Below are positions 1 to 64,000 of a stretch of DNA of 64,000 bases, one piece after another. Position 1 is the first letter of the stretch. Each line of letters begins with the position of its first letter. Source of the DNA: Gemmatimonadales bacterium (lineage in GTDB: Bacteria > Gemmatimonadota > Gemmatimonadetes > Longimicrobiales > Gaopeijiaceae); contig REED01000119.1 of assembly GCA_007695225.1 (NCBI GenBank), positions 1 through 64,000 of the forward strand, in the 5' to 3' direction. Both the position numbers and the translations under genes were made by a program. The notes below the pieces were generated by a model that saw nothing but the letters and a program-made list of their open reading frames with translations, had not been told where the DNA came from and did not search any database.

Positions 1-841
1 CCTCCTCGGCGGCGAGCCCCTGGGACTCCAGGATGGCCTGGAGGGCGATGTCCCACGGCTGGTCCCGGATCTCTGCGCTCACGTTCCCGGTGATGCCCGC
101 TCCGGGAATGATGGAGCGACCGGAGAACTCGGAGAAGGTGAAGAGGACCTCTCGAAGGGGCGTCTCGGAGAAGGAGACGGTGATCCGACGGGAAAGGTCA
201 TCGGAACGAACCCCCGCCCAGGAAGGCGCCCGGGAACGACCCACGGGGTCGCCTGCGGCCGCCACCGCCCCCGCATTCCCGTTCCCAGGGCCGAAATTGG
301 GGGCAGGCGCGGAAGCTTCGGCCCGCCAGGGCTCGAACCGGTCCCAGAGATTCTCCAGGGAGATCCGCACGTAACCCGGACCGGAAAGGACGGCGTACCC
401 CACCAGTGCCTCCATCTCCAGCGTCACGCGGACCACGTCCTCGCCCACATGGGTAGCCCGGATCTCCCGGATTCCTCCCCGGTCCAGGGCGCGAAATGCC
501 TCAGCGGCTAACTCCGAGCGGGCGCCCAGGAGGTCCACCACGATCCGGTCCGGACCCTCCATGGTGAAGTCCCGGGTCTCCACCTCACCCTCGAGCCCCA
601 GGACCACCTCCGTCCGGTCTCCAGCCGGTATGATCTCGAGTCCCGTGAGGAAGCCGGAACGAGCCGCCACCTCCGCTGCCGGCGCCGCCCCCTCGAACGC
701 TGCGACCGCTGCCACCGCCGCGGGGGCGGGCCCCACCGTGGGGCCTGACCCCGGGTCCATGACCTCTGGAGACGCTGGCGAGATCCCGGAGAGACCCACG
801 CCCACCAGCAGCGAGGTCCAGAACACCATATGTGGGGTCAT
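1..841 (-). CDS. pilQ: Type IV pilus secretin PilQ, N-terminal part (AMIN domain), truncated by window edge
   Basis: Own reverse translation from ATG at 841: MTPHMVFWTSLLVGVGLSG...FLTGLEIIPAGDRTEVVLGLEGEVETRDFTMEGPDRIVVDLLGARSEL..., AMIN-like; last gene of pilMNOPQ order; 4-bp overlap with the preceding gene; absent from the ORF track because it is open at the edge. Confidence 0.8.
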   Translation of the reverse strand, partial: MTPHMVFWTSLLVGVGLSGISPASPEVMDPGSGPTVGPAPAAVAAVAAFEGAAPAAEVAARSGFLTGLEIIPAGDRTEVVLGLEGEVETRDFTMEGPDRIVVDLLGARSELAAEAFRALDRGGIREIRATHVGEDVVRVTLEMEALVGYAVLSGPGYVRISLENLWDRFEPWRAEASAPAPNFGPGNGNAGAVAAAGDPVGRSRAPSWAGVRSDDLSRRITVSFSETPLREVLFTFSEFSGRSIIPGAGITGNVSAEIRDQPWDIALQAILESQGLAAEE

Positions 842-1473
842 GCCGAACCTCCGTTCCACCCGTTCCCGTCGGAGGCCCCGATCGTGTCCGGGGCCGCTCC
901 GCCGCCCCCGCCGCCGCCCGGAGGCGGTGCGGGCGTATCCTCTTCCGGTTGCTCCATCCCTGCGGGATCGTCCTGCTCACCCTGGGCCTCGGGCGCGGTG
1001 CGCCGCAACTCCAGGACCCGGGACTCCCTCACTCCGAATTCGTCCACCTCCACCACGATCTCCCGCTGCCGGATGGCCAGCACCCGCATGTTCCCCAGGA
1101 CATCCCCTTCCCTGACCCGCCAGTTCCGAGATCCCGCCGCCGCACCCCGGGGTCCCAACAGAGCCACCGATCCTACGCCGTCCGTGGAGAGGATCACCCC
1201 CAGCAGGACCAATCCCTCGAAGCGGGGCCCCGCGTCGTCCCCGGTGAGGGGACGGAAGGGGTTCCGCCGCTGGAAGGTGGGATACTCGAACACCTCCCGC
1301 TCGAAGATGAGCTCCACGGTGTCGGTCCGGGCGCCCGCGCCTCCGGGTGGGGGCTGCTGGGCTTCGGCGTCAGATGCCGTCATCAGTAGTAACAGGAATC
1401 CCGCGGCCGTCGCCGCCGTGGTCCAGGCCAGGAATCGGACCGGTCGCCAGGACACCACGGTGCCGGAGATCAT
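838..1473 (-). CDS. pilP: PilP-like type IV pilus assembly lipoprotein/periplasmic protein
   Basis: Position between pilO and pilQ; N-terminal hydrophobic segment, short C-terminal domain (NWRVREGDVLGNMRVLAIRQREIVVEVDEFGVRESRVLEL). Confidence 0.65.
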   Translation of the reverse strand: MISGTVVSWRPVRFLAWTTAATAAGFLLLLMTASDAEAQQPPPGGAGARTDTVELIFEREVFEYPTFQRRNPFRPLTGDDAGPRFEGLVLLGVILSTDGVGSVALLGPRGAAAGSRNWRVREGDVLGNMRVLAIRQREIVVEVDEFGVRESRVLELRRTAPEAQGEQDDPAGMEQPEEDTPAPPPGGGGGGGAAPDTIGASDGNGWNGGSA

Positions 1474-2084
1474 CGATTCCCTGCCGAGTCAAGCGAGCCG
1501 TCGGCGAGTGGGTCCGGCGTCCGGGGGGAAAGATAGGTCTCCAGCCGGAAACGGGCCCGGACCGGAGACGTCATCTCCTGACCCGATTGGCCCGTGAAGG
1601 GCTCCATCTCCAGGTCCCGGGGAGTCATGATCCGGGGAAGGGAGGCGACGATGGCGAGGAAACGTCCCACGTCGTGATACTCACCGATCACGTCCATCTC
1701 ATAGGAATCCCGGGTGTAGAATTCCCCCTCCATGGGAGGCTCGGGGCGAAGGCCGCCCAACTCGACCCCCGTGCGGAGCGCCTCCGACGAGATGGTACGA
1801 AGGAGGGTGGGGACCTCCCCGGTGGCCGGGATGAGCTCCTCCAGCCGTCCCAGGTGTCGCTCATAGACGGCAAGCCGTTCCTCCAGGTCCGAGACGCCCC
1901 GTGCCGACAGCACCTGGGCCCGTCGGTTCGAGTCATCGAGGGTCTGGAGCCGGACTTCCATGGCGCTAATCACTTCCGCACGAGGCGCGTACCAGTACTC
2001 GAAGAAGGCGTAGCCGGCGGCGATCGCCAGGATCCCCACCAGGAGGGCGGCTTGTCTGGGTCGTTCCGTGGGCAGGAGCGCCAT
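1470..2084 (-). CDS. pilO: Type IV pilus inner-membrane protein PilO
   Basis: MALLPTERPRQAALLVGILAIAAGYAFFEYWY..., single TM plus coiled coil and PilO-like fold; synteny. Confidence 0.8.
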   Translation of the reverse strand: MALLPTERPRQAALLVGILAIAAGYAFFEYWYAPRAEVISAMEVRLQTLDDSNRRAQVLSARGVSDLEERLAVYERHLGRLEELIPATGEVPTLLRTISSEALRTGVELGGLRPEPPMEGEFYTRDSYEMDVIGEYHDVGRFLAIVASLPRIMTPRDLEMEPFTGQSGQEMTSPVRARFRLETYLSPRTPDPLADGSLDSAGNR

Positions 2085-2086
2085 GG

Positions 2087-2842
2087 TCAGTGATCCTCCT
2101 GGTCCGCTGCAGGCCCGGACGAACCCCCGGAGCCCGGGCCGACGACGTCGTCCTGGGATTCCCACCTCTCCGCGCCTGGAATGGCCACCGAGGGCCCGAA
2201 GAGCGGGACCCGGTCCACGATGCCCGGAGGAGGGTCCTGGTATCGCGCTTCCAGAAGGAAACTGTAGATCCGGCGCTGGACCCCCGGGGATACCGTGAGC
2301 AGCACCGCGTCCACCTGGATGAGCCGCACCTCACGGAGGAAGGGCGAGGCCTCCAGGGACTCCATGAAGCTGGTGAGAGCGAAGTAGGTAGCGGAACGGC
2401 CCTCGAGCTGGAACGTGGGATGCGTCCCGGACACCACCTGCTGCAGACGGGTGATCCAGGTGAAATCCGGAACCGCCCGGCCCACTTCGTCCATGATGTG
2501 GGACCAGGTGTAGCGGGTTTCGTCGATCTCCTGGAGCACAGCCACCCGCTGGGCGATGGAATCCCGCTGCGCCAGGAGCCGCTCCGAACGGGCAATCACC
2601 TCCGCGAACCGGATGGAGTCCCGCTGCGCGACCTCGATGGCGACTTCCAGCTCCTCTGCCTCTCCAGCCACCCTGAAGAAGAGGAACGCGATGAGCCCCA
2701 GGGACATCAGACAGAGGGCACCGGCCGTCAACGCCCATCGATCCCTGGGAAACCCTGGAATCGCGGGAAGCCTAGGGGCGGAGACCCCGCGGCGGGGCGC
2801 TTTCCGCTTCCCTTTGCCAGGAAGGAGGTTGACTTCGATCAC
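2087..2842 (-). CDS. pilN: Type IV pilus assembly protein PilN
   Basis: MIEVNLLPGKGKRK start typical of PilN; one TM; synteny. Confidence 0.85.
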   Translation of the reverse strand: MIEVNLLPGKGKRKAPRRGVSAPRLPAIPGFPRDRWALTAGALCLMSLGLIAFLFFRVAGEAEELEVAIEVAQRDSIRFAEVIARSERLLAQRDSIAQRVAVLQEIDETRYTWSHIMDEVGRAVPDFTWITRLQQVVSGTHPTFQLEGRSATYFALTSFMESLEASPFLREVRLIQVDAVLLTVSPGVQRRIYSFLLEARYQDPPPGIVDRVPLFGPSVAIPGAERWESQDDVVGPGSGGSSGPAADQEDH

Positions 2843-2888
2843 CAGCTCGTCTCCAGGCGTCGGGTGCCGCGCAGATCACCGTACCCGA

Positions 2889-3932
2889 TCATGGTTTCCT
2901 CAGCGCAAGACCGAGGGGGAGGAGGAGCATGACCCCCGCCTCCTCCAGGTCCGGCGACTGGAAGGCGTCCGGCGCCACCGGGATCCGCTGGAAGGGGTTC
3001 ACCAGGCGTACCTCCGCGGAGAGGCGCTCGGCCAGGGCCTCCGGGAGCCCCCGGATTCGGGCCGCTCCGCCACTCAGGTAGACCGACCCCAAGCTCTCTC
3101 CCATCTGTTGCGCCATCAGAAAGGCGGCCGCACGCTCGACCCCCATGGCCACCTCGTCCGCCCCGGCCTGCACGTACCGCAGGAACTGGGGGTGATTCTC
3201 CCGCCCCTGCAGGACCGCCTCCGCACCTTCCGCCGTCAGTCCCTGCTCCCGCTGAAGGTCCTCCCGGATCCGCCGCGTACCGAAGGGGATGTCCCGCGTC
3301 AGGGTGGGGACTCCGTCCTCCATGATGTTCACGCTCGTCATCTCGTGTCCGACGTTCACCAACGCCACCACGCCCGTCATGGCTTCCGGGTGGTTGCGCT
3401 CGAGGGCATTGTGGAGGGCGAAGGCGTCCACGTCGATGAGGACCGGAGAGAGCGTGGCCTCCTGCATCAGGGAGACGGTGTTGTCCACCAACTCCCTCTT
3501 GGCGGCCACCAGCAGGACTTCCATCTGGAGGCCATCCTCATCCGGGTCCAGGATCTGGAAATCCAGTACGACACTCTTGATGTCGAAGGGAACGTGCTGC
3601 TCAGCCTCCCAACGGATGACTTCCCGGGCGTCGGCCTCCTTCATCCGGTCCATGGAGATCTTCTTCACGATGACGTCATGGCCACCCACGGCCGTAACCA
3701 CGTCCCTGGACCGGATCCCGCTCTCCCCCCAGAGATCACGGATGGTGTCCGCCACCAGGCCCGGATCCATGATCTCCCCTTCCACGATGGCATCGGGGAG
3801 GAGGGCGCGCATGGCGATGCGGACCACCTCGGGCTGATCCCCGGAGTGGTCCACTTCCACCAGCTTCACGAACCCGCTGCCCACATCGAGTCCGACGGTG
3901 TTTTTCGATCGCCCGAAAAGGCCCATTCCCAT
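2889..3932 (-). CDS. pilM: Type IV pilus assembly ATPase-like protein PilM
   Basis: KNTVGLDVGSGFVKLVEVDHS... actin-like PilM; synteny. Confidence 0.9.
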   Translation of the reverse strand: MGMGLFGRSKNTVGLDVGSGFVKLVEVDHSGDQPEVVRIAMRALLPDAIVEGEIMDPGLVADTIRDLWGESGIRSRDVVTAVGGHDVIVKKISMDRMKEADAREVIRWEAEQHVPFDIKSVVLDFQILDPDEDGLQMEVLLVAAKRELVDNTVSLMQEATLSPVLIDVDAFALHNALERNHPEAMTGVVALVNVGHEMTSVNIMEDGVPTLTRDIPFGTRRIREDLQREQGLTAEGAEAVLQGRENHPQFLRYVQAGADEVAMGVERAAAFLMAQQMGESLGSVYLSGGAARIRGLPEALAERLSAEVRLVNPFQRIPVAPDAFQSPDLEEAGVMLLLPLGLALRKP

Positions 3933-4045
3933 ATCCGGATCCGAGGGGGAAACAAATTTTTCCCGCCTGACCAGGAGTACCTTATCCTGGCGGACGGAGC
4001 GCTGTCAAGCGGAAAACGACTCCGTCTCCCACCCGGGAAGCAGGG

Positions 4046-5308
4046 TCAGAAGGAGCCAGCCGAGAGGTCCGCCCAGCCCCGCGTCGCGATGGGGTTCAGG
4101 GGAAGGCCCCCCGATGCCCCGGAGATCGCCCTAGAGAGCGCGCATGACGAATAGGTGATGAGGGCATTCCCCGAGATCAACTGTTCGTCGTTGCTCGACT
4201 CGATCTCCGCCCCTTCGCTGGTGACCGACCCGAAGATACCGGTGCCCCCGTTGTTCGTGAAGCGCCCCTTCACGTACATGGGACCGGCCCAGTTGAAATT
4301 TCCGTTCAGGTGGAGGTTTCCCTCCACCAGGAGGATCCCCTGCCCGGAGGAGTTGGCGTTGATCTGGAATCGGTCGTGGCCCTCGGGCACGATTACGTGG
4401 ATGATGGGAAAGTGGTCCTTGCACGCTTCGGCGGCGGTGCTGTTGATTCCGGGTCCCGAGGACCGGGGCGCCCCCCAGTTCAGAGGGTCCCCGGTATTGC
4501 ATTCCCCACCCGAAAGCGAAGGCTCGATCTTGTGGGGACCCGAGGCCGTGATGGTCTTGTCGGCCAGGGAGGTTAGGCGCTCCCAGGTCTCCGCACTGAA
4601 CACCTCCATCTGCTCGTCGACGAGGGCGTCGTCCCGCCCCACCGGGTCCACCCCCGACGGCGCAAAGGTCTTGCTGTTCCCGCCCAGGCTCACCGTGGCG
4701 TCCTCATTGACGAGGAGGGCCGGGCGCCCCCCGGAGGCAGGAGGGCAGCTATTGGCTCCCTGGTTCATGAACCAGCCGCTTCCCCCTCCATTGGTGTCCC
4801 GCCCGTCCACGGTGGAGTTCCCGCTCATGGCCATCTGGTCCTGGGTCGTCACCGCAGCCTGGGACTGGGCGAGGTCCAGGGTCCCCCCGCGGGCGAGTTG
4901 GCTCAGGGTGCGGCTGGCGCCGGCCAGCCGTCCGCCCTGGGTGATCCGGCCGGTGCTCTCGATGAGGTAGAGGAGATCATCCACCCGGGTGATGGTGACG
5001 TCCCATTCGCCGTCCCCCTGCTGGACCTGACAGTCAGCGCAGGCCGAGGTCTCCTCCCAGACGGCGAGGCCGGCTTGGGCCGGGATCCAACCCGCCAGGA
5101 CCTCGTTCAGCCCCGACTCCGCCAGGTAGAAGGCCTGGGTGGCTCGCTCGGTGGACTGCCCGATGCGGGCTTCCTGGCCGGCCAGGAAGAACCCGCCCGT
5201 GATCAGCACGGCCACCACCATCAGCGCCAGGATGGCGGCGGGGAGCGCAAATCCCTGCCGGCGGCGGATCGGCCCGAACGCATCGCTGGGTTTTTCTTGA
5301 CTCCTCAT
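4046..5308 (-). CDS. PilX-like prepilin, E5-lacking, with C-terminal beta-rich/polymer-forming-like region (cassette B)
   Basis: RRQGFALPAAILALMVVAVLITGGFFLAGQEARIG...FYLAESGLNEVLAGW; C-terminal GILLVEGNLHLNGNFNWAGPMYVKGRFTNNGGTGIFG. Confidence 0.7.
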   Translation of the reverse strand: MRSQEKPSDAFGPIRRRQGFALPAAILALMVVAVLITGGFFLAGQEARIGQSTERATQAFYLAESGLNEVLAGWIPAQAGLAVWEETSACADCQVQQGDGEWDVTITRVDDLLYLIESTGRITQGGRLAGASRTLSQLARGGTLDLAQSQAAVTTQDQMAMSGNSTVDGRDTNGGGSGWFMNQGANSCPPASGGRPALLVNEDATVSLGGNSKTFAPSGVDPVGRDDALVDEQMEVFSAETWERLTSLADKTITASGPHKIEPSLSGGECNTGDPLNWGAPRSSGPGINSTAAEACKDHFPIIHVIVPEGHDRFQINANSSGQGILLVEGNLHLNGNFNWAGPMYVKGRFTNNGGTGIFGSVTSEGAEIESSNDEQLISGNALITYSSCALSRAISGASGGLPLNPIATRGWADLSAGSF

Positions 5309-5441
5309 GGTCCTTCCTCCACTGCGTGTTCGTGCGTTGATTTCCGGTCCGCCGCCCCACCCTCCCCGCCCATTCCTCCGGACCTGTGCCCCGGTTCATT
5401 CCCCGGTCCATTCCGCCGGTGAATCCTTCCGATGCATCCCT

Positions 5442-6314
5442 TCAGTTCCGCATCTGGACCACCACCGAGAGGGAATCCTGGACCTGCTGTCCCGTCGGGC
5501 CCCGGGCTCCGGAAAGGGTCTGGACCGTGATCCGGACGGATCGTACATCGGCGGGAACCGCCGTGGCCGCCCCCGCGCCGTCCAGGAACTCGAACACGAC
5601 GCCGCCCGTGGGCCGGACTGGTCCCACCATGGGTACGGCAACGTCCACGGCCTGTCCGTCTCCATCCAGCTCGGTCCGTCCCAGGTAGGTGAGGCCGTCC
5701 TGGGCCTGCATCGTCCCGTACTCGAACACTTCGAAGCTCCGGAGGAGGGCCCCCGACCGGACGGCCGCCAATGCGGGCGAAGGCGAGAGGTTCTGCAACC
5801 GGACCACCTGGGCGGGGCGTTGCGGCTCCCCCTGGGCAGCCCCCACCGGACAGATGTCCGTGTCCTGGATCGAGGCAATGGTCCCCTGGGCCCAAACGTC
5901 GTCTGCAGGCGTCTCGGGTGCACCTTCCACGAAAAGGAAGACGTGTTCGCCCGCGGAGAAATCCCGGCCCAGCGGAGCCACCGTCAGATCGGTGCCGTCC
6001 CAATCGCACCCGAGTCCGGCCGCACGGTAGGCCCGGAAGCTTACCCGATCCGCCTCCATGGCCAGGAGATCTCCCCCCGCGGGAGAGACCTGCCGCAGTT
6101 CGGCGACCATCAGGTCGAGTCCGAACCGGACCGTCTGCTGCCCCTGGATCTGCTGCTGCTGGACGGTATAGACCTGCTGGTTGGAGATCAGGACCTGGAA
6201 GATCGAGATCATGAGGACCGAGGCCACCACCACCGACACCAGGAGCTCCACGAGGGTGAAGCCCCGCCGGTCCAGGATCTCTCCGCGGTGGAGCCCGCGC
6301 CTGGGCCCGTTCAT
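5442..6314 (-). CDS. PilW-like minor prepilin (cassette B)
   Basis: RRGFTLVELLVSVVVASVLMISIFQVLISNQQVY class III prepilin motif; PilW length. Confidence 0.75.
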   Translation of the reverse strand: MNGPRRGLHRGEILDRRGFTLVELLVSVVVASVLMISIFQVLISNQQVYTVQQQQIQGQQTVRFGLDLMVAELRQVSPAGGDLLAMEADRVSFRAYRAAGLGCDWDGTDLTVAPLGRDFSAGEHVFLFVEGAPETPADDVWAQGTIASIQDTDICPVGAAQGEPQRPAQVVRLQNLSPSPALAAVRSGALLRSFEVFEYGTMQAQDGLTYLGRTELDGDGQAVDVAVPMVGPVRPTGGVVFEFLDGAGAATAVPADVRSVRITVQTLSGARGPTGQQVQDSLSVVVQMRN

Positions 6315-6697
6315 CGTCGAAGCACCCGGTACTGGACGGTATCGGCCACCGTCGTGGAGATGAGCGGCTGCCCGCCGGAGACCCTCACGACACCAGGGCC
6401 GGTCACCACCACCTGCATGAGTCGGGACCGACTGTCGCCTTCGATCTCGGACCAGGAGAGGGTAAACGGGCCATCGTCCACCTCGCCCGAGGTGATCTGG
6501 GTGAAGGGCGTCGCCTTCATTTGCTCAATTGCGGTCTGCAGAGCTGCGGAACGTGCCGTCTCGATTCGCGCCCTCTCCACCGAGCCGATCATCCACCCGG
6601 TGCCTGCCGCCAGCCCAAGAAGCCCCACGGTGAGGACGAGCATCGCCACCACCACCTCCACCAGTGAGAGCCCGGCCCGTCCACTTGGTATACTCAT
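6311..6697 (-). CDS. PilV-like minor prepilin (cassette B)
   Basis: GRAGLSLVEVVVAMLVLTVGLLGLAAGTGWMIGSVERARIETARSAALQTA. Confidence 0.75.
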   Translation of the reverse strand: MSIPSGRAGLSLVEVVVAMLVLTVGLLGLAAGTGWMIGSVERARIETARSAALQTAIEQMKATPFTQITSGEVDDGPFTLSWSEIEGDSRSRLMQVVVTGPGVVRVSGGQPLISTTVADTVQYRVLRR

Positions 6698-6698
6698 A

Positions 6699-7199
6699 TC
6701 AGATCGTCCGGGCCTGGCCGAGCGGGAGGAGGCGAATGGATCGACTCCGGGTCCCCATATCGAAACGAATGGTGGTCTCCGTCGTGACGGCGTTGGCGCA
6801 GCCCAGGTTGGCGACTCCGCGGGGGGTGAAGCAGAGCACCGCGATGCCCTGCCCAGTCACCCGGATGAGGTCCACGGCGAAGGCCTCGCGGAAGTCCATC
6901 TCGTTGAGGATGTCCACCTGTCCGTCCCGGGTTGTCTCGATCCGGACCCGATCCTGAGCCGGATCGATGATGAATCGCACCTCCACCCCTCGCTCCACCG
7001 CGAAAGCCCGGGCCTGCGCATGGAGGCTCAGGAAGTTGTCGTGGGCCGATCGGGTGTTGAGCTGCCCCGCCATCCGTGAGAAGGAGTTCACCACAACCCC
7101 CGCCAGCACCGAGGTGATGACCACCACGATCACCAGCTCCAGGAGGGTGAAGCCTTTCCGGCTCCGAAGAGCCTGCGGAGGAGAATGGAGCATCTTCAT
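6699..7199 (-). CDS. FimT/GspH-like minor prepilin (cassette B)
   Basis: Start re-assigned to MKMLHSPPQALRSRKGFTLLELVIVVVITSVLAGVVVNSF; GspH/FimT pattern RAFAVERGVEVRF. Confidence 0.75.
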   Translation of the reverse strand: MKMLHSPPQALRSRKGFTLLELVIVVVITSVLAGVVVNSFSRMAGQLNTRSAHDNFLSLHAQARAFAVERGVEVRFIIDPAQDRVRIETTRDGQVDILNEMDFREAFAVDLIRVTGQGIAVLCFTPRGVANLGCANAVTTETTIRFDMGTRSRSIRLLPLGQARTI

Positions 7200-7392
7200 G
7201 CCAGGATGGGGAGCCAGAACTGTGCCACTCCGGCGAGGGGCTCCCGCTGGCGACTTATGGCCCCGATTCAACAATAGTTGGGGCCGATAACGACCTTCCG
7301 TGGACAGAAATCCGAACTCATTTCCGGATTCTGGAACTCTTTTCGCCCGACCAACGCGTCCCAGGGGGCCGAGTGCCCGGCGGTTGCGCCCC

Positions 7393-7448
7393 GGATGCTG
7401 CCCCCCGGATGCTACCCCAAGGACGCTGTCCCCCGGATGCTGCCCCAA
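7393..7448. repeat. Four tandem 14-bp units (GGATGCTGCCCCCC-like) between the two prepilin cassettes
   Basis: ggatgctgcccccc / ggatgctaccccaa / ggacgctgtccccc / ggatgctgccccaa. Confidence 0.85.
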
Positions 7449-7666
7449 GGATTCCGCGACACGGAACCAGAGCCCCCTTGAGGCTCCTGGATGCCCCTCG
7501 GGCTGCATTCACGCATTTGTTGAGGGAATCTACCCCCGAAGGCCGGAGCGGTGCCAGCGAGGGCCGGATGAAGGTGGCCGGATCAGGGTCCTGGACGGGG
7601 GGCCGCCGGAGGGGCTCGAAGGAGCCCCCTCCGTTGATCCGACGGTCTCCCGGGCGGGGTGCCCGC

Positions 7667-8500
7667 TCAGTGCCGTCCGAGACGCATCCCGCCGGGAACG
7701 GGGAGAGGCGCTGCGAGAAGGGTCTGGGCCAGAATGGCGTGGGACGCCGCCGAATCGGCGAGGAAGCCGCTTTCCCCCTGAAGGAGGAGGGCTCCGTGGG
7801 TCCGGGCCGCACCCTGGAGGGTGACGCCTCCACCCAGGAGGATGTCCCCCCTGGCCAGGATGATCCCCGCAAGGGGACCGTTTCCCGACAACTCCGCCCC
7901 TCCCGGGGCGACGATGGTGATGCCGCCGGCCGGATCAGGGAGCAGGACGCCCCCCGGTGCGTGGACCCGATGACCACTGTCGAGTTGAAGGGCCCCTCCC
8001 TCGTCCGGAAGGAGGATCACATCCTCCATCTCCAGGACACGGAGGTGTGCAAGGAGGTCGTCCAGGGAAAGCGGACCCAGAACCGGCGCGCCCTCCGGAG
8101 ACCGAGCCCACCGACCAGCTGTCCCCCCCGGCTCGGGGTGCCACGCCATCCGGAACCCTCGCCGTGCCCCGGCCATGACCGTGGTGGGGGCCTGGAGGAG
8201 GAGGTACCCTGAGTCCAGGACCGTCACCTCCTCGCCCCGGGCCGGAAGGGGAGCGGCAGGGGGGCTTGCCGCCGCCATGGCTTCCAGGAGCGCCGCGTCC
8301 TGTCGAGCCGCCACGAGCTGGCCCTGGGCCATGACGAAGGCTGAGAACGAGAGGGCCAGGAAGGCCGGCAGCAGAAGGATGGCCAGCGGAAGAATGAATC
8401 CCTCCGGCCTCCGACGAGCGGAGGGCTGTACCCCGGCTTCCTCCCCGTGCGCCAACGCCTCAGGGGAACACCTTCCGGCTACGAGGTCAGGGCGGGTCAT
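7667..8500 (-). CDS. PilX-like prepilin, E5-lacking, with C-terminal beta-rich region (cassette A)
   Basis: PEGFILPLAILLLPAFLALSFSAFVMAQGQLVAARQ; C-terminal GIILARGDILLGGGVTLQGAARTHGALLLQGESGF resembles the cassette B paralog; start MTRPDLV. Confidence 0.6.
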   Translation of the reverse strand: MTRPDLVAGRCSPEALAHGEEAGVQPSARRRPEGFILPLAILLLPAFLALSFSAFVMAQGQLVAARQDAALLEAMAAASPPAAPLPARGEEVTVLDSGYLLLQAPTTVMAGARRGFRMAWHPEPGGTAGRWARSPEGAPVLGPLSLDDLLAHLRVLEMEDVILLPDEGGALQLDSGHRVHAPGGVLLPDPAGGITIVAPGGAELSGNGPLAGIILARGDILLGGGVTLQGAARTHGALLLQGESGFLADSAASHAILAQTLLAAPLPVPGGMRLGRH

Positions 8501-9303
8501 GGAACCTCCGGGAGGAACGGCGATGGGTCCCACGGAGGACCGGGGGGTCCACTCCACGGGATCTTCCAGCGCACCTCACCCCCCGGTTGGAGTTCCAATA
8601 TCACGTCCAACCCGCCGCCCTCCGAAGCTTCGAAGGCGCTTGCCGGACCCACTCGTTCCGGGGTCAGGGGCTGGCGCCCCTCGTCTCCCCTTCGGTAGCG
8701 AAAGGCCCGATCCTCCAGCGAATAGCGCCCCCGCTCGAAGTACCGGATCAGGATCGGCCCCGAGACCCGTTCACTGAGACGCCATTGGGCGACCTGTCCC
8801 TCCAGCGGCGCAAGGCACGCGCCACCTGCGGACGAGACCGCCTCCAGAGCGGCGAGGCGCCAGCCACCCTCGGCTTCGAGCACCAGGACGGAGTCCCGGT
8901 CAGGATCCGGCGCACGGTGCCCCCGCCACGTCACCCTCCCCTCCCGACTCCCTGGTTCCCACTCGCAGGGTAGAGCGATTCCCCGGAAGGCCCGGAGCCA
9001 GAGCGCCCGGTCTGTGCCCTCCTCCCGGTCCCAGTCCCGCCCCCGTAGACCGGCCCCCAGTTCCTCGTGGAGGACGGTCCAGGTGGTGCGAAGCGTCTCC
9101 ACGCTCTCCTCCCGGGACACCAGGTCGTCCACCACCCGCGCACTTTGGTGGAGTAGGACCACCGATCCACCCAGGAGGAGGCTTGCCGTGAAGGTCCCCA
9201 CCAGGAGTTCCGCCAACGTCCATCCCCCCTGAGCGGAGTCCCGCGTCGATACCGGCGCCGACCTCTGAGCCGAGTCCCGAGCCGACCCCCGAGCGTGCAT
9301 CAT
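8497..9303 (-). CDS. PilW/GspJ-like minor prepilin (cassette A)
   Basis: AQGGWTLAELLVGTFTASLLLGGSVVLLHQSARV. Confidence 0.7.
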   Translation of the reverse strand: MMHARGSARDSAQRSAPVSTRDSAQGGWTLAELLVGTFTASLLLGGSVVLLHQSARVVDDLVSREESVETLRTTWTVLHEELGAGLRGRDWDREEGTDRALWLRAFRGIALPCEWEPGSREGRVTWRGHRAPDPDRDSVLVLEAEGGWRLAALEAVSSAGGACLAPLEGQVAQWRLSERVSGPILIRYFERGRYSLEDRAFRYRRGDEGRQPLTPERVGPASAFEASEGGGLDVILELQPGGEVRWKIPWSGPPGPPWDPSPFLPEVP

Positions 9304-9713
9304 GGGCCAGTCTCCTCGCGGGGAGGAACGGGGCTTGGGCGATCCCAGGGAACGCGGATAAAGCGAGCCATCTCGGGGGCTCCCTCCGCTCTCCGCTGAA
9401 CGACCCGGAGGCCATTGTCGTCCCACCACCACTCCAGTTCCAGAGAAGGTCTCCGGGCGCGGCCGTCGGCCATCCCGGGAACGAAGAGCGCCTCCCCTGC
9501 AACGACGGGAGCCCCCTGGGCCAGGATGTCGGCCCTCTCCATGACGCGAACGGCTTCTGCCAGGAGGACGACGGCTGCGGACAGCCCCACCCCCAGGAGC
9601 ACCATGGCCAGAAGAACCTCGACGAGGAGGAATCCACCCTGGGACGAACCGCCGCGCAGACCGCAGCCCCGTGGGTGACGGCGAGGAGCCGCCTCAGCGC
9701 CGGACACGGCCAT
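9300..9713 (-). CDS. PilV/GspI-like minor prepilin (cassette A)
   Basis: SQGGFLLVEVLLAMVLLGVGLSAAVVLLAEAVRV; start re-assigned to MAVSGAEAAPRR. Confidence 0.7.
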   Translation of the reverse strand: MAVSGAEAAPRRHPRGCGLRGGSSQGGFLLVEVLLAMVLLGVGLSAAVVLLAEAVRVMERADILAQGAPVVAGEALFVPGMADGRARRPSLELEWWWDDNGLRVVQRRAEGAPEMARFIRVPWDRPSPVPPREETGP

Positions 9714-10116
9714 GCGAGGAGAGGACCAGGGGCACCCGGGCCCGCCCCCGCTCAAGGTAGAGGGTGGTGGACGCGGCCCGCCCGACCCCGAGGGGGCCGA
9801 AGACCAGGGTGGCTTCAGTCCGGGACCCTCCAATGCGGAGCTGGATTCCCCGCCCCCGGAGATCCACCCGGTGCGCCACCGAATCCCCAGCCAGGATGAG
9901 GGTCCCGCCGGCGCCTTCATTGAGGCGAACCCGGGCTTCGCCGTGAATCCGGGCCTCGGCCCGGGCCCGATACACGAGCCCCGCAATCTCTTCCCGAGCC
10001 GTACGGCACTCAAGAAGGTCCACCAGTCCACGACCGACCCCACCTCCCATCATGGCCAGGACACCCATGAAGGAGAGGACAACCGACAGTTCCAGAAGCG
10101 TGAATCCACGAGTCAT
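9694..10116 (-). CDS. FimT/GspH-like minor prepilin (cassette A)
   Basis: MTRGFTLLELSVVLSFMGVLAMMGGGVGRGLVDLLECRTAREEIAGLVYRARAEARIHGEARVRL. Confidence 0.7.
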   Translation of the reverse strand: MTRGFTLLELSVVLSFMGVLAMMGGGVGRGLVDLLECRTAREEIAGLVYRARAEARIHGEARVRLNEGAGGTLILAGDSVAHRVDLRGRGIQLRIGGSRTEATLVFGPLGVGRAASTTLYLERGRARVPLVLSSHGRVRR

Positions 10117-10244
10117 GGAAGGAAGGTGACCTTCCGAACGGGGCACCCCCATGGGCACACGCGCCAAGTGGTGGAAGGGACGCGGTGCGAGCATCCGGCC
10201 GTTGGCCGGAGTCCCGGCTCCGACCCCTCCTCTCGCAGGCCCTC

Positions 10245-11651
10245 CTATTCCAACCCGTAGTCGCGGATCTTGTACCGGAGGGCCCGATCGCTGAGCTCCA
10301 GAAGCTCGGCGGCCCGGGTACGGTTGCCTTCCGTCCGATGGAGCGCCTTCTGGATGAGATCCCGCTCTAGCGCCGCAGAGCGACGCTTCACCGACAGGTC
10401 TTCTTCCTCCGACCCTTCGCCGGGTGTGCTTTCAGCTGAAAGGCGGATGAAGGACGGCCCCTCTCCGTCCGATGTGCCCCCGACCTCGCCCGCGACGTTG
10501 GTCGGAAGGTCCTCCACGCCGAGCCAGTCTCCCTCCGCAAGGACCAGAGCGCGCTCCAGCACGTTCTCCAACTCCCGGACGTTTCCAGGCCATGGATAGG
10601 CGGCCAGGGCCCTCAGGGCGAGGGGATCCACACCGTCCACCTCGATCCCAAGGCGATCCCCATGGCGCCTCAGGAAGTGGCGCACCAAGAGGGGGAGGTC
10701 CTCGGGTCGATCCTTCAGGGCCGGGATCCGCAGGGTCACCACGGCCAGCCGGTAGTAGAGGTCCTCGCGGAACCGGCCCCCTTCAACCTCTTCCTTCAGG
10801 TCCCGGTTCGTCGCGGCGACGATCCGGGCGTCCGCGGGCCGGCTCTCGGACTCGCCGACCCGTCGGACCTCCCCTTCCTGGAGTACGCGGAGGAGCTTCA
10901 CCTGGAGGAAGTCCGGAAGCTCTCCCACCTCGTCCAGGAAGAGGGTTCCGCCCCCGGCGGCTTCGAAGAGCCCCTGCCGGTCCCGGTCGGCTCCGGTGAA
11001 GGCGCCCCGCACGTGTCCGAAGAACTCCGATTCCAGGAGATTCTCGGGGATGGCCCCACAGTTCACCGCTACGAAGGGGCCCTGGGAGCGGGCCGACTCG
11101 TTGTGGATGAGGCGAGCCATGAGTTCCTTTCCGGTCCCCGTGGCCCCCTGCAGCAGGATGGTGGTGGGGTGCCGGGCGACCTTTCGGGCCGTCTCCATGA
11201 CCCGCAGCATCTCCGGGGCTGCAGCAACAATATCGCCGAAGCGCCGGCCGGCCTTCACCTCTTCCCGGAGACGCCCCACCTCCCGGCGGAGGGACTCTCG
11301 TTCCTCGGCCTTCCGCACGGTGAGGAGGACCTCGTCGGCCCCGAAGGGCTTGGGGAGGTAGTCGTAGGCCCCCGCCTGCATGGCCTCCACCGCCAGGTCC
11401 ATGCTCCCATAGGCCGTCATGACGATGACCGGCGCCTCCCCACCGGCCTTCCGATACGCTTCGAGGAACGCCAGCCCGTTCATCCCCGGCATCCGATAGT
11501 CCACCAGGACCAGGTCCGGGCCGAACCCCTCCACGAGTTCCAGCGCTTCCGCCCCTCCGGGTGCCAGTTTCGGGAGGTGTCCCCCATCCTGGAGGATCAT
11601 GGAGAGGGACTGCCGGAGTCCCCGATCGTCGTCCACCACAAGGATCCTCAT
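10245..11651 (-). CDS. Sigma54-dependent (NtrC-family) response regulator
   Basis: REC domain, AAA+ with GATGTGKE and GAFTGA loop, C-terminal Fis-type HTH. Confidence 0.93.
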   Translation of the reverse strand: MRILVVDDDRGLRQSLSMILQDGGHLPKLAPGGAEALELVEGFGPDLVLVDYRMPGMNGLAFLEAYRKAGGEAPVIVMTAYGSMDLAVEAMQAGAYDYLPKPFGADEVLLTVRKAEERESLRREVGRLREEVKAGRRFGDIVAAAPEMLRVMETARKVARHPTTILLQGATGTGKELMARLIHNESARSQGPFVAVNCGAIPENLLESEFFGHVRGAFTGADRDRQGLFEAAGGGTLFLDEVGELPDFLQVKLLRVLQEGEVRRVGESESRPADARIVAATNRDLKEEVEGGRFREDLYYRLAVVTLRIPALKDRPEDLPLLVRHFLRRHGDRLGIEVDGVDPLALRALAAYPWPGNVRELENVLERALVLAEGDWLGVEDLPTNVAGEVGGTSDGEGPSFIRLSAESTPGEGSEEEDLSVKRRSAALERDLIQKALHRTEGNRTRAAELLELSDRALRYKIRDYGLE

Positions 11652-13018
11652 GCTTCCTCCTCCTCAATCCCCGGAAGCCGGACCCGGAAGCGGGCGCCGC
11701 CACCCTCCCGGTTCTCCGCCTCGATGGTTCCAGCCAGTTCGCCGACGATCCGCGCGGTCAGGGCGAGCCCCATCCCGATTCCCTCACCGGGCTCCCTGGA
11801 GGTGAAGAAAGGGTCGAAGACCCGGGGGAGCACCTCCTCGGGGATCCCGGTGCCCCGATCCTCCACCTCGATGATGACGTCGCGCCCTCCAGCGTCAGCG
11901 GGGACCGGCGCACGGATCCGGAGGAGGTCACCCAACCGCCGCCGATGGGAGTAGTCCAGGGCAGGAGGATCATCAACCCGCCGGGCCACCGGCTCCCGAT
12001 CCGCCGGCTCGGTCCGGAGGACCACCCTCAACTGGGGAGATGCCTCGTTCGCCGTGGCCTGACGAGCGTTCTGCAAGAGATTCATGAGGATGCGCTCCAC
12101 GTGCTGCGAGTGGGCCCGGATCTGGGGGAGCCCCACCTCCGCCTCCAGGTGGACCCAGTCCTCCTCCAGTTCCTCCCGCCCCACGAGAAGATCGATGACC
12201 CGGCCCACCGCGTCGGTGGGGTCCACCCGGGGGAGGTCGCCGGTCCGGACCGTGGGACGACCGAAGTCCAAGATGTGGCGGATGATGGAGTCGATACGCT
12301 CCACCTCCGACCTGGCAGATCCCAGGATTTCCCGTACCTGCTCCGGATCCTCTGCCCGGTACCGGATCACATCCAGGTAGCCCTGGAGTGCGCCCAGGGG
12401 GTTTCCGATCTCGTGGGCCATTCCGGCAGCCAGGGTCCCCACCGAGGCCAGCCGGGCGGCCCGAACCAGTTCGGCGGTGGTCTCGGTGAGCTCCCGGTTG
12501 GTCTGGTTCAGGGACTGGACGTTGGTGGCCAGCAGCCCCTGCTCCCGGATGAGCCGACCCGCCAGGGAGTTCACCGCGTCCACGATCCGATCCAGCTCCT
12601 CCAGCGGTTCGGAGGGGATCCGGTGGTCCAGCTCCCCATCGGCGATCCGCTCCGCATGGTCCACGATCCGCTCCACCGGCCGGAGGACCGTCCGGTCCAT
12701 GAGGGAACGCAGGTAGAGGAAGAGGATGATCAGCTCCGCCAGGACGATGAGGCTGAGGGTGATGAGGGCCGCGAAGGGACTGGGCGCCAGGGGGATGACG
12801 ATGCCCGCGGCCGCCACCGCCACCAGGATCGCCGCCAGGAAGAGGACGGAGGTGGAGAGAAGGAGCTCCCTGCGGATGGAGGCGGGAGAGGGCGTGCCGT
12901 CCGGATCGGAGGAGGGGGAATCGGCCAAATTGAAACTCCGCTGCCCGGCCTGGACCGTTGGGGTTGGAACCTCTGGATTCAGGAGCCTCCGTCTCGGGAG
13001 GAGTCCCTCAGAAAGTAC
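11648..13018 (-). CDS. Sensor histidine kinase (HAMP-HisKA-HATPase), partner of the preceding RR
   Basis: MAHEIGNPLGALQGYLDVI H-box and DRGTGIPEEVLPRVFDPFFTSREPGEGIGMGL ATPase motifs; N-terminal start uncertain (track ORF starts at 13063 and overlaps the upstream pilin; GTG starts are possible). Confidence 0.9.
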   Translation of the reverse strand, partial: VLSEGLLPRRRLLNPEVPTPTVQAGQRSFNLADSPSSDPDGTPSPASIRRELLLSTSVLFLAAILVAVAAAGIVIPLAPSPFAALITLSLIVLAELIILFLYLRSLMDRTVLRPVERIVDHAERIADGELDHRIPSEPLEELDRIVDAVNSLAGRLIREQGLLATNVQSLNQTNRELTETTAELVRAARLASVGTLAAGMAHEIGNPLGALQGYLDVIRYRAEDPEQVREILGSARSEVERIDSIIRHILDFGRPTVRTGDLPRVDPTDAVGRVIDLLVGREELEEDWVHLEAEVGLPQIRAHSQHVERILMNLLQNARQATANEASPQLRVVLRTEPADREPVARRVDDPPALDYSHRRRLGDLLRIRAPVPADAGGRDVIIEVEDRGTGIPEEVLPRVFDPFFTSREPGEGIGMGLALTARIVGELAGTIEAENREGGGARFRVRLPGIEEEEA

Positions 13019-13406
13019 AGCGGATCTCGACGGCAGACGATGCCGGTGCCACCGCGGCGGCATCGGCGGTCCCGTAGAACACGCCGCAGGTCTCCCGGGG
13101 AAGGGAGCGATGAACCGCCCGGGCCGCCCATCCAGTGAGATCCCCTTCGGTGAGGGTGAGAGTCACGTTGGGTGAGGCCGAGATGTCCAGCTCCTGCAGC
13201 GTCTCGGCGTACCCGTCCTGCATCCGCCAGTGGGCTTCCTGGCTGGTGGAGAGGTTCCGGAGGTCGGAGATGAGCGAGGCCCTGAAGGCGCCCACCCGGG
13301 TCTCGGTGTAGCGGGGCACGGCGATGGCGGCGAGGAGACCGATGATCACGACGACCACCAGCAATTCCATGAGGGTGAAGCCGGAGGCGTTCCTGAGATT
13401 GTCCAT
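13008..13406 (-). CDS. Type IV pilin-like protein (second major-type pilin)
   Basis: MDNLRNASGFTLMELLVVVVIIGLLAAIAVPRYTETRVGAFRASLISDLRNLSTSQEAHW; C-terminal Cys pair. Confidence 0.85.
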   Translation of the reverse strand: MDNLRNASGFTLMELLVVVVIIGLLAAIAVPRYTETRVGAFRASLISDLRNLSTSQEAHWRMQDGYAETLQELDISASPNVTLTLTEGDLTGWAARAVHRSLPRETCGVFYGTADAAAVAPASSAVEIRCTF

Positions 13407-13445
13407 GAAGCCTCCGGGCAGAGAGGACTGGGGCGGAGACGTCGA

Positions 13446-13471
13446 GCGGGGGGCCACTAGTGGCCCCCCGC
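13446..13471. other. Perfect 26-bp palindrome between the two pilin genes
   Basis: GCGGGGGGCCACTAGTGGCCCCCCGC. Confidence 0.9.
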
Positions 13472-13513
13472 CAAACCCCTCAACTCACTTTGAGCATCAC
13501 GCGTTTACTCTCC

Positions 13514-13933
13514 TCAGTCGCTATCCTGCCAAGTGCAGGCAATCTCGCCCGCAGACGCCTCGTCGTCCACGGAGTTCTCGGCCCCATCCCCAACCGTGAC
13601 TGCGCAGCTTTCTTCGTCCAGCGCGGTGTGTGTCCCCACCGCGAGGAACCCCTGATCGGAATCGGAAACCGTAATAGTAACATCCACACCCTGGCTCGCC
13701 CGGAAGAGGTTGGCGCCCTCGAGGTCGCCAAGGGTAGCGTACTCATAGTTGTTCGCCGGATCCGCATACCACTGCTCCTGCACCGTCTGCAGGTTCCGGA
13801 GGTCCGAGACCACCGCCGACTGGAAGGCCCGCTCCCGGGTGGCGCCGAAACGCGGAATCGCGATGGCGGCCAGGATGCCGATGATCACGACCACGATGAG
13901 CAGCTCGATGAGAGTAAAACCCTTTTTGTTCAT
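13514..13933 (-). CDS. pilA: Type IV major pilin PilA
   Basis: MNKKGFTLIELLIVVVIIGILAAIAIPRFGATRERAFQSAVVSDLRNLQTVQEQWY; canonical class III signal and E5; C-terminal D-loop Cys pair. Confidence 0.9.
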   Translation of the reverse strand: MNKKGFTLIELLIVVVIIGILAAIAIPRFGATRERAFQSAVVSDLRNLQTVQEQWYADPANNYEYATLGDLEGANLFRASQGVDVTITVSDSDQGFLAVGTHTALDEESCAVTVGDGAENSVDDEASAGEIACTWQDSD

Positions 13934-14011
13934 TGTCCTGTCTCCTCTTCTTCGGTTCGAAGGGGGTGGAAGTGCGCGGGCCATTTACCCGCTGCGACTG
14001 GCCCCAAAGAA

Positions 14012-14027
14012 AGCAGAGAGTGTGCCA
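14012..14027 (-). promoter_or_regulatory. Sigma54 (-24/-12) promoter of pilA
   Basis: Minus strand TGGCAC-ACTCT-CTGCT; matches TGGCAC-N5-TTGCW with correct GG/GC spacing, ~70 bp upstream of the pilA start codon. Confidence 0.7.
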
Positions 14028-14116
14028 ACCCGTAGACCACCCACCCAAGTCGTTTCCCAGCAAATACTTACCTCACACACACCATGCCGCTCTCTCTGAT
14101 TTCTCCAGCGGTCTCC

Positions 14117-14145
14117 TGCAGGATTCTGCAACCCACTTGCAGGAT
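14117..14145 (-). promoter_or_regulatory. Candidate enhancer (UAS): two TGCAGGAT direct repeats spaced 21 bp
   Basis: tgcaggat at 14117-14124 and 14138-14145, ~100 bp upstream of the -24/-12 element. Confidence 0.4.
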
Positions 14146-14230
14146 AGGGAAAAAGGTGGGCGGTGGGATGGGGAAAGGAGCCGCAAATCCAGGGGGGCGG
14201 AGGAGATGGGGGTACAGGTGGCCCGCCCCC

Positions 14231-15049
14231 CTACTCCTCCCACTCCGCCCGCTCCGGCCGCTCCCACCGCTGCGCCTTCGGCGGGAGCAGGTTCGACCGG
14301 AAGATGTGCCAGAAGGCGGCGACCCCATCCTTCCATCCGATCTTCTTCCCCTCGGAGTAGGAGCGGCCCCGGTAGGAGATGGGGAGCTCGTAGATCCGGG
14401 CGCCGGCCTGGGAAAGCCGGGCGGTGAGCTCGGGTTCGATCCCGAACCGTTCCCGGGTGAGGGGGAGGGTCTCGAGGAGATCCCGCCGCACCATCTTGTA
14501 GCAGGTCTCCATGTCGGTGAGGTTCAGGTCGGTGAAGACGTTGCTGAGGAGGGTGAGGGCCCGGTTTCCCACCGAATGCCAGAAGAGGTGGACGCGGTGG
14601 GGACCGCCTCCCAGGAAGCGGGAGCCGTACACCGCGTCGGCCCACCCCTCCAGGATGGGCTCCAGGAGCATGGGAAGCTCGTAGGGGTCGTATTCCAGGT
14701 CCGCGTCCTGGACCACCACCACGTGGCCCGTGGCCTCCTTGAACCCGGTGCGGAGCGCCGCCCCCTTCCCCCGGTTGGCGGGATGGAGGACCAGGGTGTC
14801 GATGAGCCCCTCCTCCTCCAGCTGGGGAAGGAGCTCCCGGGTCCCGTCCCGGGAGCCGTCGTCCACCACCACCACCTCCAGGCGGAGGGGGACCTCCCGG
14901 ACCCGCCGGAGGAGCATCTCCACCGTATCCCGCTCGTTGTAGCAGGGGATCACCACCGAGAGGACCACCCGGTCCCAGGGAAGGGGCGTACCCCTCTCGG
15001 GAACGGGACGCCCCCGAGGGCTTCGTACCCAGGAGGGTACATGCTCCAT
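14231..15049 (-). CDS. GT2 family glycosyltransferase (dolichyl-phosphate mannose synthase-like)
   Basis: LSVVIPCYNERDTVEMLLRRV...VVVDDGSRDGT...GKGAALRTGFKEATGHVVVVQDADLEYDPYE. Confidence 0.88.
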   Translation of the reverse strand: MEHVPSWVRSPRGRPVPERGTPLPWDRVVLSVVIPCYNERDTVEMLLRRVREVPLRLEVVVVDDGSRDGTRELLPQLEEEGLIDTLVLHPANRGKGAALRTGFKEATGHVVVVQDADLEYDPYELPMLLEPILEGWADAVYGSRFLGGGPHRVHLFWHSVGNRALTLLSNVFTDLNLTDMETCYKMVRRDLLETLPLTRERFGIEPELTARLSQAGARIYELPISYRGRSYSEGKKIGWKDGVAAFWHIFRSNLLPPKAQRWERPERAEWEE

Positions 15050-15050
15050 C

Positions 15051-16430
15051 TCAGCCTCCCGCGTTCAGTCCGTAGCGGGCAATCTTCCGGTAGAGGGTGG
15101 AGGGGTCGATCCCCAGCACCTCGGCGGCTCGGCTCTTGTTCCCCCCTTCGGCATTCAGCACCCACTCGATGTAGGCCCGCTCAATGATCTCCATGGGGGG
15201 ATTCGGGGGTGGATCGGCGGAGACGAGCTGAACCTGGGGCTTCTCCCGGACTCGATCCGGAAGGGCCTCCGCCGGGATCTCCCCCTTCTTTGCGGCAAGG
15301 ACGGCGGCCCGCTCCAGGGCGTTCTCCAGTTCCCGCACATTTCCGGGCCAATCGTAGGCCAGGAGGGCCTCCAGGGCCTCTTCCGAAAGCTCCCGGGGCC
15401 CCTTCTCCCCCTCGGCGGTCCGCTCCAGGAAGAACTTCGCCAGAAGCGGGATGTCCTCCCGCCGGTCCCGGAGAGCGGGGAGCTTCAGGTTGATGACGTT
15501 CAGGCGGTAGTAGAGATCGGAGCGGAACTCTCCTTTGCGGATCTGCTCGTCCAGGTCCCGGTTGGTGGCGGCGATGATCCGGGCGTCCATGGGCACCGCC
15601 TGGGTGGCGCCCACCGGGATCACCTCTCGTTCCTGGAGCGCCCGGAGGAGCTTCACCTGGGTCTTGGGGGAGGTCTCCCCCACCTCGTCCAGGAGGAAGG
15701 TGCCGCCCCCCGCCGCCACCAGCAGCCCCGTCTTGTCCTTCACCGCCCCGGTGAAGCTTCCCTTCACGTGGCCGAAGAGTTCGCTCTCCAGGAGGGACTC
15801 GGGAAGGGCCCCGCAATTGATGGAGAAGAAGGGCCCCTCGCTCCGGTGGGAGAGGTCGTGGATATAACGGGCCATGACCTCTTTTCCCGTTCCGCTCTCC
15901 CCGGTGATGAGGATGGTGGAATCGGTGGGGGCCACGGTCCGGGCCATGGTGAGGGCCTCCTGGAAGGCGGAGGCCTTCCCGATGGGGTCCACCCGGCTCC
16001 CCCCACCCCGCCTCCGGATCTCCTTCTTGAGCTCCCTATTCTCCACCTTGAGGGCCCGGGTCTCCACCGCCCGGGAGCAGATGGCCAGGAGTTCGTCATT
16101 GGAGAAGGGCTTCTGGATGTAGTAGAAGGCCCCCTGGTTCACCGCCTGCACCGCCGTCTGGAGGGAGGCCTGCGCCGTCATGAGGATGACGGGAAGTTCA
16201 GGGTCCACCTCCCGGGCTCGGGCCAGGACCTCGAGTCCGGTGGTTCCGGGCATCCGGATGTCGGAGACCACGAGATCCGGCTTCCCGGCTTCAAGGGCCT
16301 CCAGCCCCGCCTTCCCTCCCACCGCGGGAATCACCTCATACCCGGCGCCCCGAAAGAGGATGGAGAGGGTCTGGACGATGCTCTGCTCATCGTCCACCAG
16401 GAGAATCCGGATGGGGTTGGCGGTGGTCAT
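15051..16430 (-). CDS. pilR: Sigma54-dependent response regulator, PilR-like
   Basis: Start re-assigned to MTTANPIRILLVDDEQS; AAA+ with GESGTGKE and GSFTGA; Fis-type HTH; paired with PilS-like kinase. Confidence 0.85.
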   Translation of the reverse strand: MTTANPIRILLVDDEQSIVQTLSILFRGAGYEVIPAVGGKAGLEALEAGKPDLVVSDIRMPGTTGLEVLARAREVDPELPVILMTAQASLQTAVQAVNQGAFYYIQKPFSNDELLAICSRAVETRALKVENRELKKEIRRRGGGSRVDPIGKASAFQEALTMARTVAPTDSTILITGESGTGKEVMARYIHDLSHRSEGPFFSINCGALPESLLESELFGHVKGSFTGAVKDKTGLLVAAGGGTFLLDEVGETSPKTQVKLLRALQEREVIPVGATQAVPMDARIIAATNRDLDEQIRKGEFRSDLYYRLNVINLKLPALRDRREDIPLLAKFFLERTAEGEKGPRELSEEALEALLAYDWPGNVRELENALERAAVLAAKKGEIPAEALPDRVREKPQVQLVSADPPPNPPMEIIERAYIEWVLNAEGGNKSRAAEVLGIDPSTLYRKIARYGLNAGG

Positions 16431-18100
16431 GATGCCGAAAGGGGAGGGATGGGAAGGAAAAGCTGGAATTCGGTGCCGCCTCGAGCGGGACGCTCCACGA
16501 GGACGGCACCCTGGTGAGCCTGGGCCGTCCGGTGCACCACCGCAAGCCCCAGCCCCGTCCCTCCGGGCCGGGTGGTGTAGAAGGGATCGAAAATCCGGTT
16601 CACGTCCTCGGGGGGGATGCCGGGACCCTGGTCCCGGACCCGGATTCGCACAGCCCCCTGGAGCTCCACCCCCGCGGGAAGGGAACGGCCCCGGAAATCC
16701 TCTACGGCAAAGAGGACTTCGCCCCCCTGGGGAGAGAACTGGGTGGCATTCAGGAGGAGGTTGAAAAGGGCTCTGTGGAGGAGGTCGGCGTCGGCCGGCA
16801 CCTCCAGTCCATCCTCGGGCACCTCCAGGAGGTACAGCACCTGTCGGGCGTGGCTCTCGGGGTGCTGCTCCATGAGGGTGAGGCACTCCCGAGCGACCTG
16901 GGTCAGGTCCAGGGGTTCCACCCGCTCCAGCCCCACCCGGGAGTAGTCCAGGAAGTCGGTGAGGAGGCGGGAGAGACGATCCGATTCCCGGACCACCATC
17001 CGCTTCAGGATCTCCCGATCGTCGTCAGCCAGGGAGGGGCTCGTGAACTGCTCCACCGCACTTCGGATCGAGGCAAGGGGATTCTTGATCTCGTGGGCCA
17101 TGGCCGCCGAGAGCTCCGCCACCGCCTCCAACCGTTCAGTGCGCCGATTCATGGCATCCGCCCGTTCCAGGTCGGTGATGTCCTGGAAGATGGCCGTCAC
17201 CGCCCGGGGCTCGTCAGGTTCGTCCCGGAGGAAGAGGGAGACCCCCAGGACCAGGTCCTCTCCATCCCGTTCGGCCTCGGCTCGGAGCCGCACCCGGGAC
17301 TCCGCCCCCTCCAGGGTGAGCCGAACGTCCTGGGCCAGCTCCGGGGAGATCCGGGCCAATTCGCCCAGGACGGGACGCCCCTCCCAGTCCTCACGCTTCA
17401 GCCCCAGGAAGGACTCGGCAGCACGGTTCATGTAGATGAGATGGCCATCCTCATCCACCGTGAGGACCCCGGTGCTGATGGTAGCCAGGATCTCCCCCGT
17501 ATCCAGCCTCAGGCGCCGCAACTCGGACCGGGCCTCCCCAAGGGCCGCGCCCGTCTTGCGGAGCCGGTCCACCAGCATCCCGGTGGCGACACCCACCAGT
17601 GCGAAGAGCCCGAGCTGGAGGAGGACGGCGCCGCTCAGGGGCTGGGTGTGCCCCCAGAAGATGACGGCAAAGTAGAGAATGGCGGCCAGGAGGCTCATGA
17701 ACACGCCCCCGGCCAGGGGAAGGAGAAGCGCCCCCTCGGAGATCACCAGGATATAGAGCCAGGCGAAGGTGCTCTCCCCGCCCCCGGTGATGTGGACCAC
17801 GCCACTCACCAGGAGGGCGTCGAAGGCCACTTGGTACACCAAGAGCGCCCGACCCGGGGGCCGCCCCAGGACCTCCGTCCACCATGCGCTGGCACCGGTG
17901 ACCACCAGGGCCCCAATGAGCATGATGGTGGCCAGGTAGGTCTGCTCGGGAAGGGCCTCCCTCCATACGACCAGCGCCCCGCTCAGGACGCCCAGCACCA
18001 GGACTACCCGAGCCAGGTACACCCACCGCAGCACATTCTCCGGTGAGAGGGCCACGACCACCTCACGGGTACCGCGGGTACGGGACACGGGGCGGCTCAC
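16427..18100 (-). CDS. pilS: PilS-like multi-TM PAS sensor histidine kinase
   Basis: Several N-terminal TM helices, PAS, MAHEIKNPLASIRSAVEQFTS H-box, HATPase; 4-bp overlap with RR. Confidence 0.85.
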   Translation of the reverse strand: MSRPVSRTRGTREVVVALSPENVLRWVYLARVVLVLGVLSGALVVWREALPEQTYLATIMLIGALVVTGASAWWTEVLGRPPGRALLVYQVAFDALLVSGVVHITGGGESTFAWLYILVISEGALLLPLAGGVFMSLLAAILYFAVIFWGHTQPLSGAVLLQLGLFALVGVATGMLVDRLRKTGAALGEARSELRRLRLDTGEILATISTGVLTVDEDGHLIYMNRAAESFLGLKREDWEGRPVLGELARISPELAQDVRLTLEGAESRVRLRAEAERDGEDLVLGVSLFLRDEPDEPRAVTAIFQDITDLERADAMNRRTERLEAVAELSAAMAHEIKNPLASIRSAVEQFTSPSLADDDREILKRMVVRESDRLSRLLTDFLDYSRVGLERVEPLDLTQVARECLTLMEQHPESHARQVLYLLEVPEDGLEVPADADLLHRALFNLLLNATQFSPQGGEVLFAVEDFRGRSLPAGVELQGAVRIRVRDQGPGIPPEDVNRIFDPFYTTRPGGTGLGLAVVHRTAQAHQGAVLVERPARGGTEFQLFLPIPPLSAS

Positions 18101-18124
18101 GAGATGCCGCTCACCGGAGACGGG

Positions 18125-18766
18125 TTACCAGCCCGAAACCGGGTCGGCGGAGAGCTTCGCCACCAGGTCCCGGATTCGCTTGAGTTGCGCCTCCACCACC
18201 CGCAGGCTTTCCGTCTCCTCCGAGTCTCCGGGTTGATCCATGAGGAGGAGCTGCACCTCGGCCAGGGCGGCGGTGAGGGGGTTGTTCACATCGTGACGGA
18301 TCCGGGCCAGCTCGGCGACGAGAAGGCGATGCGAGAGGGACGTCGCCAGGGAATCCTCCTCCTGCAAGCGCCCCTGCAGGGTTTCCACCGTCACGGACGC
18401 GCCAGGCGAGAGGGGAAGCAGCCGGAGTTCGCCGTTGACATCCCCGGCCTTGAGGGTCCCCAGATCCTCCGGATTCCCCAGGTCGTCCCGGTCCGCCAGG
18501 TCTTGCAGGTCGTCCAGGTCCCCCAGGAGGAGGAGGGGAGACCAGGGCCCGCGGGCGCAACCCATCCGCCGAAGGAGCCCGATGACCACTGCATCCGGAA
18601 GCTCCGGGGAGAGGATCACCCACCCCGGAGTGGATCCGGGCTGGGGGAAGGCGTCGGCCTCGGAGACCCGGGTCACCTTCCGGGTGCCGCCCCCCCCCTC
18701 GCCAAGACGAAGCGCCCCCCGATCGGTGAAGGAGCCGATCAGGTAAAGGGGGAGTGGAGTGTCCAC
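18125..18766 (-). CDS. Histidine-kinase-like dimerization/phospho-acceptor protein without an ATPase domain
   Basis: LLVAELARIRHDVNNPLTAALAEVQLLLMD near the C-terminus; ORF ends ~50 aa later with no N/G1/G2 boxes. Confidence 0.6.
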   Translation of the reverse strand: MDTPLPLYLIGSFTDRGALRLGEGGGGTRKVTRVSEADAFPQPGSTPGWVILSPELPDAVVIGLLRRMGCARGPWSPLLLLGDLDDLQDLADRDDLGNPEDLGTLKAGDVNGELRLLPLSPGASVTVETLQGRLQEEDSLATSLSHRLLVAELARIRHDVNNPLTAALAEVQLLLMDQPGDSEETESLRVVEAQLKRIRDLVAKLSADPVSGW

Positions 18767-18806
18767 GGACAGGGGAGGCCCTGCGGCGCCGGGGGCTTGG
18801 CCCCCG

Positions 18807-20177
18807 CTACCGACTCACCGGAATGTCCAGCACCTGACCGGGATGGATCCGGCTGGATCCGATCCGGTTGGTCCGCCGGATGTCCTCCACGGTCACCCCG
18901 TGGCGCCGGGCGATGACCCATAGGGACTCGCCGTTGGCGACGGTGTGGCGAAGAAGTTCTGCGGTGGCGCCATTGTTCACCGGGATCCGGAGCTCCTGGC
19001 CCGCCAGGATCCGGCTCCCCCGGATTCCATTGGCGGTCCGGAGTTCGCCCTCGCTGACACCATAGAGGCGGGCGATGGTCCAGAGGGATTCCCCTCGACC
19101 GACCCGATGGACCGCAGGGGCACTGGAGGCGGTCCGGGTTCCGGGCTGGGCCGACGCCGCAGGGAGACTCCGGGCCGTGGGCTGGGCGGAGGATTCGACG
19201 GATGGGGGAGGCGCATCCGCCGACGCCGTCACGGCCACCGTGCGGTATACGGGGATCCGGAGTTCCTGGCCCACCAGGATCCGGCTTCCCTGGATACGGT
19301 TCTCCGCACGAATCCGGGAGATGGCCACTCCGTAGCGATCGCCGATCCCCGAGAGCGTCTCGCCCCGCCGCACCCGATGGGTCACCCACTCCGTCTCGAC
19401 CCGGGTGTCTCCCTGGCTCGCATTGGCCACCACGGCGTCGTTCCCGGTCATCTGGGCCACATAGGTGGCGTAGGGCTGGGGATAGACCGCCACGTGGTAA
19501 TGGGGAGGATTCCGCTCGTAGATGGCCTCCAGGAGTCCTTCCCTCTCCAACGCGAGGAGGGTCCCCTCCAGCCAGTTCCGACAGGTGGCATTGCCGCTCC
19601 GGCGGAGGTCCACCGCCATCCCCGTGGGATGGACGGAGCGGGACGAGGCGTTCCAGGGCTGGTTGGAGCGGGGTCGGGTGAGGCTGGTCACCACCAGCTT
19701 CTCTCCGCAGGCCGAGCGATACTGGGCCGCCAGCCGCTGGATGAAGAGATTGACCTCGGGCCGCGCATAGGGAAAGGAGACGTTGTGGACGTCGAAATCC
19801 CGGTTCGGCACCACCGGGACCAGATATCCCGAGGCGACGAACTGCCGGACCTGGGCCGGCGTGTCCAGGTAGGTGAACCCGTGGGCCTGGGCCTGGTGGT
19901 TCTGCCGATCCAGGGAGGCGGTACCGCCGCGCAGGGTCTGGGCCTCGAGGGCTCCGGGGCTCCAGCAGACGGCCACCATGGCCATCGCGAAAAGGGACAC
20001 CGCGGAGAACACGGACGTCGGAAGGGAGCGGAGTAGCAGGCGCTGGAGCGGCATCATCCAGGAGGCTGAGGGTGCTCGTTTAGACCGCGAGTAGAGCCGC
20101 ATGGGGACCGTCCCAGGGCTCGGACCCTGGATGCCGGGTCCGTCACGATAGGTAAACATCTGATCCCCGCAACGCAA
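18807..20177 (-). CDS. LysM-repeat protein with DUF5715/M15-like domain
   Basis: Three LysM modules (THRVRRGETLSGIGDRYGV..., HRVGRGESLWTIARLYGV..., HTVANGESLWVIARRHGV...) and KLVVTSLTRPRSNQPWNASSRSVHPTGMAVDLRR; start may be internal. Confidence 0.8.
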   Translation of the reverse strand: MRCGDQMFTYRDGPGIQGPSPGTVPMRLYSRSKRAPSASWMMPLQRLLLRSLPTSVFSAVSLFAMAMVAVCWSPGALEAQTLRGGTASLDRQNHQAQAHGFTYLDTPAQVRQFVASGYLVPVVPNRDFDVHNVSFPYARPEVNLFIQRLAAQYRSACGEKLVVTSLTRPRSNQPWNASSRSVHPTGMAVDLRRSGNATCRNWLEGTLLALEREGLLEAIYERNPPHYHVAVYPQPYATYVAQMTGNDAVVANASQGDTRVETEWVTHRVRRGETLSGIGDRYGVAISRIRAENRIQGSRILVGQELRIPVYRTVAVTASADAPPPSVESSAQPTARSLPAASAQPGTRTASSAPAVHRVGRGESLWTIARLYGVSEGELRTANGIRGSRILAGQELRIPVNNGATAELLRHTVANGESLWVIARRHGVTVEDIRRTNRIGSSRIHPGQVLDIPVSR

Positions 20178-20191
20178 GCAGGGAATTCATC

Positions 20192-20211
20192 ACGGCCTTC
20201 CAGAAGGCCGT
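20192..20211. other. Perfect stem-loop ACGGCCTT-CCAG-AAGGCCGT
   Basis: 8-bp stem, 4-nt loop, intergenic; no clear U-tract. Confidence 0.5.
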
Positions 20212-20284
20212 TGAAGAAAGAAGAGGGACCGTCCACGACCACCGCTCTCCCCCACGGCCTCATGAGCCCATGGCCCTCCGGCCC

Positions 20285-21163
20285 TCAATCGTCCCGCTCG
20301 ACGGTGATCGTGCGCTCCACCGGGGTGAAGGGGCTCCGGATCCGGGCGCCGTCAGCTCCCACCAGATCCATGCGAAGGGTGTGCTCGCCGGCCGGAAGTC
20401 CGACGAGGACGTGGGGTGCCCAGTCGTGGATCAGAAACTCCCGGATTCCGTTCACCTGGAGGCGAACCCGGGTCCCGTCCTCCGAGAGCCGGACCCCGCT
20501 GAGGTAGAAATCCACGAGGATGGAGTCGGCATCGGTTCCCACGTATCCCCCCTGGGGCCGGGAGTAGATCAGGGTAGGGCCCCATTCCTCCGGGGGGGGA
20601 AGGGTGGGCTCCCCCTCTCCTACCACCACCCGTCGCTGAACCAGCGCCCCCGGCGTCTTCACCCCCTCGTGCCAGTCCCGCCCGGGAAAGGCTCGGATGA
20701 TGTGGGTTCCCGCCGGAAGGTCCTCCACCACCACGGGCTCCGACAGGTCGTAGATTGCTCGATAGGCCCCGTCATTCACCACCAGGTGGACGTGCTGTCC
20801 GTGGGCCCGGGCCAACCCCCGATCCTCGGCACCGGGGGTGGGCACATCCAGTTCAAAACCGGTGAGGGCGAAGGTTAGCTCCAACGGCTCCCCCTCGGCG
20901 ATGCGGGCACCGGACTCCGGAGACAGGAGGCCCAGTCGGGCATTGGGGTACTCGGGTCCTGCAGTGGCGAGGCGAAGGAGGCGGACCCCCGTCAGGCCCT
21001 CTTCGTCGAGGTCGGCGTGCACTCCGTTCCGGGGAAGGACCTCCTCCATCCCCTCAGGGTCGCCTTCCTGCCCACACCCCGAAAGGAGAAGAAATGGGAG
21101 GACCAGTAGGACGAGAGGCAGCGCGTTGGAGGCGACAAACCGAGGCGAAGGACCAGGGGCCAT
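20285..21163 (-). CDS. Hypothetical lipoprotein
   Basis: LVLLVLPFLLLSGCGQ lipobox; start re-assigned to MAPGPSPRF. Confidence 0.65.
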   Translation of the reverse strand: MAPGPSPRFVASNALPLVLLVLPFLLLSGCGQEGDPEGMEEVLPRNGVHADLDEEGLTGVRLLRLATAGPEYPNARLGLLSPESGARIAEGEPLELTFALTGFELDVPTPGAEDRGLARAHGQHVHLVVNDGAYRAIYDLSEPVVVEDLPAGTHIIRAFPGRDWHEGVKTPGALVQRRVVVGEGEPTLPPPEEWGPTLIYSRPQGGYVGTDADSILVDFYLSGVRLSEDGTRVRLQVNGIREFLIHDWAPHVLVGLPAGEHTLRMDLVGADGARIRSPFTPVERTITVERDD

Positions 21164-21267
21164 ATGGAAGAACTCCGGGAAGGTAGGGAAACCGAGTGGA
21201 CCCTCTGTTAGGTCGGAAGGGCGTCCAGGTTCCCCGGGCACCCCTGTCCGCCCCCCCCGCCGGCAGT

Positions 21268-21915
21268 TCAGCCAGAGAGGGCGGCGGGAAGCTGGAAGGC
21301 CACCGCCAGTCCGTCCAGGATGAACTGGACCCCGATGACCATGACGAGGAGGCCCATGATCCGGGTCATGACATTGAGACCCGTCTGACCGAACGTCCGA
21401 AGGAGCAGGGGGGCCACCAAAAGGACCAGTCCGGTGAGCAGGACCACCGCCGCGATGGCTCCATAGATCGCCGCCGCCTGCATGGGCGACTCCGCCTGGC
21501 CCATGAGGACGATGACGGTGGTGATGGCGCCCGGCCCGGCGATGGTTGGAAGCCCCAGAGGAATGATCCCGATCTGCTCCCGGGTCGTCCCCTCAAGCTC
21601 TTCCTCCTCGGTGGCCTTCACCCGGGATCGCCGGGCCTGGAGCATGTCCCACCCGATCCCGAAGAAGATGATTCCCCCGGCGATCTTGAAGGCGTGGGTG
21701 GTGATCCCAAAGAAGGCCAGGATCCCGCCCCCGGCGGCCGCGAAGATCCCCATGACGATGGCGGCGGTGAGCACCCCCCTCCCCACGGCGCGGCGGCGGG
21801 TCACCGGGTCCTCCCCACCGGTGAGGGCGAGGAAGATGGTGGCCGCGGAGAGGGGATTCACGATGGCCACCAGCGACGTGAAGGCCAGGACGGCGAAGGC
21901 GAGGTCAGCGGTCAT
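21268..21915 (-). CDS. MarC family integral membrane protein
   Basis: Six-TM MarC pattern; VAIVNPLSAATIFLALT... IGIIPLGLPTIAGPGAITTVIVL. Confidence 0.88.
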   Translation of the reverse strand: MTADLAFAVLAFTSLVAIVNPLSAATIFLALTGGEDPVTRRRAVGRGVLTAAIVMGIFAAAGGGILAFFGITTHAFKIAGGIIFFGIGWDMLQARRSRVKATEEEELEGTTREQIGIIPLGLPTIAGPGAITTVIVLMGQAESPMQAAAIYGAIAAVVLLTGLVLLVAPLLLRTFGQTGLNVMTRIMGLLVMVIGVQFILDGLAVAFQLPAALSG

Positions 21916-21998
21916 GGCGGGCAGTCTAACACGGAGGAAAGGTTCTGTGAACCGACCCTGAGCAGCCGGGCATGGACCCGGTCATGCCCCTGCGATCT

Positions 21999-22028
21999 GG
22001 CGATCCCCCAACAGGCGATCTCCCAACA
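21999..22028. repeat. Two tandem 15-bp units ggcgatcYcccaaca
   Basis: ggcgatcccccaaca ggcgatctcccaaca. Confidence 0.8.
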
Positions 22029-22034
22029 AAGGAA

Positions 22035-22066
22035 GGGGGAGGGGCCGGACACCCGACCCCTCCCCC
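22035..22066. terminator. GC-rich hairpin downstream of sodA (terminator-like)
   Basis: GGGGGAGGGG-N12-CCCCTCCCCC, no strong U-tract. Confidence 0.4.
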
Positions 22067-22166
22067 CCGGTTCCGCCCATCCCCCAGGGGATGGACGAAT
22101 CAGGACCACCGCGGGCGGATCGGGTTCCCGACGCCCCGCTGCGGCCCTGGATCCCTCAGGTGGTCC

Positions 22167-22805
22167 TCAGACCCCGGAGATCCATCCACCCTTCGCGGCT
22201 TCGTACTTCTCCGCCACCACGTCCCAGTTCACCACGTTCCAGAAGGCCGCCAGGTAGTCGGGGCGACGGTTCTGGTAGTTGAGGTAGTAGGCATGCTCCC
22301 AGACATCCACGCCCAGGATGGGGGTAGACCCCTCGATGAGGGGCGAATCCTGATTGGCGGTGGAACTCACCTGGAGATGTCCGAAGGGATCCACCGAGAG
22401 CCACCCCCAGCCGGAACCAAAGCGGCTGGCAGCGGCCCCGCTCACCTTCTCCTTGAGGGCGTCGAAGGACCCGAAGGCATCCGAGATGGCCTTCCCCAGC
22501 TCCCCCCCGGGTGTGGAGGCGCCCCCGGGCTTCAGGATCTCCCAGAAGAGGGCATGGTTGTGGAATCCGCCGCCATTGTTTCGCACCGCGCCCCGAAGGC
22601 CCTCGGGAAGGGCATGAAGGGCGCGGAGGAGCTGCTCCGCCGAATGCCCCTGGAAGTCAGCGTGGCTTTCCAGCGCGGCATTCAGGTTCTTCGTGTACCC
22701 GGCGTGATGCTTGGAGTGGTGGATCTCCATGGTCCGGGCGTCAATGTGGGGCTCCAGGGCATCATACGCATAGCCGAGGTCCGGGAGCTTGTGGGGATAC
22801 GCCAT
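22167..22805 (-). CDS. sodA: Superoxide dismutase (Fe/Mn)
   Basis: [46 protein letters not shown] ... [28 protein letters not shown]. Confidence 0.96.
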
Positions 22806-22908
22806 AGGGGTTCTCCTGTTGGGGAAACGGAAGTGGAACGAATCATTCCGGAAATCTCTCAATCGGACACCTACGTCCAAGGAGACCCCGACCCCCGTCG
22901 GCCGTTCC

Positions 22909-24186
22909 ATGAACGACCCCACCCTTCGCCTACGTCGCATTCTCCTGGTGGACTGCGACGCATTCTTCGTGCAGGTAGCCCGCCTCCAGGATCCGGAGGG
23001 CGCGGGCCGGGCCCACCTCCTTCTGGTGGGTGGCTCGGCGGAGGGTCGAGGAGTGGTGACCTCCGCCTCGTACGCCTGCCGACCCTTCGGCGTCCGTTCC
23101 GGAATGCCCATGGGCCAGGCGCTTCGCCTCTGTCCGGAAGCGGTGGTGGTGCCGGTCCCCCGGAGTGCCTGCGTGGATCGAAGCCGGGCCGTCCGGGATG
23201 CCCTGGGCGACCTGGCCCCGGTGGTGCAGGCAGCCTCCATCGACGAGTTCTACCTCGACCTCACGGGAATGGAGCGCCTCCTCCAGGGTGAGTCGCTGGG
23301 GGAGACGGCCGAACGGATCCGGAACCGGGTCCGGGAGGTTGCCGAGATCTCCGTCTCCATCGGGGGGGGAACGAACCGTCTGGTGGCGAAGCTTGCCGCC
23401 GGGAGAGCCAAGCCCGCCGGCGTCCATGTGGTCCCCTCCGGAGAGGAAGCCGGCTTCCTGGCAGGCTTCGGCCTCAGGGAGATCCCTGGGGTGGGTCCCT
23501 CCCTCCTGGAGGCCCTGGAGCGGCGTGGGCTGCAGGAGGTCCGGGACGTGGTGGGCGTGGAGGAGGAATGGCTGGTCCGATGGTTCGGTGAAGCACGGGG
23601 GCGCTGGCTCTTCGAGCGCTGTCGAGGCATCGACCCGTCACCGGTGGTGGCCGAGGAGGAACGAAAGTCCATCTCGTCGGAACGCACCTTCTCCCGGGAT
23701 GTTTCGGCGGGATCGAGCGGGGACCGAATCCTGGAGCGTCATCTCCTGCAGCTCGCGCTCTCGGTGGGAGAGGGACTCCGGGGGCGGGGCCTCCGCGCCC
23801 GGACGGTGACCGTGAAGCTCCGGGATGGCGATTTCACGACCCGACAGGGATCCCGGACCCTTCCCCACCCCATGGAATCGGACCGCATCCTGTATGAGAC
23901 CGCCGGGGAACTCCTGGCCGAACTCCGCCGGAAACGCCGGGCCCCCACCCGGCTCCTGGGGGTGGGGGTGTCGAATCTGTCGGAGGAGGCCGTCCCCCGT
24001 CAGCTTTCCCTCCTGGAGGAAGAGGACGACCGGACCGAGACCGATCGGGACCGTACCCTCTCCCACCTGGGAGACGAACTCCGGGCCCGGTTCGGTCGGA
24101 AAGCCATCCTTCCGGGAGGGATCCTGGCAGAGGACCGGGAAGAGGACCGGGAAGAGGCCAGGGAAGCGGGAGGTGAGGACGATTGA
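22909..24186 (+). CDS. dinB: DNA polymerase IV (Y-family)
   Basis: [26 protein letters not shown]...[30 protein letters not shown]...[14 protein letters not shown]. Confidence 0.93.
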
Positions 24187-25082
24187 GCACTGAGCGAATG
24201 GAGAAGCAATTGAGGAATGCGAACGCAGGGGCCCGATTCGGCAGTCCGTGCCCGGTGGTGGGGATGGTCCACCTCTCTCCCCTCCCCGGCTCCCCTCGCT
24301 GGGAAGGCGCCATGGAACCGGTTCTGGAGCGGGCCATGGCCGACGCCAGATCGCTGGTGAAGGGCGGCGTGGATGGAGTCCTGGTGGAGAACTTCGGAGA
24401 CGTCCCCTTCCACCCGGGTCCCGTCCCGCCGGAGACGGTGGCGGCCCTCACGCTGGCGGTGAACTGGGTGCAGGCGGCGGTAGAGGACGGAGCAGGAGTC
24501 GGTGACCCCCATCCGGATCGGACACCACTCCCCGTGGGCCTCAACGTCCTGCGGAACGACGCCCGGTCCGGCGTGGGGATCGCCGCCGCCACCGGCGCCG
24601 CCTTCCTCCGGGTGAACGTCCACACGGGGAGTATGTTCACCGACCAGGGCCTCCTCGAGGGACGGGCCCATGAGACCCTCCGGGAGCGGACACGGCTGGC
24701 CCCGGGCCTCCTCCTGCTGGCGGATGTCCATGTGAAGCACGCCACGCCCCCGGCAGGCGCCTCTCTGGAGGAGGCGGCCCGGGACGCCGTTCATCGCGGG
24801 TTGGCGGACATCCTGGTGGTATCAGGGAGCGGCACGGGACAGGCCACCGATCCGGAGCGGATCCGGCGCGTCCGGCGGGCCGTCCCGGACACCCCGGTCT
24901 GGGTGGGAAGCGGCGCCGATACGACGTCGGCGGAAGCCCTCGTCGGCGCCGGCGCCCAGGGGTTCATCGTGGGGACCGCCCTCCATCGGAACGGGGAGGC
25001 GGGACGGAGGATCGACCCCGCCCGGGTCCGGGCCTTCGTGGCTGCGGTCCGGCAGGCCACCGCCCGTCAGGCTGCCGGGTAG
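24183..25082 (+). CDS. BtpA/SgcQ family protein
   Basis: VVGMVHLSPLPGSPRWEGAMEPVLERAMADARSLVKGGVDGVLVENFGDVPF. Confidence 0.88.
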   Translation: MSTERMEKQLRNANAGARFGSPCPVVGMVHLSPLPGSPRWEGAMEPVLERAMADARSLVKGGVDGVLVENFGDVPFHPGPVPPETVAALTLAVNWVQAAVEDGAGVGDPHPDRTPLPVGLNVLRNDARSGVGIAAATGAAFLRVNVHTGSMFTDQGLLEGRAHETLRERTRLAPGLLLLADVHVKHATPPAGASLEEAARDAVHRGLADILVVSGSGTGQATDPERIRRVRRAVPDTPVWVGSGADTTSAEALVGAGAQGFIVGTALHRNGEAGRRIDPARVRAFVAAVRQATARQAAG

Positions 25083-25142
25083 TCGGGCAACCCGGAAGGC
25101 TCCCGGCGCTCCCCACGGTGGTCCCCCTCCTTGGTCAGGGGC

Positions 25143-26894
25143 CTACTCCTTCCGCCGCCGCCCCTCCTCCACCACCCGGCGGTGGACCTCGGCGTTCTCC
25201 ACCCAGGGCTTCCGTTTGAAGTAGGAGTTGGTGATCTCCTTCACCTTGGGCGTCAGGACCACTACTGCGATCAGGTTCGGGATGATGACCAGACCCAGGA
25301 AGATGTCCCCAAGGGTCCATGCCACCGCCAGGGGAACCACCGCCCCCACGAAATGCATCCCCACGAAGATCAGCTTATAGGGGAGCACCGCCTTCTCGCC
25401 GAAGAGGTAGTAGGCGCAACGATCCCCATAGTAACTCCATGCGATAGCTGTGGAGATCCCGAAGAGGAGCACGGTGAGGATGACGATGTAGTGCCCCCAG
25501 TCCCCGGGAAGGCCTCGCTGGAAGGCCAGCATGGTGAGGGGAGCGCCGTTCTGGGGCGCGTTCGCGTAGAGAAGGGGGTAGGTGGTGCCGTCCTCGGCCT
25601 CCGCCACCCGCTCCCCGGGACGGATCACCCCGGTAAAGGGCTCGGTCTGTCCCGGATCCACCCAGAATCGCTCCACCGGTGCCTCGTGCCATGCCATCCG
25701 GGGGTCCCCGGGATCGGTGGCCACCGGGTATCCGTCCAATACCTCGACGGATTCGGGGGGACTCACGAAGAAGTTGAAGCGTCCGTCCTCCCGCTCCTCC
25801 ACGAAGCTCATGTGCCCACCGGTGAACGTGATGGTGGTGGGGACCCGGTCGCCCCAGGCGCCGGTGATGATGATCACAAGCGCTGTCATGGTGCAGATGA
25901 CAATGGTGTCGATGAAGGGCTCCAGGAGGGCCACCACACCCTCGGAGACGGGCTCATCGGTCTTCGCTGCCGCATGGGCGATGGGGGCAGATCCCTGCCC
26001 CGCCTCGTTGGAGAAGAGCCCCCGGCGGACCCCCCACATCATGGTCACCAGGAAGGCGCCGACGCCGACCCCCGCCACTCCTGCGGAGGGGTTGAAGGCC
26101 TCGGTGAAGATGAGGGCGAAGGAGGGGAGGATCTGGTCCCAGTTCACCACGATGATGAAGAGGGCACCTGCCACGTAGATGGCCGCCATGGCCGGCGCCA
26201 GGATTCCCGTCACTTTTCCGATCCGGGCAATCCCCCCGATGATCACCGCCGCCACAACGGAGGCGGTGAGGATCCCGCTGATCCAGGGGGTGAGGCCGAA
26301 CTCGGTGCGGAGGGTGTCAGCCACTGTATTGGCCTGGACGCCGTTCCCGGTGAGAAAGGCGGTGAAGCCCAGGGCCACGGCGAAGAATACCGCCGCCGGC
26401 TTCCAGTGCTTCCCCAGTCCCCGCTCGATGTAGTACATGGGCCCGCCGGAAACCGTCCCTTCCCACATGCGAGCCCCAGGCTCGGGTTCCTTCACGTCCC
26501 GGTAGTACTGGGCCAGCGTCACCTCCGCGAACTTGGTGGCCATTCCCAGGAAGGCCGTGACCCACATCCAGAAGAGAGCTCCTGGTCCACCCCAGTGGAT
26601 GGCGATGGCCACCCCGGCGATGTTTCCGATCCCCACCGTGGCGGAGAGGGCCGTTGAGAGCGCCTGGAAGTGGGTGACGTCCCCGGGCTCCGCAGGATCA
26701 TCGTACCGTCCACTGGTGACGGCGAATCCGTGGCCCAAGTGCCGGATCTGGACGAACCCCAGCCGAAGGGTGAAATAGATCCCAGCCCCCAGGAGGAGAA
26801 TCACCACGAAGGGGATGGTTTCGTCACCCACGGGGATCCCGGAACTCCAGACCCACCCTTCAAGGGTGTCGACCAGCGAGCGAAATGCCTCCAT
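25143..26894 (-). CDS. Sodium:alanine symporter family protein (AGCS)
   Basis: GDVTHFQALSTALSATVGIGNIAGVAIAIHWGGPGALFWMWVTAFLGMATKFAEVTLAQYYR; start re-assigned to MEAFRSLVD. Confidence 0.93.
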   Translation of the reverse strand: MEAFRSLVDTLEGWVWSSGIPVGDETIPFVVILLLGAGIYFTLRLGFVQIRHLGHGFAVTSGRYDDPAEPGDVTHFQALSTALSATVGIGNIAGVAIAIHWGGPGALFWMWVTAFLGMATKFAEVTLAQYYRDVKEPEPGARMWEGTVSGGPMYYIERGLGKHWKPAAVFFAVALGFTAFLTGNGVQANTVADTLRTEFGLTPWISGILTASVVAAVIIGGIARIGKVTGILAPAMAAIYVAGALFIIVVNWDQILPSFALIFTEAFNPSAGVAGVGVGAFLVTMMWGVRRGLFSNEAGQGSAPIAHAAAKTDEPVSEGVVALLEPFIDTIVICTMTALVIIITGAWGDRVPTTITFTGGHMSFVEEREDGRFNFFVSPPESVEVLDGYPVATDPGDPRMAWHEAPVERFWVDPGQTEPFTGVIRPGERVAEAEDGTTYPLLYANAPQNGAPLTMLAFQRGLPGDWGHYIVILTVLLFGISTAIAWSYYGDRCAYYLFGEKAVLPYKLIFVGMHFVGAVVPLAVAWTLGDIFLGLVIIPNLIAVVVLTPKVKEITNSYFKRKPWVENAEVHRRVVEEGRRRKE

Positions 26895-27099
26895 GAGCTT
26901 TTCCGTTTGCGGAGGGGTTCTGGGAAAGAAGACGAGGAAGAATGGACGACCCCACCCTGAGAAGCAAGACATCGGCGCCTTCTCGCCGAAGGAGGACCGG
27001 CCCCTTCGAAACCGGGAGCATCCCGGATTCGTAGTAAGGACGGCGGACGGCCCCGTCCCCCCGCTTCCCCAGATATCCACGAAATCCCAGGAGCACTCC

Positions 27100-28362
27100 A
27101 TGCGTTCCCGCCCATCCCTGCGCCTCCAGCGGCGCCGCCGTGCTGCGGGCCACCCAGCCCCCGTCCATCCCTTCCCCGAGGGTCGCGTGGGGCTCTCCCT
27201 GGGGTGCCTCCTTGGATGCCTCCTCCTTGGCTTTGCCCCCTTGGCGGCCCAGGAGACGGGGTCGCCGCCAGGAGGTGAGCGGGAGGAACGGGGCGACCGT
27301 TCCAATGGAGGCGGGAGTGGCGCGGCCCTCCGTCTCATGGTAGGGAACACCGGCGTGGGAATCGGGCACGTCCCCCGGGTGAACGGGCTCCGCGTCAACT
27401 GGGCCGACCGCTACCTGGAGGAGGTGAACGGGGTGAACCTCACCTTCTGGCGCCCTCGTTCCAGCCAGTCGGTGGGAGGCACGGTCCGGGGCCTGGCACT
27501 GGGGGTCGCACCCCAGGCGGGATCCATCCGGGGGATCGGACTGGGCCTTGCCGCCGTCATCGGAGAGTCCGACCTGGCGGGGATCCACGTGGGGGGGCTG
27601 GCCGTGGTTTCCTCCGTCTCTGCGTCCGGCCTCTCCATGGGTGGGCTGGCCGTGGTATCCGAGGGCGGGTTGTTCGGGGTTTCCCTGGGAGGCCTGGCCA
27701 CGGTGGCCGAGGGAAGGATGGGCGGAATCCAGGCCGGGGGGCTGGCGGTGGTGGCCGAGGAGTCCATGCAGGGGGTCCAGGCCGGCGGGCTGGCGGTGGT
27801 GGCGGAAGGCCCCATGGCGGGGGTCCAGGCCGGCGGGCTGGCGGTGGTGGCGGAAGGAGGTCTGCGCGGAATCCAGGGAGGAGGTCTGGCGGTGGTCTCC
27901 GAGGGCAGAATGGACGGGATCCAGGCCGGGGGGCTGGCGGTGGTCTCGGGAGGTGACGCCCGGGGCCTGCAACTGGGCGGTCTCGCGGTCGTAGCCAATG
28001 GAGATCTGGACGGAATCCAGGTGGGTGGCCTGGCCGTGGTGACCGAGGGGAACCTCCGGGGCGTCCAGGCCGCGCTGGCGGGGGTGATGGCCCAGGGAAG
28101 CGTGCACGGGGTGACCGTGGCGGGGTACCGGGTGAAGGCCCCGGAGGTGCGTGGGCTGAACGTGGCAGGGTACTCGGATGTGGGCCGATTCCAGGGGGTG
28201 TCGGTGGGAGCCTTCCACCGCCTCGAGATGTCGGTTGGCCTCACGGTGGGCCTGGTGAACTGGGCGGACGAGCTTCGCGGCTTACAGATCGGACTCCTCA
28301 ACCGGGCCGGGAACAACCCCACCCCGTTCCGGGTCCTCCCCCTGGTGAACGCCCACTTCTGA
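27100..28362 (+). CDS. Exported repeat protein, resembling LA_2272-type surface repeat proteins
   Basis: Signal peptide then tandem (x)xGxQxGGLAVVxEG repeats and C-terminal RGLQIGLLNRAGNNPTPFRVLPLVNAHF. Confidence 0.75.
   Translation: MRSRPSLRLQRRRRAAGHPAPVHPFPEGRVGLSLGCLLGCLLLGFAPLAAQETGSPPGGEREERGDRSNGGGSGAALRLMVGNTGVGIGHVPRVNGLRVNWADRYLEEVNGVNLTFWRPRSSQSVGGTVRGLALGVAPQAGSIRGIGLGLAAVIGESDLAGIHVGGLAVVSSVSASGLSMGGLAVVSEGGLFGVSLGGLATVAEGRMGGIQAGGLAVVAEESMQGVQAGGLAVVAEGPMAGVQAGGLAVVAEGGLRGIQGGGLAVVSEGRMDGIQAGGLAVVSGGDARGLQLGGLAVVANGDLDGIQVGGLAVVTEGNLRGVQAALAGVMAQGSVHGVTVAGYRVKAPEVRGLNVAGYSDVGRFQGVSVGAFHRLEMSVGLTVGLVNWADELRGLQIGLLNRAGNNPTPFRVLPLVNAHF
27571..28146 (+). repeat. Twelve in-frame 48-bp (16-residue) tandem units
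   Basis: DLAGIHVGGLAVVSSV ... RMGGIQAGGLAVVAEE / SMQGVQAGGLAVVAEG / PMAGVQAGGLAVVAEG ... SVHGVTVAGYRVKAPE; 576 nt. Confidence 0.9.
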
Positions 28363-28468
28363 ATCCGGCCCTGATCGGCCCGTAATCCATCCTTGCTCCG
28401 CCCGTGATCCGCCTCTGGAAAGGGCGCTGGCGACCCCGGGCGGAACCGCCTCATCCAGCGAGCCCCCC

Positions 28469-28912
28469 ATGTACGAACTGAGCATCTATCTGGCAGGAGA
28501 AATCCACAGCGACTGGCGGGACCGGTTCCGGTCAGCCCTCGAGGAGCGAGGGGTGGAAGCCACCTTCCTGGGACCCCAGGAGGAGCACCAGCGGTCTGAC
28601 GACATCGGGGAGGAGATCCTGGGCGAGCAGCCCGGCCCCCGATATCGGGACTTGATGGGAGCCCGGGTGAACACCCTTCGGACCCGGGTCCACATGCGTC
28701 ACGCCGACCTGTTCGTGGCCTGTTTCACGGACAAGTACCGGCAGTGGAACACCGCCGCCGACGCAGGGGCCGCCGTGGCCGCAGGGATTCCTCTGATCCT
28801 CATCCGCGACCCGGAGCACCTCCACGCGCTGAAGGAGTTGGACGCCATGGCGGACCTCACCGTGGAGACCCTGGAGCAGGCCGCTGACGCGGTGGCCTAC
28901 ATCCTGGAATAG
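28469..28912 (+). CDS. YtoQ family protein
   Basis: MYELSIYLAGEIHSDWRDRFRSALEERG...FLGPQEEHQRSDDIGEEILG...HADLFVACFTDKYRQWNTAADAG. Confidence 0.9.
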   Translation: MYELSIYLAGEIHSDWRDRFRSALEERGVEATFLGPQEEHQRSDDIGEEILGEQPGPRYRDLMGARVNTLRTRVHMRHADLFVACFTDKYRQWNTAADAGAAVAAGIPLILIRDPEHLHALKELDAMADLTVETLEQAADAVAYILE

Positions 28913-28932
28913 GGAGGGCAGCCAGAAAGCGG

Positions 28933-28968
28933 AAGGGCCCGTCGGGAAGACATCCCGGCGGGCCCTTT
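28933..28968. terminator. Bidirectional hairpin terminator between convergent genes
   Basis: aagggcccgtcggga-agaca-tcccggcgggcccttt. Confidence 0.75.
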
Positions 28969-29041
28969 GCATTTGCATTTACTTCGAAACGTTCACTCCG
29001 TCACTCCTGCGGAAGCGCCCCGCCGGGAGAGGAGGGAAGAA

Positions 29042-30265
29042 TCAGATGGCGCTCGGCTCGGCCTCGCCCAGGAGCCCCTCGGAGAGCCGGACCAGGATGA
29101 GTTCCCGGGCCCGCTCGGCGATCTCGTCCAGGGAAGGAGAATTCTGGTAGCGTTCGGAAATGCGCGACCGGATCTCCTCTCGGAGTTCGTCCATGGTGGG
29201 CACATGGGGCAGGTCCAGTTCCTGCATGTAGGCCGCCACCTCATCCTGCTTCTTCCGGGCCTGATCCCGGAGCTCGTCCAGGGAGGGCTTGTGGGACCAT
29301 GCCTCCCGGACGCGGGCGGTGATGGTATCCAGGGGATAGGACGCCACCAGGTCCTCCGCCACCCGTTCGATGACCTTCCGTCCCAGCCGAGCCTCGCCGT
29401 GGACCACCTGGGGCGGAGGCTCACGGAGGTCCCAGACCAGTCCGAACCAGGACATCACCTTCAGGACGTAGTAGGAGATGTCGATCTCCCACCAGAAGAA
29501 GCCCTGGCGGGTGGAGCTCTGGTAGTGGTGGTGATTGTTGTGCCACCCCTCCCCAAGGGTGATGATGGCCAGCCACCAGTTGTTCCGGGAGTCATCGGCG
29601 GTCAGGTACCGCTTCTTCCCGACCACGTGGGCCAGGGAGTTGATGGCGAAGACCCCGTGGTAGAGGATCACCGTGCTCAGGATGAAGCCCACGAAAAGGC
29701 CCGACCATCCGGCGAGGAGATAGCAGGCCACCCCCAGGAGGACCGCCGGGAAGTAGGGATGACGGTCCAGGAAGCGGAGCTCCGGGTACTTGGAGAAATC
29801 CTCTACCGTGGAGTAGTCGGCGGTGTTCTTCTGCGGGGAGAAGATCCACCCCATGTGGGAGAACCAGAACCCGGTGTGCTTCGGCGAATGGGCGTCCAGG
29901 GGGGTGTCGGAGTGCCGATGGTGATGCCGGTGGATGGCCGTCCACCAGAGGACTCCCTTCTGGGCCGAAGTCTGGCCGAGGAAGGCCAGCACGAACTGGA
30001 ACCACCGGCTCGTCTTGTAGGAGCGGTGCGAGAAGTACCGGTGGAAACCGGCGGTCAGCGCCCACATCCGGACCACGTACAGCGTGATACACATGATGAT
30101 GGATGTGGCGGTGAATCCGGTCCAGAAGACGCCAAGGGCGGCCACATGCACCAGAACAAAGGGAATGGCGGCCGGATATACGATGTCGTTGTGCGCTTCC
30201 TCGTGTGAATCCGAGTGAAGGGCATGGGCGTCCGGGGACGCGGGGGCGCGGGCCTCCGAGCTCAC
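29042..30265 (-). CDS. Acyl-CoA/fatty acid desaturase (delta-9 type)
   Basis: GFHRYFSHRSY, IHRHHHRHSD, GEGWHNNHHHY histidine boxes; GTG start near 30265 assumed. Confidence 0.93.
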   Translation of the reverse strand: MSSEARAPASPDAHALHSDSHEEAHNDIVYPAAIPFVLVHVAALGVFWTGFTATSIIMCITLYVVRMWALTAGFHRYFSHRSYKTSRWFQFVLAFLGQTSAQKGVLWWTAIHRHHHRHSDTPLDAHSPKHTGFWFSHMGWIFSPQKNTADYSTVEDFSKYPELRFLDRHPYFPAVLLGVACYLLAGWSGLFVGFILSTVILYHGVFAINSLAHVVGKKRYLTADDSRNNWWLAIITLGEGWHNNHHHYQSSTRQGFFWWEIDISYYVLKVMSWFGLVWDLREPPPQVVHGEARLGRKVIERVAEDLVASYPLDTITARVREAWSHKPSLDELRDQARKKQDEVAAYMQELDLPHVPTMDELREEIRSRISERYQNSPSLDEIAERARELILVRLSEGLLGEAEPSAI

Positions 30266-30381
30266 GATTGGGCCTCCTGCTTCTGGATCGTTCGGAAAAT
30301 CTCGAGGGGACGGAATGGTCCCTTCGGTAGTAAGTACCCCGAGGGGGGCAGAACGTTGAGCGACACGAGGGTGGAAGAGCC

Positions 30382-30597
30382 CTACTTGTAGCGGTAGGTG
30401 ACGCGGCCTCGGGTGAGGTCGTAGGGGGACATCTCCACCTTCACCCGGTCCCCTTCCAGTACCCGGATGTAGAACTTCCGCATCTTCCCTGAGAGATAGC
30501 AGAGGATGTTGTGCCCGTTCTCGAGCTCCACCCGGAAATTGGCGTTGGGGAGGACCTCGGTGACGGTTCCTTCCACTTCGATGGCGTCGTTGGCCAC
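30382..30597 (-). CDS. infA: Translation initiation factor IF-1
   Basis: [71 protein letters not shown]. Confidence 0.98.
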
Positions 30598-30670
30598 TGA
30601 CTACTCCTGTCGTCGGTTTCACTTCGCACCGGATCTGAGCGCCGGTTCTGCGAAGAGGTTTAACGCCCTA

Positions 30671-30699
30671 AATTAAGGGGAGATCGGAGTTCTTGACAA
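30671..30699 (-). promoter_or_regulatory. Putative sigma70-type promoter for infA
   Basis: Minus strand TTGTCA-N17-TTAATT. Confidence 0.5.
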
Positions 30700-30823
30700 C
30701 GTCGGGGAGTTGTGGCGGTTGTCGCCAAAGCCTTGGTCCACCCGCATGGGGAGCCGCTTTCGAGGCTCCCTGGGGACCGGAGCGTTCGCGCCAATCCTCA
30801 GCTCCCCATCGCCGGAGTGAAGT

Positions 30824-31090
30824 ATGAAAGCCCGTACCATCGTCGTCATCGTCCTCGTCCTGGCCGCCTTCATGGGAGTGGTGGTGTGGTCCACCCTTTC
30901 CGCGGCCGAGGTGGAGTGTGAGGTCTGTCTCACCTTCAATGGCCGGGAGGTATGTCGTCTGGGACGGGGACCCTCGGAGGCCGAAGCCCTTCAGGCGGCC
31001 CAGGAGAGCGCCTGCGGTGGAAATGCGCCCGGAATGGCCGAGCTCATCGTCTGCCGAGGCCGGGTGCCGGACCGGGCCCAGTGCTTCTGA
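30824..31090 (+). CDS. Small membrane-anchored hypothetical protein
   Basis: MKARTIVVIVLVLAAFMGVVVWSTLSAAEVECEVCLTFNGREVCRLGRG...; four Cys; 47-bp convergent overlap with psd. Confidence 0.6.
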   Translation: MKARTIVVIVLVLAAFMGVVVWSTLSAAEVECEVCLTFNGREVCRLGRGPSEAEALQAAQESACGGNAPGMAELIVCRGRVPDRAQCF

Positions 31091-31991
31091 CGGTAAGGGG
31101 ATCGCCCAGACGGATCTCGTCTCCGGGTCGGAGATGGGGGGCGAGGCCCGGTACCTGACCCTCGGCGTCGGGCCCCACCAGAAGGACCACGGTGGACCCG
31201 AGGTGGAAGGCCGCCACCTCGTCTCCCCGAGCGAGGGAGAGTGGTGGAGCATAGTTTCGAGACCCCTCACCCTGGCGTCCCGGCCGATTCGTGACGCCCT
31301 TGCCACCCGGGCCATTCCACTCCTCGTCGAAGGACACCGAGATCCGGCCCACGTTGAAGGCGCCCACCGCCACCAGCGCCAGGAGTGCCCCCTCCACTTC
31401 CATCCAGAGCACCAGGCGCTCGTTCCGGGGAAAGAGCCGGGGAATCCCCTGGATGGCCGGCTCGTTCACGGGAAGAAGCCGGCCCGGGATGGCCTGGGCC
31501 CGTACCAGACCTCCTGAGGCGGGGGCGTGGATCCGGTGGTAGTGCCGGGGACTCAGATACAGGGTGAGATAGCGTCCGCCCTCGAGCCGCCGTGCGTCCA
31601 GGTCCGGGGAGGCGGGGTGGGCGAGGAGGTCCGCGACCTGGTAGGGCATCCCCTTGGCCTGAAGGACCGTCCCCTCCCGGATCTCCCCCAGGGCCCCCAC
31701 CACCCCGTCCACGGGGCTGGCCAGGACCCGGGGATCGTCGGGCCAGCTTCGGACCCCGTCTCGGAGCCGCCGGACGAAGAAAGCACCCACCGACGGGAAA
31801 TCCCGGGGGCTCCCCGCCACCTCCCCCTGGTCCACCCCGACCACGCGGGCAAACCCCCCGATCACCGGGCCTCTCAGGACCCGTGGAAGGGGCACGTCCG
31901 CCAACGCTCCGGTGGCTCGGCTGAGGGCTCCCTGGGGAAGTCGCTGGAGGAGCCTGAGGAGGAGGCGCCAGCGACGGGAGATGGCACTCAT
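31044..31991 (-). CDS. psd: Phosphatidylserine decarboxylase
   Basis: VASPVDG-type region (LASPVDGVVGALGEI), LYLSPRHYHRIHAPASG, SVSFDEEWNG. Confidence 0.88.
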   Translation of the reverse strand: MSAISRRWRLLLRLLQRLPQGALSRATGALADVPLPRVLRGPVIGGFARVVGVDQGEVAGSPRDFPSVGAFFVRRLRDGVRSWPDDPRVLASPVDGVVGALGEIREGTVLQAKGMPYQVADLLAHPASPDLDARRLEGGRYLTLYLSPRHYHRIHAPASGGLVRAQAIPGRLLPVNEPAIQGIPRLFPRNERLVLWMEVEGALLALVAVGAFNVGRISVSFDEEWNGPGGKGVTNRPGRQGEGSRNYAPPLSLARGDEVAAFHLGSTVVLLVGPDAEGQVPGLAPHLRPGDEIRLGDPLTVRSTGPGPAPGLGRR

Positions 31992-32647
31992 GAAGGGCGC
32001 TCCACCACGAGTCCAGCGGTCCCGGCGGATCCACCCCCCGAAATCCCGTCCACGCCCCCGTATTCCATGTAGCGGGCCACCCGCCGGGCCTCCTCCGGCC
32101 CGAGCCATCGCTGCACCAGGTGGAGGGCGGCGTCGATCCCCGCAGAGACACCGGCGGCGGTCACGATCCTGCCGTTGTCCACCCACCGCACACCCGAAAC
32201 CACCCGGGTCCCGGGAGCCTCGGCCCGGAGCTGGTCCAGCGCTCCGTGCCAGGTGGTGGCCGTGTGTCCCTCCAGGAGCCCGGCGGCCGCCAGGACCCGC
32301 GCACCGGTGCAGACCGAGAATACCACCTCCGCCCTCGGGGCTGCCGCGCGGAGGGCATTCATGAGAACGGGGTCTGCCATGGGGCGATGGGCCGATCCGC
32401 CCGGGACCACCAGGATGCCTGCGGGTGGAGCTTCCTGCAGGAGGAGCTCCGGATGGATGGTGAGGAACCCCTGGGACCGGAGGGGTCCCGGGTGGGCGGC
32501 CACGGTCCGTACCCGGAAAGCCCGCCCCTCTCCGGCGGCGGCGAACACCTGGCCGGGGCCGGCGAAGTCCAGGAGTTCCACCCCATCCCAGAGGAGGAGG
32601 TGGACGGGAACGGGCCCCCGGGGCGGAACGAGCGTGGGATCGGTCAT
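31988..32647 (-). CDS. DJ-1/PfpI family protein
   Basis: VHLLLWDGVELLDFAGPGQVF ... AEVVFSVCTGARVLAAAGLLEGHTATTWHG. Confidence 0.9.
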   Translation of the reverse strand: MTDPTLVPPRGPVPVHLLLWDGVELLDFAGPGQVFAAAGEGRAFRVRTVAAHPGPLRSQGFLTIHPELLLQEAPPAGILVVPGGSAHRPMADPVLMNALRAAAPRAEVVFSVCTGARVLAAAGLLEGHTATTWHGALDQLRAEAPGTRVVSGVRWVDNGRIVTAAGVSAGIDAALHLVQRWLGPEEARRVARYMEYGGVDGISGGGSAGTAGLVVERPS

Positions 32648-32762
32648 CCCCCAATCTGGCGTCGTCTCCTCCAGGCTTCCACCCCGAGGCGGGATCCCGG
32701 TCCACGGCAGCGGGGTCCCATGGGAACTTCCTCCACCCTGGACCCTCAGGATCCCCGGCCAC

Positions 32763-34439
32763 ATGTCCCCACATCCGTTCCGCGCCGCCCACCCCCCCCG
32801 GATCCCTTCCGGCGCTCGCACGGTCCGCCGTAGTGTGGTCCTCCTCCTTGCAGCGCTGGTGGCGGGGTGCGCCCTTGCCCCGGCGACGCCGGCCGGAGCC
32901 CCTCCACCGCACGAAGATCCCGAACCCCTACGTCTTCAGGTCCTCCACACCAACGACTTCCACGGTCGCATCCTCCCCCAGGTGGTAGATGGGGACACGG
33001 TGGGTGGGTCGGCCCTGGAGGCCGCCCACTTCGATTCCCTCCGGGTCCGCTTTCCCGGTCCCACCCTCCTCCTCTCCGGAGGGGATGTAATGCAGGGGAC
33101 CGCGGTCTCCAATCTGAGCTGGGGCCGGGCCTCCATCGATGTCCACAACCGGAAGGGATACGATGCCGCGGCGCTGGGGAACCACGAATTCGACTGGGGA
33201 CTGGACACCCTTCGCGCCCGGGTGTCGGAGAGTCGGTTCCCCTGGCTGGCCGCCAACGTGGTGGACGAGGCCACCGGGAGCTGGCCGGGGTGGATCCGCC
33301 CCTGGGTGGAGTTGGAGCGGGACGGGGTCCGGATCGGCGTGGCAGGAGTGGCCCTGGCCACGACACCGGAGGTGGTGATGGCCGGCAACACCGCGGGCCT
33401 CCTCTTCCTGGAGGAAGCGCCGGCCATCGACCTGGCCGTCCGTGAGCTCCGGGCGCTGGAGGTGGATTTCGTCGTCGTCGTGGGCCACGTGGGCGCGGCC
33501 TGTCAGGTCCCGGGGAGCGAGCCCGAGGAGCTTTCCCAGGGCTGTGAGGGCCGGATGGTGGAGATCGCCAGGGCCCTCTCCGAACCGGTGGATCTCTTCC
33601 TGGGCGGGCATACCCACCTCCGAAACCTCACCGAGGCCGGAGGCGTCCCACTGGTCCAGGTCCCGGCCTACTCCCAGGGGTTCAGCGTCACCCGCCTGGA
33701 ACGCCGCACCGGCGAGGCGGCCCGGGTCACCCACCGCTCCATCCGACGGCCCGGACGGGAGGGCGTGGACCCGGACACGGCCCTGACCCGGGTGGTGGAG
33801 GAGTGGAGCGCCGAGATCCGTCCCCTCCTGGAACGGCCGGTGGCGGTGCTGGCAACGGAGTTCTCCAACGCCGAGCGGCGGCCGGAGGAGAACCCCGCCG
33901 GAAACCTCCTGGCCGACGCCGTCCGCTGGGCCACCGACGCCGACGTGGGCCTCATCAACAATGGATCGCTGCGCCGGAGTCTCCCCGGAGGGGAGCTTCC
34001 TTTCGGAATCCTCTACGAGTTCCAGCCCTTCCAGAACGAACTGGTGACGGTGGAGCTCTCCGGTGCCCAACTCCGGGAGGCGCTGGAGTTCGGGCTCACG
34101 GATGGGGGAGAGCCCTGGATCCACATCTCCGGGCTCCGGGTCCGGAAGGTCCCTGGAGAACGTCGTGTGGAAGCGGTTCTCACACCCGACGGGAGGATGA
34201 TCTCCGACGAGGAACGTCTCACCGTCGGCACCACCGAATTCCTGGCCACGGGAGGGGACGGTTTCGTCCTCCTGACCCGGGGACCCATGGAACGGAAAGG
34301 GTGGGTGGATGTGGATGCGCTGGCCGCCTGGCTGGAGCGGCTCCCCTCGCCGGTGGAGCCGCCGCGATCCGAACGTTGGATCCGGGCCCAGGCGGTTCCG
34401 GGGGAAGTGGAGACCGGGGCCGGCGCAGCGCCGAGGTGA
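32763..34439 (+). CDS. Exported 5'-nucleotidase / UDP-sugar hydrolase-like lipoprotein
   Basis: LLLAALVAGCALAP lipobox; LQVLHTNDFHGRI, GNHEFDWG, GNLLADAVRWATDADVGLINNGSLRRSLP. Confidence 0.92.
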   Translation: MSPHPFRAAHPPRIPSGARTVRRSVVLLLAALVAGCALAPATPAGAPPPHEDPEPLRLQVLHTNDFHGRILPQVVDGDTVGGSALEAAHFDSLRVRFPGPTLLLSGGDVMQGTAVSNLSWGRASIDVHNRKGYDAAALGNHEFDWGLDTLRARVSESRFPWLAANVVDEATGSWPGWIRPWVELERDGVRIGVAGVALATTPEVVMAGNTAGLLFLEEAPAIDLAVRELRALEVDFVVVVGHVGAACQVPGSEPEELSQGCEGRMVEIARALSEPVDLFLGGHTHLRNLTEAGGVPLVQVPAYSQGFSVTRLERRTGEAARVTHRSIRRPGREGVDPDTALTRVVEEWSAEIRPLLERPVAVLATEFSNAERRPEENPAGNLLADAVRWATDADVGLINNGSLRRSLPGGELPFGILYEFQPFQNELVTVELSGAQLREALEFGLTDGGEPWIHISGLRVRKVPGERRVEAVLTPDGRMISDEERLTVGTTEFLATGGDGFVLLTRGPMERKGWVDVDALAAWLERLPSPVEPPRSERWIRAQAVPGEVETGAGAAPR

Positions 34440-34483
34440 CCTCCACGAGTCGGCGAATGGTTCCGGTGGTGGGGACGCCCCTC

Positions 34484-35890
34484 CTACCCCGTCTCCTCGA
34501 TGTCCACCCAGGCGGGCGGGCCAGGGGCCGTCTCCTCCAGTTCCAGCGGCCTTCCCTCTTCCGCTACCTGCACCGACCAGCCCAGCTCCGCCTTGATGAG
34601 TCGGCGGAGGGCATCCGCCGCCGACGGCTCTCCGTGAACCAGGGACACCCCCTCCTTCGGTTCGGGACCGTTGCGGAGCCAGGCCAGGAGCCCGTTCCGG
34701 TCGGCGTGCCCGGAGAAGAGGTCCCGGACCTCGATCTGACACTTCAATTCCACGTTCCGACCATGGATGCGAAGGTCTCGACGGCCCTGTAGAAGGTCTC
34801 GCCCCCGGGTCCCCTCGGCCTGGAATCCCACCAGGAGGAGGGTGTTGGCGGGGTCGTCCCCGAAGGCCAGCAGGTGGTGGAGGATCCGACCACCGCTGAG
34901 CATTCCCGCCCCCGCCACGATGATCATGGGTCCCCGTCGCCGGTTCAGGGCCTTGGATTCCTCGATGGAGCCCACCGGCTGCAACGCCTCCAGCGCCTGG
35001 TCCAGCTCCCCGTCGGCGGGGCGCAGTTCATCCAGGTGCCCCAGGTGCACCCCCCCTACCTCGATGGCCATGGGGGAGTTCAGGAACATGGGGACCGTGG
35101 GAATGCGCCCCTCCTTCTGGAGACGGTGAAAGGCCAGGGCCAGCGTCTGGGCTCGGCCCACGGCAAAGGACGGCACCATCAGGACACCTCCCCGACCCAG
35201 GGTCTCCCGGGCGGCCCGGGCCAGGATCTCCAGGGGGTCCTCCCTGTCGTGATCCCGATCTCCGTAGGTGCTCTCCATTACCACCCGTCCCGCCTCGGGG
35301 CGAGGCTCCGGAGCAGGAAGGAGAAGATCCGAGTCCTGCCCCAGGTCCCCGGAGAAGAGGACCGAGTCCCCCCTCTGGTCCTCCACCCGAACCTGTGCCG
35401 CGCCCAGGATATGCCCCGCCCGATGGAAGGTCACCCGGAACCCCCCGGCATCCTGCTCCCGGTGGAAGGGGACCGGCTCCAGGAGCGGAAGGACCGCCTG
35501 GGCGTCGGCCTCGGTGAAGAGGGCACGGGGCTCGGCGTGGCGGGAAAAGCCCTTCTTCTTTGCATAGCGGGCATCCTCTTCCTGGATTCGTCCCGCATCC
35601 AGCAGGAGGATGGGAAGCAGGTCCAGGGTGGGAGGCGTCACGTAGATGGGACCCCGGAATCCCTCCCGGACCAGTATGGGGAGCGTCCCCGAGTGGTCCA
35701 GGTGGGCATGGGTGAGGACCACGGCCCCCAGCCGTTTCGGTGGGAAGGGGAAGGGCCGCCAGTTCCGGAGCCGGAGGTTCTTGAGCCCCTGGAAGAGCCC
35801 ACAATCCACCAGGATGGCGGCGTTGCCGGACGTGACGAGGGTGCGTGAGCCGGTGACGGTGCCGGCGGCACCGAGAGGGATGATGTTCAT
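34484..35890 (-). CDS. MBL-fold beta-CASP RNA metallo-hydrolase
   Basis: LTHAHLDHSGTLPILVREGF, SGDLGQD, VVMESTYGDRDH. Confidence 0.92.
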   Translation of the reverse strand: MNIIPLGAAGTVTGSRTLVTSGNAAILVDCGLFQGLKNLRLRNWRPFPFPPKRLGAVVLTHAHLDHSGTLPILVREGFRGPIYVTPPTLDLLPILLLDAGRIQEEDARYAKKKGFSRHAEPRALFTEADAQAVLPLLEPVPFHREQDAGGFRVTFHRAGHILGAAQVRVEDQRGDSVLFSGDLGQDSDLLLPAPEPRPEAGRVVMESTYGDRDHDREDPLEILARAARETLGRGGVLMVPSFAVGRAQTLALAFHRLQKEGRIPTVPMFLNSPMAIEVGGVHLGHLDELRPADGELDQALEALQPVGSIEESKALNRRRGPMIIVAGAGMLSGGRILHHLLAFGDDPANTLLLVGFQAEGTRGRDLLQGRRDLRIHGRNVELKCQIEVRDLFSGHADRNGLLAWLRNGPEPKEGVSLVHGEPSAADALRRLIKAELGWSVQVAEEGRPLELEETAPGPPAWVDIEETG

Positions 35891-36018
35891 GGGATAAGAT
35901 GCCGTTGAAGAAGTAGAGGGCGCCACCACTGGAAGAACGGGGGCTACCCCGGACCTTCGACGGCATGAGCGGGAAGCTTGGACGGGAGACTTTTAGAGGG
36001 AGGCTTGGCCGGGAGGCT

Positions 36019-36873
36019 TCAACGGGTGAAGAGGATGCTGAAGACCACGAAGCCTCCGGCCACCGCCATCCGCTTCCAGCTGAAGGGGTGCCCCGGCTCC
36101 TGCGCCGAGGGATCGATGCTCCACATCACCACGGCCCCACAGGGGTTTCCACGGTATCGGATGGGTACGGTGGCCCCCCGGTGCACCTCCAACCCCTCCA
36201 GGCTGGACGCCGGCATGATGTCGTCAGGTGGGACATTGGGGCCCAGGTTCATCCCGTCCAGGATGATGTCCGGCCGGCATCCCCCCCGCATGAATACGTA
36301 GGGGCTGGAGAGGTGATCCGGACTGCCCAGGGTGAGCCCAGGGACCATCCGCAGGACGTCGGTGGTTCGGGAGGCCCCACGCCGCTGGATCTCGTCCCGG
36401 GTGAAGGTTCGCCCGAAGCCCTGGGCTCGACGCTGGTAGAACCCCTCGCTCTCCAGGACCCGACTGCGCCGGCTCACCACCACGATGGCGTCCAGGGATA
36501 CGGCTTCGGGGGCCAGTTCCGCCGTCAGGTCCATGGGAGAGGCACCATCCACCCGGACCTGTGCATCCAGGGTCTGGTAACCCAGTGCGCGAATCAGGAG
36601 GCGGTACTCCCCTGGCGGAAGGGCTCGGGTGGTGAATCGGCCATTGGAGCCGGTGACGGCTTCCGCCATCACCTCCACCGACAGGGAATCGATGGGAGAG
36701 GTCCGGGAGAACTGGAGGAACGCCTGGGGGAGGGGTCGGCCCTGGACACGATCCTCCACCGTACCCACCACCACGATGGCCGACCGATCGGTCTCCTGTC
36801 CTGATAGCGGCGGGGCGAGGAGAAGTGCGGCCAGCCCCAGGAGGAGAAAGCCACCCTTTCCGACGATGCTCAT
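36019..36873 (-). CDS. Carboxypeptidase-regulatory-like + TonB plug-only protein
   Basis: VVVGTVEDRVQGRPLPQAFLQFSRT...; DEIQRRGASRTTDVLRMVPGLTLG...FMRGGCRPDIILDGMNLG; ends in a hydrophobic helix, no beta-barrel. Confidence 0.7.
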   Translation of the reverse strand: MSIVGKGGFLLLGLAALLLAPPLSGQETDRSAIVVVGTVEDRVQGRPLPQAFLQFSRTSPIDSLSVEVMAEAVTGSNGRFTTRALPPGEYRLLIRALGYQTLDAQVRVDGASPMDLTAELAPEAVSLDAIVVVSRRSRVLESEGFYQRRAQGFGRTFTRDEIQRRGASRTTDVLRMVPGLTLGSPDHLSSPYVFMRGGCRPDIILDGMNLGPNVPPDDIMPASSLEGLEVHRGATVPIRYRGNPCGAVVMWSIDPSAQEPGHPFSWKRMAVAGGFVVFSILFTR

Positions 36874-36915
36874 GACCTGGCCCTCCGGCGGTATTCGAAC
36901 CGGAGTCCCGGGGGC

Positions 36916-37131
36916 CTAACCCTCGATGAATGAGGTGGGACCGAACCCCGCCTCTTCGATGGCTCCCGTGAGCCGTTCCCGGCCCACGGCTTCCGGATCG
37001 TAGCGAACTCGCACCCGTCCAATCTCGACTGCCTCCACCACCACCCCGTCCACGCGCTGCAAAGCCCCTTCCACCCGGGCCACGCAATGCTGGCAGCTCA
37101 TCCCACCGATCTCAACGTGTGCTGTCTGCAC
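36916..37131 (-). CDS. Heavy-metal-associated domain protein (CopZ-like)
   Basis: VEIGGMSCQHCVARVEGALQRVDGVVVEAVEIGRVRVRYDPEAV (GMxCxxC); GTG start assumed. Confidence 0.85.
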   Translation of the reverse strand: MQTAHVEIGGMSCQHCVARVEGALQRVDGVVVEAVEIGRVRVRYDPEAVGRERLTGAIEEAGFGPTSFIEG

Positions 37132-37299
37132 CGGAAGTACCCTCTGAACTCCGCCCCAGTTGAACAAAATCTCCGGGAGGTGGAGTGGGCGGGACCACAC
37201 CTCCCCTGACTCTGGAACCCCCATCCCCAGGCAAAGGTTCAACCTTCCGAAGGCCCACCGCAAGACTCGACGTATTCCGGTCCAGGAGAGCGGATCCGA

Positions 37300-38145
37300 T
37301 CAGAGATTGCGGGGCGTCTGCACCACCTCATCCAGGGGGAGGTGGGCGAATTCGGCGCTCCCCTGTCCCGTTACGGCGTAGCGATAGACCGCCGCCCGGT
37401 AGATCCCCTGCAGGGCGGAGGTCACCAGGGCGAAGAGGACCCAGAGGAAGACCAGAATCACCACCGTGGGAACCATGGAGAAAGGCCCGGCCAGCGCTCC
37501 GATGGAAAAGAGAGCGACGGAAACCAGCCCCAGGAGCACGCCCGCCAGGCCGAAGACCAATCCCATCCCCACCGTGCCGCTGATCTGCTCCCCCCAGCTC
37601 CGCCGAAGAAGGCGAGCACTTTCCTTCACGGCGCCGATGGGCCCCACGTCTCGGGTCACCAGGACCGGCACGGCCAGGAAAGTGGCCAGGGTCCAGGACA
37701 GCCCAAGGATGGACGGTCCGATGCGGGAGAGCATTCCCCCCCGTCGACCGGCGGAGTTCAGGAAGAGCCCCACGGTGGCGGAGACGGCGGCATAGCCGAG
37801 GATGGGAACGGCGTGGTCCGACGCGATGCGAAGCCCGTCCTGCAGGGTGGGGCGTCCCCCATCCAGATGGATAAGCGCCGCCCCCACGAGGGCCGCGTTG
37901 AAGTAGAAGACCACGAAGTACTGGGCCAGATAGAACAGGAAGCCCAGGACCAATCCCAGAGAGGTGGACGTCCGGAAGATGGCCTCCGGCCCCCCCACCA
38001 AGAGAGAGGGGAGGAGGAAGCTCAGGGCGAGCCCCACCGACGCGACGCCGGACAGCAGGGGAAACAGTACGAGGGCCCGGTCCCGGTTCAGCACCTGGGC
38101 GCTGGCTCGTGCCAGCTCCCAGCTGTTGGAGAAGGTATTCCGCAT
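37300..38145 (-). CDS. DUF6159-like multi-TM membrane protein
   Basis: FSNSWELARASAQVLNRDRALVLFPLLSGVASVGLALSFL. Confidence 0.65.
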   Translation of the reverse strand: MRNTFSNSWELARASAQVLNRDRALVLFPLLSGVASVGLALSFLLPSLLVGGPEAIFRTSTSLGLVLGFLFYLAQYFVVFYFNAALVGAALIHLDGGRPTLQDGLRIASDHAVPILGYAAVSATVGLFLNSAGRRGGMLSRIGPSILGLSWTLATFLAVPVLVTRDVGPIGAVKESARLLRRSWGEQISGTVGMGLVFGLAGVLLGLVSVALFSIGALAGPFSMVPTVVILVFLWVLFALVTSALQGIYRAAVYRYAVTGQGSAEFAHLPLDEVVQTPRNL

Positions 38146-38415
38146 GGTTCGTCGTCCAGATCCGTCGGCTGTCGCCGAGGAGGGTTCGATTCAGAATGGC
38201 GGGCCAGAGGAGGCCGCATGAGGGACTTCTTCTACGGTGCCCCCCTCCTACGTGCGAGCGACACCGGTCCTTCATGGGTCCTTCATGTCCACGCTGTCCT
38301 TGTCCACCACACCGGCCCGGGGGAATCCCTCTCCGGCCCTCGGTGTAGGAGGCACCCAGCGCCCGGTCCGAGTGGGCCGGAATCCCGCTTTCACAGGATT
38401 GAAAGGATCGCCCCC

Positions 38416-39981
38416 ATGCTCCGTCGTCCCTCGACGCTCCGTCGGCTTCCGACCGGCTTCCTCGGCCTGGTGCTCGTGGTGTCCCTGGCCCCGGGACTCC
38501 ACGCCCAGAACTCCCCAACCGCCGTCGCTGCGCAGGACCCGGCGGCGGTGATCACCGCCGAATCCCTCTACAACCGGATCTACTTCCTGGCGTCCGACGG
38601 GCTCCGCGGTCGGGATACGCCCAGCCCCGGCCTGGAGGCGGCTGCCGCGTACCTGGTGAGCGAGCACCGGCGAGCCGGACTGGAACCGGCCGGTGAAGAC
38701 GGCACCTTCTACCAGCGCTATCCCTTCCGCCTGGTCGGTCCGGACCTGGAGAACGTCTCCCTCGAGCTCCAGGGGATCGATGCGCAGGCACCGGTTCAGG
38801 TGGGAACCAACGCCTTCGTGCGGGGAGGAGCGGAAGAAGGGGTCGGAGGCGAGTTGGTGTTCGTCGGGGACGTGGACGCAGCGCCCCCGGAGCCCGGCTC
38901 GCTGGAGGCACGGGTCGCCGTGGTATCCACCCCCGGCGAGTGGGGAAACGCCCTCTTCCAGCTCTCCAACCGCCAGGCCCGCTTCGCCCGGCTGAGCGGG
39001 GCCCGGGCGGTAATCCATGTCCTGGATGGGGAATTCCCCACCACGGCCCTCTCCCAGCTGGCCCCCCAGTTCGCCTCTCCCTCCTGGGTCCTGGGGGAAC
39101 AGGCGCCCTTCCCCCAGATCTACCTGGCGAGGGAGGTAGCGGTCCGGGTGATCCCCGAGCTGGATGAGCTCACCGCCCGGGCAGACCGGGGGGACCGCTT
39201 CCAGGCGCCCACCGGGACTCGGCTGGTGGGGGAGCTCCCCCTTGAGGTTCTGCAGGACGCGCGACCGGCCAATGTGGTGGCCATGCTCCCCGGGAGCGAT
39301 CCCGTCCTCCGGGATGAGTACGTGGTCCTCTCGGCCCACTACGACCACGTGGGGGTGGGGACCCCGGTGGACGGGGACTCCATCTACAACGGCGCCGACG
39401 ACAACGCTTCCGGAACGGCGGTCCTCCTGGAGGTGGCCCGGGCCCTGGCCCTCATGGACGAGGCGCCCCGACGCTCGGTGGTCTTCGTCCACGTGAGCGG
39501 CGAGGAGAAGGGGCTCCTGGGCTCGGAGTGGTTCGTGGACCATCCCACCATCGATCTGGATCGGGCGGTGGCGAACATCAATGCCGACATGGTGGGAGGG
39601 GACGCCCACCCCGATACGCTGGTGGTCATCGGGAAGGAGTACTCCACCCTGGGACCCCTGGTGGACCGGATCAACGAGGGGATGCCGGAGCTGAATCTCG
39701 TCACCTCCGATGATCTGTGGCCGGAACAGCGCTTCTTCTTCCGTTCGGACCAGTTCCACTTCATGCGGAAGGAGATCCCCTCCCTCTTCTTCTTCACCGG
39801 GGTACACGAGTGCTATCACCAGCCCTGCGACACGGTGGATTTCGTGGACCATGACAAGGCGGCCCGGGTGGCGCGCCTGCTGCTGCACTCGGTCCTGGAG
39901 ATCGCCAACCAGGAGGAGCGGCCCGAGTGGGACCCCGCCGGGCTCGAGGAAGTGCGTCAGCTCACCTCCGGTGGGCGCTGA
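38416..39981 (+). CDS. M28-family zinc aminopeptidase, exported
   Basis: Signal peptide; VVLSAHYDHVGVG, NGADDNASGTAVLLEVARAL, HVSGEEKGLLGSEWFV. Confidence 0.93.
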   Translation: MLRRPSTLRRLPTGFLGLVLVVSLAPGLHAQNSPTAVAAQDPAAVITAESLYNRIYFLASDGLRGRDTPSPGLEAAAAYLVSEHRRAGLEPAGEDGTFYQRYPFRLVGPDLENVSLELQGIDAQAPVQVGTNAFVRGGAEEGVGGELVFVGDVDAAPPEPGSLEARVAVVSTPGEWGNALFQLSNRQARFARLSGARAVIHVLDGEFPTTALSQLAPQFASPSWVLGEQAPFPQIYLAREVAVRVIPELDELTARADRGDRFQAPTGTRLVGELPLEVLQDARPANVVAMLPGSDPVLRDEYVVLSAHYDHVGVGTPVDGDSIYNGADDNASGTAVLLEVARALALMDEAPRRSVVFVHVSGEEKGLLGSEWFVDHPTIDLDRAVANINADMVGGDAHPDTLVVIGKEYSTLGPLVDRINEGMPELNLVTSDDLWPEQRFFFRSDQFHFMRKEIPSLFFFTGVHECYHQPCDTVDFVDHDKAARVARLLLHSVLEIANQEERPEWDPAGLEEVRQLTSGGR

Positions 39982-40834
39982 GGGCGACCCGGGGGAGGGG
40001 ACGGGCATCCATGTCCCCTTCGCCGGGAAACTCCGGCCCGGGGTCTTCCTGGCCCGCCCGAATCGGTTCCTCTGCCGGGTCCTCCTGGACGGGCCGCCGG
40101 GGACGCCCATGGGGGACCCGGTGGAGGCTCACCTTCCCGATCCGGGGCGCCTGAAGGAACTCCTGGTGCCGGGTCGCCGGGTCCGGGTTGAGGCGGCCCC
40201 CAATCCCAACCGGCGCACCCCGTGGACCCTCCGACTGGTGGAGTCGCCGCACCGGTCGGACCGACCCGACCGTGAGGACTGGATCTCCCTGGACACCACC
40301 CTCCCCAACCGACTGGTGGCACAGGGGCTCAAGGAGGGGCTGCTGGAGGAGTTCGCGGGGTGGGAACTGGTCCGCGCTGAAGTCACCCGGGGAGGAAGCC
40401 GGTTCGACTTCCTCCTGGCCCGGGATGTGGATTCCGGGGAGGTGGATCGCCGGGAGCTGGACCCCCGGAAAGTGGATCCCGGGGAGGTGGTCTCCGGAGA
40501 TGCGGCCTCCCGGGACGAGCTTCTCCTGGAGGTGAAGAGCGTCACCCTGGTGGAGGAGGGCTTGGCCCTCTTCCCCGACGCGGTGACGGCACGGGGGCGA
40601 CGACACCTGGAGGAACTCACCGAGATCGTCCAGGAAGGCGGCCATGCGGCGGTCCTCTTCGTCGCCCAGCGGGAAGACGTCCGGGAGATCCGGGCCGCCG
40701 CAGCCATCGATCCCGCCTTCGCCCGGGCCTTGGAGAAGGCCATCCAGGCCGGTGTGCGGGTGCTGGGACGCCGGTGCCGCGTGGACCCGCAGGGGGTCGA
40801 ACTCCTGGGGCCGGTACCGGCCGGGCCCGGATGA
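39971..40834 (+). CDS. sfsA: DNA/RNA nuclease SfsA
   Basis: AHLPDPGRLKELLVPG, RFDFLL, LLLEVKSVTLVEEGLALFPDAVTARGRRHLEEL; GTG start overlapping upstream stop. Confidence 0.88.
   Translation: MGAEGDPGEGTGIHVPFAGKLRPGVFLARPNRFLCRVLLDGPPGTPMGDPVEAHLPDPGRLKELLVPGRRVRVEAAPNPNRRTPWTLRLVESPHRSDRPDREDWISLDTTLPNRLVAQGLKEGLLEEFAGWELVRAEVTRGGSRFDFLLARDVDSGEVDRRELDPRKVDPGEVVSGDAASRDELLLEVKSVTLVEEGLALFPDAVTARGRRHLEELTEIVQEGGHAAVLFVAQREDVREIRAAAAIDPAFARALEKAIQAGVRVLGRRCRVDPQGVELLGPVPAGPG
40427..40501 (+). repeat. Five in-frame 15-bp tandem units inside sfsA
   Basis: gtggattccggggag x5 variants encoding VDSGE/VDRRE/LDPRK/VDPGE/VVSGD. Confidence 0.85.
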
Positions 40835-40867
40835 CCCGGCTCCCTCCAGGGGCAGGTCCACTGTCCG

Positions 40868-40939
40868 GACCGACTCTCAGACCGACCCCCAGACCGACCC
40901 CCAGACCGACCCTCAGACCGACCCTCAGACCGACCCTCA
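40868..40939. repeat. Six tandem 12-bp units (gaccgaccctca) between sfsA and the helicase gene
   Basis: Directly counted; last unit contains the helicase stop codon. Confidence 0.92.
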
Positions 40940-43900
40940 GATGGTCCGGGTAACCCCCGCCTCGAGGAAGACGAGGAGGGCCTCTACCCGCTCCACCGGG
41001 ACCCGGAACCGGGTGGCCATGGCCCGCCGATAGGCCTGGAGTTGAGGATGGTAGAGGGCCATCCGCTCCTCCAGCTCCCGGGCCGCCTCTGCGGCGTCGG
41101 ACGAAAACCGGTCCGTCTTGAAGTCCACCACCTGGACCCGTTCCGTCGTCCGGTCGGGGCCGGGGAAACGAAGGAGTCGGTCCACACTCCCCGAGAGGAT
41201 CCTTCCTCCGTCCCGGTGGAGGAAGGGGAGCTCCTGCTCCACCTCCGTCCCCGGAGGGAGGCGGTCCCGGGAGAGCACGGCCTGGAGCGGCTCCTCGCCG
41301 AGCCAGGTATGGAACCGGCCCAGGAGGGAGGTGAGTCCCGGCTCCTTCATCCCCAACTCCCGGCCCCTGGCTCGCAGGGCCCCTTCCTCGGGAATGCCCT
41401 CCTCCACCCACTCCACCATCTCCAACCAGGCGTGGACCACCGATCCCCGGAGGCGGGCCCCGCCTCCTCCCATCCGGAGGAGATCCGCCACGGTCCGGGT
41501 CTCCTCCCCTTCGAGGGCGGAAGGGGTCACCCGGGGGAGGAATCGACGCCGGTCCCGAACCGGGGCCATGGGGATCGCGGGTGGCCCCTGGGGGAGAGAG
41601 GAGGGGGCGGGGGATCGGAGATCCGGCCCTCTTCCCTCCTCTCCCTCTTCTTCCTTCCGGCCCTCTTCCTCCCGGTCCGCGGCGCCCGCCATCCCCTTCC
41701 CCACACCCCCCGTCCCCTTCCCCGCGTGGTCCGCCCAGTCCGGATCCCCCTCCTCCAGGAGCACCCCCACGCTCCCTTCCCGGCGAAGGGGCTCCGCTCC
41801 CTCCACCCCCAGACCCTCCCGGATGAGCTGGGCCGGGGTCGACTTCCCTTCCCGCCCCTCCTCCACCACCAGGAGCAGAGCGTGACGCGCCCGGGTCAGG
41901 GCCACATAGAGCCCCCCCAGTTCGTCGTGGAATGCGGTGGCGCCCTGGTGGAGTACCGCCTGGGACACTTCTGGGAAGAGGCCCAGGAAATCCCGCGGGA
42001 CAGGGGGAAAGATGCGCTGGATGGGGCCCGCCGGCTCCCCTCGCACCGGGATGGGACCGGCCCGACCTCCTCCCCCCTTCCGGAAGCTGGACTCCAGCTC
42101 GGGGAGGACGACCGCGTCGAACTCCAGCCCCTTGGAGGCGTGGATGGTCATGACCCGGACCCGGGCCCCGCCGGGAGCTTCCATCCGTGTCGCCTCCACC
42201 CGCCGGATGAACGCCCCGGGGCGGAGAGGAGGCCGGGCGGCGTCCTGACGGTAGCCGAGCTCCACCAGCTGTCCCAGTCGGACCCTCTCCCGGGGAGAGG
42301 CCCGGGAGATCAGGACCCGGGTCCATCGGTCCAGCACCGGACCGTAGCCCTCCTGGAGAAGTCGGCGACGAACCCCGGAGGAGACCCGGTCTGCCTGCGC
42401 GTCCGAGGTCCAGTCCACGAACCCCACCGCTTCTCCCAGGGAAGAGGTGGCCACGATGTACCGGGCCAACCGATCCCCGGGATGGTCCGCCACCCGAAGG
42501 AGGGCCAGGAGCGGATGGACGGGCCAGGCATCCAGCACCGGCCCCCCTCCCTCCTCGCTCACCGGAATCTCCCGGCGACGGAGCTCCCAGATCATCCGGT
42601 TCACCGCCTTCCCGGTACGGCAGAGGACACCCACGGTGGCCCCAGGCGCCGTCCGGTGGAGGCGGTGCACCTCGTCGGCGGCGGCGGCGACCACCCCGGG
42701 ACGGAGTTGGCGCCTCCCCTCCTCGGGAGGGCTCTGCACCACCCGGAGGAATCCCGGAAGGTCCGGAAAGGCCGCCTCGTGGTGGGGAAAATCCCGGGCC
42801 CATTCCCGGGCGGCCATGGCCTCGTGTTCCTGGTCCAGGACCGGTGAGGCCGGGAATCGGGCGCAGATGCGGTTCACCGCATCCAGGATCACGGGGGAGG
42901 ACCGGTAGCTCTTCTTGAGGGCGTCGGTGGGGATCCCGGAGCGAAGGCTGATGCGCTCCAGGAGCCGCGGCTCCCCCCCTCGCCAGCCATAGATGGACTG
43001 TTTGGGGTCGGCCACCACCACCACCGCCCGCTCGCCCTCGTGTCCCTGGAGGATCTCCTCCGCCAGCGGCTCAAGGGCCCGCCACTGGAGCGCGGAGGTG
43101 TCCTGGAACTCGTCCAGGAGGAGGTGGCGGATCCGTCCGTCCAGGCGGAAGTAGATCTCTCCCCCCCGCTCGGTGGTCCCGGTACTCAGAAGGAGGTGGG
43201 GGATGTCCTCGAAGCGGTAGAGGCTCCGGCGGCTCTGCTCCGCCACGAAGGCCGCCTCGAATCCTTCCGCCAGCCGCCCCAACGCCTGGGCCCGGCCCTG
43301 GAGGCCGGGAAGGAGGTCCCGCCGGGCCAGTCTCCCCGCCTCCCGGGCCAGTCCTTCCCACTCGGACGATATCTCGTGGCGGGAGAAGGCCTCCTTTCCG
43401 GAGAACACTGCAGCGAAGACGCCCTTCCCCAGGAGCCCCTTCCAATCCCGATTCCGAAGGTCCGCCTGGTGGGCCTGGGCGGCGCCGGACCAGCGGCTGT
43501 CCGGGGTCCCCTTCTTCGTCAGGGGCAGCTCCGCCTCCCCCACGCGCCGGGCCAGCGCCTCCAGCTCGGAACGAGCCGGGGGATCCTCGTCGGCCTCCGA
43601 CGCGAACCCCCAGGGATGGGGCTCACGGGGATCCAGTTCCCGGGCCACCCGCTGAATCCCCTCCACCACCGCCAGTAGCTCGGCATGGACCCCCCGGCCC
43701 ACGTCGCCGGCTCGATGGAGGCGGAGGAGCTCTCCCATCTCCCTTCGATCCACGTCCGCCAGGAGCCGGTCCACGGCGGCGGTGACCAGCGCTTCTCCAT
43801 CCGCCGTGTCTGCCACCTCCCACCCGGGGGCCAGCCCCATTTCCAGGGAGAAGGCCCGGGCGACCCGGTGGAAGAAGGCGTCCAGGGTGGAGACGTTCAT

Positions 43901-44272
43901 CCGGTGGAGCGCCTCCACCGCCTGGGTCAGGAGGGCCTCCACCCGGGCCGGATCCAGGGGGGGAGCCCCGGGGAGTCCGGCGTGGACCGCCAGCGCGGTC
44001 CGCTCCTTCTCGTCCACCACGGCTCGGGCCAGGCGAATCAGGACCCGCTCCAGGATCTCTCCCGCCGCCTTCCGGGTGAAGGTGGAGGCCAGGATCTCCT
44101 GCGCGGGGACCCCGGCGTTCAGGAGCCCGATGATCCGGGAGGAGAGGCGAAAGGTCTTCCCCGTCCCGGCGGAGGCAAGGACGATCTCCCGGGGGAGGGT
44201 GGGGCCGAGTGGCGGCGCGCTCCCTCCGTCGGGGTCATCCAACCGGCGCTGCTCCCGGGTCGCGTCATCCAT
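40937..44272 (-). CDS. UvrD/RecB-family helicase-nuclease (AddA-like)
   Basis: LASAGTGKTFRLSSRI, LLLDEFQDTSALQW, VVADPKQSIYGWRGGE, VMTIHASKGLEFDAVVLPE, C-terminal VQVVDFKTDRF. Confidence 0.92.
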   Translation of the reverse strand: MDDATREQRRLDDPDGGSAPPLGPTLPREIVLASAGTGKTFRLSSRIIGLLNAGVPAQEILASTFTRKAAGEILERVLIRLARAVVDEKERTALAVHAGLPGAPPLDPARVEALLTQAVEALHRMNVSTLDAFFHRVARAFSLEMGLAPGWEVADTADGEALVTAAVDRLLADVDRREMGELLRLHRAGDVGRGVHAELLAVVEGIQRVARELDPREPHPWGFASEADEDPPARSELEALARRVGEAELPLTKKGTPDSRWSGAAQAHQADLRNRDWKGLLGKGVFAAVFSGKEAFSRHEISSEWEGLAREAGRLARRDLLPGLQGRAQALGRLAEGFEAAFVAEQSRRSLYRFEDIPHLLLSTGTTERGGEIYFRLDGRIRHLLLDEFQDTSALQWRALEPLAEEILQGHEGERAVVVVADPKQSIYGWRGGEPRLLERISLRSGIPTDALKKSYRSSPVILDAVNRICARFPASPVLDQEHEAMAAREWARDFPHHEAAFPDLPGFLRVVQSPPEEGRRQLRPGVVAAAADEVHRLHRTAPGATVGVLCRTGKAVNRMIWELRRREIPVSEEGGGPVLDAWPVHPLLALLRVADHPGDRLARYIVATSSLGEAVGFVDWTSDAQADRVSSGVRRRLLQEGYGPVLDRWTRVLISRASPRERVRLGQLVELGYRQDAARPPLRPGAFIRRVEATRMEAPGGARVRVMTIHASKGLEFDAVVLPELESSFRKGGGGRAGPIPVRGEPAGPIQRIFPPVPRDFLGLFPEVSQAVLHQGATAFHDELGGLYVALTRARHALLLVVEEGREGKSTPAQLIREGLGVEGAEPLRREGSVGVLLEEGDPDWADHAGKGTGGVGKGMAGAADREEEGRKEEEGEEGRGPDLRSPAPSSLPQGPPAIPMAPVRDRRRFLPRVTPSALEGEETRTVADLLRMGGGGARLRGSVVHAWLEMVEWVEEGIPEEGALRARGRELGMKEPGLTSLLGRFHTWLGEEPLQAVLSRDRLPPGTEVEQELPFLHRDGGRILSGSVDRLLRFPGPDRTTERVQVVDFKTDRFSSDAAEAARELEERMALYHPQLQAYRRAMATRFRVPVERVEALLVFLEAGVTRTI

Positions 44273-47200
44273 CGGACATCTCCTCCTCTCCCTCCTCACC
44301 ATCCTCACTCGGGGGCGCCAGGATGCCCACCCCCAGGAGCGGGCCCATGTCGTCGGACACCCGGGCCCTGGCGAGGCGGGCCGGGTCGAAGGTCACCCAC
44401 TCCCCCCGGAGGAGGGGCCGGAGAACCTCCCGGGCCTGTTCATCCGCCTCCGCCAGCTCCTCCGCGGTCCAGTCCGCCCGGAGGATTCCCACCGTCTCCA
44501 GCTTCCGGGGAAGGTTGTAGTAGGCCAGGTGGAGGGGTGCACCCGCTCCCGGGGCCTCCCCCCCCGACGCCCCCGGTGCCCCCGATGCCCTTCCCGACCC
44601 CTCCCGCAAGGCCCCGAGGGCTTCCAGGGGCTCCCCTCCGGCCCCCACCAGGCGAGGCGCCACGTGACGGTAAAGGGGAAGCTGGAGGTCCACCCACTCC
44701 CGAAGCGGCCCCCGCCCCTTCCGATGGGTCTGATCGGGGCTCCGGCCCACCTCGGAGGTCTTGTAGTCCAGGAGGAGCCACCCCTCTTCCGGATGCCGGT
44801 CCACCCGGTCCACCCTCCCGGTGAGGAAGACGGAATCGGTATCCACCGGGAACGGGACCCCTTCCGGAGGCGTGCCCGTCTCCACCGCCACCACCTCCCA
44901 CCCCTGGGCCCGATGCGCCGCCTCGACCCGGGCCAGCGCACCCAGCCGGAGGGCGAGTTGGGAGAGCTGGATCTGAACCGCCGGGAGGGGGCGGGTTCCG
45001 AACCGGCGCCGCCCCTCCTCACGGAGGGCCTCTTCCAGACCTCGAGCCAGGCGGCCCGCGTCCTTTTCCCCCCGGAGTTCCCTCCCCAGCGTCTCCAGGA
45101 CCCGATGGGCGAGCCCTCCGAACCCCATGGCCTCCATCTCCCTCCCCTCGTCGTCCACCCAGCGGTCCGGGGAGGCGCCGCCCACCCTCCGCCCCAGGAG
45201 CCAGAGGTACGGGTCGGCCAGGAGAGAGGCGAAGGCGGTGACCCGGATCCGGAGGGGAAGTCCGGGGGGGGCCAGGGAGAGCTCCGGGGGAAGGGATACG
45301 CCGGCTTCCTGGAGCCCGTTGTCCGGAGGGGGCGGGGAACTCCCGGGAGCGGGCGGGGCGCCCCCGGGAGCCGCCGGTGCCTCCCCCTTGTCATCCAGAT
45401 ACTGAAGGATCCGTCGGGCCACCTCCGGAGGAGTCCCCTGGAGAAGGAGGGGTGACGGGCGGAGGGGATCCCCCGAGACTCCCCGTCGCCCCGAGACCAG
45501 CACCGTCCCCTCGCGGCTCTCGAGAATGGCGGTGAGACGATAGGCGTCTCGAGCGCGCCGGGCGCGGTTGTCGGGGATCCCCAGCGCGACCCGGAGGGCA
45601 TCGGGAAGGAAGGGATGACCCACCACCGCCGCCGGCAGGTGGGGGTCGTTCACCCCCGCCAACAGGAGGACCGGGGCATCGTCCAGGTGGAGTTCCAGCC
45701 ACCCCAACGCCTCCACCGCCGCCTCCTCTTCCGGAGGCGGGACGACCTCCCCCTCCATCTCCGAGAGGAGGATCCGGATGAGGGTCGCCCCGCTCACCCC
45801 GGGAGTGAATCCCGGGGAGGCGGCCCCAGCGGCGCCGGCGCCGCCCGCCGCCTCTGCCTCACCCAGCAGTCCCCGGAGAACCGAAAGGAAGGCCATGAGA
45901 TCACGGTCCCCGGGGACGTTCTCCCGAAGGGCCCGATCCCCATGGATGGCCTGGAAGAACCGGCCCAGGGGTTCCGCCCACTCCGAAAGGGGCCGGGACT
46001 CCCGCAGCTCCCCCAGGAGGGATCCCATCCGACCCCGGAGGAACTCGACGCGGCGCAGGGCCCGGTCCTCGGGGGGCCCGGGAAGGGAGCCCCCTCCCAG
46101 CTTCCCCGGAAGGGCGGCCTGGCGATAGGCATCGAGATTCCGGAGCGTCTCCCCTGCGGCCAACCCCTCGCCCTGAAGCCAGCCCTCCAGGTCCGGGTGC
46201 CGGAGGAGGGAGGCCAGCGCGGAAACGTCGTCGTCGTCCAGGAACCGGGCCACCGCCTCCAGGAGGAGGAAGGGACGGGTGCGGTCCAGCGGCCTCCCGG
46301 CGGGGTCCCGGAGGGGGACGCCCCTCTCCTCGAGGACTCGGAGCAGGAAGGGGGTGAGGTCCGGATCCGCCACGCCCACCACCACCTCTTCGGGGGAGCG
46401 GCGGCCTCCAAGGTCCGCCATTTCCCGGGCTACCCGCTCCGCCTGATCCGCCGGTCCCCCCTCCACGAACGCCCGGGCCCGGACCAGGGGCACCTCTCGA
46501 CCCCACCATTCCTGGGGGAGGATCGTCCCATCGGGGTGGAAGCGATGGCCTTCCGACTCCGGGGCATGGATGAGGACCTGCACCGGGAGCTGAAGGGTGG
46601 TCAGCATCTCCCGAACCACTCCCGGCAGCTCCGGGATCGCCACCAGCCAGAGGGGCCCAGGCGCAGAGACGGAGCCGTCCGCCAGGGCATGGCGTCGGGC
46701 TTCCTCCCGGTCCATCCATCCGCCCCTGGCCAGGAGGCGAAGGACTTGCCCCTGCACCTCCTGAAGGGCATCCCAGCGAGGGCCATCGTCGAAGAGGGAG
46801 GCGCGGGCGAAGACCTGGGCCACGTCCTGGAAGGTAAGGCCCTCCGCCGCCAGCTCACGATGGAGTTCCTCCACCAACCGTGCCAGCGCCAGCCAGCCGG
46901 GAAGGTCCCCTGCTGCGGGTGGGCGGGAGGTGAGCAGGCGGAGGCGATGATCGGGAAGCTCCTGGAGGGCACGGGCCCAGGCCATGCGAGCCGCCAGCCC
47001 CGGCGGCGGGGGGCGTTCCGGAAGGTAGAGTCGCTCAGGGAGCACTCCTGCGGTGACCACCTGGGGGGGGCGGAGGGCCAGACCCCGCGCCTCAGACCCT
47101 TCCAGGAGGAGCTCCTGGAGTCGCCGGCCCGCCCGAGATCCAGGGACCACCACCAGGTGCTGGGAAAGGTCCAGCTCCCCCGCCCGACCACCGGGGCCGT

Positions 47201-47285
47201 CCCAGGCCAGGAGTCGCTCCGCCGCCCCATGGAGGGCTGGACGATCCCAACCCAGGAACAGGGGATGAAAGGAGGCTGGCGGCAT
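44265..47285 (-). CDS. PD-(D/E)XK nuclease family protein (AddB-like)
   Basis: Adjacent and overlapping with AddA-like gene; C-terminal EEGWLLLDYKTSEVGR; start re-assigned to MPPASFHPL. Confidence 0.82.
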   Translation of the reverse strand: MPPASFHPLFLGWDRPALHGAAERLLAWDGPGGRAGELDLSQHLVVVPGSRAGRRLQELLLEGSEARGLALRPPQVVTAGVLPERLYLPERPPPPGLAARMAWARALQELPDHRLRLLTSRPPAAGDLPGWLALARLVEELHRELAAEGLTFQDVAQVFARASLFDDGPRWDALQEVQGQVLRLLARGGWMDREEARRHALADGSVSAPGPLWLVAIPELPGVVREMLTTLQLPVQVLIHAPESEGHRFHPDGTILPQEWWGREVPLVRARAFVEGGPADQAERVAREMADLGGRRSPEEVVVGVADPDLTPFLLRVLEERGVPLRDPAGRPLDRTRPFLLLEAVARFLDDDDVSALASLLRHPDLEGWLQGEGLAAGETLRNLDAYRQAALPGKLGGGSLPGPPEDRALRRVEFLRGRMGSLLGELRESRPLSEWAEPLGRFFQAIHGDRALRENVPGDRDLMAFLSVLRGLLGEAEAAGGAGAAGAASPGFTPGVSGATLIRILLSEMEGEVVPPPEEEAAVEALGWLELHLDDAPVLLLAGVNDPHLPAAVVGHPFLPDALRVALGIPDNRARRARDAYRLTAILESREGTVLVSGRRGVSGDPLRPSPLLLQGTPPEVARRILQYLDDKGEAPAAPGGAPPAPGSSPPPPDNGLQEAGVSLPPELSLAPPGLPLRIRVTAFASLLADPYLWLLGRRVGGASPDRWVDDEGREMEAMGFGGLAHRVLETLGRELRGEKDAGRLARGLEEALREEGRRRFGTRPLPAVQIQLSQLALRLGALARVEAAHRAQGWEVVAVETGTPPEGVPFPVDTDSVFLTGRVDRVDRHPEEGWLLLDYKTSEVGRSPDQTHRKGRGPLREWVDLQLPLYRHVAPRLVGAGGEPLEALGALREGSGRASGAPGASGGEAPGAGAPLHLAYYNLPRKLETVGILRADWTAEELAEADEQAREVLRPLLRGEWVTFDPARLARARVSDDMGPLLGVGILAPPSEDGEEGEEEMSDG

Positions 47286-47479
47286 GGGCAGCGGATGGGG
47301 ACGCGAGGGATGAAGGGCTGGTGATGGGGGCCGACGGGGGCCCGGGAGGGGCCTGATCCGGAGACCAGACCGGCAAGGTGACCCCGTCCACCCTGGGGGG
47401 AAAGGGGAGAGGGAAAGGGGAGGAGCCCAGGGGAAGGGTGCAGGGGAGCGCTCCCTCTGCCACCGCCTTCCGGTGAGCG

Positions 47480-48895
47480 TCACCCACGCTCCCCCGTCGT
47501 CCGACCCGGACCATGTCTCCCCCAGTACCGGATGGAAAGGGTGAGAAGGCGAACCCCCATCAGGGTGACGATCCCCCACCAGACTCCCTGGAGCCCCCAG
47601 CCCATGGGGAGAACCAGGAGGAGGACCATGGCGGCGGCGGCCCCCGAAAGGAGCATCTGCCCGGCCAGGAACCGGAAGTCCTCGGCCCCCATGAAGATCC
47701 CGTCCCAGACGAACACCAGGGCGTTCAGGGGCTGCATCCAGATGACGAACGGAAGGATCCGTGCCACCTCCCGGAGCGTGGCGCCGTCATCGGTGAACAA
47801 GCGGGGAAGGAGGGGCGCCAGGAGGAGGAAGAGGAGGGTGAGGACGAGCCCCATGGCGAGGCCCCACAGCAGGAGCCGATCGGTGACGCGCCGGAGGAGA
47901 TGGACCCTACCCTCCCCCCGAAAGCGCCCGACCAGGGCCTGGGCCGCCACCGCCACCGCGTCCACCACCAGGGCCAGCAGGATCCAGAGCTGCACGGCCA
48001 CCTGGTGTCCGGCCACTTCGGCCGTCCCCACCCGGGTCGCCACCGCGGCAGCCAGGGTGAGGGTCCCGATGAGGGCCAAGGTCCGGATCAGGAGCTCCCC
48101 CCCGACCCGGAGGAAGGGGAGGAGCTCCGCCGGACGGGGGAGGCGGGACACCCCCCCCAGGAGGTCTCGTCGGGGGCCCAGGATAAGCCAGAGGAAACCC
48201 ACAGCCCCGACCCATTGGGCCACCACCGTGGCCCATGCGGCTCCTGTGAGCCCCCACCCCAGTCCGAAGATGAGGATGGGGTCCAGCACCAGGTTCACCA
48301 CGTTGAGGCCCAGCGTGACGCGAAAAGGGGTTCGAGTGTCCTGGAACCCCCGGAAGATCCCATGCCCTGCCATGATCAGGAGGACGGCGGGCCCCGCCAG
48401 CGCCCGGATCCTCAGGTAGTCCAGTGCCGGTCCCCGGAGTTCCCCGGTGGCCCCCATGAGCCGAACCAGGAGATCTCCTCCCATGAGGAGGATGGTGGTG
48501 GCCGCCACCCCCGTGACCACCGCCAGGGTGAGGGCCTGGAGCACCACGCGTCCCGCCTCGGTGCGATCCCCCCGTCCCACAGCCCGGGCCACCCGTGGCG
48601 TGGTCCCATACGCCAGGAAGTTGAACACGACGAAGGCCAGGGAGAAGAGGGCGGCGTTCACCCCCAGGGCGGCCAGGGGAACGGTGCCCAACCGCCCGAC
48701 ATAGGCGGTGTCCACGAGGGTCACCAGAGGATCGGCGGCCAGAGCGCCCAGGGCCGGGAGGGCCAGGGCGACGATCTCCCGGTCCAGGGAGCGGGAGCCC
48801 ATGGGACCCGTGGAACCTGTGGGATCTGGGGGATCCGTGGGGCCCGTGGGGTCCGTGGGGAACGGTTGGAGTCCGGCGTCGGGAGGGTGGTTCAT
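47480..48895 (-). CDS. MATE family efflux transporter (DinF-like)
   Basis: REIVALALPALGALAADPLVTLVDTAYVGRLGTVPLAALGVNAALF...GIFRGFQDTRTPF. Confidence 0.93.
   Translation of the reverse strand: MNHPPDAGLQPFPTDPTGPTDPPDPTGSTGPMGSRSLDREIVALALPALGALAADPLVTLVDTAYVGRLGTVPLAALGVNAALFSLAFVVFNFLAYGTTPRVARAVGRGDRTEAGRVVLQALTLAVVTGVAATTILLMGGDLLVRLMGATGELRGPALDYLRIRALAGPAVLLIMAGHGIFRGFQDTRTPFRVTLGLNVVNLVLDPILIFGLGWGLTGAAWATVVAQWVGAVGFLWLILGPRRDLLGGVSRLPRPAELLPFLRVGGELLIRTLALIGTLTLAAAVATRVGTAEVAGHQVAVQLWILLALVVDAVAVAAQALVGRFRGEGRVHLLRRVTDRLLLWGLAMGLVLTLLFLLLAPLLPRLFTDDGATLREVARILPFVIWMQPLNALVFVWDGIFMGAEDFRFLAGQMLLSGAAAAMVLLLVLPMGWGLQGVWWGIVTLMGVRLLTLSIRYWGRHGPGRTTGERG
48803..48865 (-). repeat. Seven 9-bp degenerate tandem units in the MATE N-terminus
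   Basis: gggacccgt ggaacctgt gggatctgg gggatccgt ggggcccgt ggggtccgt ggggaacgg, encoding TDPTGPTDPPDPTGSTGP. Confidence 0.8.
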
Positions 48896-49077
48896 GGGGC
48901 AGACGGGTGGAAGTGCATGATGCCCTGGCGTGGCCAAGGCACCGGGCCCGGGAACGGGCTTCCAACCTCGCCTCCGCCCCCACCGTCGTCCATTCCCTCG
49001 TTCCGCTGTACCTTTTCCCCCATGCCGGCGGGCCGCGGTGGCTCGTCGCGATCCATCCGACCCGGAGTCGAGGGGAG

Positions 49078-49431
49078 ATGCAGAACCTGATCATCCGCCT
49101 CTTCGTGAACGCCATCGCCCTCTGGGTGGCGGCCCAGTTGGTAGGCGGAATCGAACTGGCGGGAGAATTCTGGCCGGTGCTCCTGGTGGCAGGGGTTTTC
49201 GGCCTCATCAACGCCCTCATCAAGCCCTTCGTCCTCCTCCTCTCCTTCCCCGTCGTCGTCCTCACCCTGGGGCTCTTCACCGTGGTGGTGAACGCCCTCA
49301 TGCTCATGCTCACCGCTGCGCTGGTGGATGCCCTCCGGGTCGACGGCTTCTGGCCCGCCCTCCTGGGGAGCATCCTCATCTCGGTGGTGAGCTTCCTCTT
49401 CACGGTGCTGCTCCCGGAAAAGAGGGACTAA
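49078..49431 (+). CDS. Phage holin family (Phage_holin_4_2-like) small membrane protein
   Basis: MQNLIIRLFVNAIALWVAAQLVGGIELAGEFWPVLLVAGVFGLINALIKP. Confidence 0.85.
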   Translation: MQNLIIRLFVNAIALWVAAQLVGGIELAGEFWPVLLVAGVFGLINALIKPFVLLLSFPVVVLTLGLFTVVVNALMLMLTAALVDALRVDGFWPALLGSILISVVSFLFTVLLPEKRD

Positions 49432-49455
49432 AAGCCGGAAAAGAGGGACTAAAAG
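49414..49455. repeat. Exact 21-bp tandem duplication spanning a stop codon
   Basis: ccggaaaagagggactaaaag x2. Confidence 0.95.
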
Positions 49456-49516
49456 AGGGTCGGGGAAGCGGGGCAAAGGGGCCGGCTTCGGGTCAAGTAC
49501 GTGGGCGAGACACCGG

Positions 49517-50275
49517 TCAGCGACGCCCTTCCGAGGCACACCCGGTGGCCGGCTCGCCCCCCATGCGCAGCGATGCCGCATACGGGAACCAGGCGCCGGA
49601 CATGCTGTCCCGGCACCGGTTCTCCTCCACCTCCAGGATGAGATACGCCACGCCGTCCACCCCATGGCGGAGGGCTTCGAAGCGCCAGCCTCGGGCGGTG
49701 GCCTGCCAGCTCCCCTCGTCATACCGGACGCCGTCCAGTTCCTCCGGGGAGCGGAAGGTGGCGATGTCGCCGTCGATGTCCACGAGCCAGAAGGGTTCAT
49801 TCCCCCGGGCTCGGAACTCCGCTTCGGGGAGAAGCTCCCGGCAGGAGGGGACCTCAGGGGAGGCCACCCGGAGTTCCTGGATGACGTCCCCCTCCAGGAC
49901 GATATGGACGGTCACCCCTCCCTCTCCATATCCCAGTTCCTCCACCATGGCCTCCAGGTTCTCCCCGGTCCCGTCGGTGACCGGGATTCCCGACTCCTCG
50001 TCGCAGGCCCGGAATGTCAGAGCCCCACCCCGGAACTCCAACTCCCCGGTGACGCCCTCCGGGAAACCGGCTACGGGGGTCTGCGCAACCATGGCCTCGT
50101 CGGCTGGGCGTTCCACCTCGGGCGGCTCCAGGTCTCCTCCACATGCCGCCAGGGCCAGGGCCCCCGGCAGGAGAAGGGGGAACCTCCACCCCGCCCCCCT
50201 CCGGCGCACCGCCGGATCGGTGCGGCAAGGCAGGGAAGCAGGCCGCTTCCGGTTCATCGTGGGCACGCTTTCCAT
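49517..50275 (-). CDS. COG3650-like lipoprotein
   Basis: LLLPGALALAACGGD lipobox; RARGNEPFWLVDIDGDIATF and LTFRACDEES. Confidence 0.75.
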   Translation of the reverse strand: MESVPTMNRKRPASLPCRTDPAVRRRGAGWRFPLLLPGALALAACGGDLEPPEVERPADEAMVAQTPVAGFPEGVTGELEFRGGALTFRACDEESGIPVTDGTGENLEAMVEELGYGEGGVTVHIVLEGDVIQELRVASPEVPSCRELLPEAEFRARGNEPFWLVDIDGDIATFRSPEELDGVRYDEGSWQATARGWRFEALRHGVDGVAYLILEVEENRCRDSMSGAWFPYAASLRMGGEPATGCASEGRR

Positions 50276-50461
50276 GGAATCCCCCTCGGGGCCGGGTCGG
50301 CGGAGAGATCCCGTCGGAACGCCTCCCCGGGATCCGGTGCAAAGATAGAGTCCCAGAGGCCACCCGTCAGGCAGCCGGTCCCCGGAAACCCCCGTTCCAG
50401 GGTGCGTGGATCCCCGGCGGAAGGCGAGGGTAGCCGGAAGATTCGCCGATTTTCTTCGTCC

Positions 50462-51472
50462 ATGACCGCCCTCCCACTCCCACCCGTCATGCCTCTACTC
50501 CCAAGCGCCGACCGCCCCCCTCCCTCCCGGCCGGGCTCCCGGTCAGGCTCCTGGTCGGGAGAGCGTTCTTCCCCTCTCCGACCGGCCCACGTCCAGCGGG
50601 CCCGCGACTGGCGGACGGCCCCGGGGTGGCTCGCAGGGAGCGCGGCCCTCCTTCTCGTGGGGACCCCGGTCACGTCCCAGGCCCAGGATTCGGAGGAGGT
50701 TCGCTATCGGAACACCTCCGAGGTCTCCTTCCTGGTGAACGGGGGAAATGCCGTCCAGAGCTCCCTGGGACTCCGGAATGCCTTCCGCCGCACGTCCCCC
50801 ACCGGGGAACTCCGCCTGGACATGGCCACGCTCCGAACCGACGCCACCCGCATCGAACGGACGGCCGTGGGCACCTCCGATGATTTCCGGGTGGAGGAAG
50901 ACCGGGAAACGGAGCGGACGGCGGAGCGCTGGTCGGCCCAGGCCAGGTATGACCGGAACCTGAACCGCATCCTCTTCGGCTACGGCTCGTCGGGGTGGGA
51001 GCGAAACACCTTCGCAGGATTCAACTCCCGGACCATCCTCTCCGGAGGCGCGGGCGCCCGACTGGGCCGAGAGGACGTCTGGGAATTCAAGCTGGGCGCC
51101 GGTATCACCTACACCTTCCAGGAAGACGTGACCCCGGATCCCGACGGCTTGGACCGGTTCGCCGGGCTCCGGAGCACACTGGACTACGAGCACCAACTCG
51201 CTGCCTCCACCACGGTGGAGGTCTCGTGGGTGGTGGATGCAAACGTCCAGGAGTGGAACAACGTGCGGGGTGACCTCTCCCAGTCCATCGCCACCTCCCT
51301 GTCGGACCGCCTGGCGCTCAAGACCACCTTCCAGCTCCTCCTGGACAATGATCCCCCCCTTCAGCGGGTCCCCCTGCTCGGCACCGGAGGAATGGATACC
51401 GGAGAGACGGTCCTGGTCCCCCTCCTGAAGCGGGATCAGGTGATCTCGGTGGCCCTGGTCCTCACCCTCTGA
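50462..51472 (+). CDS. DUF481 family outer-membrane-like protein
   Basis: NTSEVSFLVNGGNAVQSSLGLRNAF...TERWSAQARYDRNLNRILFGYGSSGWERNTFAGFNSR. Confidence 0.85.
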   Translation: MTALPLPPVMPLLPSADRPPPSRPGSRSGSWSGERSSPLRPAHVQRARDWRTAPGWLAGSAALLLVGTPVTSQAQDSEEVRYRNTSEVSFLVNGGNAVQSSLGLRNAFRRTSPTGELRLDMATLRTDATRIERTAVGTSDDFRVEEDRETERTAERWSAQARYDRNLNRILFGYGSSGWERNTFAGFNSRTILSGGAGARLGREDVWEFKLGAGITYTFQEDVTPDPDGLDRFAGLRSTLDYEHQLAASTTVEVSWVVDANVQEWNNVRGDLSQSIATSLSDRLALKTTFQLLLDNDPPLQRVPLLGTGGMDTGETVLVPLLKRDQVISVALVLTL

Positions 51473-51497
51473 CGGGGTCCAGGGAGCGTGGTCCCGC

Positions 51498-52880
51498 TCA
51501 GGAGAACCCGAACCATACCGCCGCCATCATCACCAGGGCCGCGGCGGCCATGAGCTTGAGGAAGAGGGGGAAGCAGAAGCGGAACCACCGGTCGTAGGGG
51601 ATCCCCGCCATCCCCAGGATCCCCATGAGGACGGCGTTGGTGGGGATGATCATGTTCGCCAGCCCGTCCCCGAACTGATAGGCCAGAACCGAGACCTGGC
51701 GGGTCACCCCCACGATGTCCCCCAGGGGCGCCATGAGGGGCATGGTGACGAAGGCCTGGCCGCTCCCCGACGGCACGAAGAGGTTGAGGACGGCCTGCAT
51801 CCCCAGCATCCCCACCGCCGCCAGCTCCGGACCCACATGGGAAAGGGGGAGGGAGAGGCCGTGGACCACCGTGTGGAGGATCTGACCGTCCTCCATGACC
51901 AGGGCGATTCCCCGGGCGATTCCCACCAGGAGGGCCGTCTCCGTGAGCTCGGTGGCCCCCTTCACGAACCGGCCCGCCGTCTCGCTGGGTCCGATCCCAC
52001 CGATGACGGCGGTGACCACCCCCAGGATGAGAAAGGCAGCCCCCAGCTCGTTCAGGTACCATCCCCGGGTGGCGATCCCCCAGACCGCCACGCCCAGCGC
52101 CGAGATGAATCCGGCGAGGATCAGGAGATGTCCGGCGGTCATGGCAGGGTAGTCCCGGGGCGGGTCGCTGGCCTCGGGAATCTCCACGTCCCGGACCAGA
52201 CTCGCCGTCGGATCCTCCTGGACCCTCCGGGAGTAGCGCCGGACATGGTGGACCCCGATGAGAACGAAGGGCACCAGGAGCCCCAGACGGACCTGCCATC
52301 CCGAATAGGTGGGGACGTCGGCGATCCCCTGGGCGATGACCACCGTGTACTGGTTGAAGGCGGCGATCCCGTAGCCGATGCCGTACCCGGCCACGATCAT
52401 CCCCACCGCCGTCATGGCGTCCATCCGGAGGGCTCGACAGAGGGCCACCAGGATGAGGACGAAGGGAATGTATTCGCCCGACGCCCCCATGACGCTGGAG
52501 GCCAAGGCGAAGGTGAAGACCACGACGAAGATGAGGGCCGTGGGACGAGAACTGAAGCGCTCCAGGAGCCGCCCCAGGAGGGCGTCGATGGTCCCGGTGG
52601 CCCGGATGACCGCCAGGACCCCTCCGATGATGAAGAGGAAGAAGATGATGTCCTGGGCGGCGGCGAAGGCCCGGGGCACAGCGGTGAAGAGCTCCAGGGG
52701 AGAGAGGAGTTCCCGATCGGGAGAGACCTGGAAGGTGCCTGGGACCACCACCTCCCTTCCCGTCTCGGTGAGTTCGGTCTGGAACCGGCCCTGGGGGATC
52801 ACCCAGGTCGCCACCAGCGCCGCCACCATCATGAAGAAAAGGAGGGTCAGGGTGTGGGGCATCCTGAGCTTGACGGCCAT
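51498..52880 (-). CDS. YfcC/AbgT-like transporter (short-chain carboxylate carrier superfamily)
   Basis: MPHTLTLLFFMMVAALVATWVIPQGRFQ ... LFVPSGSGQAFVTMPLMAPLGDIVGVTRQ. Confidence 0.88.
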   Translation of the reverse strand: MAVKLRMPHTLTLLFFMMVAALVATWVIPQGRFQTELTETGREVVVPGTFQVSPDRELLSPLELFTAVPRAFAAAQDIIFFLFIIGGVLAVIRATGTIDALLGRLLERFSSRPTALIFVVVFTFALASSVMGASGEYIPFVLILVALCRALRMDAMTAVGMIVAGYGIGYGIAAFNQYTVVIAQGIADVPTYSGWQVRLGLLVPFVLIGVHHVRRYSRRVQEDPTASLVRDVEIPEASDPPRDYPAMTAGHLLILAGFISALGVAVWGIATRGWYLNELGAAFLILGVVTAVIGGIGPSETAGRFVKGATELTETALLVGIARGIALVMEDGQILHTVVHGLSLPLSHVGPELAAVGMLGMQAVLNLFVPSGSGQAFVTMPLMAPLGDIVGVTRQVSVLAYQFGDGLANMIIPTNAVLMGILGMAGIPYDRWFRFCFPLFLKLMAAAALVMMAAVWFGFS

Positions 52881-53112
52881 CCGATCTCCTGGGCGGGGTT
52901 GGGGAGGGCGGACCCGAGGGGATGAGCCCCGGGAGAGCGGGGACCCGCTTGGGAGGCGGCCCCGATCCGCCCGATTCTATCTCCCCCGGGCCCTGGACGC
53001 ACCTCACCCCCGCCGGAAGGACTCCGACGGGGGCGAGGGCGAGTTCGCGAGGGTGCTAGCCCTTCGTTGAGTTCGCGGGGGCCGGTCTCGCGCTGGGTCC
53101 AGCGTTTTGGCT

Positions 53113-53130
53113 CCGCCTGACCTCAGGCGG
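53113..53130. terminator. Stem-loop CCGCCTGA-CC-TCAGGCGG overlapping the DUF4382 stop codon
   Basis: 8-bp perfect inverted repeat at gene end. Confidence 0.45.
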
Positions 53131-54145
53131 CTGCCTCCTCCTCACAGGTGGCTCCGAGGATGATATACTCCACGCCACCCACCTCCGTGCCCTCGGGAAC
53201 GGGTACCGTGGTAGGCGTGACCTCCGCGTCCCAGGTGAGGATCCACCCGTCCAGGACCACCTCCTCCCAGTATCCCAGGGCGTAGTCATCGGCCCAGAGG
53301 ACGGGGATGGAGAAGCTCCCCTCGCCGGAGGTGCTTCCCACGGCCTGGATGGGCTGGTTCTCGTCGTCCACCAGGTTGAGGGCGGTGGCGGTGGGATAGA
53401 AGTCCTCGAGGGTCCGCTCCGCCCCCCCGCAGACGGGGAGCTGGATGGGCTCATTGGTGTCCGGATCCAGGGCCAGGTTCACCTCCCCCACGATCCAGGA
53501 CCCCAGCTCCCCGTCTTCGATCTCCTGGGGTAGAGCCACGGCCCCCTTGATCACCGGCCGCATCACCCACCGCCCCGACTGTCCGGCCTGGCGCCCGAAG
53601 CTCTGGGCCACGTCGAAGTCCAGGAGGAGGCCGTTCGCCCCCTCATGCAACTCCACGCCGCCGGGGATCTGGACCTTGATCCCGGTCTGGGCGCAACTCG
53701 GGCAGTGGAGGGTCCCGGTGGTGGGAAGGCCGAAGGGATGCTCCGCCCCACCCTGGGCATAGACCCGACCATCCACCGTTTCCAGGACCGCGCCCCCGAT
53801 GATGAACCGCACCTGGCTGTAGCGCCCCTGCGGGAGCTCGTAGTCCTCCACCAGGAGGAGCACGTCATCCTGGAGATCCAGGAGGCTGATGAGCTCGGTG
53901 GGCTCCTCCAGGAGGGAGATGGGACCGCCCTCACCCCCCACGAGCTGCACGCCCAGCACCTCCACCCACACGTCCTCCACCTCTCCCGGTGCGTCGGTGA
54001 GGTAGACGGAAAGGGTTGTCACACCGTCCGGGGGTGCGTCGAGGGGGGGGTCGGTCAGGGCATCATCACATCCGGCGGGAACCAGCACCGCCAGAAGGAG
54101 GGGAAGTCCCCATCGGGATGTCCTTCGTATCCTGTTTACCTGCAT
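53123..54145 (-). CDS. DUF4382 domain lipoprotein
   Basis: LLLAVLVPAGCDD lipobox; GVTTLSVYLTDAPGEVEDVWVEVLGVQL. Confidence 0.88.
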   Translation of the reverse strand: MQVNRIRRTSRWGLPLLLAVLVPAGCDDALTDPPLDAPPDGVTTLSVYLTDAPGEVEDVWVEVLGVQLVGGEGGPISLLEEPTELISLLDLQDDVLLLVEDYELPQGRYSQVRFIIGGAVLETVDGRVYAQGGAEHPFGLPTTGTLHCPSCAQTGIKVQIPGGVELHEGANGLLLDFDVAQSFGRQAGQSGRWVMRPVIKGAVALPQEIEDGELGSWIVGEVNLALDPDTNEPIQLPVCGGAERTLEDFYPTATALNLVDDENQPIQAVGSTSGEGSFSIPVLWADDYALGYWEEVVLDGWILTWDAEVTPTTVPVPEGTEVGGVEYIILGATCEEEAAA

Positions 54146-54209
54146 CGGTTGCCCTCCGGGCTCGATTTCGGTCGCGGATCGGTGTTCTCTTGTCTCGGCC
54201 TTGTAACAG

Positions 54210-54225
54210 AGCCAGATCCGTGCCA
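54210..54225 (-). promoter_or_regulatory. Sigma54-like promoter of the DUF4382 lipoprotein gene
   Basis: Minus strand TGGCAC-GGATC-TGGCT; GG/GC spacing correct, one -12 mismatch. Confidence 0.55.
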
Positions 54226-54237
54226 GGCTGCCCAACT

Positions 54238-54348
54238 CCGGAAATAGGGCATTCCGGCACTGAATCCGGAAAGGAGACGGAAAAGAAGTTCAAGATGTGT
54301 GTGGAATTCTTTCCGGATCTCGGACCGGGTTACCGAAAGAATCCGGAT
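54238..54348. promoter_or_regulatory. Cluster of TCCGGA inverted repeats upstream of the DUF4382 promoter (candidate UAS)
   Basis: CCGGAA-N8-TTCCGG (54238-54257); ATCCGGAAAG (54264-54273) / CTTTCCGGAT (54309-54318); ATCCGGAT (54341-54348). Confidence 0.5.
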
Positions 54349-54617
54349 CCTGATTCCCTCCTGACCTCTTCCAACTCCAGCCTGATGTCCGGTATCCCCC
54401 TCCTCCCACTCCTCCCTTCCGGGACTATCCTCGGGATAGGGGCACGGCGCCGGAGAGGAGGGATCTTGTGCCCCTGCACTGGACCCATGGGGTCATCGGG
54501 TTGATTTTCCGGGACCCGTTCGATTCCGGCACTCCTCCGTCGTGCCGGGGTCTGTAGGATTGGGTCCGCCCTTCCCTGCGGTCCGGAGCGGCCTCGTCCT
54601 GCGGTCCCGGAGCCAAC

Positions 54618-55142
54618 GTGAAACCCTTACAACCCAGTCTGGACCCGGCCATCATCCGGGCGGCGGCTCGCCTCCTCGAGGAGGATCCGGCGATCTCCAA
54701 CCTCCGGATGCTTCAGCGTCTCGCCCTGCGCTTTGGTCCGAAGCTCACGCAGGCGGTCCATGTGACCCGCGTGGAACGTCGGATTCGGGAACCCGCCCTC
54801 CTCCTGATCCGAACCGGTGCCCTGAATGGGGAGCCCGCGGACCTCGCCGAAGGGACGGAAGTCGCCAGGGAACCAGAAGTCGCCAGGGAACCAGAAGTCG
54901 CCAGGAAGCCGGATGTCTCGATAACGGCGGAAGCGAGCCCGACACCCTCCAGAGACCCGGGTAGGCCATCGGGCCGTAGGAGGAAGCGAGGTCGGGATCC
55001 CAGGGTCACCCAAGACGTAGAAGACGCCCTGATCAAGGCCTTCGCCCTGGGGGCCGCCACCGAAACACCGGTGGAGATCGTGGAAGCCTTCCGGAAGCTG
55101 GACGTCCTTCGACGAAAGCTTCGCACCCGGCTGGCGGATTAA
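54618..55142 (+). CDS. Hypothetical protein with repetitive EVAREP linker and basic patch
   Basis: MKPLQPSLDPAIIRAAARLLEEDPAISNLRM...; 3 x 18-bp repeat at 54858-54911. Confidence 0.6.
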   Translation: MKPLQPSLDPAIIRAAARLLEEDPAISNLRMLQRLALRFGPKLTQAVHVTRVERRIREPALLLIRTGALNGEPADLAEGTEVAREPEVAREPEVARKPDVSITAEASPTPSRDPGRPSGRRRKRGRDPRVTQDVEDALIKAFALGAATETPVEIVEAFRKLDVLRRKLRTRLAD

Positions 55143-55208
55143 CGCCCACCCAACCAGAATGCACGTTTCCATCCCCCCCTGATTCCGACAAAGGAACGGG
55201 AAGCGTGC

Positions 55209-56522
55209 ATGAGTGAATCCGACGAAGGTCCCCTCCAGACCTCTCCCCTGACCCGACTTCCCACCGGGACGTTCTGGCAGAGCTTCGGACCGGGGCTCAT
55301 CTTCGCCGGGACCGCCATCGGGGTCTCCCACCTGGTCCAGGCCACCCGGGCCGGGGCCAGCATGGGCTTCGGGCTGGCAGGAGTGATCCTCCTGGCCCTC
55401 ATCTTCAAGTACCCCTTCTTCGAGTACGGCCCCCGCTACGCCGCCGCCACCGGGATGAGCCTGGTGGAGGGATACCGCCGCATCGGACGATGGGCCCTCT
55501 GGCTCTACCTGATCATCGTCCTGGGGACCGGGGTGATCACCCAGACGGCCATCGTGCTCTTCGCTTCCTTCCTCATCCTCTACGCACTGGGGATCGACGG
55601 CTACACCACCCTCGCCGCCGCCCTCCTCTACGGGTCGTGCGGGCTCCTCCTCTGGCGAGGGCGCTTCAGGGCCCTGGATCTGGCCATCAAGGTCATGCTC
55701 CTGGCCCTGACCATCTCCACCCTCATCGCCGCCGTCCTCGTCCTTCCCCGGGCCGACTTCTCCTCTTTCAGCCTGGCCTGGCCCCCTGCGGGCACGGTGA
55801 CCTTCGGCTTCCTCCTGGCCCTCATGGGGTGGATGCCCTCGGATATCGCCGCAGCGGTCTATACCTCCCTCTGGAGCCTGGCCAAGGACCGGACCTCGGG
55901 GGTGCGTGCCTCGGTGAAGATCGCCCGCCTGGATTTCTTCGTGGGGTACGCCGGCACCAGCATCCTGGCCTTCGCCTTCGTCCTCCTTGGGGCGGCACTC
56001 ATGTTCGGGTCGGGCCTGACCTTCAGCCCCGAGGGCCCGGTCTTCTCCACCCAGCTCGTGGAACTGTACACCACCACCTTCGGGGGCTGGATCCGGCCCA
56101 TCATCCTGGTGCTTGTCCTCACCACCATGTTCTCCACCACCCTCACGGTCCTGGATGGGTTTCCCCGGGTCATCGACCGGGCCATCGCCCTCATCGCCGT
56201 GGACGACCCCGCCCTCACCGCCAACCGGGACCCTGGAAGGATCTACTGGGTGGCCTTCGGGGCCCTGGGCACCGGGGTGGTGCTCCTCCTGGCCTTCTTC
56301 CGGGGGAACCTCACCACCATGATCGATGTGGCCACGGGACTGGCCTTCCTCACGGGCCCGGTCCTGGGGTACCTGAACCTGCGGGCGGTGACCTCGCCGG
56401 AAGTCCCCGAGGAGCACCGCCCCGGGAGGGCCATGCGCCTCTTCTCGTACTTCGGCCTGGTCCTCCTCAGCGTCATCGCCATGGCCTTTCTGGTGAACCA
56501 GGCGAGGGCCCTCCTTCTCTGA
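55209..56522 (+). CDS. Nramp family divalent metal transporter
   Basis: FGPGLIFAGTAIGVSHLVQATRAGASMGFGLAGVILLALIFKYPFFEYGPRYAAATG. Confidence 0.9.
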   Translation: MSESDEGPLQTSPLTRLPTGTFWQSFGPGLIFAGTAIGVSHLVQATRAGASMGFGLAGVILLALIFKYPFFEYGPRYAAATGMSLVEGYRRIGRWALWLYLIIVLGTGVITQTAIVLFASFLILYALGIDGYTTLAAALLYGSCGLLLWRGRFRALDLAIKVMLLALTISTLIAAVLVLPRADFSSFSLAWPPAGTVTFGFLLALMGWMPSDIAAAVYTSLWSLAKDRTSGVRASVKIARLDFFVGYAGTSILAFAFVLLGAALMFGSGLTFSPEGPVFSTQLVELYTTTFGGWIRPIILVLVLTTMFSTTLTVLDGFPRVIDRAIALIAVDDPALTANRDPGRIYWVAFGALGTGVVLLLAFFRGNLTTMIDVATGLAFLTGPVLGYLNLRAVTSPEVPEEHRPGRAMRLFSYFGLVLLSVIAMAFLVNQARALLL

Positions 56523-56752
56523 GGGAAGGATCCCGCCACGAGGAAGCAGGCGGGTCGGGTTCGTCCCGGCCCGGGGGAGGTGGATCCGAAAGGTGTTGCC
56601 CCTGCCGTCCCAAGCCAAAGGGGAAGGGGGATGAACTTCTCTCCAGCTCCAGCCCCCCGCTCCCTTGCCCTTCCCCTCCCTGCACCGCAGGATGATCGCT
56701 GTCGCCGAGCCCCCCGACCGTCCCCCTCCCTCCACCGAACCGGAAAGGTCCC

Positions 56753-57571
56753 ATGTTTCGCACCGGAGCCCTCGTCCTCGTCTCACTCCTCACCGTGGCC
56801 TGCGGATCCGACGCATCGGGAGACCGAGGGGATACGGAATCCCCCGCAGGCGAGTCCGCGATCGGAGAGCCGGCGGCCGGCCCCGCCTACTCCTTCTCGG
56901 ACCCCGATGTAACCCGGGTCTACCAGCGGATGATGTCCGCCATCGCTCCGGAGAACGGGTGGGAGCGGGCCAGGTACCTGGAGTTCGACCGGGGTTCGCC
57001 GGGGGGGAGCGTCCGTCGTCACCGATGGGATCGATGGGAGGGGCGGGCCCGGGTGGAAGCCGAGGTGGAGGGCGGAACCATGGTAGCCCTGTTCGAGACC
57101 GATCGCCCCGCCGAGGGAAGGGTCTGGCTGGACGGGACCGAGGTGATGGGTGAGGACGCCTCGGCGCTCCTCGCCCGCGCCTACCGGACCCACATCAACG
57201 ACGGCTACTGGCTCCTCATGCCCTTCAAATGGGACGACCCGGGGGTCACCACCCGATACCTGGGATCCCAGGAGGACGAGGACGGCCGGCAATGGGAGGT
57301 GGTGGAGCTCGCGTTCGACGACGGGATCGGGATCACGCCCCAGAACATGTACCATGCCTTCGTGAGCATGGAGACGGGGCGGATGGAGCGTTGGCACCAC
57401 TTCGCGAATCCCGAGGCATCCCCATCCCCGTCGGAATGGACGGAGTGGCGGCGCTACGGCCCCATCGAGCTGGCCCAGAACCGGAGGGTGGAGGGGGAAA
57501 TCCGGAGCCAGTTCCCCCACCTGCGGGTCGAGACTTCCGTTCCGGAAGGCGCGCTGGACCCTCCCGCCTGA
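56753..57571 (+). CDS. Hypothetical lipoprotein
   Basis: MFRTGALVLVSLLTVACGSDASG lipobox; soluble domain. Confidence 0.75.
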   Translation: MFRTGALVLVSLLTVACGSDASGDRGDTESPAGESAIGEPAAGPAYSFSDPDVTRVYQRMMSAIAPENGWERARYLEFDRGSPGGSVRRHRWDRWEGRARVEAEVEGGTMVALFETDRPAEGRVWLDGTEVMGEDASALLARAYRTHINDGYWLLMPFKWDDPGVTTRYLGSQEDEDGRQWEVVELAFDDGIGITPQNMYHAFVSMETGRMERWHHFANPEASPSPSEWTEWRRYGPIELAQNRRVEGEIRSQFPHLRVETSVPEGALDPPA

Positions 57572-57598
57572 GGCGGGGCTGCAGAGCATGGAACGCCC

Positions 57599-59104
57599 TC
57601 ACCCACCCTCGGGGGTGCCATCCTCCAGTCGTCGGTAGAGGGTCCGCCGACTGATCCCCAGAAGACCCGCCGCCTTCCGCTTGTTGCCCCCGGTCCGCTC
57701 CAGGACGAGGCGGACGTAGCTGTGTTCCAGTTCCCGCAGGGAGGGCAGCTTCTCCCCTGGGAAGAGGGCGGCCAGGGGGACATGGGGCCCTCCGGGTGGG
57801 TTTCCGGTCCGTGCCGCACCGGGGGAGTCCGATCCCGACGGCTCCTGGGAGCCACCCCCGGTTTCCCTCGACTCCCCCCTCCCGCCCCCCTGGATCCTTT
57901 GGCGATCGGCCTCGGCCTCCAGGATCCGGGCCGGGAGGTGGCGGGGCTCCAGGGTCGACCCCTCGGCGAAGGTGACAGCGCGCTCCAATGCATTGTCCAG
58001 CTCCCTCACGTTCCCGGGAAAAGGATAGCGCCGGAGGGCGTCCAGGAACTCCGATCCGGAACGGGGAGGCGTCCGCCCCAGGCGCGCGGCGTGGCGACGG
58101 ATGAAGCGAGCGGCGAGAAGCTCCAGGTCCTCTCCCCGTTCACGGAGGGGCGGAACCACCATCCGGAAGGTCTCCAGCCGGTAGAAGAGGTCGGCCCGGA
58201 ATCGCCCGGCATCCATGGCTTCCCGCAGATCCTGGTTCGTGGCGGCCACCACCCGGACATCCACCTTGGTTGGCCGATCCTTTCCCACGGGTCGCACCGC
58301 GCCCTCCTGGAGGACCCGGAGGAGCTTGGCCTGCAGCTTCAGGGGCATTTCACCGATCTCGTCCAGGAGGAGGGTCCCCCCGGAGGCCTCCTGGAAGAGA
58401 CCCGGGCGGGCCCGGGTGGCCCCCGAGAAGGCGCCCTTCACATGGCCGAAGAACTCGCTCTCCAGAAGAGCGGCGGGAACGCCGGCACAGTTCACGGCCA
58501 AAAACGGCCCGTCCGCCCGGGGGCCCTCCTCGTGCACGGCCCGGGCCGCCAACTCCTTCCCCACGCCGCTCTCCCCCTGGATGAGTACCGGGCCCTGCCC
58601 CCGACCCACCTGGGCCAGGTCCCGGAAGAGGGCGACCATGGGGGGGCTGCGTCCCACCATTCCATGGAAATCGTCCCCTTCCAGGGCCTCCCGATACCGG
58701 GCCACCTCCTGCCGGAGTCGGCGATTCTCCAGGATCCGGGCCACCCGGACCGCCAGGTGGTCCAGGTCCAGGGGCTTGGTGAGGAAGTCGTCGGCCCCCT
58801 CCTTCAGCGCCTCCACCGCCTGGTCGATGGTCCCGAAGGCCGTGACCAGGAGGACGGCCGGGGGAGATTTCCGCCCACGAAGCCAGCGGAGTAGCTCGAG
58901 GCCATCCGCTCCCGGGAGGCGGAGGTCGGTGAGGACCAGGTCCACAGGTTCTTCGGCCAGGAACGCCATGGCCTCCTCGGCGGAGGCGGCCCCGCCGACG
59001 TCGAGTCCTTCATCGGTGAGGGCATCCTTCAGAAGGGCGCGAAGGGACCGGTCGTCCTCCACCACAAGGACCCTTCTCCCATTCCCTTCCGCCGGGTCAT
59101 TCAT
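57599..59104 (-). CDS. Sigma54-dependent NtrC-family response regulator
   Basis: Start re-assigned to MNDPAEGNGRRVLVVEDDRSLRALL; AAA+ with GESGVGKE, GAFSGA variant loop; Fis-type HTH NKRKAAGLLGISRRTLYRRL. Confidence 0.93.
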   Translation of the reverse strand: MNDPAEGNGRRVLVVEDDRSLRALLKDALTDEGLDVGGAASAEEAMAFLAEEPVDLVLTDLRLPGADGLELLRWLRGRKSPPAVLLVTAFGTIDQAVEALKEGADDFLTKPLDLDHLAVRVARILENRRLRQEVARYREALEGDDFHGMVGRSPPMVALFRDLAQVGRGQGPVLIQGESGVGKELAARAVHEEGPRADGPFLAVNCAGVPAALLESEFFGHVKGAFSGATRARPGLFQEASGGTLLLDEIGEMPLKLQAKLLRVLQEGAVRPVGKDRPTKVDVRVVAATNQDLREAMDAGRFRADLFYRLETFRMVVPPLRERGEDLELLAARFIRRHAARLGRTPPRSGSEFLDALRRYPFPGNVRELDNALERAVTFAEGSTLEPRHLPARILEAEADRQRIQGGGRGESRETGGGSQEPSGSDSPGAARTGNPPGGPHVPLAALFPGEKLPSLRELEHSYVRLVLERTGGNKRKAAGLLGISRRTLYRRLEDGTPEGG

Positions 59105-59120
59105 GGGCTCACGGTTCGGC

Positions 59121-60629
59121 TCACCCATCCCTGGCCCCCGCATCCGATTCCCCGGCGGCCCGGGGGAGGAGGATCCGAAACCGGGCGCCACCGAGGGGGC
59201 TTCGGTCCACTTCCACCCGTCCGCCATGGGCGTCCACGATCCCGTGGACCACCGCCAGGCCCAACCCCGTTCCCTGGCCGGTGGGCTTGGTGGTGAAGAA
59301 GGGCTCGAAGATCCGGGATCCGATTTCCGGGGGGATTCCCGGACCGTCGTCTTCCACCTCGATCCGGACCTCCCCCTCCTGCTCGTCCCATCCGACCCGA
59401 ACCTCGCCGCCCTGGCTTCCGCAGGCCTGGCATGCGTTTCGGACCAGATTCGTGACCGCTTCCTCCATCCGTCGGGCATCCAGGGTGAGGCTGGGGCCGG
59501 GTCGGGGGCCACGGGTCCGGATCCGGACATCCCGCTCCTCCGCTTCCGGTGCGGCGGCGGACACGGCCCGGAGGACCATCCCCGCCACAGGGGTCGGGAT
59601 CCGCGTCCCGGTCTCGCCCCGGCCGAAGTCCAGGAGCTGGCGCACGATCCCCTCCATCCTACGGACCTGTCCCCGGATGGCTCCCAGCCCATCCCCGAGG
59701 CTCGGGCCCACGCCGGGATGGGGCAACCTACGGAGCATGCGTTGGGCCCTTCCATCGATGACGCTGAGGGGGGAGCCCAATTCGTGGGCCACACCTGATG
59801 CCAGTTCCCCCACCGCCGCCAGTTTCTCCGCATGGGCCAGCTTCCGGCGGAGTTCGACCTCATCCCGTCGACGGGCGGCGAGTTCGGATTCGGCCCCCTC
59901 CATGGCGGTGAGCATGGCGTTGAAGGCCACGGCGACTTCCGCCAGTTCCCGGGGACCCCCATCCCCCGCCCGGTGGTCCCGGTCCCCCTGCCGAACCCGG
60001 GCCATGCTCTCCCGGAGCCGGTCCAGGGGACCTCCGATGACACGATGGTGACCCCGGAGAATGAGCACCCCCACCGCGGCGAACCCCAGGAACAGGAGCC
60101 CCGCCGACTGACGGCGGATCCGCTGGATGGAGTCGTCGATGTCCCGGCGGCGACGGGTCACCTGGAGCACCCCGAGGCTCCTTCCCCAGGAGTCCGCCAG
60201 GGGTATGAAGTAGGAATAGACCCGCCGCCCTCCCGCCGAGCCGTACTCCCCCAGGCGCTGTCCCTCCGCCGCCATCTCGGTGAGTCGCTCCGGCGGCTCA
60301 CCCGGCCACCCCTCTCCGAAGGATGCGATATCCTCGCCCTCCGGGCCGTAGACGTTGACTCCGTAGACCCGACGGATCTCAAGGGCCGAGCGAAGGGCCC
60401 GGTCCACGGTGCCCGGCCGATCCAGTTCCATGGCGTGGGTCAGGGGAAGCCGGAGGGCCCGGGCCACGAGCTCCACCTCATCCTGCATCCGGGCCTCCAC
60501 CTCCCGCTCCAGTCCCATGACGGCCAGGACGGCGGCTGCACTGACCACGACGGCCAACGGGAGAAGGATGCGGAGGACGAGGCTGGTTCGAAGGCTGGTG
60601 GATCGGGGGGTCGAGGTGGAATCAGGCAT
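59121..60629 (-). CDS. Membrane sensor histidine kinase with periplasmic domain
   Basis: TM-periplasmic-TM-HAMP; VGELASGVAHELGSPLSVIDGRAQRML; DDGPGIPPEIGSRIFEPFFTTKPTGQGTGLGL. Confidence 0.92.
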   Translation of the reverse strand: MPDSTSTPRSTSLRTSLVLRILLPLAVVVSAAAVLAVMGLEREVEARMQDEVELVARALRLPLTHAMELDRPGTVDRALRSALEIRRVYGVNVYGPEGEDIASFGEGWPGEPPERLTEMAAEGQRLGEYGSAGGRRVYSYFIPLADSWGRSLGVLQVTRRRRDIDDSIQRIRRQSAGLLFLGFAAVGVLILRGHHRVIGGPLDRLRESMARVRQGDRDHRAGDGGPRELAEVAVAFNAMLTAMEGAESELAARRRDEVELRRKLAHAEKLAAVGELASGVAHELGSPLSVIDGRAQRMLRRLPHPGVGPSLGDGLGAIRGQVRRMEGIVRQLLDFGRGETGTRIPTPVAGMVLRAVSAAAPEAEERDVRIRTRGPRPGPSLTLDARRMEEAVTNLVRNACQACGSQGGEVRVGWDEQEGEVRIEVEDDGPGIPPEIGSRIFEPFFTTKPTGQGTGLGLAVVHGIVDAHGGRVEVDRSPLGGARFRILLPRAAGESDAGARDG

Positions 60630-60637
60630 GTACTATG

Positions 60638-60653
60638 ATGATACATGTGTCAT
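60638..60653. promoter_or_regulatory. 16-bp near-palindrome just upstream of the kinase start codon (candidate operator)
   Basis: ATGATACATGTGTCAT, 7 of 8 symmetric pairs. Confidence 0.4.
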
Positions 60654-60852
60654 AACGATACAACTCTTCGTCTGGATTGGCACACCGGAAAAGCCCTCAC
60701 TCTGGCCCCGGTCACTCCCGGGTGCACGTTTCGGAGCGATTCCCGGTGTGGGACCAGGGGAGTCCACATGGGTGGAAAGGGCCGCCGCGCGGTGGTTTTC
60801 GGGGATCCGGGGCTCCGGCCGGGCGGGCCGTTTCTCCCGTTTCGCCAGGGCG

Positions 60853-60868
60853 TGGCATAGCCCCTGCA
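60853..60868 (+). promoter_or_regulatory. Sigma54 promoter of the DUF4168-like gene
   Basis: TGGCAT-AGCCC-CTGCA, correct spacing, ~50 bp upstream of ATG 60919. Confidence 0.65.
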
Positions 60869-60918
60869 AACCCTCAAGGGCGAGTTCGAGCGACTCGTTT
60901 CCATAACCGAGGACAACC

Positions 60919-61305
60919 ATGAGAGAGCGAATGACCCGACTGATGACCCTTCCCGCCCTTGCCCTCGCCATGGCCATAGCCGCCCCCGCCGGCGTCGAAG
61001 CCCAGATGGCGGATACGCCGGACCAGGAGGAACTGGTGCAGTTCACCGAGGCCTTCCTGGAGGTGACGGACATCCGCCAGGACATGGAGGCCCAGGTGGC
61101 GCAGGTCCAGTCCCCTGAAGAGGCCAACGCCCTCCAGCAGCAGGCGAATGACCAGATGGTGGCGGTCCTGGATGAACACGGCCTGACCACCGAGCGCTAT
61201 TCCGAGATCGTGAACCTCATCAACCAGGACGAAGAGGTGCGCAACGAGTTCGAGGAACTCCTGGTGGAGTTGACCGGAGACGGTCTGGGGGGAACGCTCT
61301 TCTGA
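60919..61305 (+). CDS. DUF4168-like small exported helical protein
   Basis: Signal peptide ...AIAAPAGVEAQ; QFTEAFLEVTDIRQDMEAQVAQVQSPEEANALQQQANDQMVAVLDEHGLTTERYSEIVNLINQDEEV. Confidence 0.75.
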   Translation: MRERMTRLMTLPALALAMAIAAPAGVEAQMADTPDQEELVQFTEAFLEVTDIRQDMEAQVAQVQSPEEANALQQQANDQMVAVLDEHGLTTERYSEIVNLINQDEEVRNEFEELLVELTGDGLGGTLF

Positions 61306-61350
61306 CCCCTGTCCAGTGAATCGGAAGGCCGGAGGAATCCGGTCGTTTCA

Positions 61351-61397
61351 CCGCGCGAACCCGGAGCCCCCCTTGCGAGGGCTTCGGGTTCGCGCGG
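61351..61397. terminator. Long GC-rich hairpin downstream of the DUF4168-like gene
   Basis: ccgcgcgaacccg(g)agccc ... gggctt cgggttcgcgcgg. Confidence 0.6.
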
Positions 61398-61634
61398 TTG
61401 GGGTATTGCCCGGTTGGGGCACGCTTCAGGTGGGACCACCCGCCGGACCCCACGTGCCGGACCATCCACCCCCGGATCCGGGATATTCGTCGGGGCCCCT
61501 GGGGGCTCGTCTCCATCGCCATCGACAATCGGCGAGGGGGCGGCCTCACCCCGATGGTGCGCCTGGAACCGGTGGGAGGCCGCTGACGGCACCCATCGAA
61601 TCGGGCCGTCGGGGGGAGAATCCCTGCAAGAATT

Positions 61635-61736
61635 GGGCGCACCCATGAAGAACCTTCCCAGTGCAAGAACTCGTGCACCACGAGAACGCACCTCGTAAGC
61701 CTTTGTAGAACAGAGCCTTGTGGAGAAGGTGCGCCC
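61635..61736. other. Nested inverted repeats (potential three-way junction or enhancer array) upstream of a sigma54 promoter
   Basis: Outer gggcgcacc (61635-61643)/ggtgcgccc (61728-61736); inner ctcgtg-cac-cacgag (61670-61684) and aagcctttg-tagaa-cagagcctt (61697-61719). Confidence 0.4.
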
Positions 61737-61737
61737 C

Positions 61738-61753
61738 TGGCATACCGGTTGCT
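61738..61753 (+). promoter_or_regulatory. Sigma54 promoter of the glycine-zipper lipoprotein gene
   Basis: TGGCAT-ACCGG-TTGCT, essentially consensus. Confidence 0.75.
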
Positions 61754-61832
61754 CCCCTTCACAGTGGATCCGTGATATCACGGACCATCACTCCCCAACC
61801 TCATGTCACCTGTTCCGAGGACGGAGGTAATC

Positions 61833-62555
61833 ATGACGAATGCCCATTCAATGAGCCACCTCAAACCTTCCGGTCGCAAAGCGGCCACCCTTGCACTCCT
61901 GGCCACCTTCGGGCTGGCCGCGTGCGGGGACGCCGAGTCCCGGGAAGACCTGGAGGGGCAGCCGCTCTCCGAGGATCGGGCCGAGGAGGTTCGTCCCGGC
62001 GACGAGTGGAATGGAAGCCCCGACCCGGGCGTAGCCATGATCCCAGCGGGAACGTCCCTCATCTTCGAGGTCGCGGAGACCGTCTCCACGGCCGACCACG
62101 ATGAGGGAGACACCTTCACACTCCGACTCGTCTCGGATGTGACGGGAACCGACGGGGCCTATCTTCCCGAGGGAACCGAAGCCCATGGTGTGGTTGCCCT
62201 CGCCCACGAGAGCACGGGCGCCGAGGATGAAGCCGCGCTGGTGGTGGTGGTGGAGTCCGTGGAGGTAAACGGGACACCCGTGGAGTTGGACGCGGTGGTG
62301 GAGTCAGCCACCACGGAGACGGCCACCCGCGACTCCGGCGCCCGGAGCGCCGCCAAGGTGGCCACCGGCGCCGCCGCAGGCGCCGTCATCGGCCAGATTC
62401 TGGGTGGAGACACCCGGTCCACCATCCAGGGTGCCATCGCCGGTGGAGTGGCCGGTGCAGGAGTGGCCATCACCACAAGGGACGGGCACGCGGTGCTCCC
62501 CGAGGGCTCCCGGGTCACGGTGCGCTTGGAGGAACCCCTCCCCCTGGGGCATTGA
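61833..62555 (+). CDS. Lipoprotein with C-terminal glycine-zipper-like segment
   Basis: LALLATFGLAACGDAE lipobox; AAKVATGAAAGAVIGQILGGDTRSTIQGAIAGGVAGAGVAI; ORF could begin at 61803. Confidence 0.75.
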   Translation: MTNAHSMSHLKPSGRKAATLALLATFGLAACGDAESREDLEGQPLSEDRAEEVRPGDEWNGSPDPGVAMIPAGTSLIFEVAETVSTADHDEGDTFTLRLVSDVTGTDGAYLPEGTEAHGVVALAHESTGAEDEAALVVVVESVEVNGTPVELDAVVESATTETATRDSGARSAAKVATGAAAGAVIGQILGGDTRSTIQGAIAGGVAGAGVAITTRDGHAVLPEGSRVTVRLEEPLPLGH

Positions 62556-62649
62556 TTCGAGCGTCGAGCCCCGGATGAGCCCCGTTTTCGGGGGCGGCAC
62601 TCCCCTGGGGGTGTCGTCCCCGGATGGCCCTCCCTGCCCGTGATCCCCA

Positions 62650-62685
62650 GACGTCACCCCCGACGTCACCCCTAACGTCATTCCT
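62650..62685. repeat. Three tandem 12-bp units (gacgtcaccccc) crossing the stop codon of the TlpA-like gene
   Basis: gacgtcaccccc gacgtcacccct aacgtcattcct. Confidence 0.8.
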
Positions 62686-63265
62686 GGAGCAAACGCGCCA
62701 CCGCCCGCTGGAGGGTTCGGGGGCCGGAAAGCCCGATCAGGGTGTGGCGCACCACCCCTTCCCGATCCACGATGAAGGTGGTGGGAACGCCTGAGATCCC
62801 TCCGAAGGAGCGACGCAGGGGGGGAGTGGCCATGGCCAGGGGAAAGGTATAGCCGCGTTCTTCTCCGTGGGCTCGCACCACACCTTCTCCTCCCTGGTCG
62901 ACGGAGAGACCCAGGACCACCACCTCGCCGTCTTCACCCCACCGCTCGTGCACCCGCTGGATCGCCGGCAGTTCGACGTGGCAGACCCGGCACCACGTCG
63001 CCCAGAAGGTGACCACCTGGACTCGTCCCCGGGTCTCTTCAGTGCCGATGGATCTTCCGTCCAGGGTGACCACCGCCAGCGACGGCGCGTCTCCCTGGGG
63101 CGGCCCGATCCCTGTCCACGCCTGGAGCTGGGGTCCGAACCGAGCCAATAGAAACAGCGCGAGCGCCACCCAGAAAAGGGGCTCCAACCGCCGGAGAAGG
63201 GAGGGTCGCTCCGGGTCCTTGCCGGATCCCGGCGGCTCGCCGGAAGGGAGAGTGGAAGCATCCAT
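62678..63265 (-). CDS. TlpA-like membrane-anchored thioredoxin-family protein
   Basis: VQVVTFWATWCRVCHVELPAIQRVHERWG ... GVPTTFIVDREGVVRHTLIG. Confidence 0.88.
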   Translation of the reverse strand: MDASTLPSGEPPGSGKDPERPSLLRRLEPLFWVALALFLLARFGPQLQAWTGIGPPQGDAPSLAVVTLDGRSIGTEETRGRVQVVTFWATWCRVCHVELPAIQRVHERWGEDGEVVVLGLSVDQGGEGVVRAHGEERGYTFPLAMATPPLRRSFGGISGVPTTFIVDREGVVRHTLIGLSGPRTLQRAVARLLQE

Positions 63266-63461
63266 GGGAACTCCTACCCGCCGGATGCCGGGGGGCTCCC
63301 GGAGCCGCTGAAGGGGTGCGATCACCGCTCAACGCCCACCCGCTCCATCAGCGCCAAGAGCGGCTTTCCCGCTGACCACATCGCACAGGTGAGCCGTCGC
63401 ATCGACCACCCCACGGCAGAGGCCCCGGCGGCCTGAACCCATGTTGCCCTCCCCAGCCACC

Positions 63462-63486
63462 ACCAACAAGTTGGTAGTTGCAACTA
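63462..63486. promoter_or_regulatory. Two overlapping inverted repeats upstream of marR-like gene (candidate operator)
   Basis: ACCAAC-AA-GTTGGT (63462-63475) and TAGTTGCAACTA (63475-63486). Confidence 0.5.
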
Positions 63487-63538
63487 GACGGGCGAACGTC
63501 ACAAACCCAACCCCTCTGAATGAAATGACACCGGATCC

Positions 63539-64000
63539 ATGATGTCCCCGACGGGGACCCTGTCGGCGGGAGGTGCCCCGGACGCCCGGGACCCGGACGC
63601 CGACGCCCTGGCCGCCGACACCCAGACCCTCCATCGGGCCCTCTCCGAACTGGTGCGGGTCTACCAGTTCCGGGACCGGGACCGGATCTGCTGTCACGAC
63701 ATTTCCGTGACCCAGTGCCATGCCCTGGAACGGGTGGTCGGGGAGGGACCCCTCTCCCTCAACGAACTGGCGGCCCACCTCTACCTGGACAAGAGCACCA
63801 CGAGCCGGGTGGTGGATGCCCTTCAGAAGAAGGGGTACGTGGAGCGCCTCCCCAACCCCCAGGATGGACGGGCCCTCCTCCTCGAGGCGACACCGCCAGG
63901 GCGAAGCCTCCACCACCGCATCCAGGGGGAGATCCTGGCGCAGGAACAAGAGCTCCTGGCGGACTTCGAGCCGGAGGTGCGTCAGGCCATGGCCACCCTC
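63539..64000 (+). CDS. MarR family transcriptional regulator, truncated by window edge
   Basis: Own translation: ...RALSELVRVYQFRDRDRICCHDISVTQCHALERVVGEGPLSLNELAAHLYLDKSTTSRVVDALQKKGYVERLPNPQDGRALLLEATPPG... Confidence 0.88.
   Translation, partial: MMSPTGTLSAGGAPDARDPDADALAADTQTLHRALSELVRVYQFRDRDRICCHDISVTQCHALERVVGEGPLSLNELAAHLYLDKSTTSRVVDALQKKGYVERLPNPQDGRALLLEATPPGRSLHHRIQGEILAQEQELLADFEPEVRQAMATL

Follow-up and report, generated by a model that had tools for sequence, protein, structure and literature searches.

Why would a bacterium keep two complete sets of minor pilins beside a single type IVa pilus (T4aP) machine? The locus that raises this question lies in a 64,000-nt stretch of DNA (hereafter the window) from a Gemmatimonadota MAG, a bacterium that dwells in soil and water. 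It bears on the wider question of how adhesion, twitching, and DNA uptake can all be carried out by a single pilus machine.

Organization of the locus

Two prepilin sets of four genes each, ordered FimT-, PilV-, PilW-, and PilX-like, are flanked by pilSR and pilMNOPQ (Table 1). All eight prepilin ORFs in the ORF list have the positions given in the initial annotation, and the ATG start of B1 was checked and found to be correct. The two tandem cassettes of identical order reported there are confirmed by the ORFs, cleavage sites, and homology of the slots, and by the recurrence of all eight genes in this order in at least 18 other Gemmatimonadota genomes. Because this order is shared so widely and because A3 and A4 are under purifying selection (dN/dS of 0.28 and 0.40, respectively), the tandem cannot be attributed to chance or artefact.

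Each cassette has the makeup of a T4aP minor-pilin operon, with four prepilins in order and class III signal sites. The cleavage-site signatures place Glu5 in A1, A2, A3, B1, B2, and B3, and show its absence from A4 and B4. Since Glu5 is present in three prepilins of each set and missing from the fourth, both cassettes follow the GspHIJ+K / FimT-PilV-W-X rule. In the window and in relatives alike, they are associated with the T4aP machine genes pilMNOPQ, pilSR, and pilA. Matches to Pfam/NCBIfam are to generic N_methyl, GspH/FimT, PilV, and PilX_N families, and these are strong for cassette B and weak for cassette A; A3 and A4 as single sequences matched nothing in these collections. The PilX_N match of B4 recurs in 7 of 22 relatives, and A3 has a ...GGRQPLTPE motif that is conserved in relatives.

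Table 1. Features of the pilus locus, by position in the window (a slash marks the cleavage point)
Feature	Position	Strand	Description	Evidence
pilQ, N-terminal part	2-859 (contig end)	-		Position and gene order conserved beside pilM
pilP	838-1473	-		ORF; order kept beside pilM in relatives
pilO	1470-2084	-		ORF; order kept beside pilM in relatives
pilN	2087-2842	-		ORF; order kept beside pilM in relatives
pilM	2889-3932	-	Actin-like PilM	Matched in 74/98 relatives
B4	4046-5308	-	PilX/GspK/ComZ-like prepilin without Glu5, predicted beta-solenoid; cassette B slot 4	G/FALPA site; PilX_N 8e-4; AF2 model vs Thermus ComZ 6qvi
B3	5442-6314	-	PilW/GspJ-like prepilin, cassette B slot 3	G/FTLVE site; N_methyl 4.5e-7; gspJ 2.6e-4
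B2	6311-6697	-	PilV/GspI-like prepilin, cassette B slot 2	G/LSLVE site; TIGR02523 PilV 1.2e-8
B1	6699-7199	-	FimT/GspH-like prepilin, cassette B slot 1	G/FTLLE site; PF12019 GspH 21.3 bits; N_methyl
Sigma-54-like promoter site TGGCACAGTTCTGGCT	7212-7227	-	Upstream of cassette B	Site scan
A4	7667-8500	-	PilX/GspK/ComZ-like prepilin without Glu5, predicted C-terminal beta-solenoid; cassette A slot 4	G/FILPL site; profile match to B4 slot
A3	8497-9303	-	PilW/GspJ-like prepilin, cassette A slot 3	G/WTLAE site; profile match to B3 slot
A2	9300-9713	-	PilV/GspI-like prepilin, cassette A slot 2; start codon uncertain	G/FLLVE site; weak TIGR02523 PilV match
A1	9694-10116	-	FimT/GspH-like prepilin, cassette A slot 1	G/FTLLE site; TIGR02532 and weak GspH matches
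pilR	10245-11651	-	NtrC-type regulator	GAFTGA sigma-54 contact motif in sequence
pilS	11648-13063	-	Sensor kinase	ORF; beside pilR in relatives too
pilA1	13008-13409	-	Major-type pilin	N_methyl 1.4e-7
pilA2	13514-13939	-	Major-type pilin	N_methyl 1.1e-9
Sigma-54-like site TGGCACACTCTCTGCT	14012-14027	-	Upstream of pilA2	Site scan

Correspondence between the two cassettes

The initial annotation had described the sets as paralogous and diverged, and had pointed to a pairwise comparison of their members as the check. Profile-profile alignment at full length pairs every slot with its counterpart (E-values of 6e-25 for A1-B1, 4e-14 for A2-B2, 5e-25 for A3-B3, and 1e-53 for A4-B4). When the N-terminal helix is cut off, the A1-B1 (1e-14), A3-B3 (3e-14), and A4-B4 (9e-44) pairings survive, and all off-diagonal A-B pairs are nonsignificant. 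A2-B2 also loses significance without the helix, so this pairing is by helix and gene order alone. The description of two diverged, paralogous sets beside one PilMNOPQ machine is supported.

The same comparison bears on whether cassette A might instead derive from a type II secretion system (T2SS), whose GspHIJK proteins share the four-slot logic and the fourth member lacking Glu5. The nearest relatives of the cassette A proteins are the B slots, rather than GspHIJK as a T2SS origin would have it, and the cassettes sit within pilSR-pilMNOPQ. The genome holds one secretin only, and searches of it found neither a GspD secretin and Gsp operon of a T2SS nor any N_methyl/pseudopilin locus other than a diverged copy of this one. 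Contigs C131 and C113 may represent a second locus or contamination. A T2SS origin of A was rejected on the basis of the single secretin, the lack of a separate pseudopilin locus, and the A-B profile pairing.

Distribution and history of the cassettes

Relatives were collected with a PilM alignment as the query, which replaced B3 alone after the latter gave no match in a contig profile search. In phylogeny, A and B are separated by a 100/100 branch and are thus ancient, distinct lineages, and no cassette A groups with the cassette B of its own genome. B clusters with the one set that other families of the phylum carry, and belongs to a lineage common to all Gemmatimonadota families sampled. 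A is a second lineage, found in the host family and a sister family. The proposal that A evolves at a uniformly higher rate than B was rejected, as slot identities point both ways and dN/dS is similar in a close pair.

Cassette B is frequently missing beside pilM, yet genome-wide searches usually locate an intact copy at another site in that genome. Complete B copies lie away from pilM in four genomes (G040, G003, G010, and G020), a nearly complete one meets a contig end in G041, and G006 carries A plus five B-type sets. B sets are therefore portable. An earlier view that loci with only A have lost B was dropped once these searches had located B elsewhere in most cases, and the degradation of one cassette in relatives, which the initial annotation had raised as a possibility, was not what they revealed. 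Most A-bearing genomes have B somewhere, G004 and G045 appear to have A only, and G057 appears to have B only, with pilS-pilR followed directly by B and no A found. Either set can thus occur without the other, and these natural A-only and B-only genomes are consistent with each set alone sufficing for pili.

The low scores of the cassette A proteins in searches of curated families might suggest that this cassette is a decaying duplicate or part of a T2SS. However, A is intact at every locus examined, has been retained by ~40 genomes of the host family, and is under purifying selection. These results, together with the secretin count and the absence of a separate pseudopilin locus, already contradict both proposals, which we consider extremely improbable.

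A predicted beta-solenoid pilin in the fourth slot

The fourth-slot proteins appear to combine a pseudopilin fold with a beta-solenoid like that of ice-binding proteins, as ComZ does. For B4, the AF2 model is closest to Thermus ComZ 6qvi (Foldseek E = 1.7e-6, probability 1.00, identity 14%), and ice-binding proteins rank next. For A4, the profile matches the ice-binding beta-solenoid 7dc5 (E = 3.3e-6); Foldseek with its AF2 model (pLDDT 80.9) gave only spurious metallo-beta-lactamase matches (TM ~0.13) and nothing convincing. A B4 profile had no match among PDB sequences at E <= 1. Because the resemblance is one of fold and no sequence homology was found, these proteins are best called ComZ-like, and not ComZ.

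In Thermus thermophilus, ComZ and its neighbor PilA2 are likewise encoded among minor pilin genes, and the tip domain of ComZ, a beta-solenoid of the ice-binding type, belongs to a slot-4 pilin of the pseudopilin type (PMC6561018). ComZ binds DNA and has been proposed to act as a DNA-receptor tip (PMC6561018). The Thermus solenoid is larger, at ~380 residues, and one locus is described there, in contrast to the two or more sets here (PMC6561018).

No PilY1-sized gene is present in any cassette, either in the window or at the loci of relatives, and for this reason the cassettes are not classed with the PilY1-bearing operons of Myxococcus and Pseudomonas. A search with PF05567 matched 0 of 98 genomes, but control genomes also gave no match, so the statement on PilY1 is limited to the cassettes.

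Predicted promoter sites differ between the cassettes

A scan with hand-set consensus weights found sigma-54-like sites upstream of B1 at 12 of 23 loci and of the first pilA at 15 of 33, against shuffle expectations of 0.45 and 1.5. None was found upstream of A1 (0/30; expected 0.85), pilM (0/23; 0.5), or internal starts (0/69; 1.55). The Fisher value for B1 versus A1 is 5e-6, which is no true probability because the loci are related. In three of the 12 B1 sites (L007, L009, and L096), the -12 element is without its GC.

The window site TGGCACAGTTCTGGCT ends 12 nt upstream of the B1 ATG, a gap that would give a nearly leaderless transcript. The diverged second copy of the locus (L001) has the same site 13 nt upstream of its ATG. 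We count this asymmetry in predicted promoters as established, and the pattern of sites for B and pilA but not A is new here. The genome encodes RpoN, and since the putative promoter of B is of the same sigma-54 type as that of pilA, PilSR/RpoN probably switch on B together with pilA. PilR would then be the regulator that controls cassette B.

Proposed alternative tips on a shared machine

The initial annotation offered two readings, namely alternative tip complexes or two pilus types sharing one machine, of which we favor the former with reasonable though not high confidence. Each cassette would encode one complete minor-pilin priming and tip complex for the single T4aP machine of the cell. 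The FimT-, PilV-, and PilW-like pilins would join the fiber to the Glu5-less ComZ-like pilin, whose beta-solenoid would be displayed at the pilus tip. Cassette A, a second ancient lineage that adjoins pilSR, has no sigma-54-like promoter. If each cassette yields a complete tip complex and the promoters differ, the cell could load two different tips on the same fiber under different conditions.

That one minor-pilin set is the usual arrangement, as initially stated, holds for T4P in general, but not for Myxococcus xanthus or Xylella fastidiosa. The three M. xanthus clusters, each a complete FimU-PilV-PilW-PilX set, serve one machine, and two of them are each sufficient for piliation (PMC7541494, PMC9109919). 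An NtrC-like regulator differentially regulates two of these clusters (PMC9109919). The present genome resembles M. xanthus in having more than one complete set with a single secretin. The differences are that each M. xanthus cluster has a pilY1 encoding a tip adhesin, whereas here the slot-4 pilin itself bears the predicted beta-solenoid and two sets stand in direct tandem beside pilM. Xylella also has two minor-pilin sets (pilE/V/W/X, FimT, PilY1) for one pilus system, with paralogues that divide twitching and competence, but its sets include PilY1 and occupy two different regions (PMC9956873).

The second initial reading, under which each cassette would prime a different major pilin (PilA1 or PilA2), draws on the two pilA genes in the window and on Thermus, which assembles wide and narrow pili (PMC7203116). 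The number of pilA genes nevertheless varies independently of the cassettes, so two matching pilus types lack support: L006 has A and B with one pilA, L010 and L063 have two pilA and no B at the locus, and L018 has one set with three pilA. A link between the numbers of cassettes and of pilA genes was rejected accordingly, and we judge this reading improbable. Both sets might instead contribute to one pilus, with subunits of A and B mixing, or with A as a universal primer and B supplying a cap for adhesion or DNA binding on the same tip. Their adjacency in many genomes and the usual presence of B wherever A occurs would fit such an arrangement. It is an unlikely one, however, given the genomes with a single set, the full complement of each set including its own Glu5-less tip member, and the difference in promoter type.

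Alternative tips could also be specialized, one set for natural transformation and the other for adhesion or twitching. The ComZ-like character of slot 4, the presence of ComEC in the genome, and the division of labor in Xylella all point this way. Yet ComEC is also found in most control genomes, and a solenoid alone predicts no ligand, as ice-binding-type solenoids are adhesive too. We therefore regard this special case of the favored reading as rather doubtful.

Implications

Tips encoded by several sets have been described from a small number of Proteobacteria and Myxococcota, whose sets include PilY1. The present case adds a further phylum, with an old and stable split into two sets, differing promoter types, no pilY1 in the cassettes, and a putative tip pilin predicted to bear a solenoid. 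We tentatively entertain a broader possibility, in which a Gemmatimonadota family makes PilY1-free pili with interchangeable ComZ-like beta-solenoid tips, each cell having a private A and one to five portable B-type cassettes, and sigma-54/PilR selecting the B tip along with the major pilin. Tip choice would then be a regulated and expandable trait. Together with the natural single-set genomes, these features open a direct way to test whether each set suffices on its own and how the choice of tip is regulated.

Organization and relatedness of the two cassettes

The eight open reading frames listed in the initial annotation are present in the window, and all are prepilins according to their cleavage sites, with Glu5 lacking in slot 4 of each cassette (A4 and B4). 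The minus-strand order is pilA2, pilA1, pilS, pilR, A1-A2-A3-A4, B1-B2-B3-B4, and pilM-N-O-P-Q, with the contig ending at base 1. Immediately upstream of the pilin genes is another sensor-regulator pair of the NtrB/NtrC type; pilA is thus flanked by two such pairs, an arrangement conserved in relatives.

Curated family models recognize cassette B well and cassette A poorly. When profiles were compared with the prepilin helix removed, A1 matched B1 (E = 1e-14), A3 matched B3 (3e-14), A4 matched B4 (9e-44), and no off-diagonal pair matched. At the level of sequence, this comparison settles the correspondence of these slots; A2 and B2 are paired by the prepilin helix and position. Assignment of a cassette to type II secretion was rejected: the genome encodes a single secretin, and a genome search found no N_methyl prepilins outside this locus and its diverged copy. 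Five T2SSE-family ATPases in the genome score above the cut-off, two of which are adjacent on contig C161 and match the expectation for pilB and pilT.

The window opens contig C6; the assembly it belongs to (4.18 Mb, completeness 98%, contamination 5%) also holds the entire locus a second time in diverged form, split over two short contigs. This copy probably represents a related contaminating strain and less probably a second locus. Between window and copy, PilM has diverged much more slowly than either cassette, with dN/dS ratios, rough because dS is near saturation, of 0.28-0.40 for A3/A4, 0.33-0.51 for B, and 0.06 for PilM. By this comparison, both cassettes are under purifying selection.

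Features in the window, its assembly (G000), and related loci
Feature	Location	Strand	Remarks
Sigma-54-like site before B1	7212-7227	minus	exact TGGCAYRNNNNTKGCW
Sigma-54-like site before pilA2	14012-14027	minus	TGGCAYRNNNNTKGCW, one mismatch
Sigma-54-like site near gene start	54210-54225	minus	
Sigma-54-like site near gene start	60853-60868	plus	
Sigma-54-like site near gene start	61738-61753	plus	
Second NtrB/NtrC-type pair	15051-18100		
Second copy, part 1	C131 (L001)		A3 A4 B1 B2 B3, 48-63% identical
Second copy, part 2	C113 (L044)		B4 48%, PilM 92% identical
T2SSE-family ATPases besides the pilB/pilT-like pair	G000 C127:10782-11846; C108; C105		
Extra slot-4 (PilX/ComZ-like) gene beside cassette	L157:9192-10490; L158:2544-5203; L115; L121		

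Distribution in Gemmatimonadota

PilM was found in 74 of 98 related genomes, its closest relatives being Gemmatimonadota MAGs, many of them labelled as coming from sediments or soils. Read from pilR to pilM, 19 loci (window included) carry four plus four prepilins, and others have only a single set at that place. In a combined four-slot tree, one branch separates all A sets, together with every single set from an A-only locus, from all B sets, which fall together with the single sets found in other Gemmatimonadota families (support 100/100 in a careful tree of a subset of loci). Therefore, B is the phylum-wide lineage and A is a second lineage. Cassette A occurs in the window's family and a sister family and predates the divergence of the two. 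There is no visible sign of gene conversion between A and B. In a third family (f3), the single set has a second FimT-like gene in front of it (L021, L023, L025, L028-L031, L033). An extra ~1-3.5 kb separates the cassettes in L090, L094, and L097; an extra stretch in this size range stands in front of them, not between them, in L101.

Whole-genome searches with B4 revealed that most genomes with A-only loci have a B set elsewhere (G040, G003, G010, G020, G041, G006), and most of these sets cluster with the locus-B sets. Genome G006 combines cassette A with five B-type sets at unlinked places (L145-L149, the L149 set being partly covered). Remote sets L147, L148, L152, L154, and L163 group with the second sets of L014, L020, and L026 and with the f3 sets, and together these form a further lineage. 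Genome G035 has the order A, extra B4, B. The extra slot-4 genes look as though tip proteins had been swapped or added singly.

Promoter-like elements and the slot-4 protein

The genome encodes RpoN, and PilR carries GAFTGA. Intervals of 250 bp upstream plus 40 bp were scanned for the sigma-54 consensus at a threshold of at least 10 bits. With hand-set weights and loci that are related to one another, sites precede B1 in 12 of 23 loci (shuffle expectation 0.45), the first pilA in 15 of 33 (1.5), and remote B sets in 4 of 12 (0.45). None precede A1 in tandem loci (0/19; 0.45 expected) or A-only loci (0/11; 0.4), pilM (0/23; 0.5), internal genes (0/69; 1.55), or the first genes of other families' single sets (0/13). 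The TGGCAYRNNNNTKGCW pattern, mismatched sites included, has five matches in the whole 64 kb versus 1.46 expected. The B1 site is kept in the diverged copy; the window's own is merely 12 nt from the ATG, and three B1 sites lack the GC of the -12 element. Further sites near gene starts may possibly belong to the same regulon; two of the genes there encode apparent lipoproteins.

The A4 and B4 families share a C-terminal core, NWGDP..PC..GQG-L--DGDL. Individual members have weak matches to Ice_binding, pAdhesive_15, and DUF7305; with the A4 profile, a match to ice-binding beta-solenoids was obtained (7dc5, E = 3.3e-6). A predicted B4 model (pLDDT 78) matches Thermus ComZ (6qvi, E = 1.7e-6, probability 1.00), followed by ice-binding proteins; its global TM-score to ComZ is low (0.23), meaning that the two domains are not placed relative to each other as in ComZ. 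The Thermus protein combines a pseudopilin fold with a solenoid of ice-binding type, and a pilus-tip location and DNA binding have been proposed for it (PMC6561018). None of the cassettes has a gene of PilY1 size. Searching 98 genomes with PF05567 gave no matches, but because control genomes were likewise silent and PilY1 homologues are reported for some Gemmatimonadota (PMC13190605), absence of PilY1 is unproven.

A proposed reading: alternative tip sets for one machine

The initial annotation had offered either alternative tips or two pilus types. The former stands as the best reading, in which the cassettes would be alternative priming/tip complexes served by one pilus machine. The latter would follow Thermus, a two-fibre system (PMC7203116), and is weakened because pilA number is independent of cassette number. 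Under the reading of alternative tips, cassette B would probably be co-regulated with pilA through PilSR and sigma-54, and cassette A probably regulated differently.

That one machine can have several tip sets is already known. Xylella divides function between twitching and competence (PMC9956873). Our search of the open-licence literature found no report of a tandem of two ancient lineages, the A/B promoter asymmetry, slot-4 pilins that carry a solenoid in cassettes lacking pilY1, or B-type sets spread through the Gemmatimonadota. The closest working model is M. xanthus, in which three clusters share one machine, two are each sufficient, and an NtrC-like regulator acts on two of the three (PMC7541494, PMC9109919). 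Two genomes (G004, G045) gave no B-level match in whole-genome searches, and in another (G057) B directly follows pilS-pilR and a search for cassette A found none. Therefore, A or B appears dispensable, as would be expected if each set sufficed.
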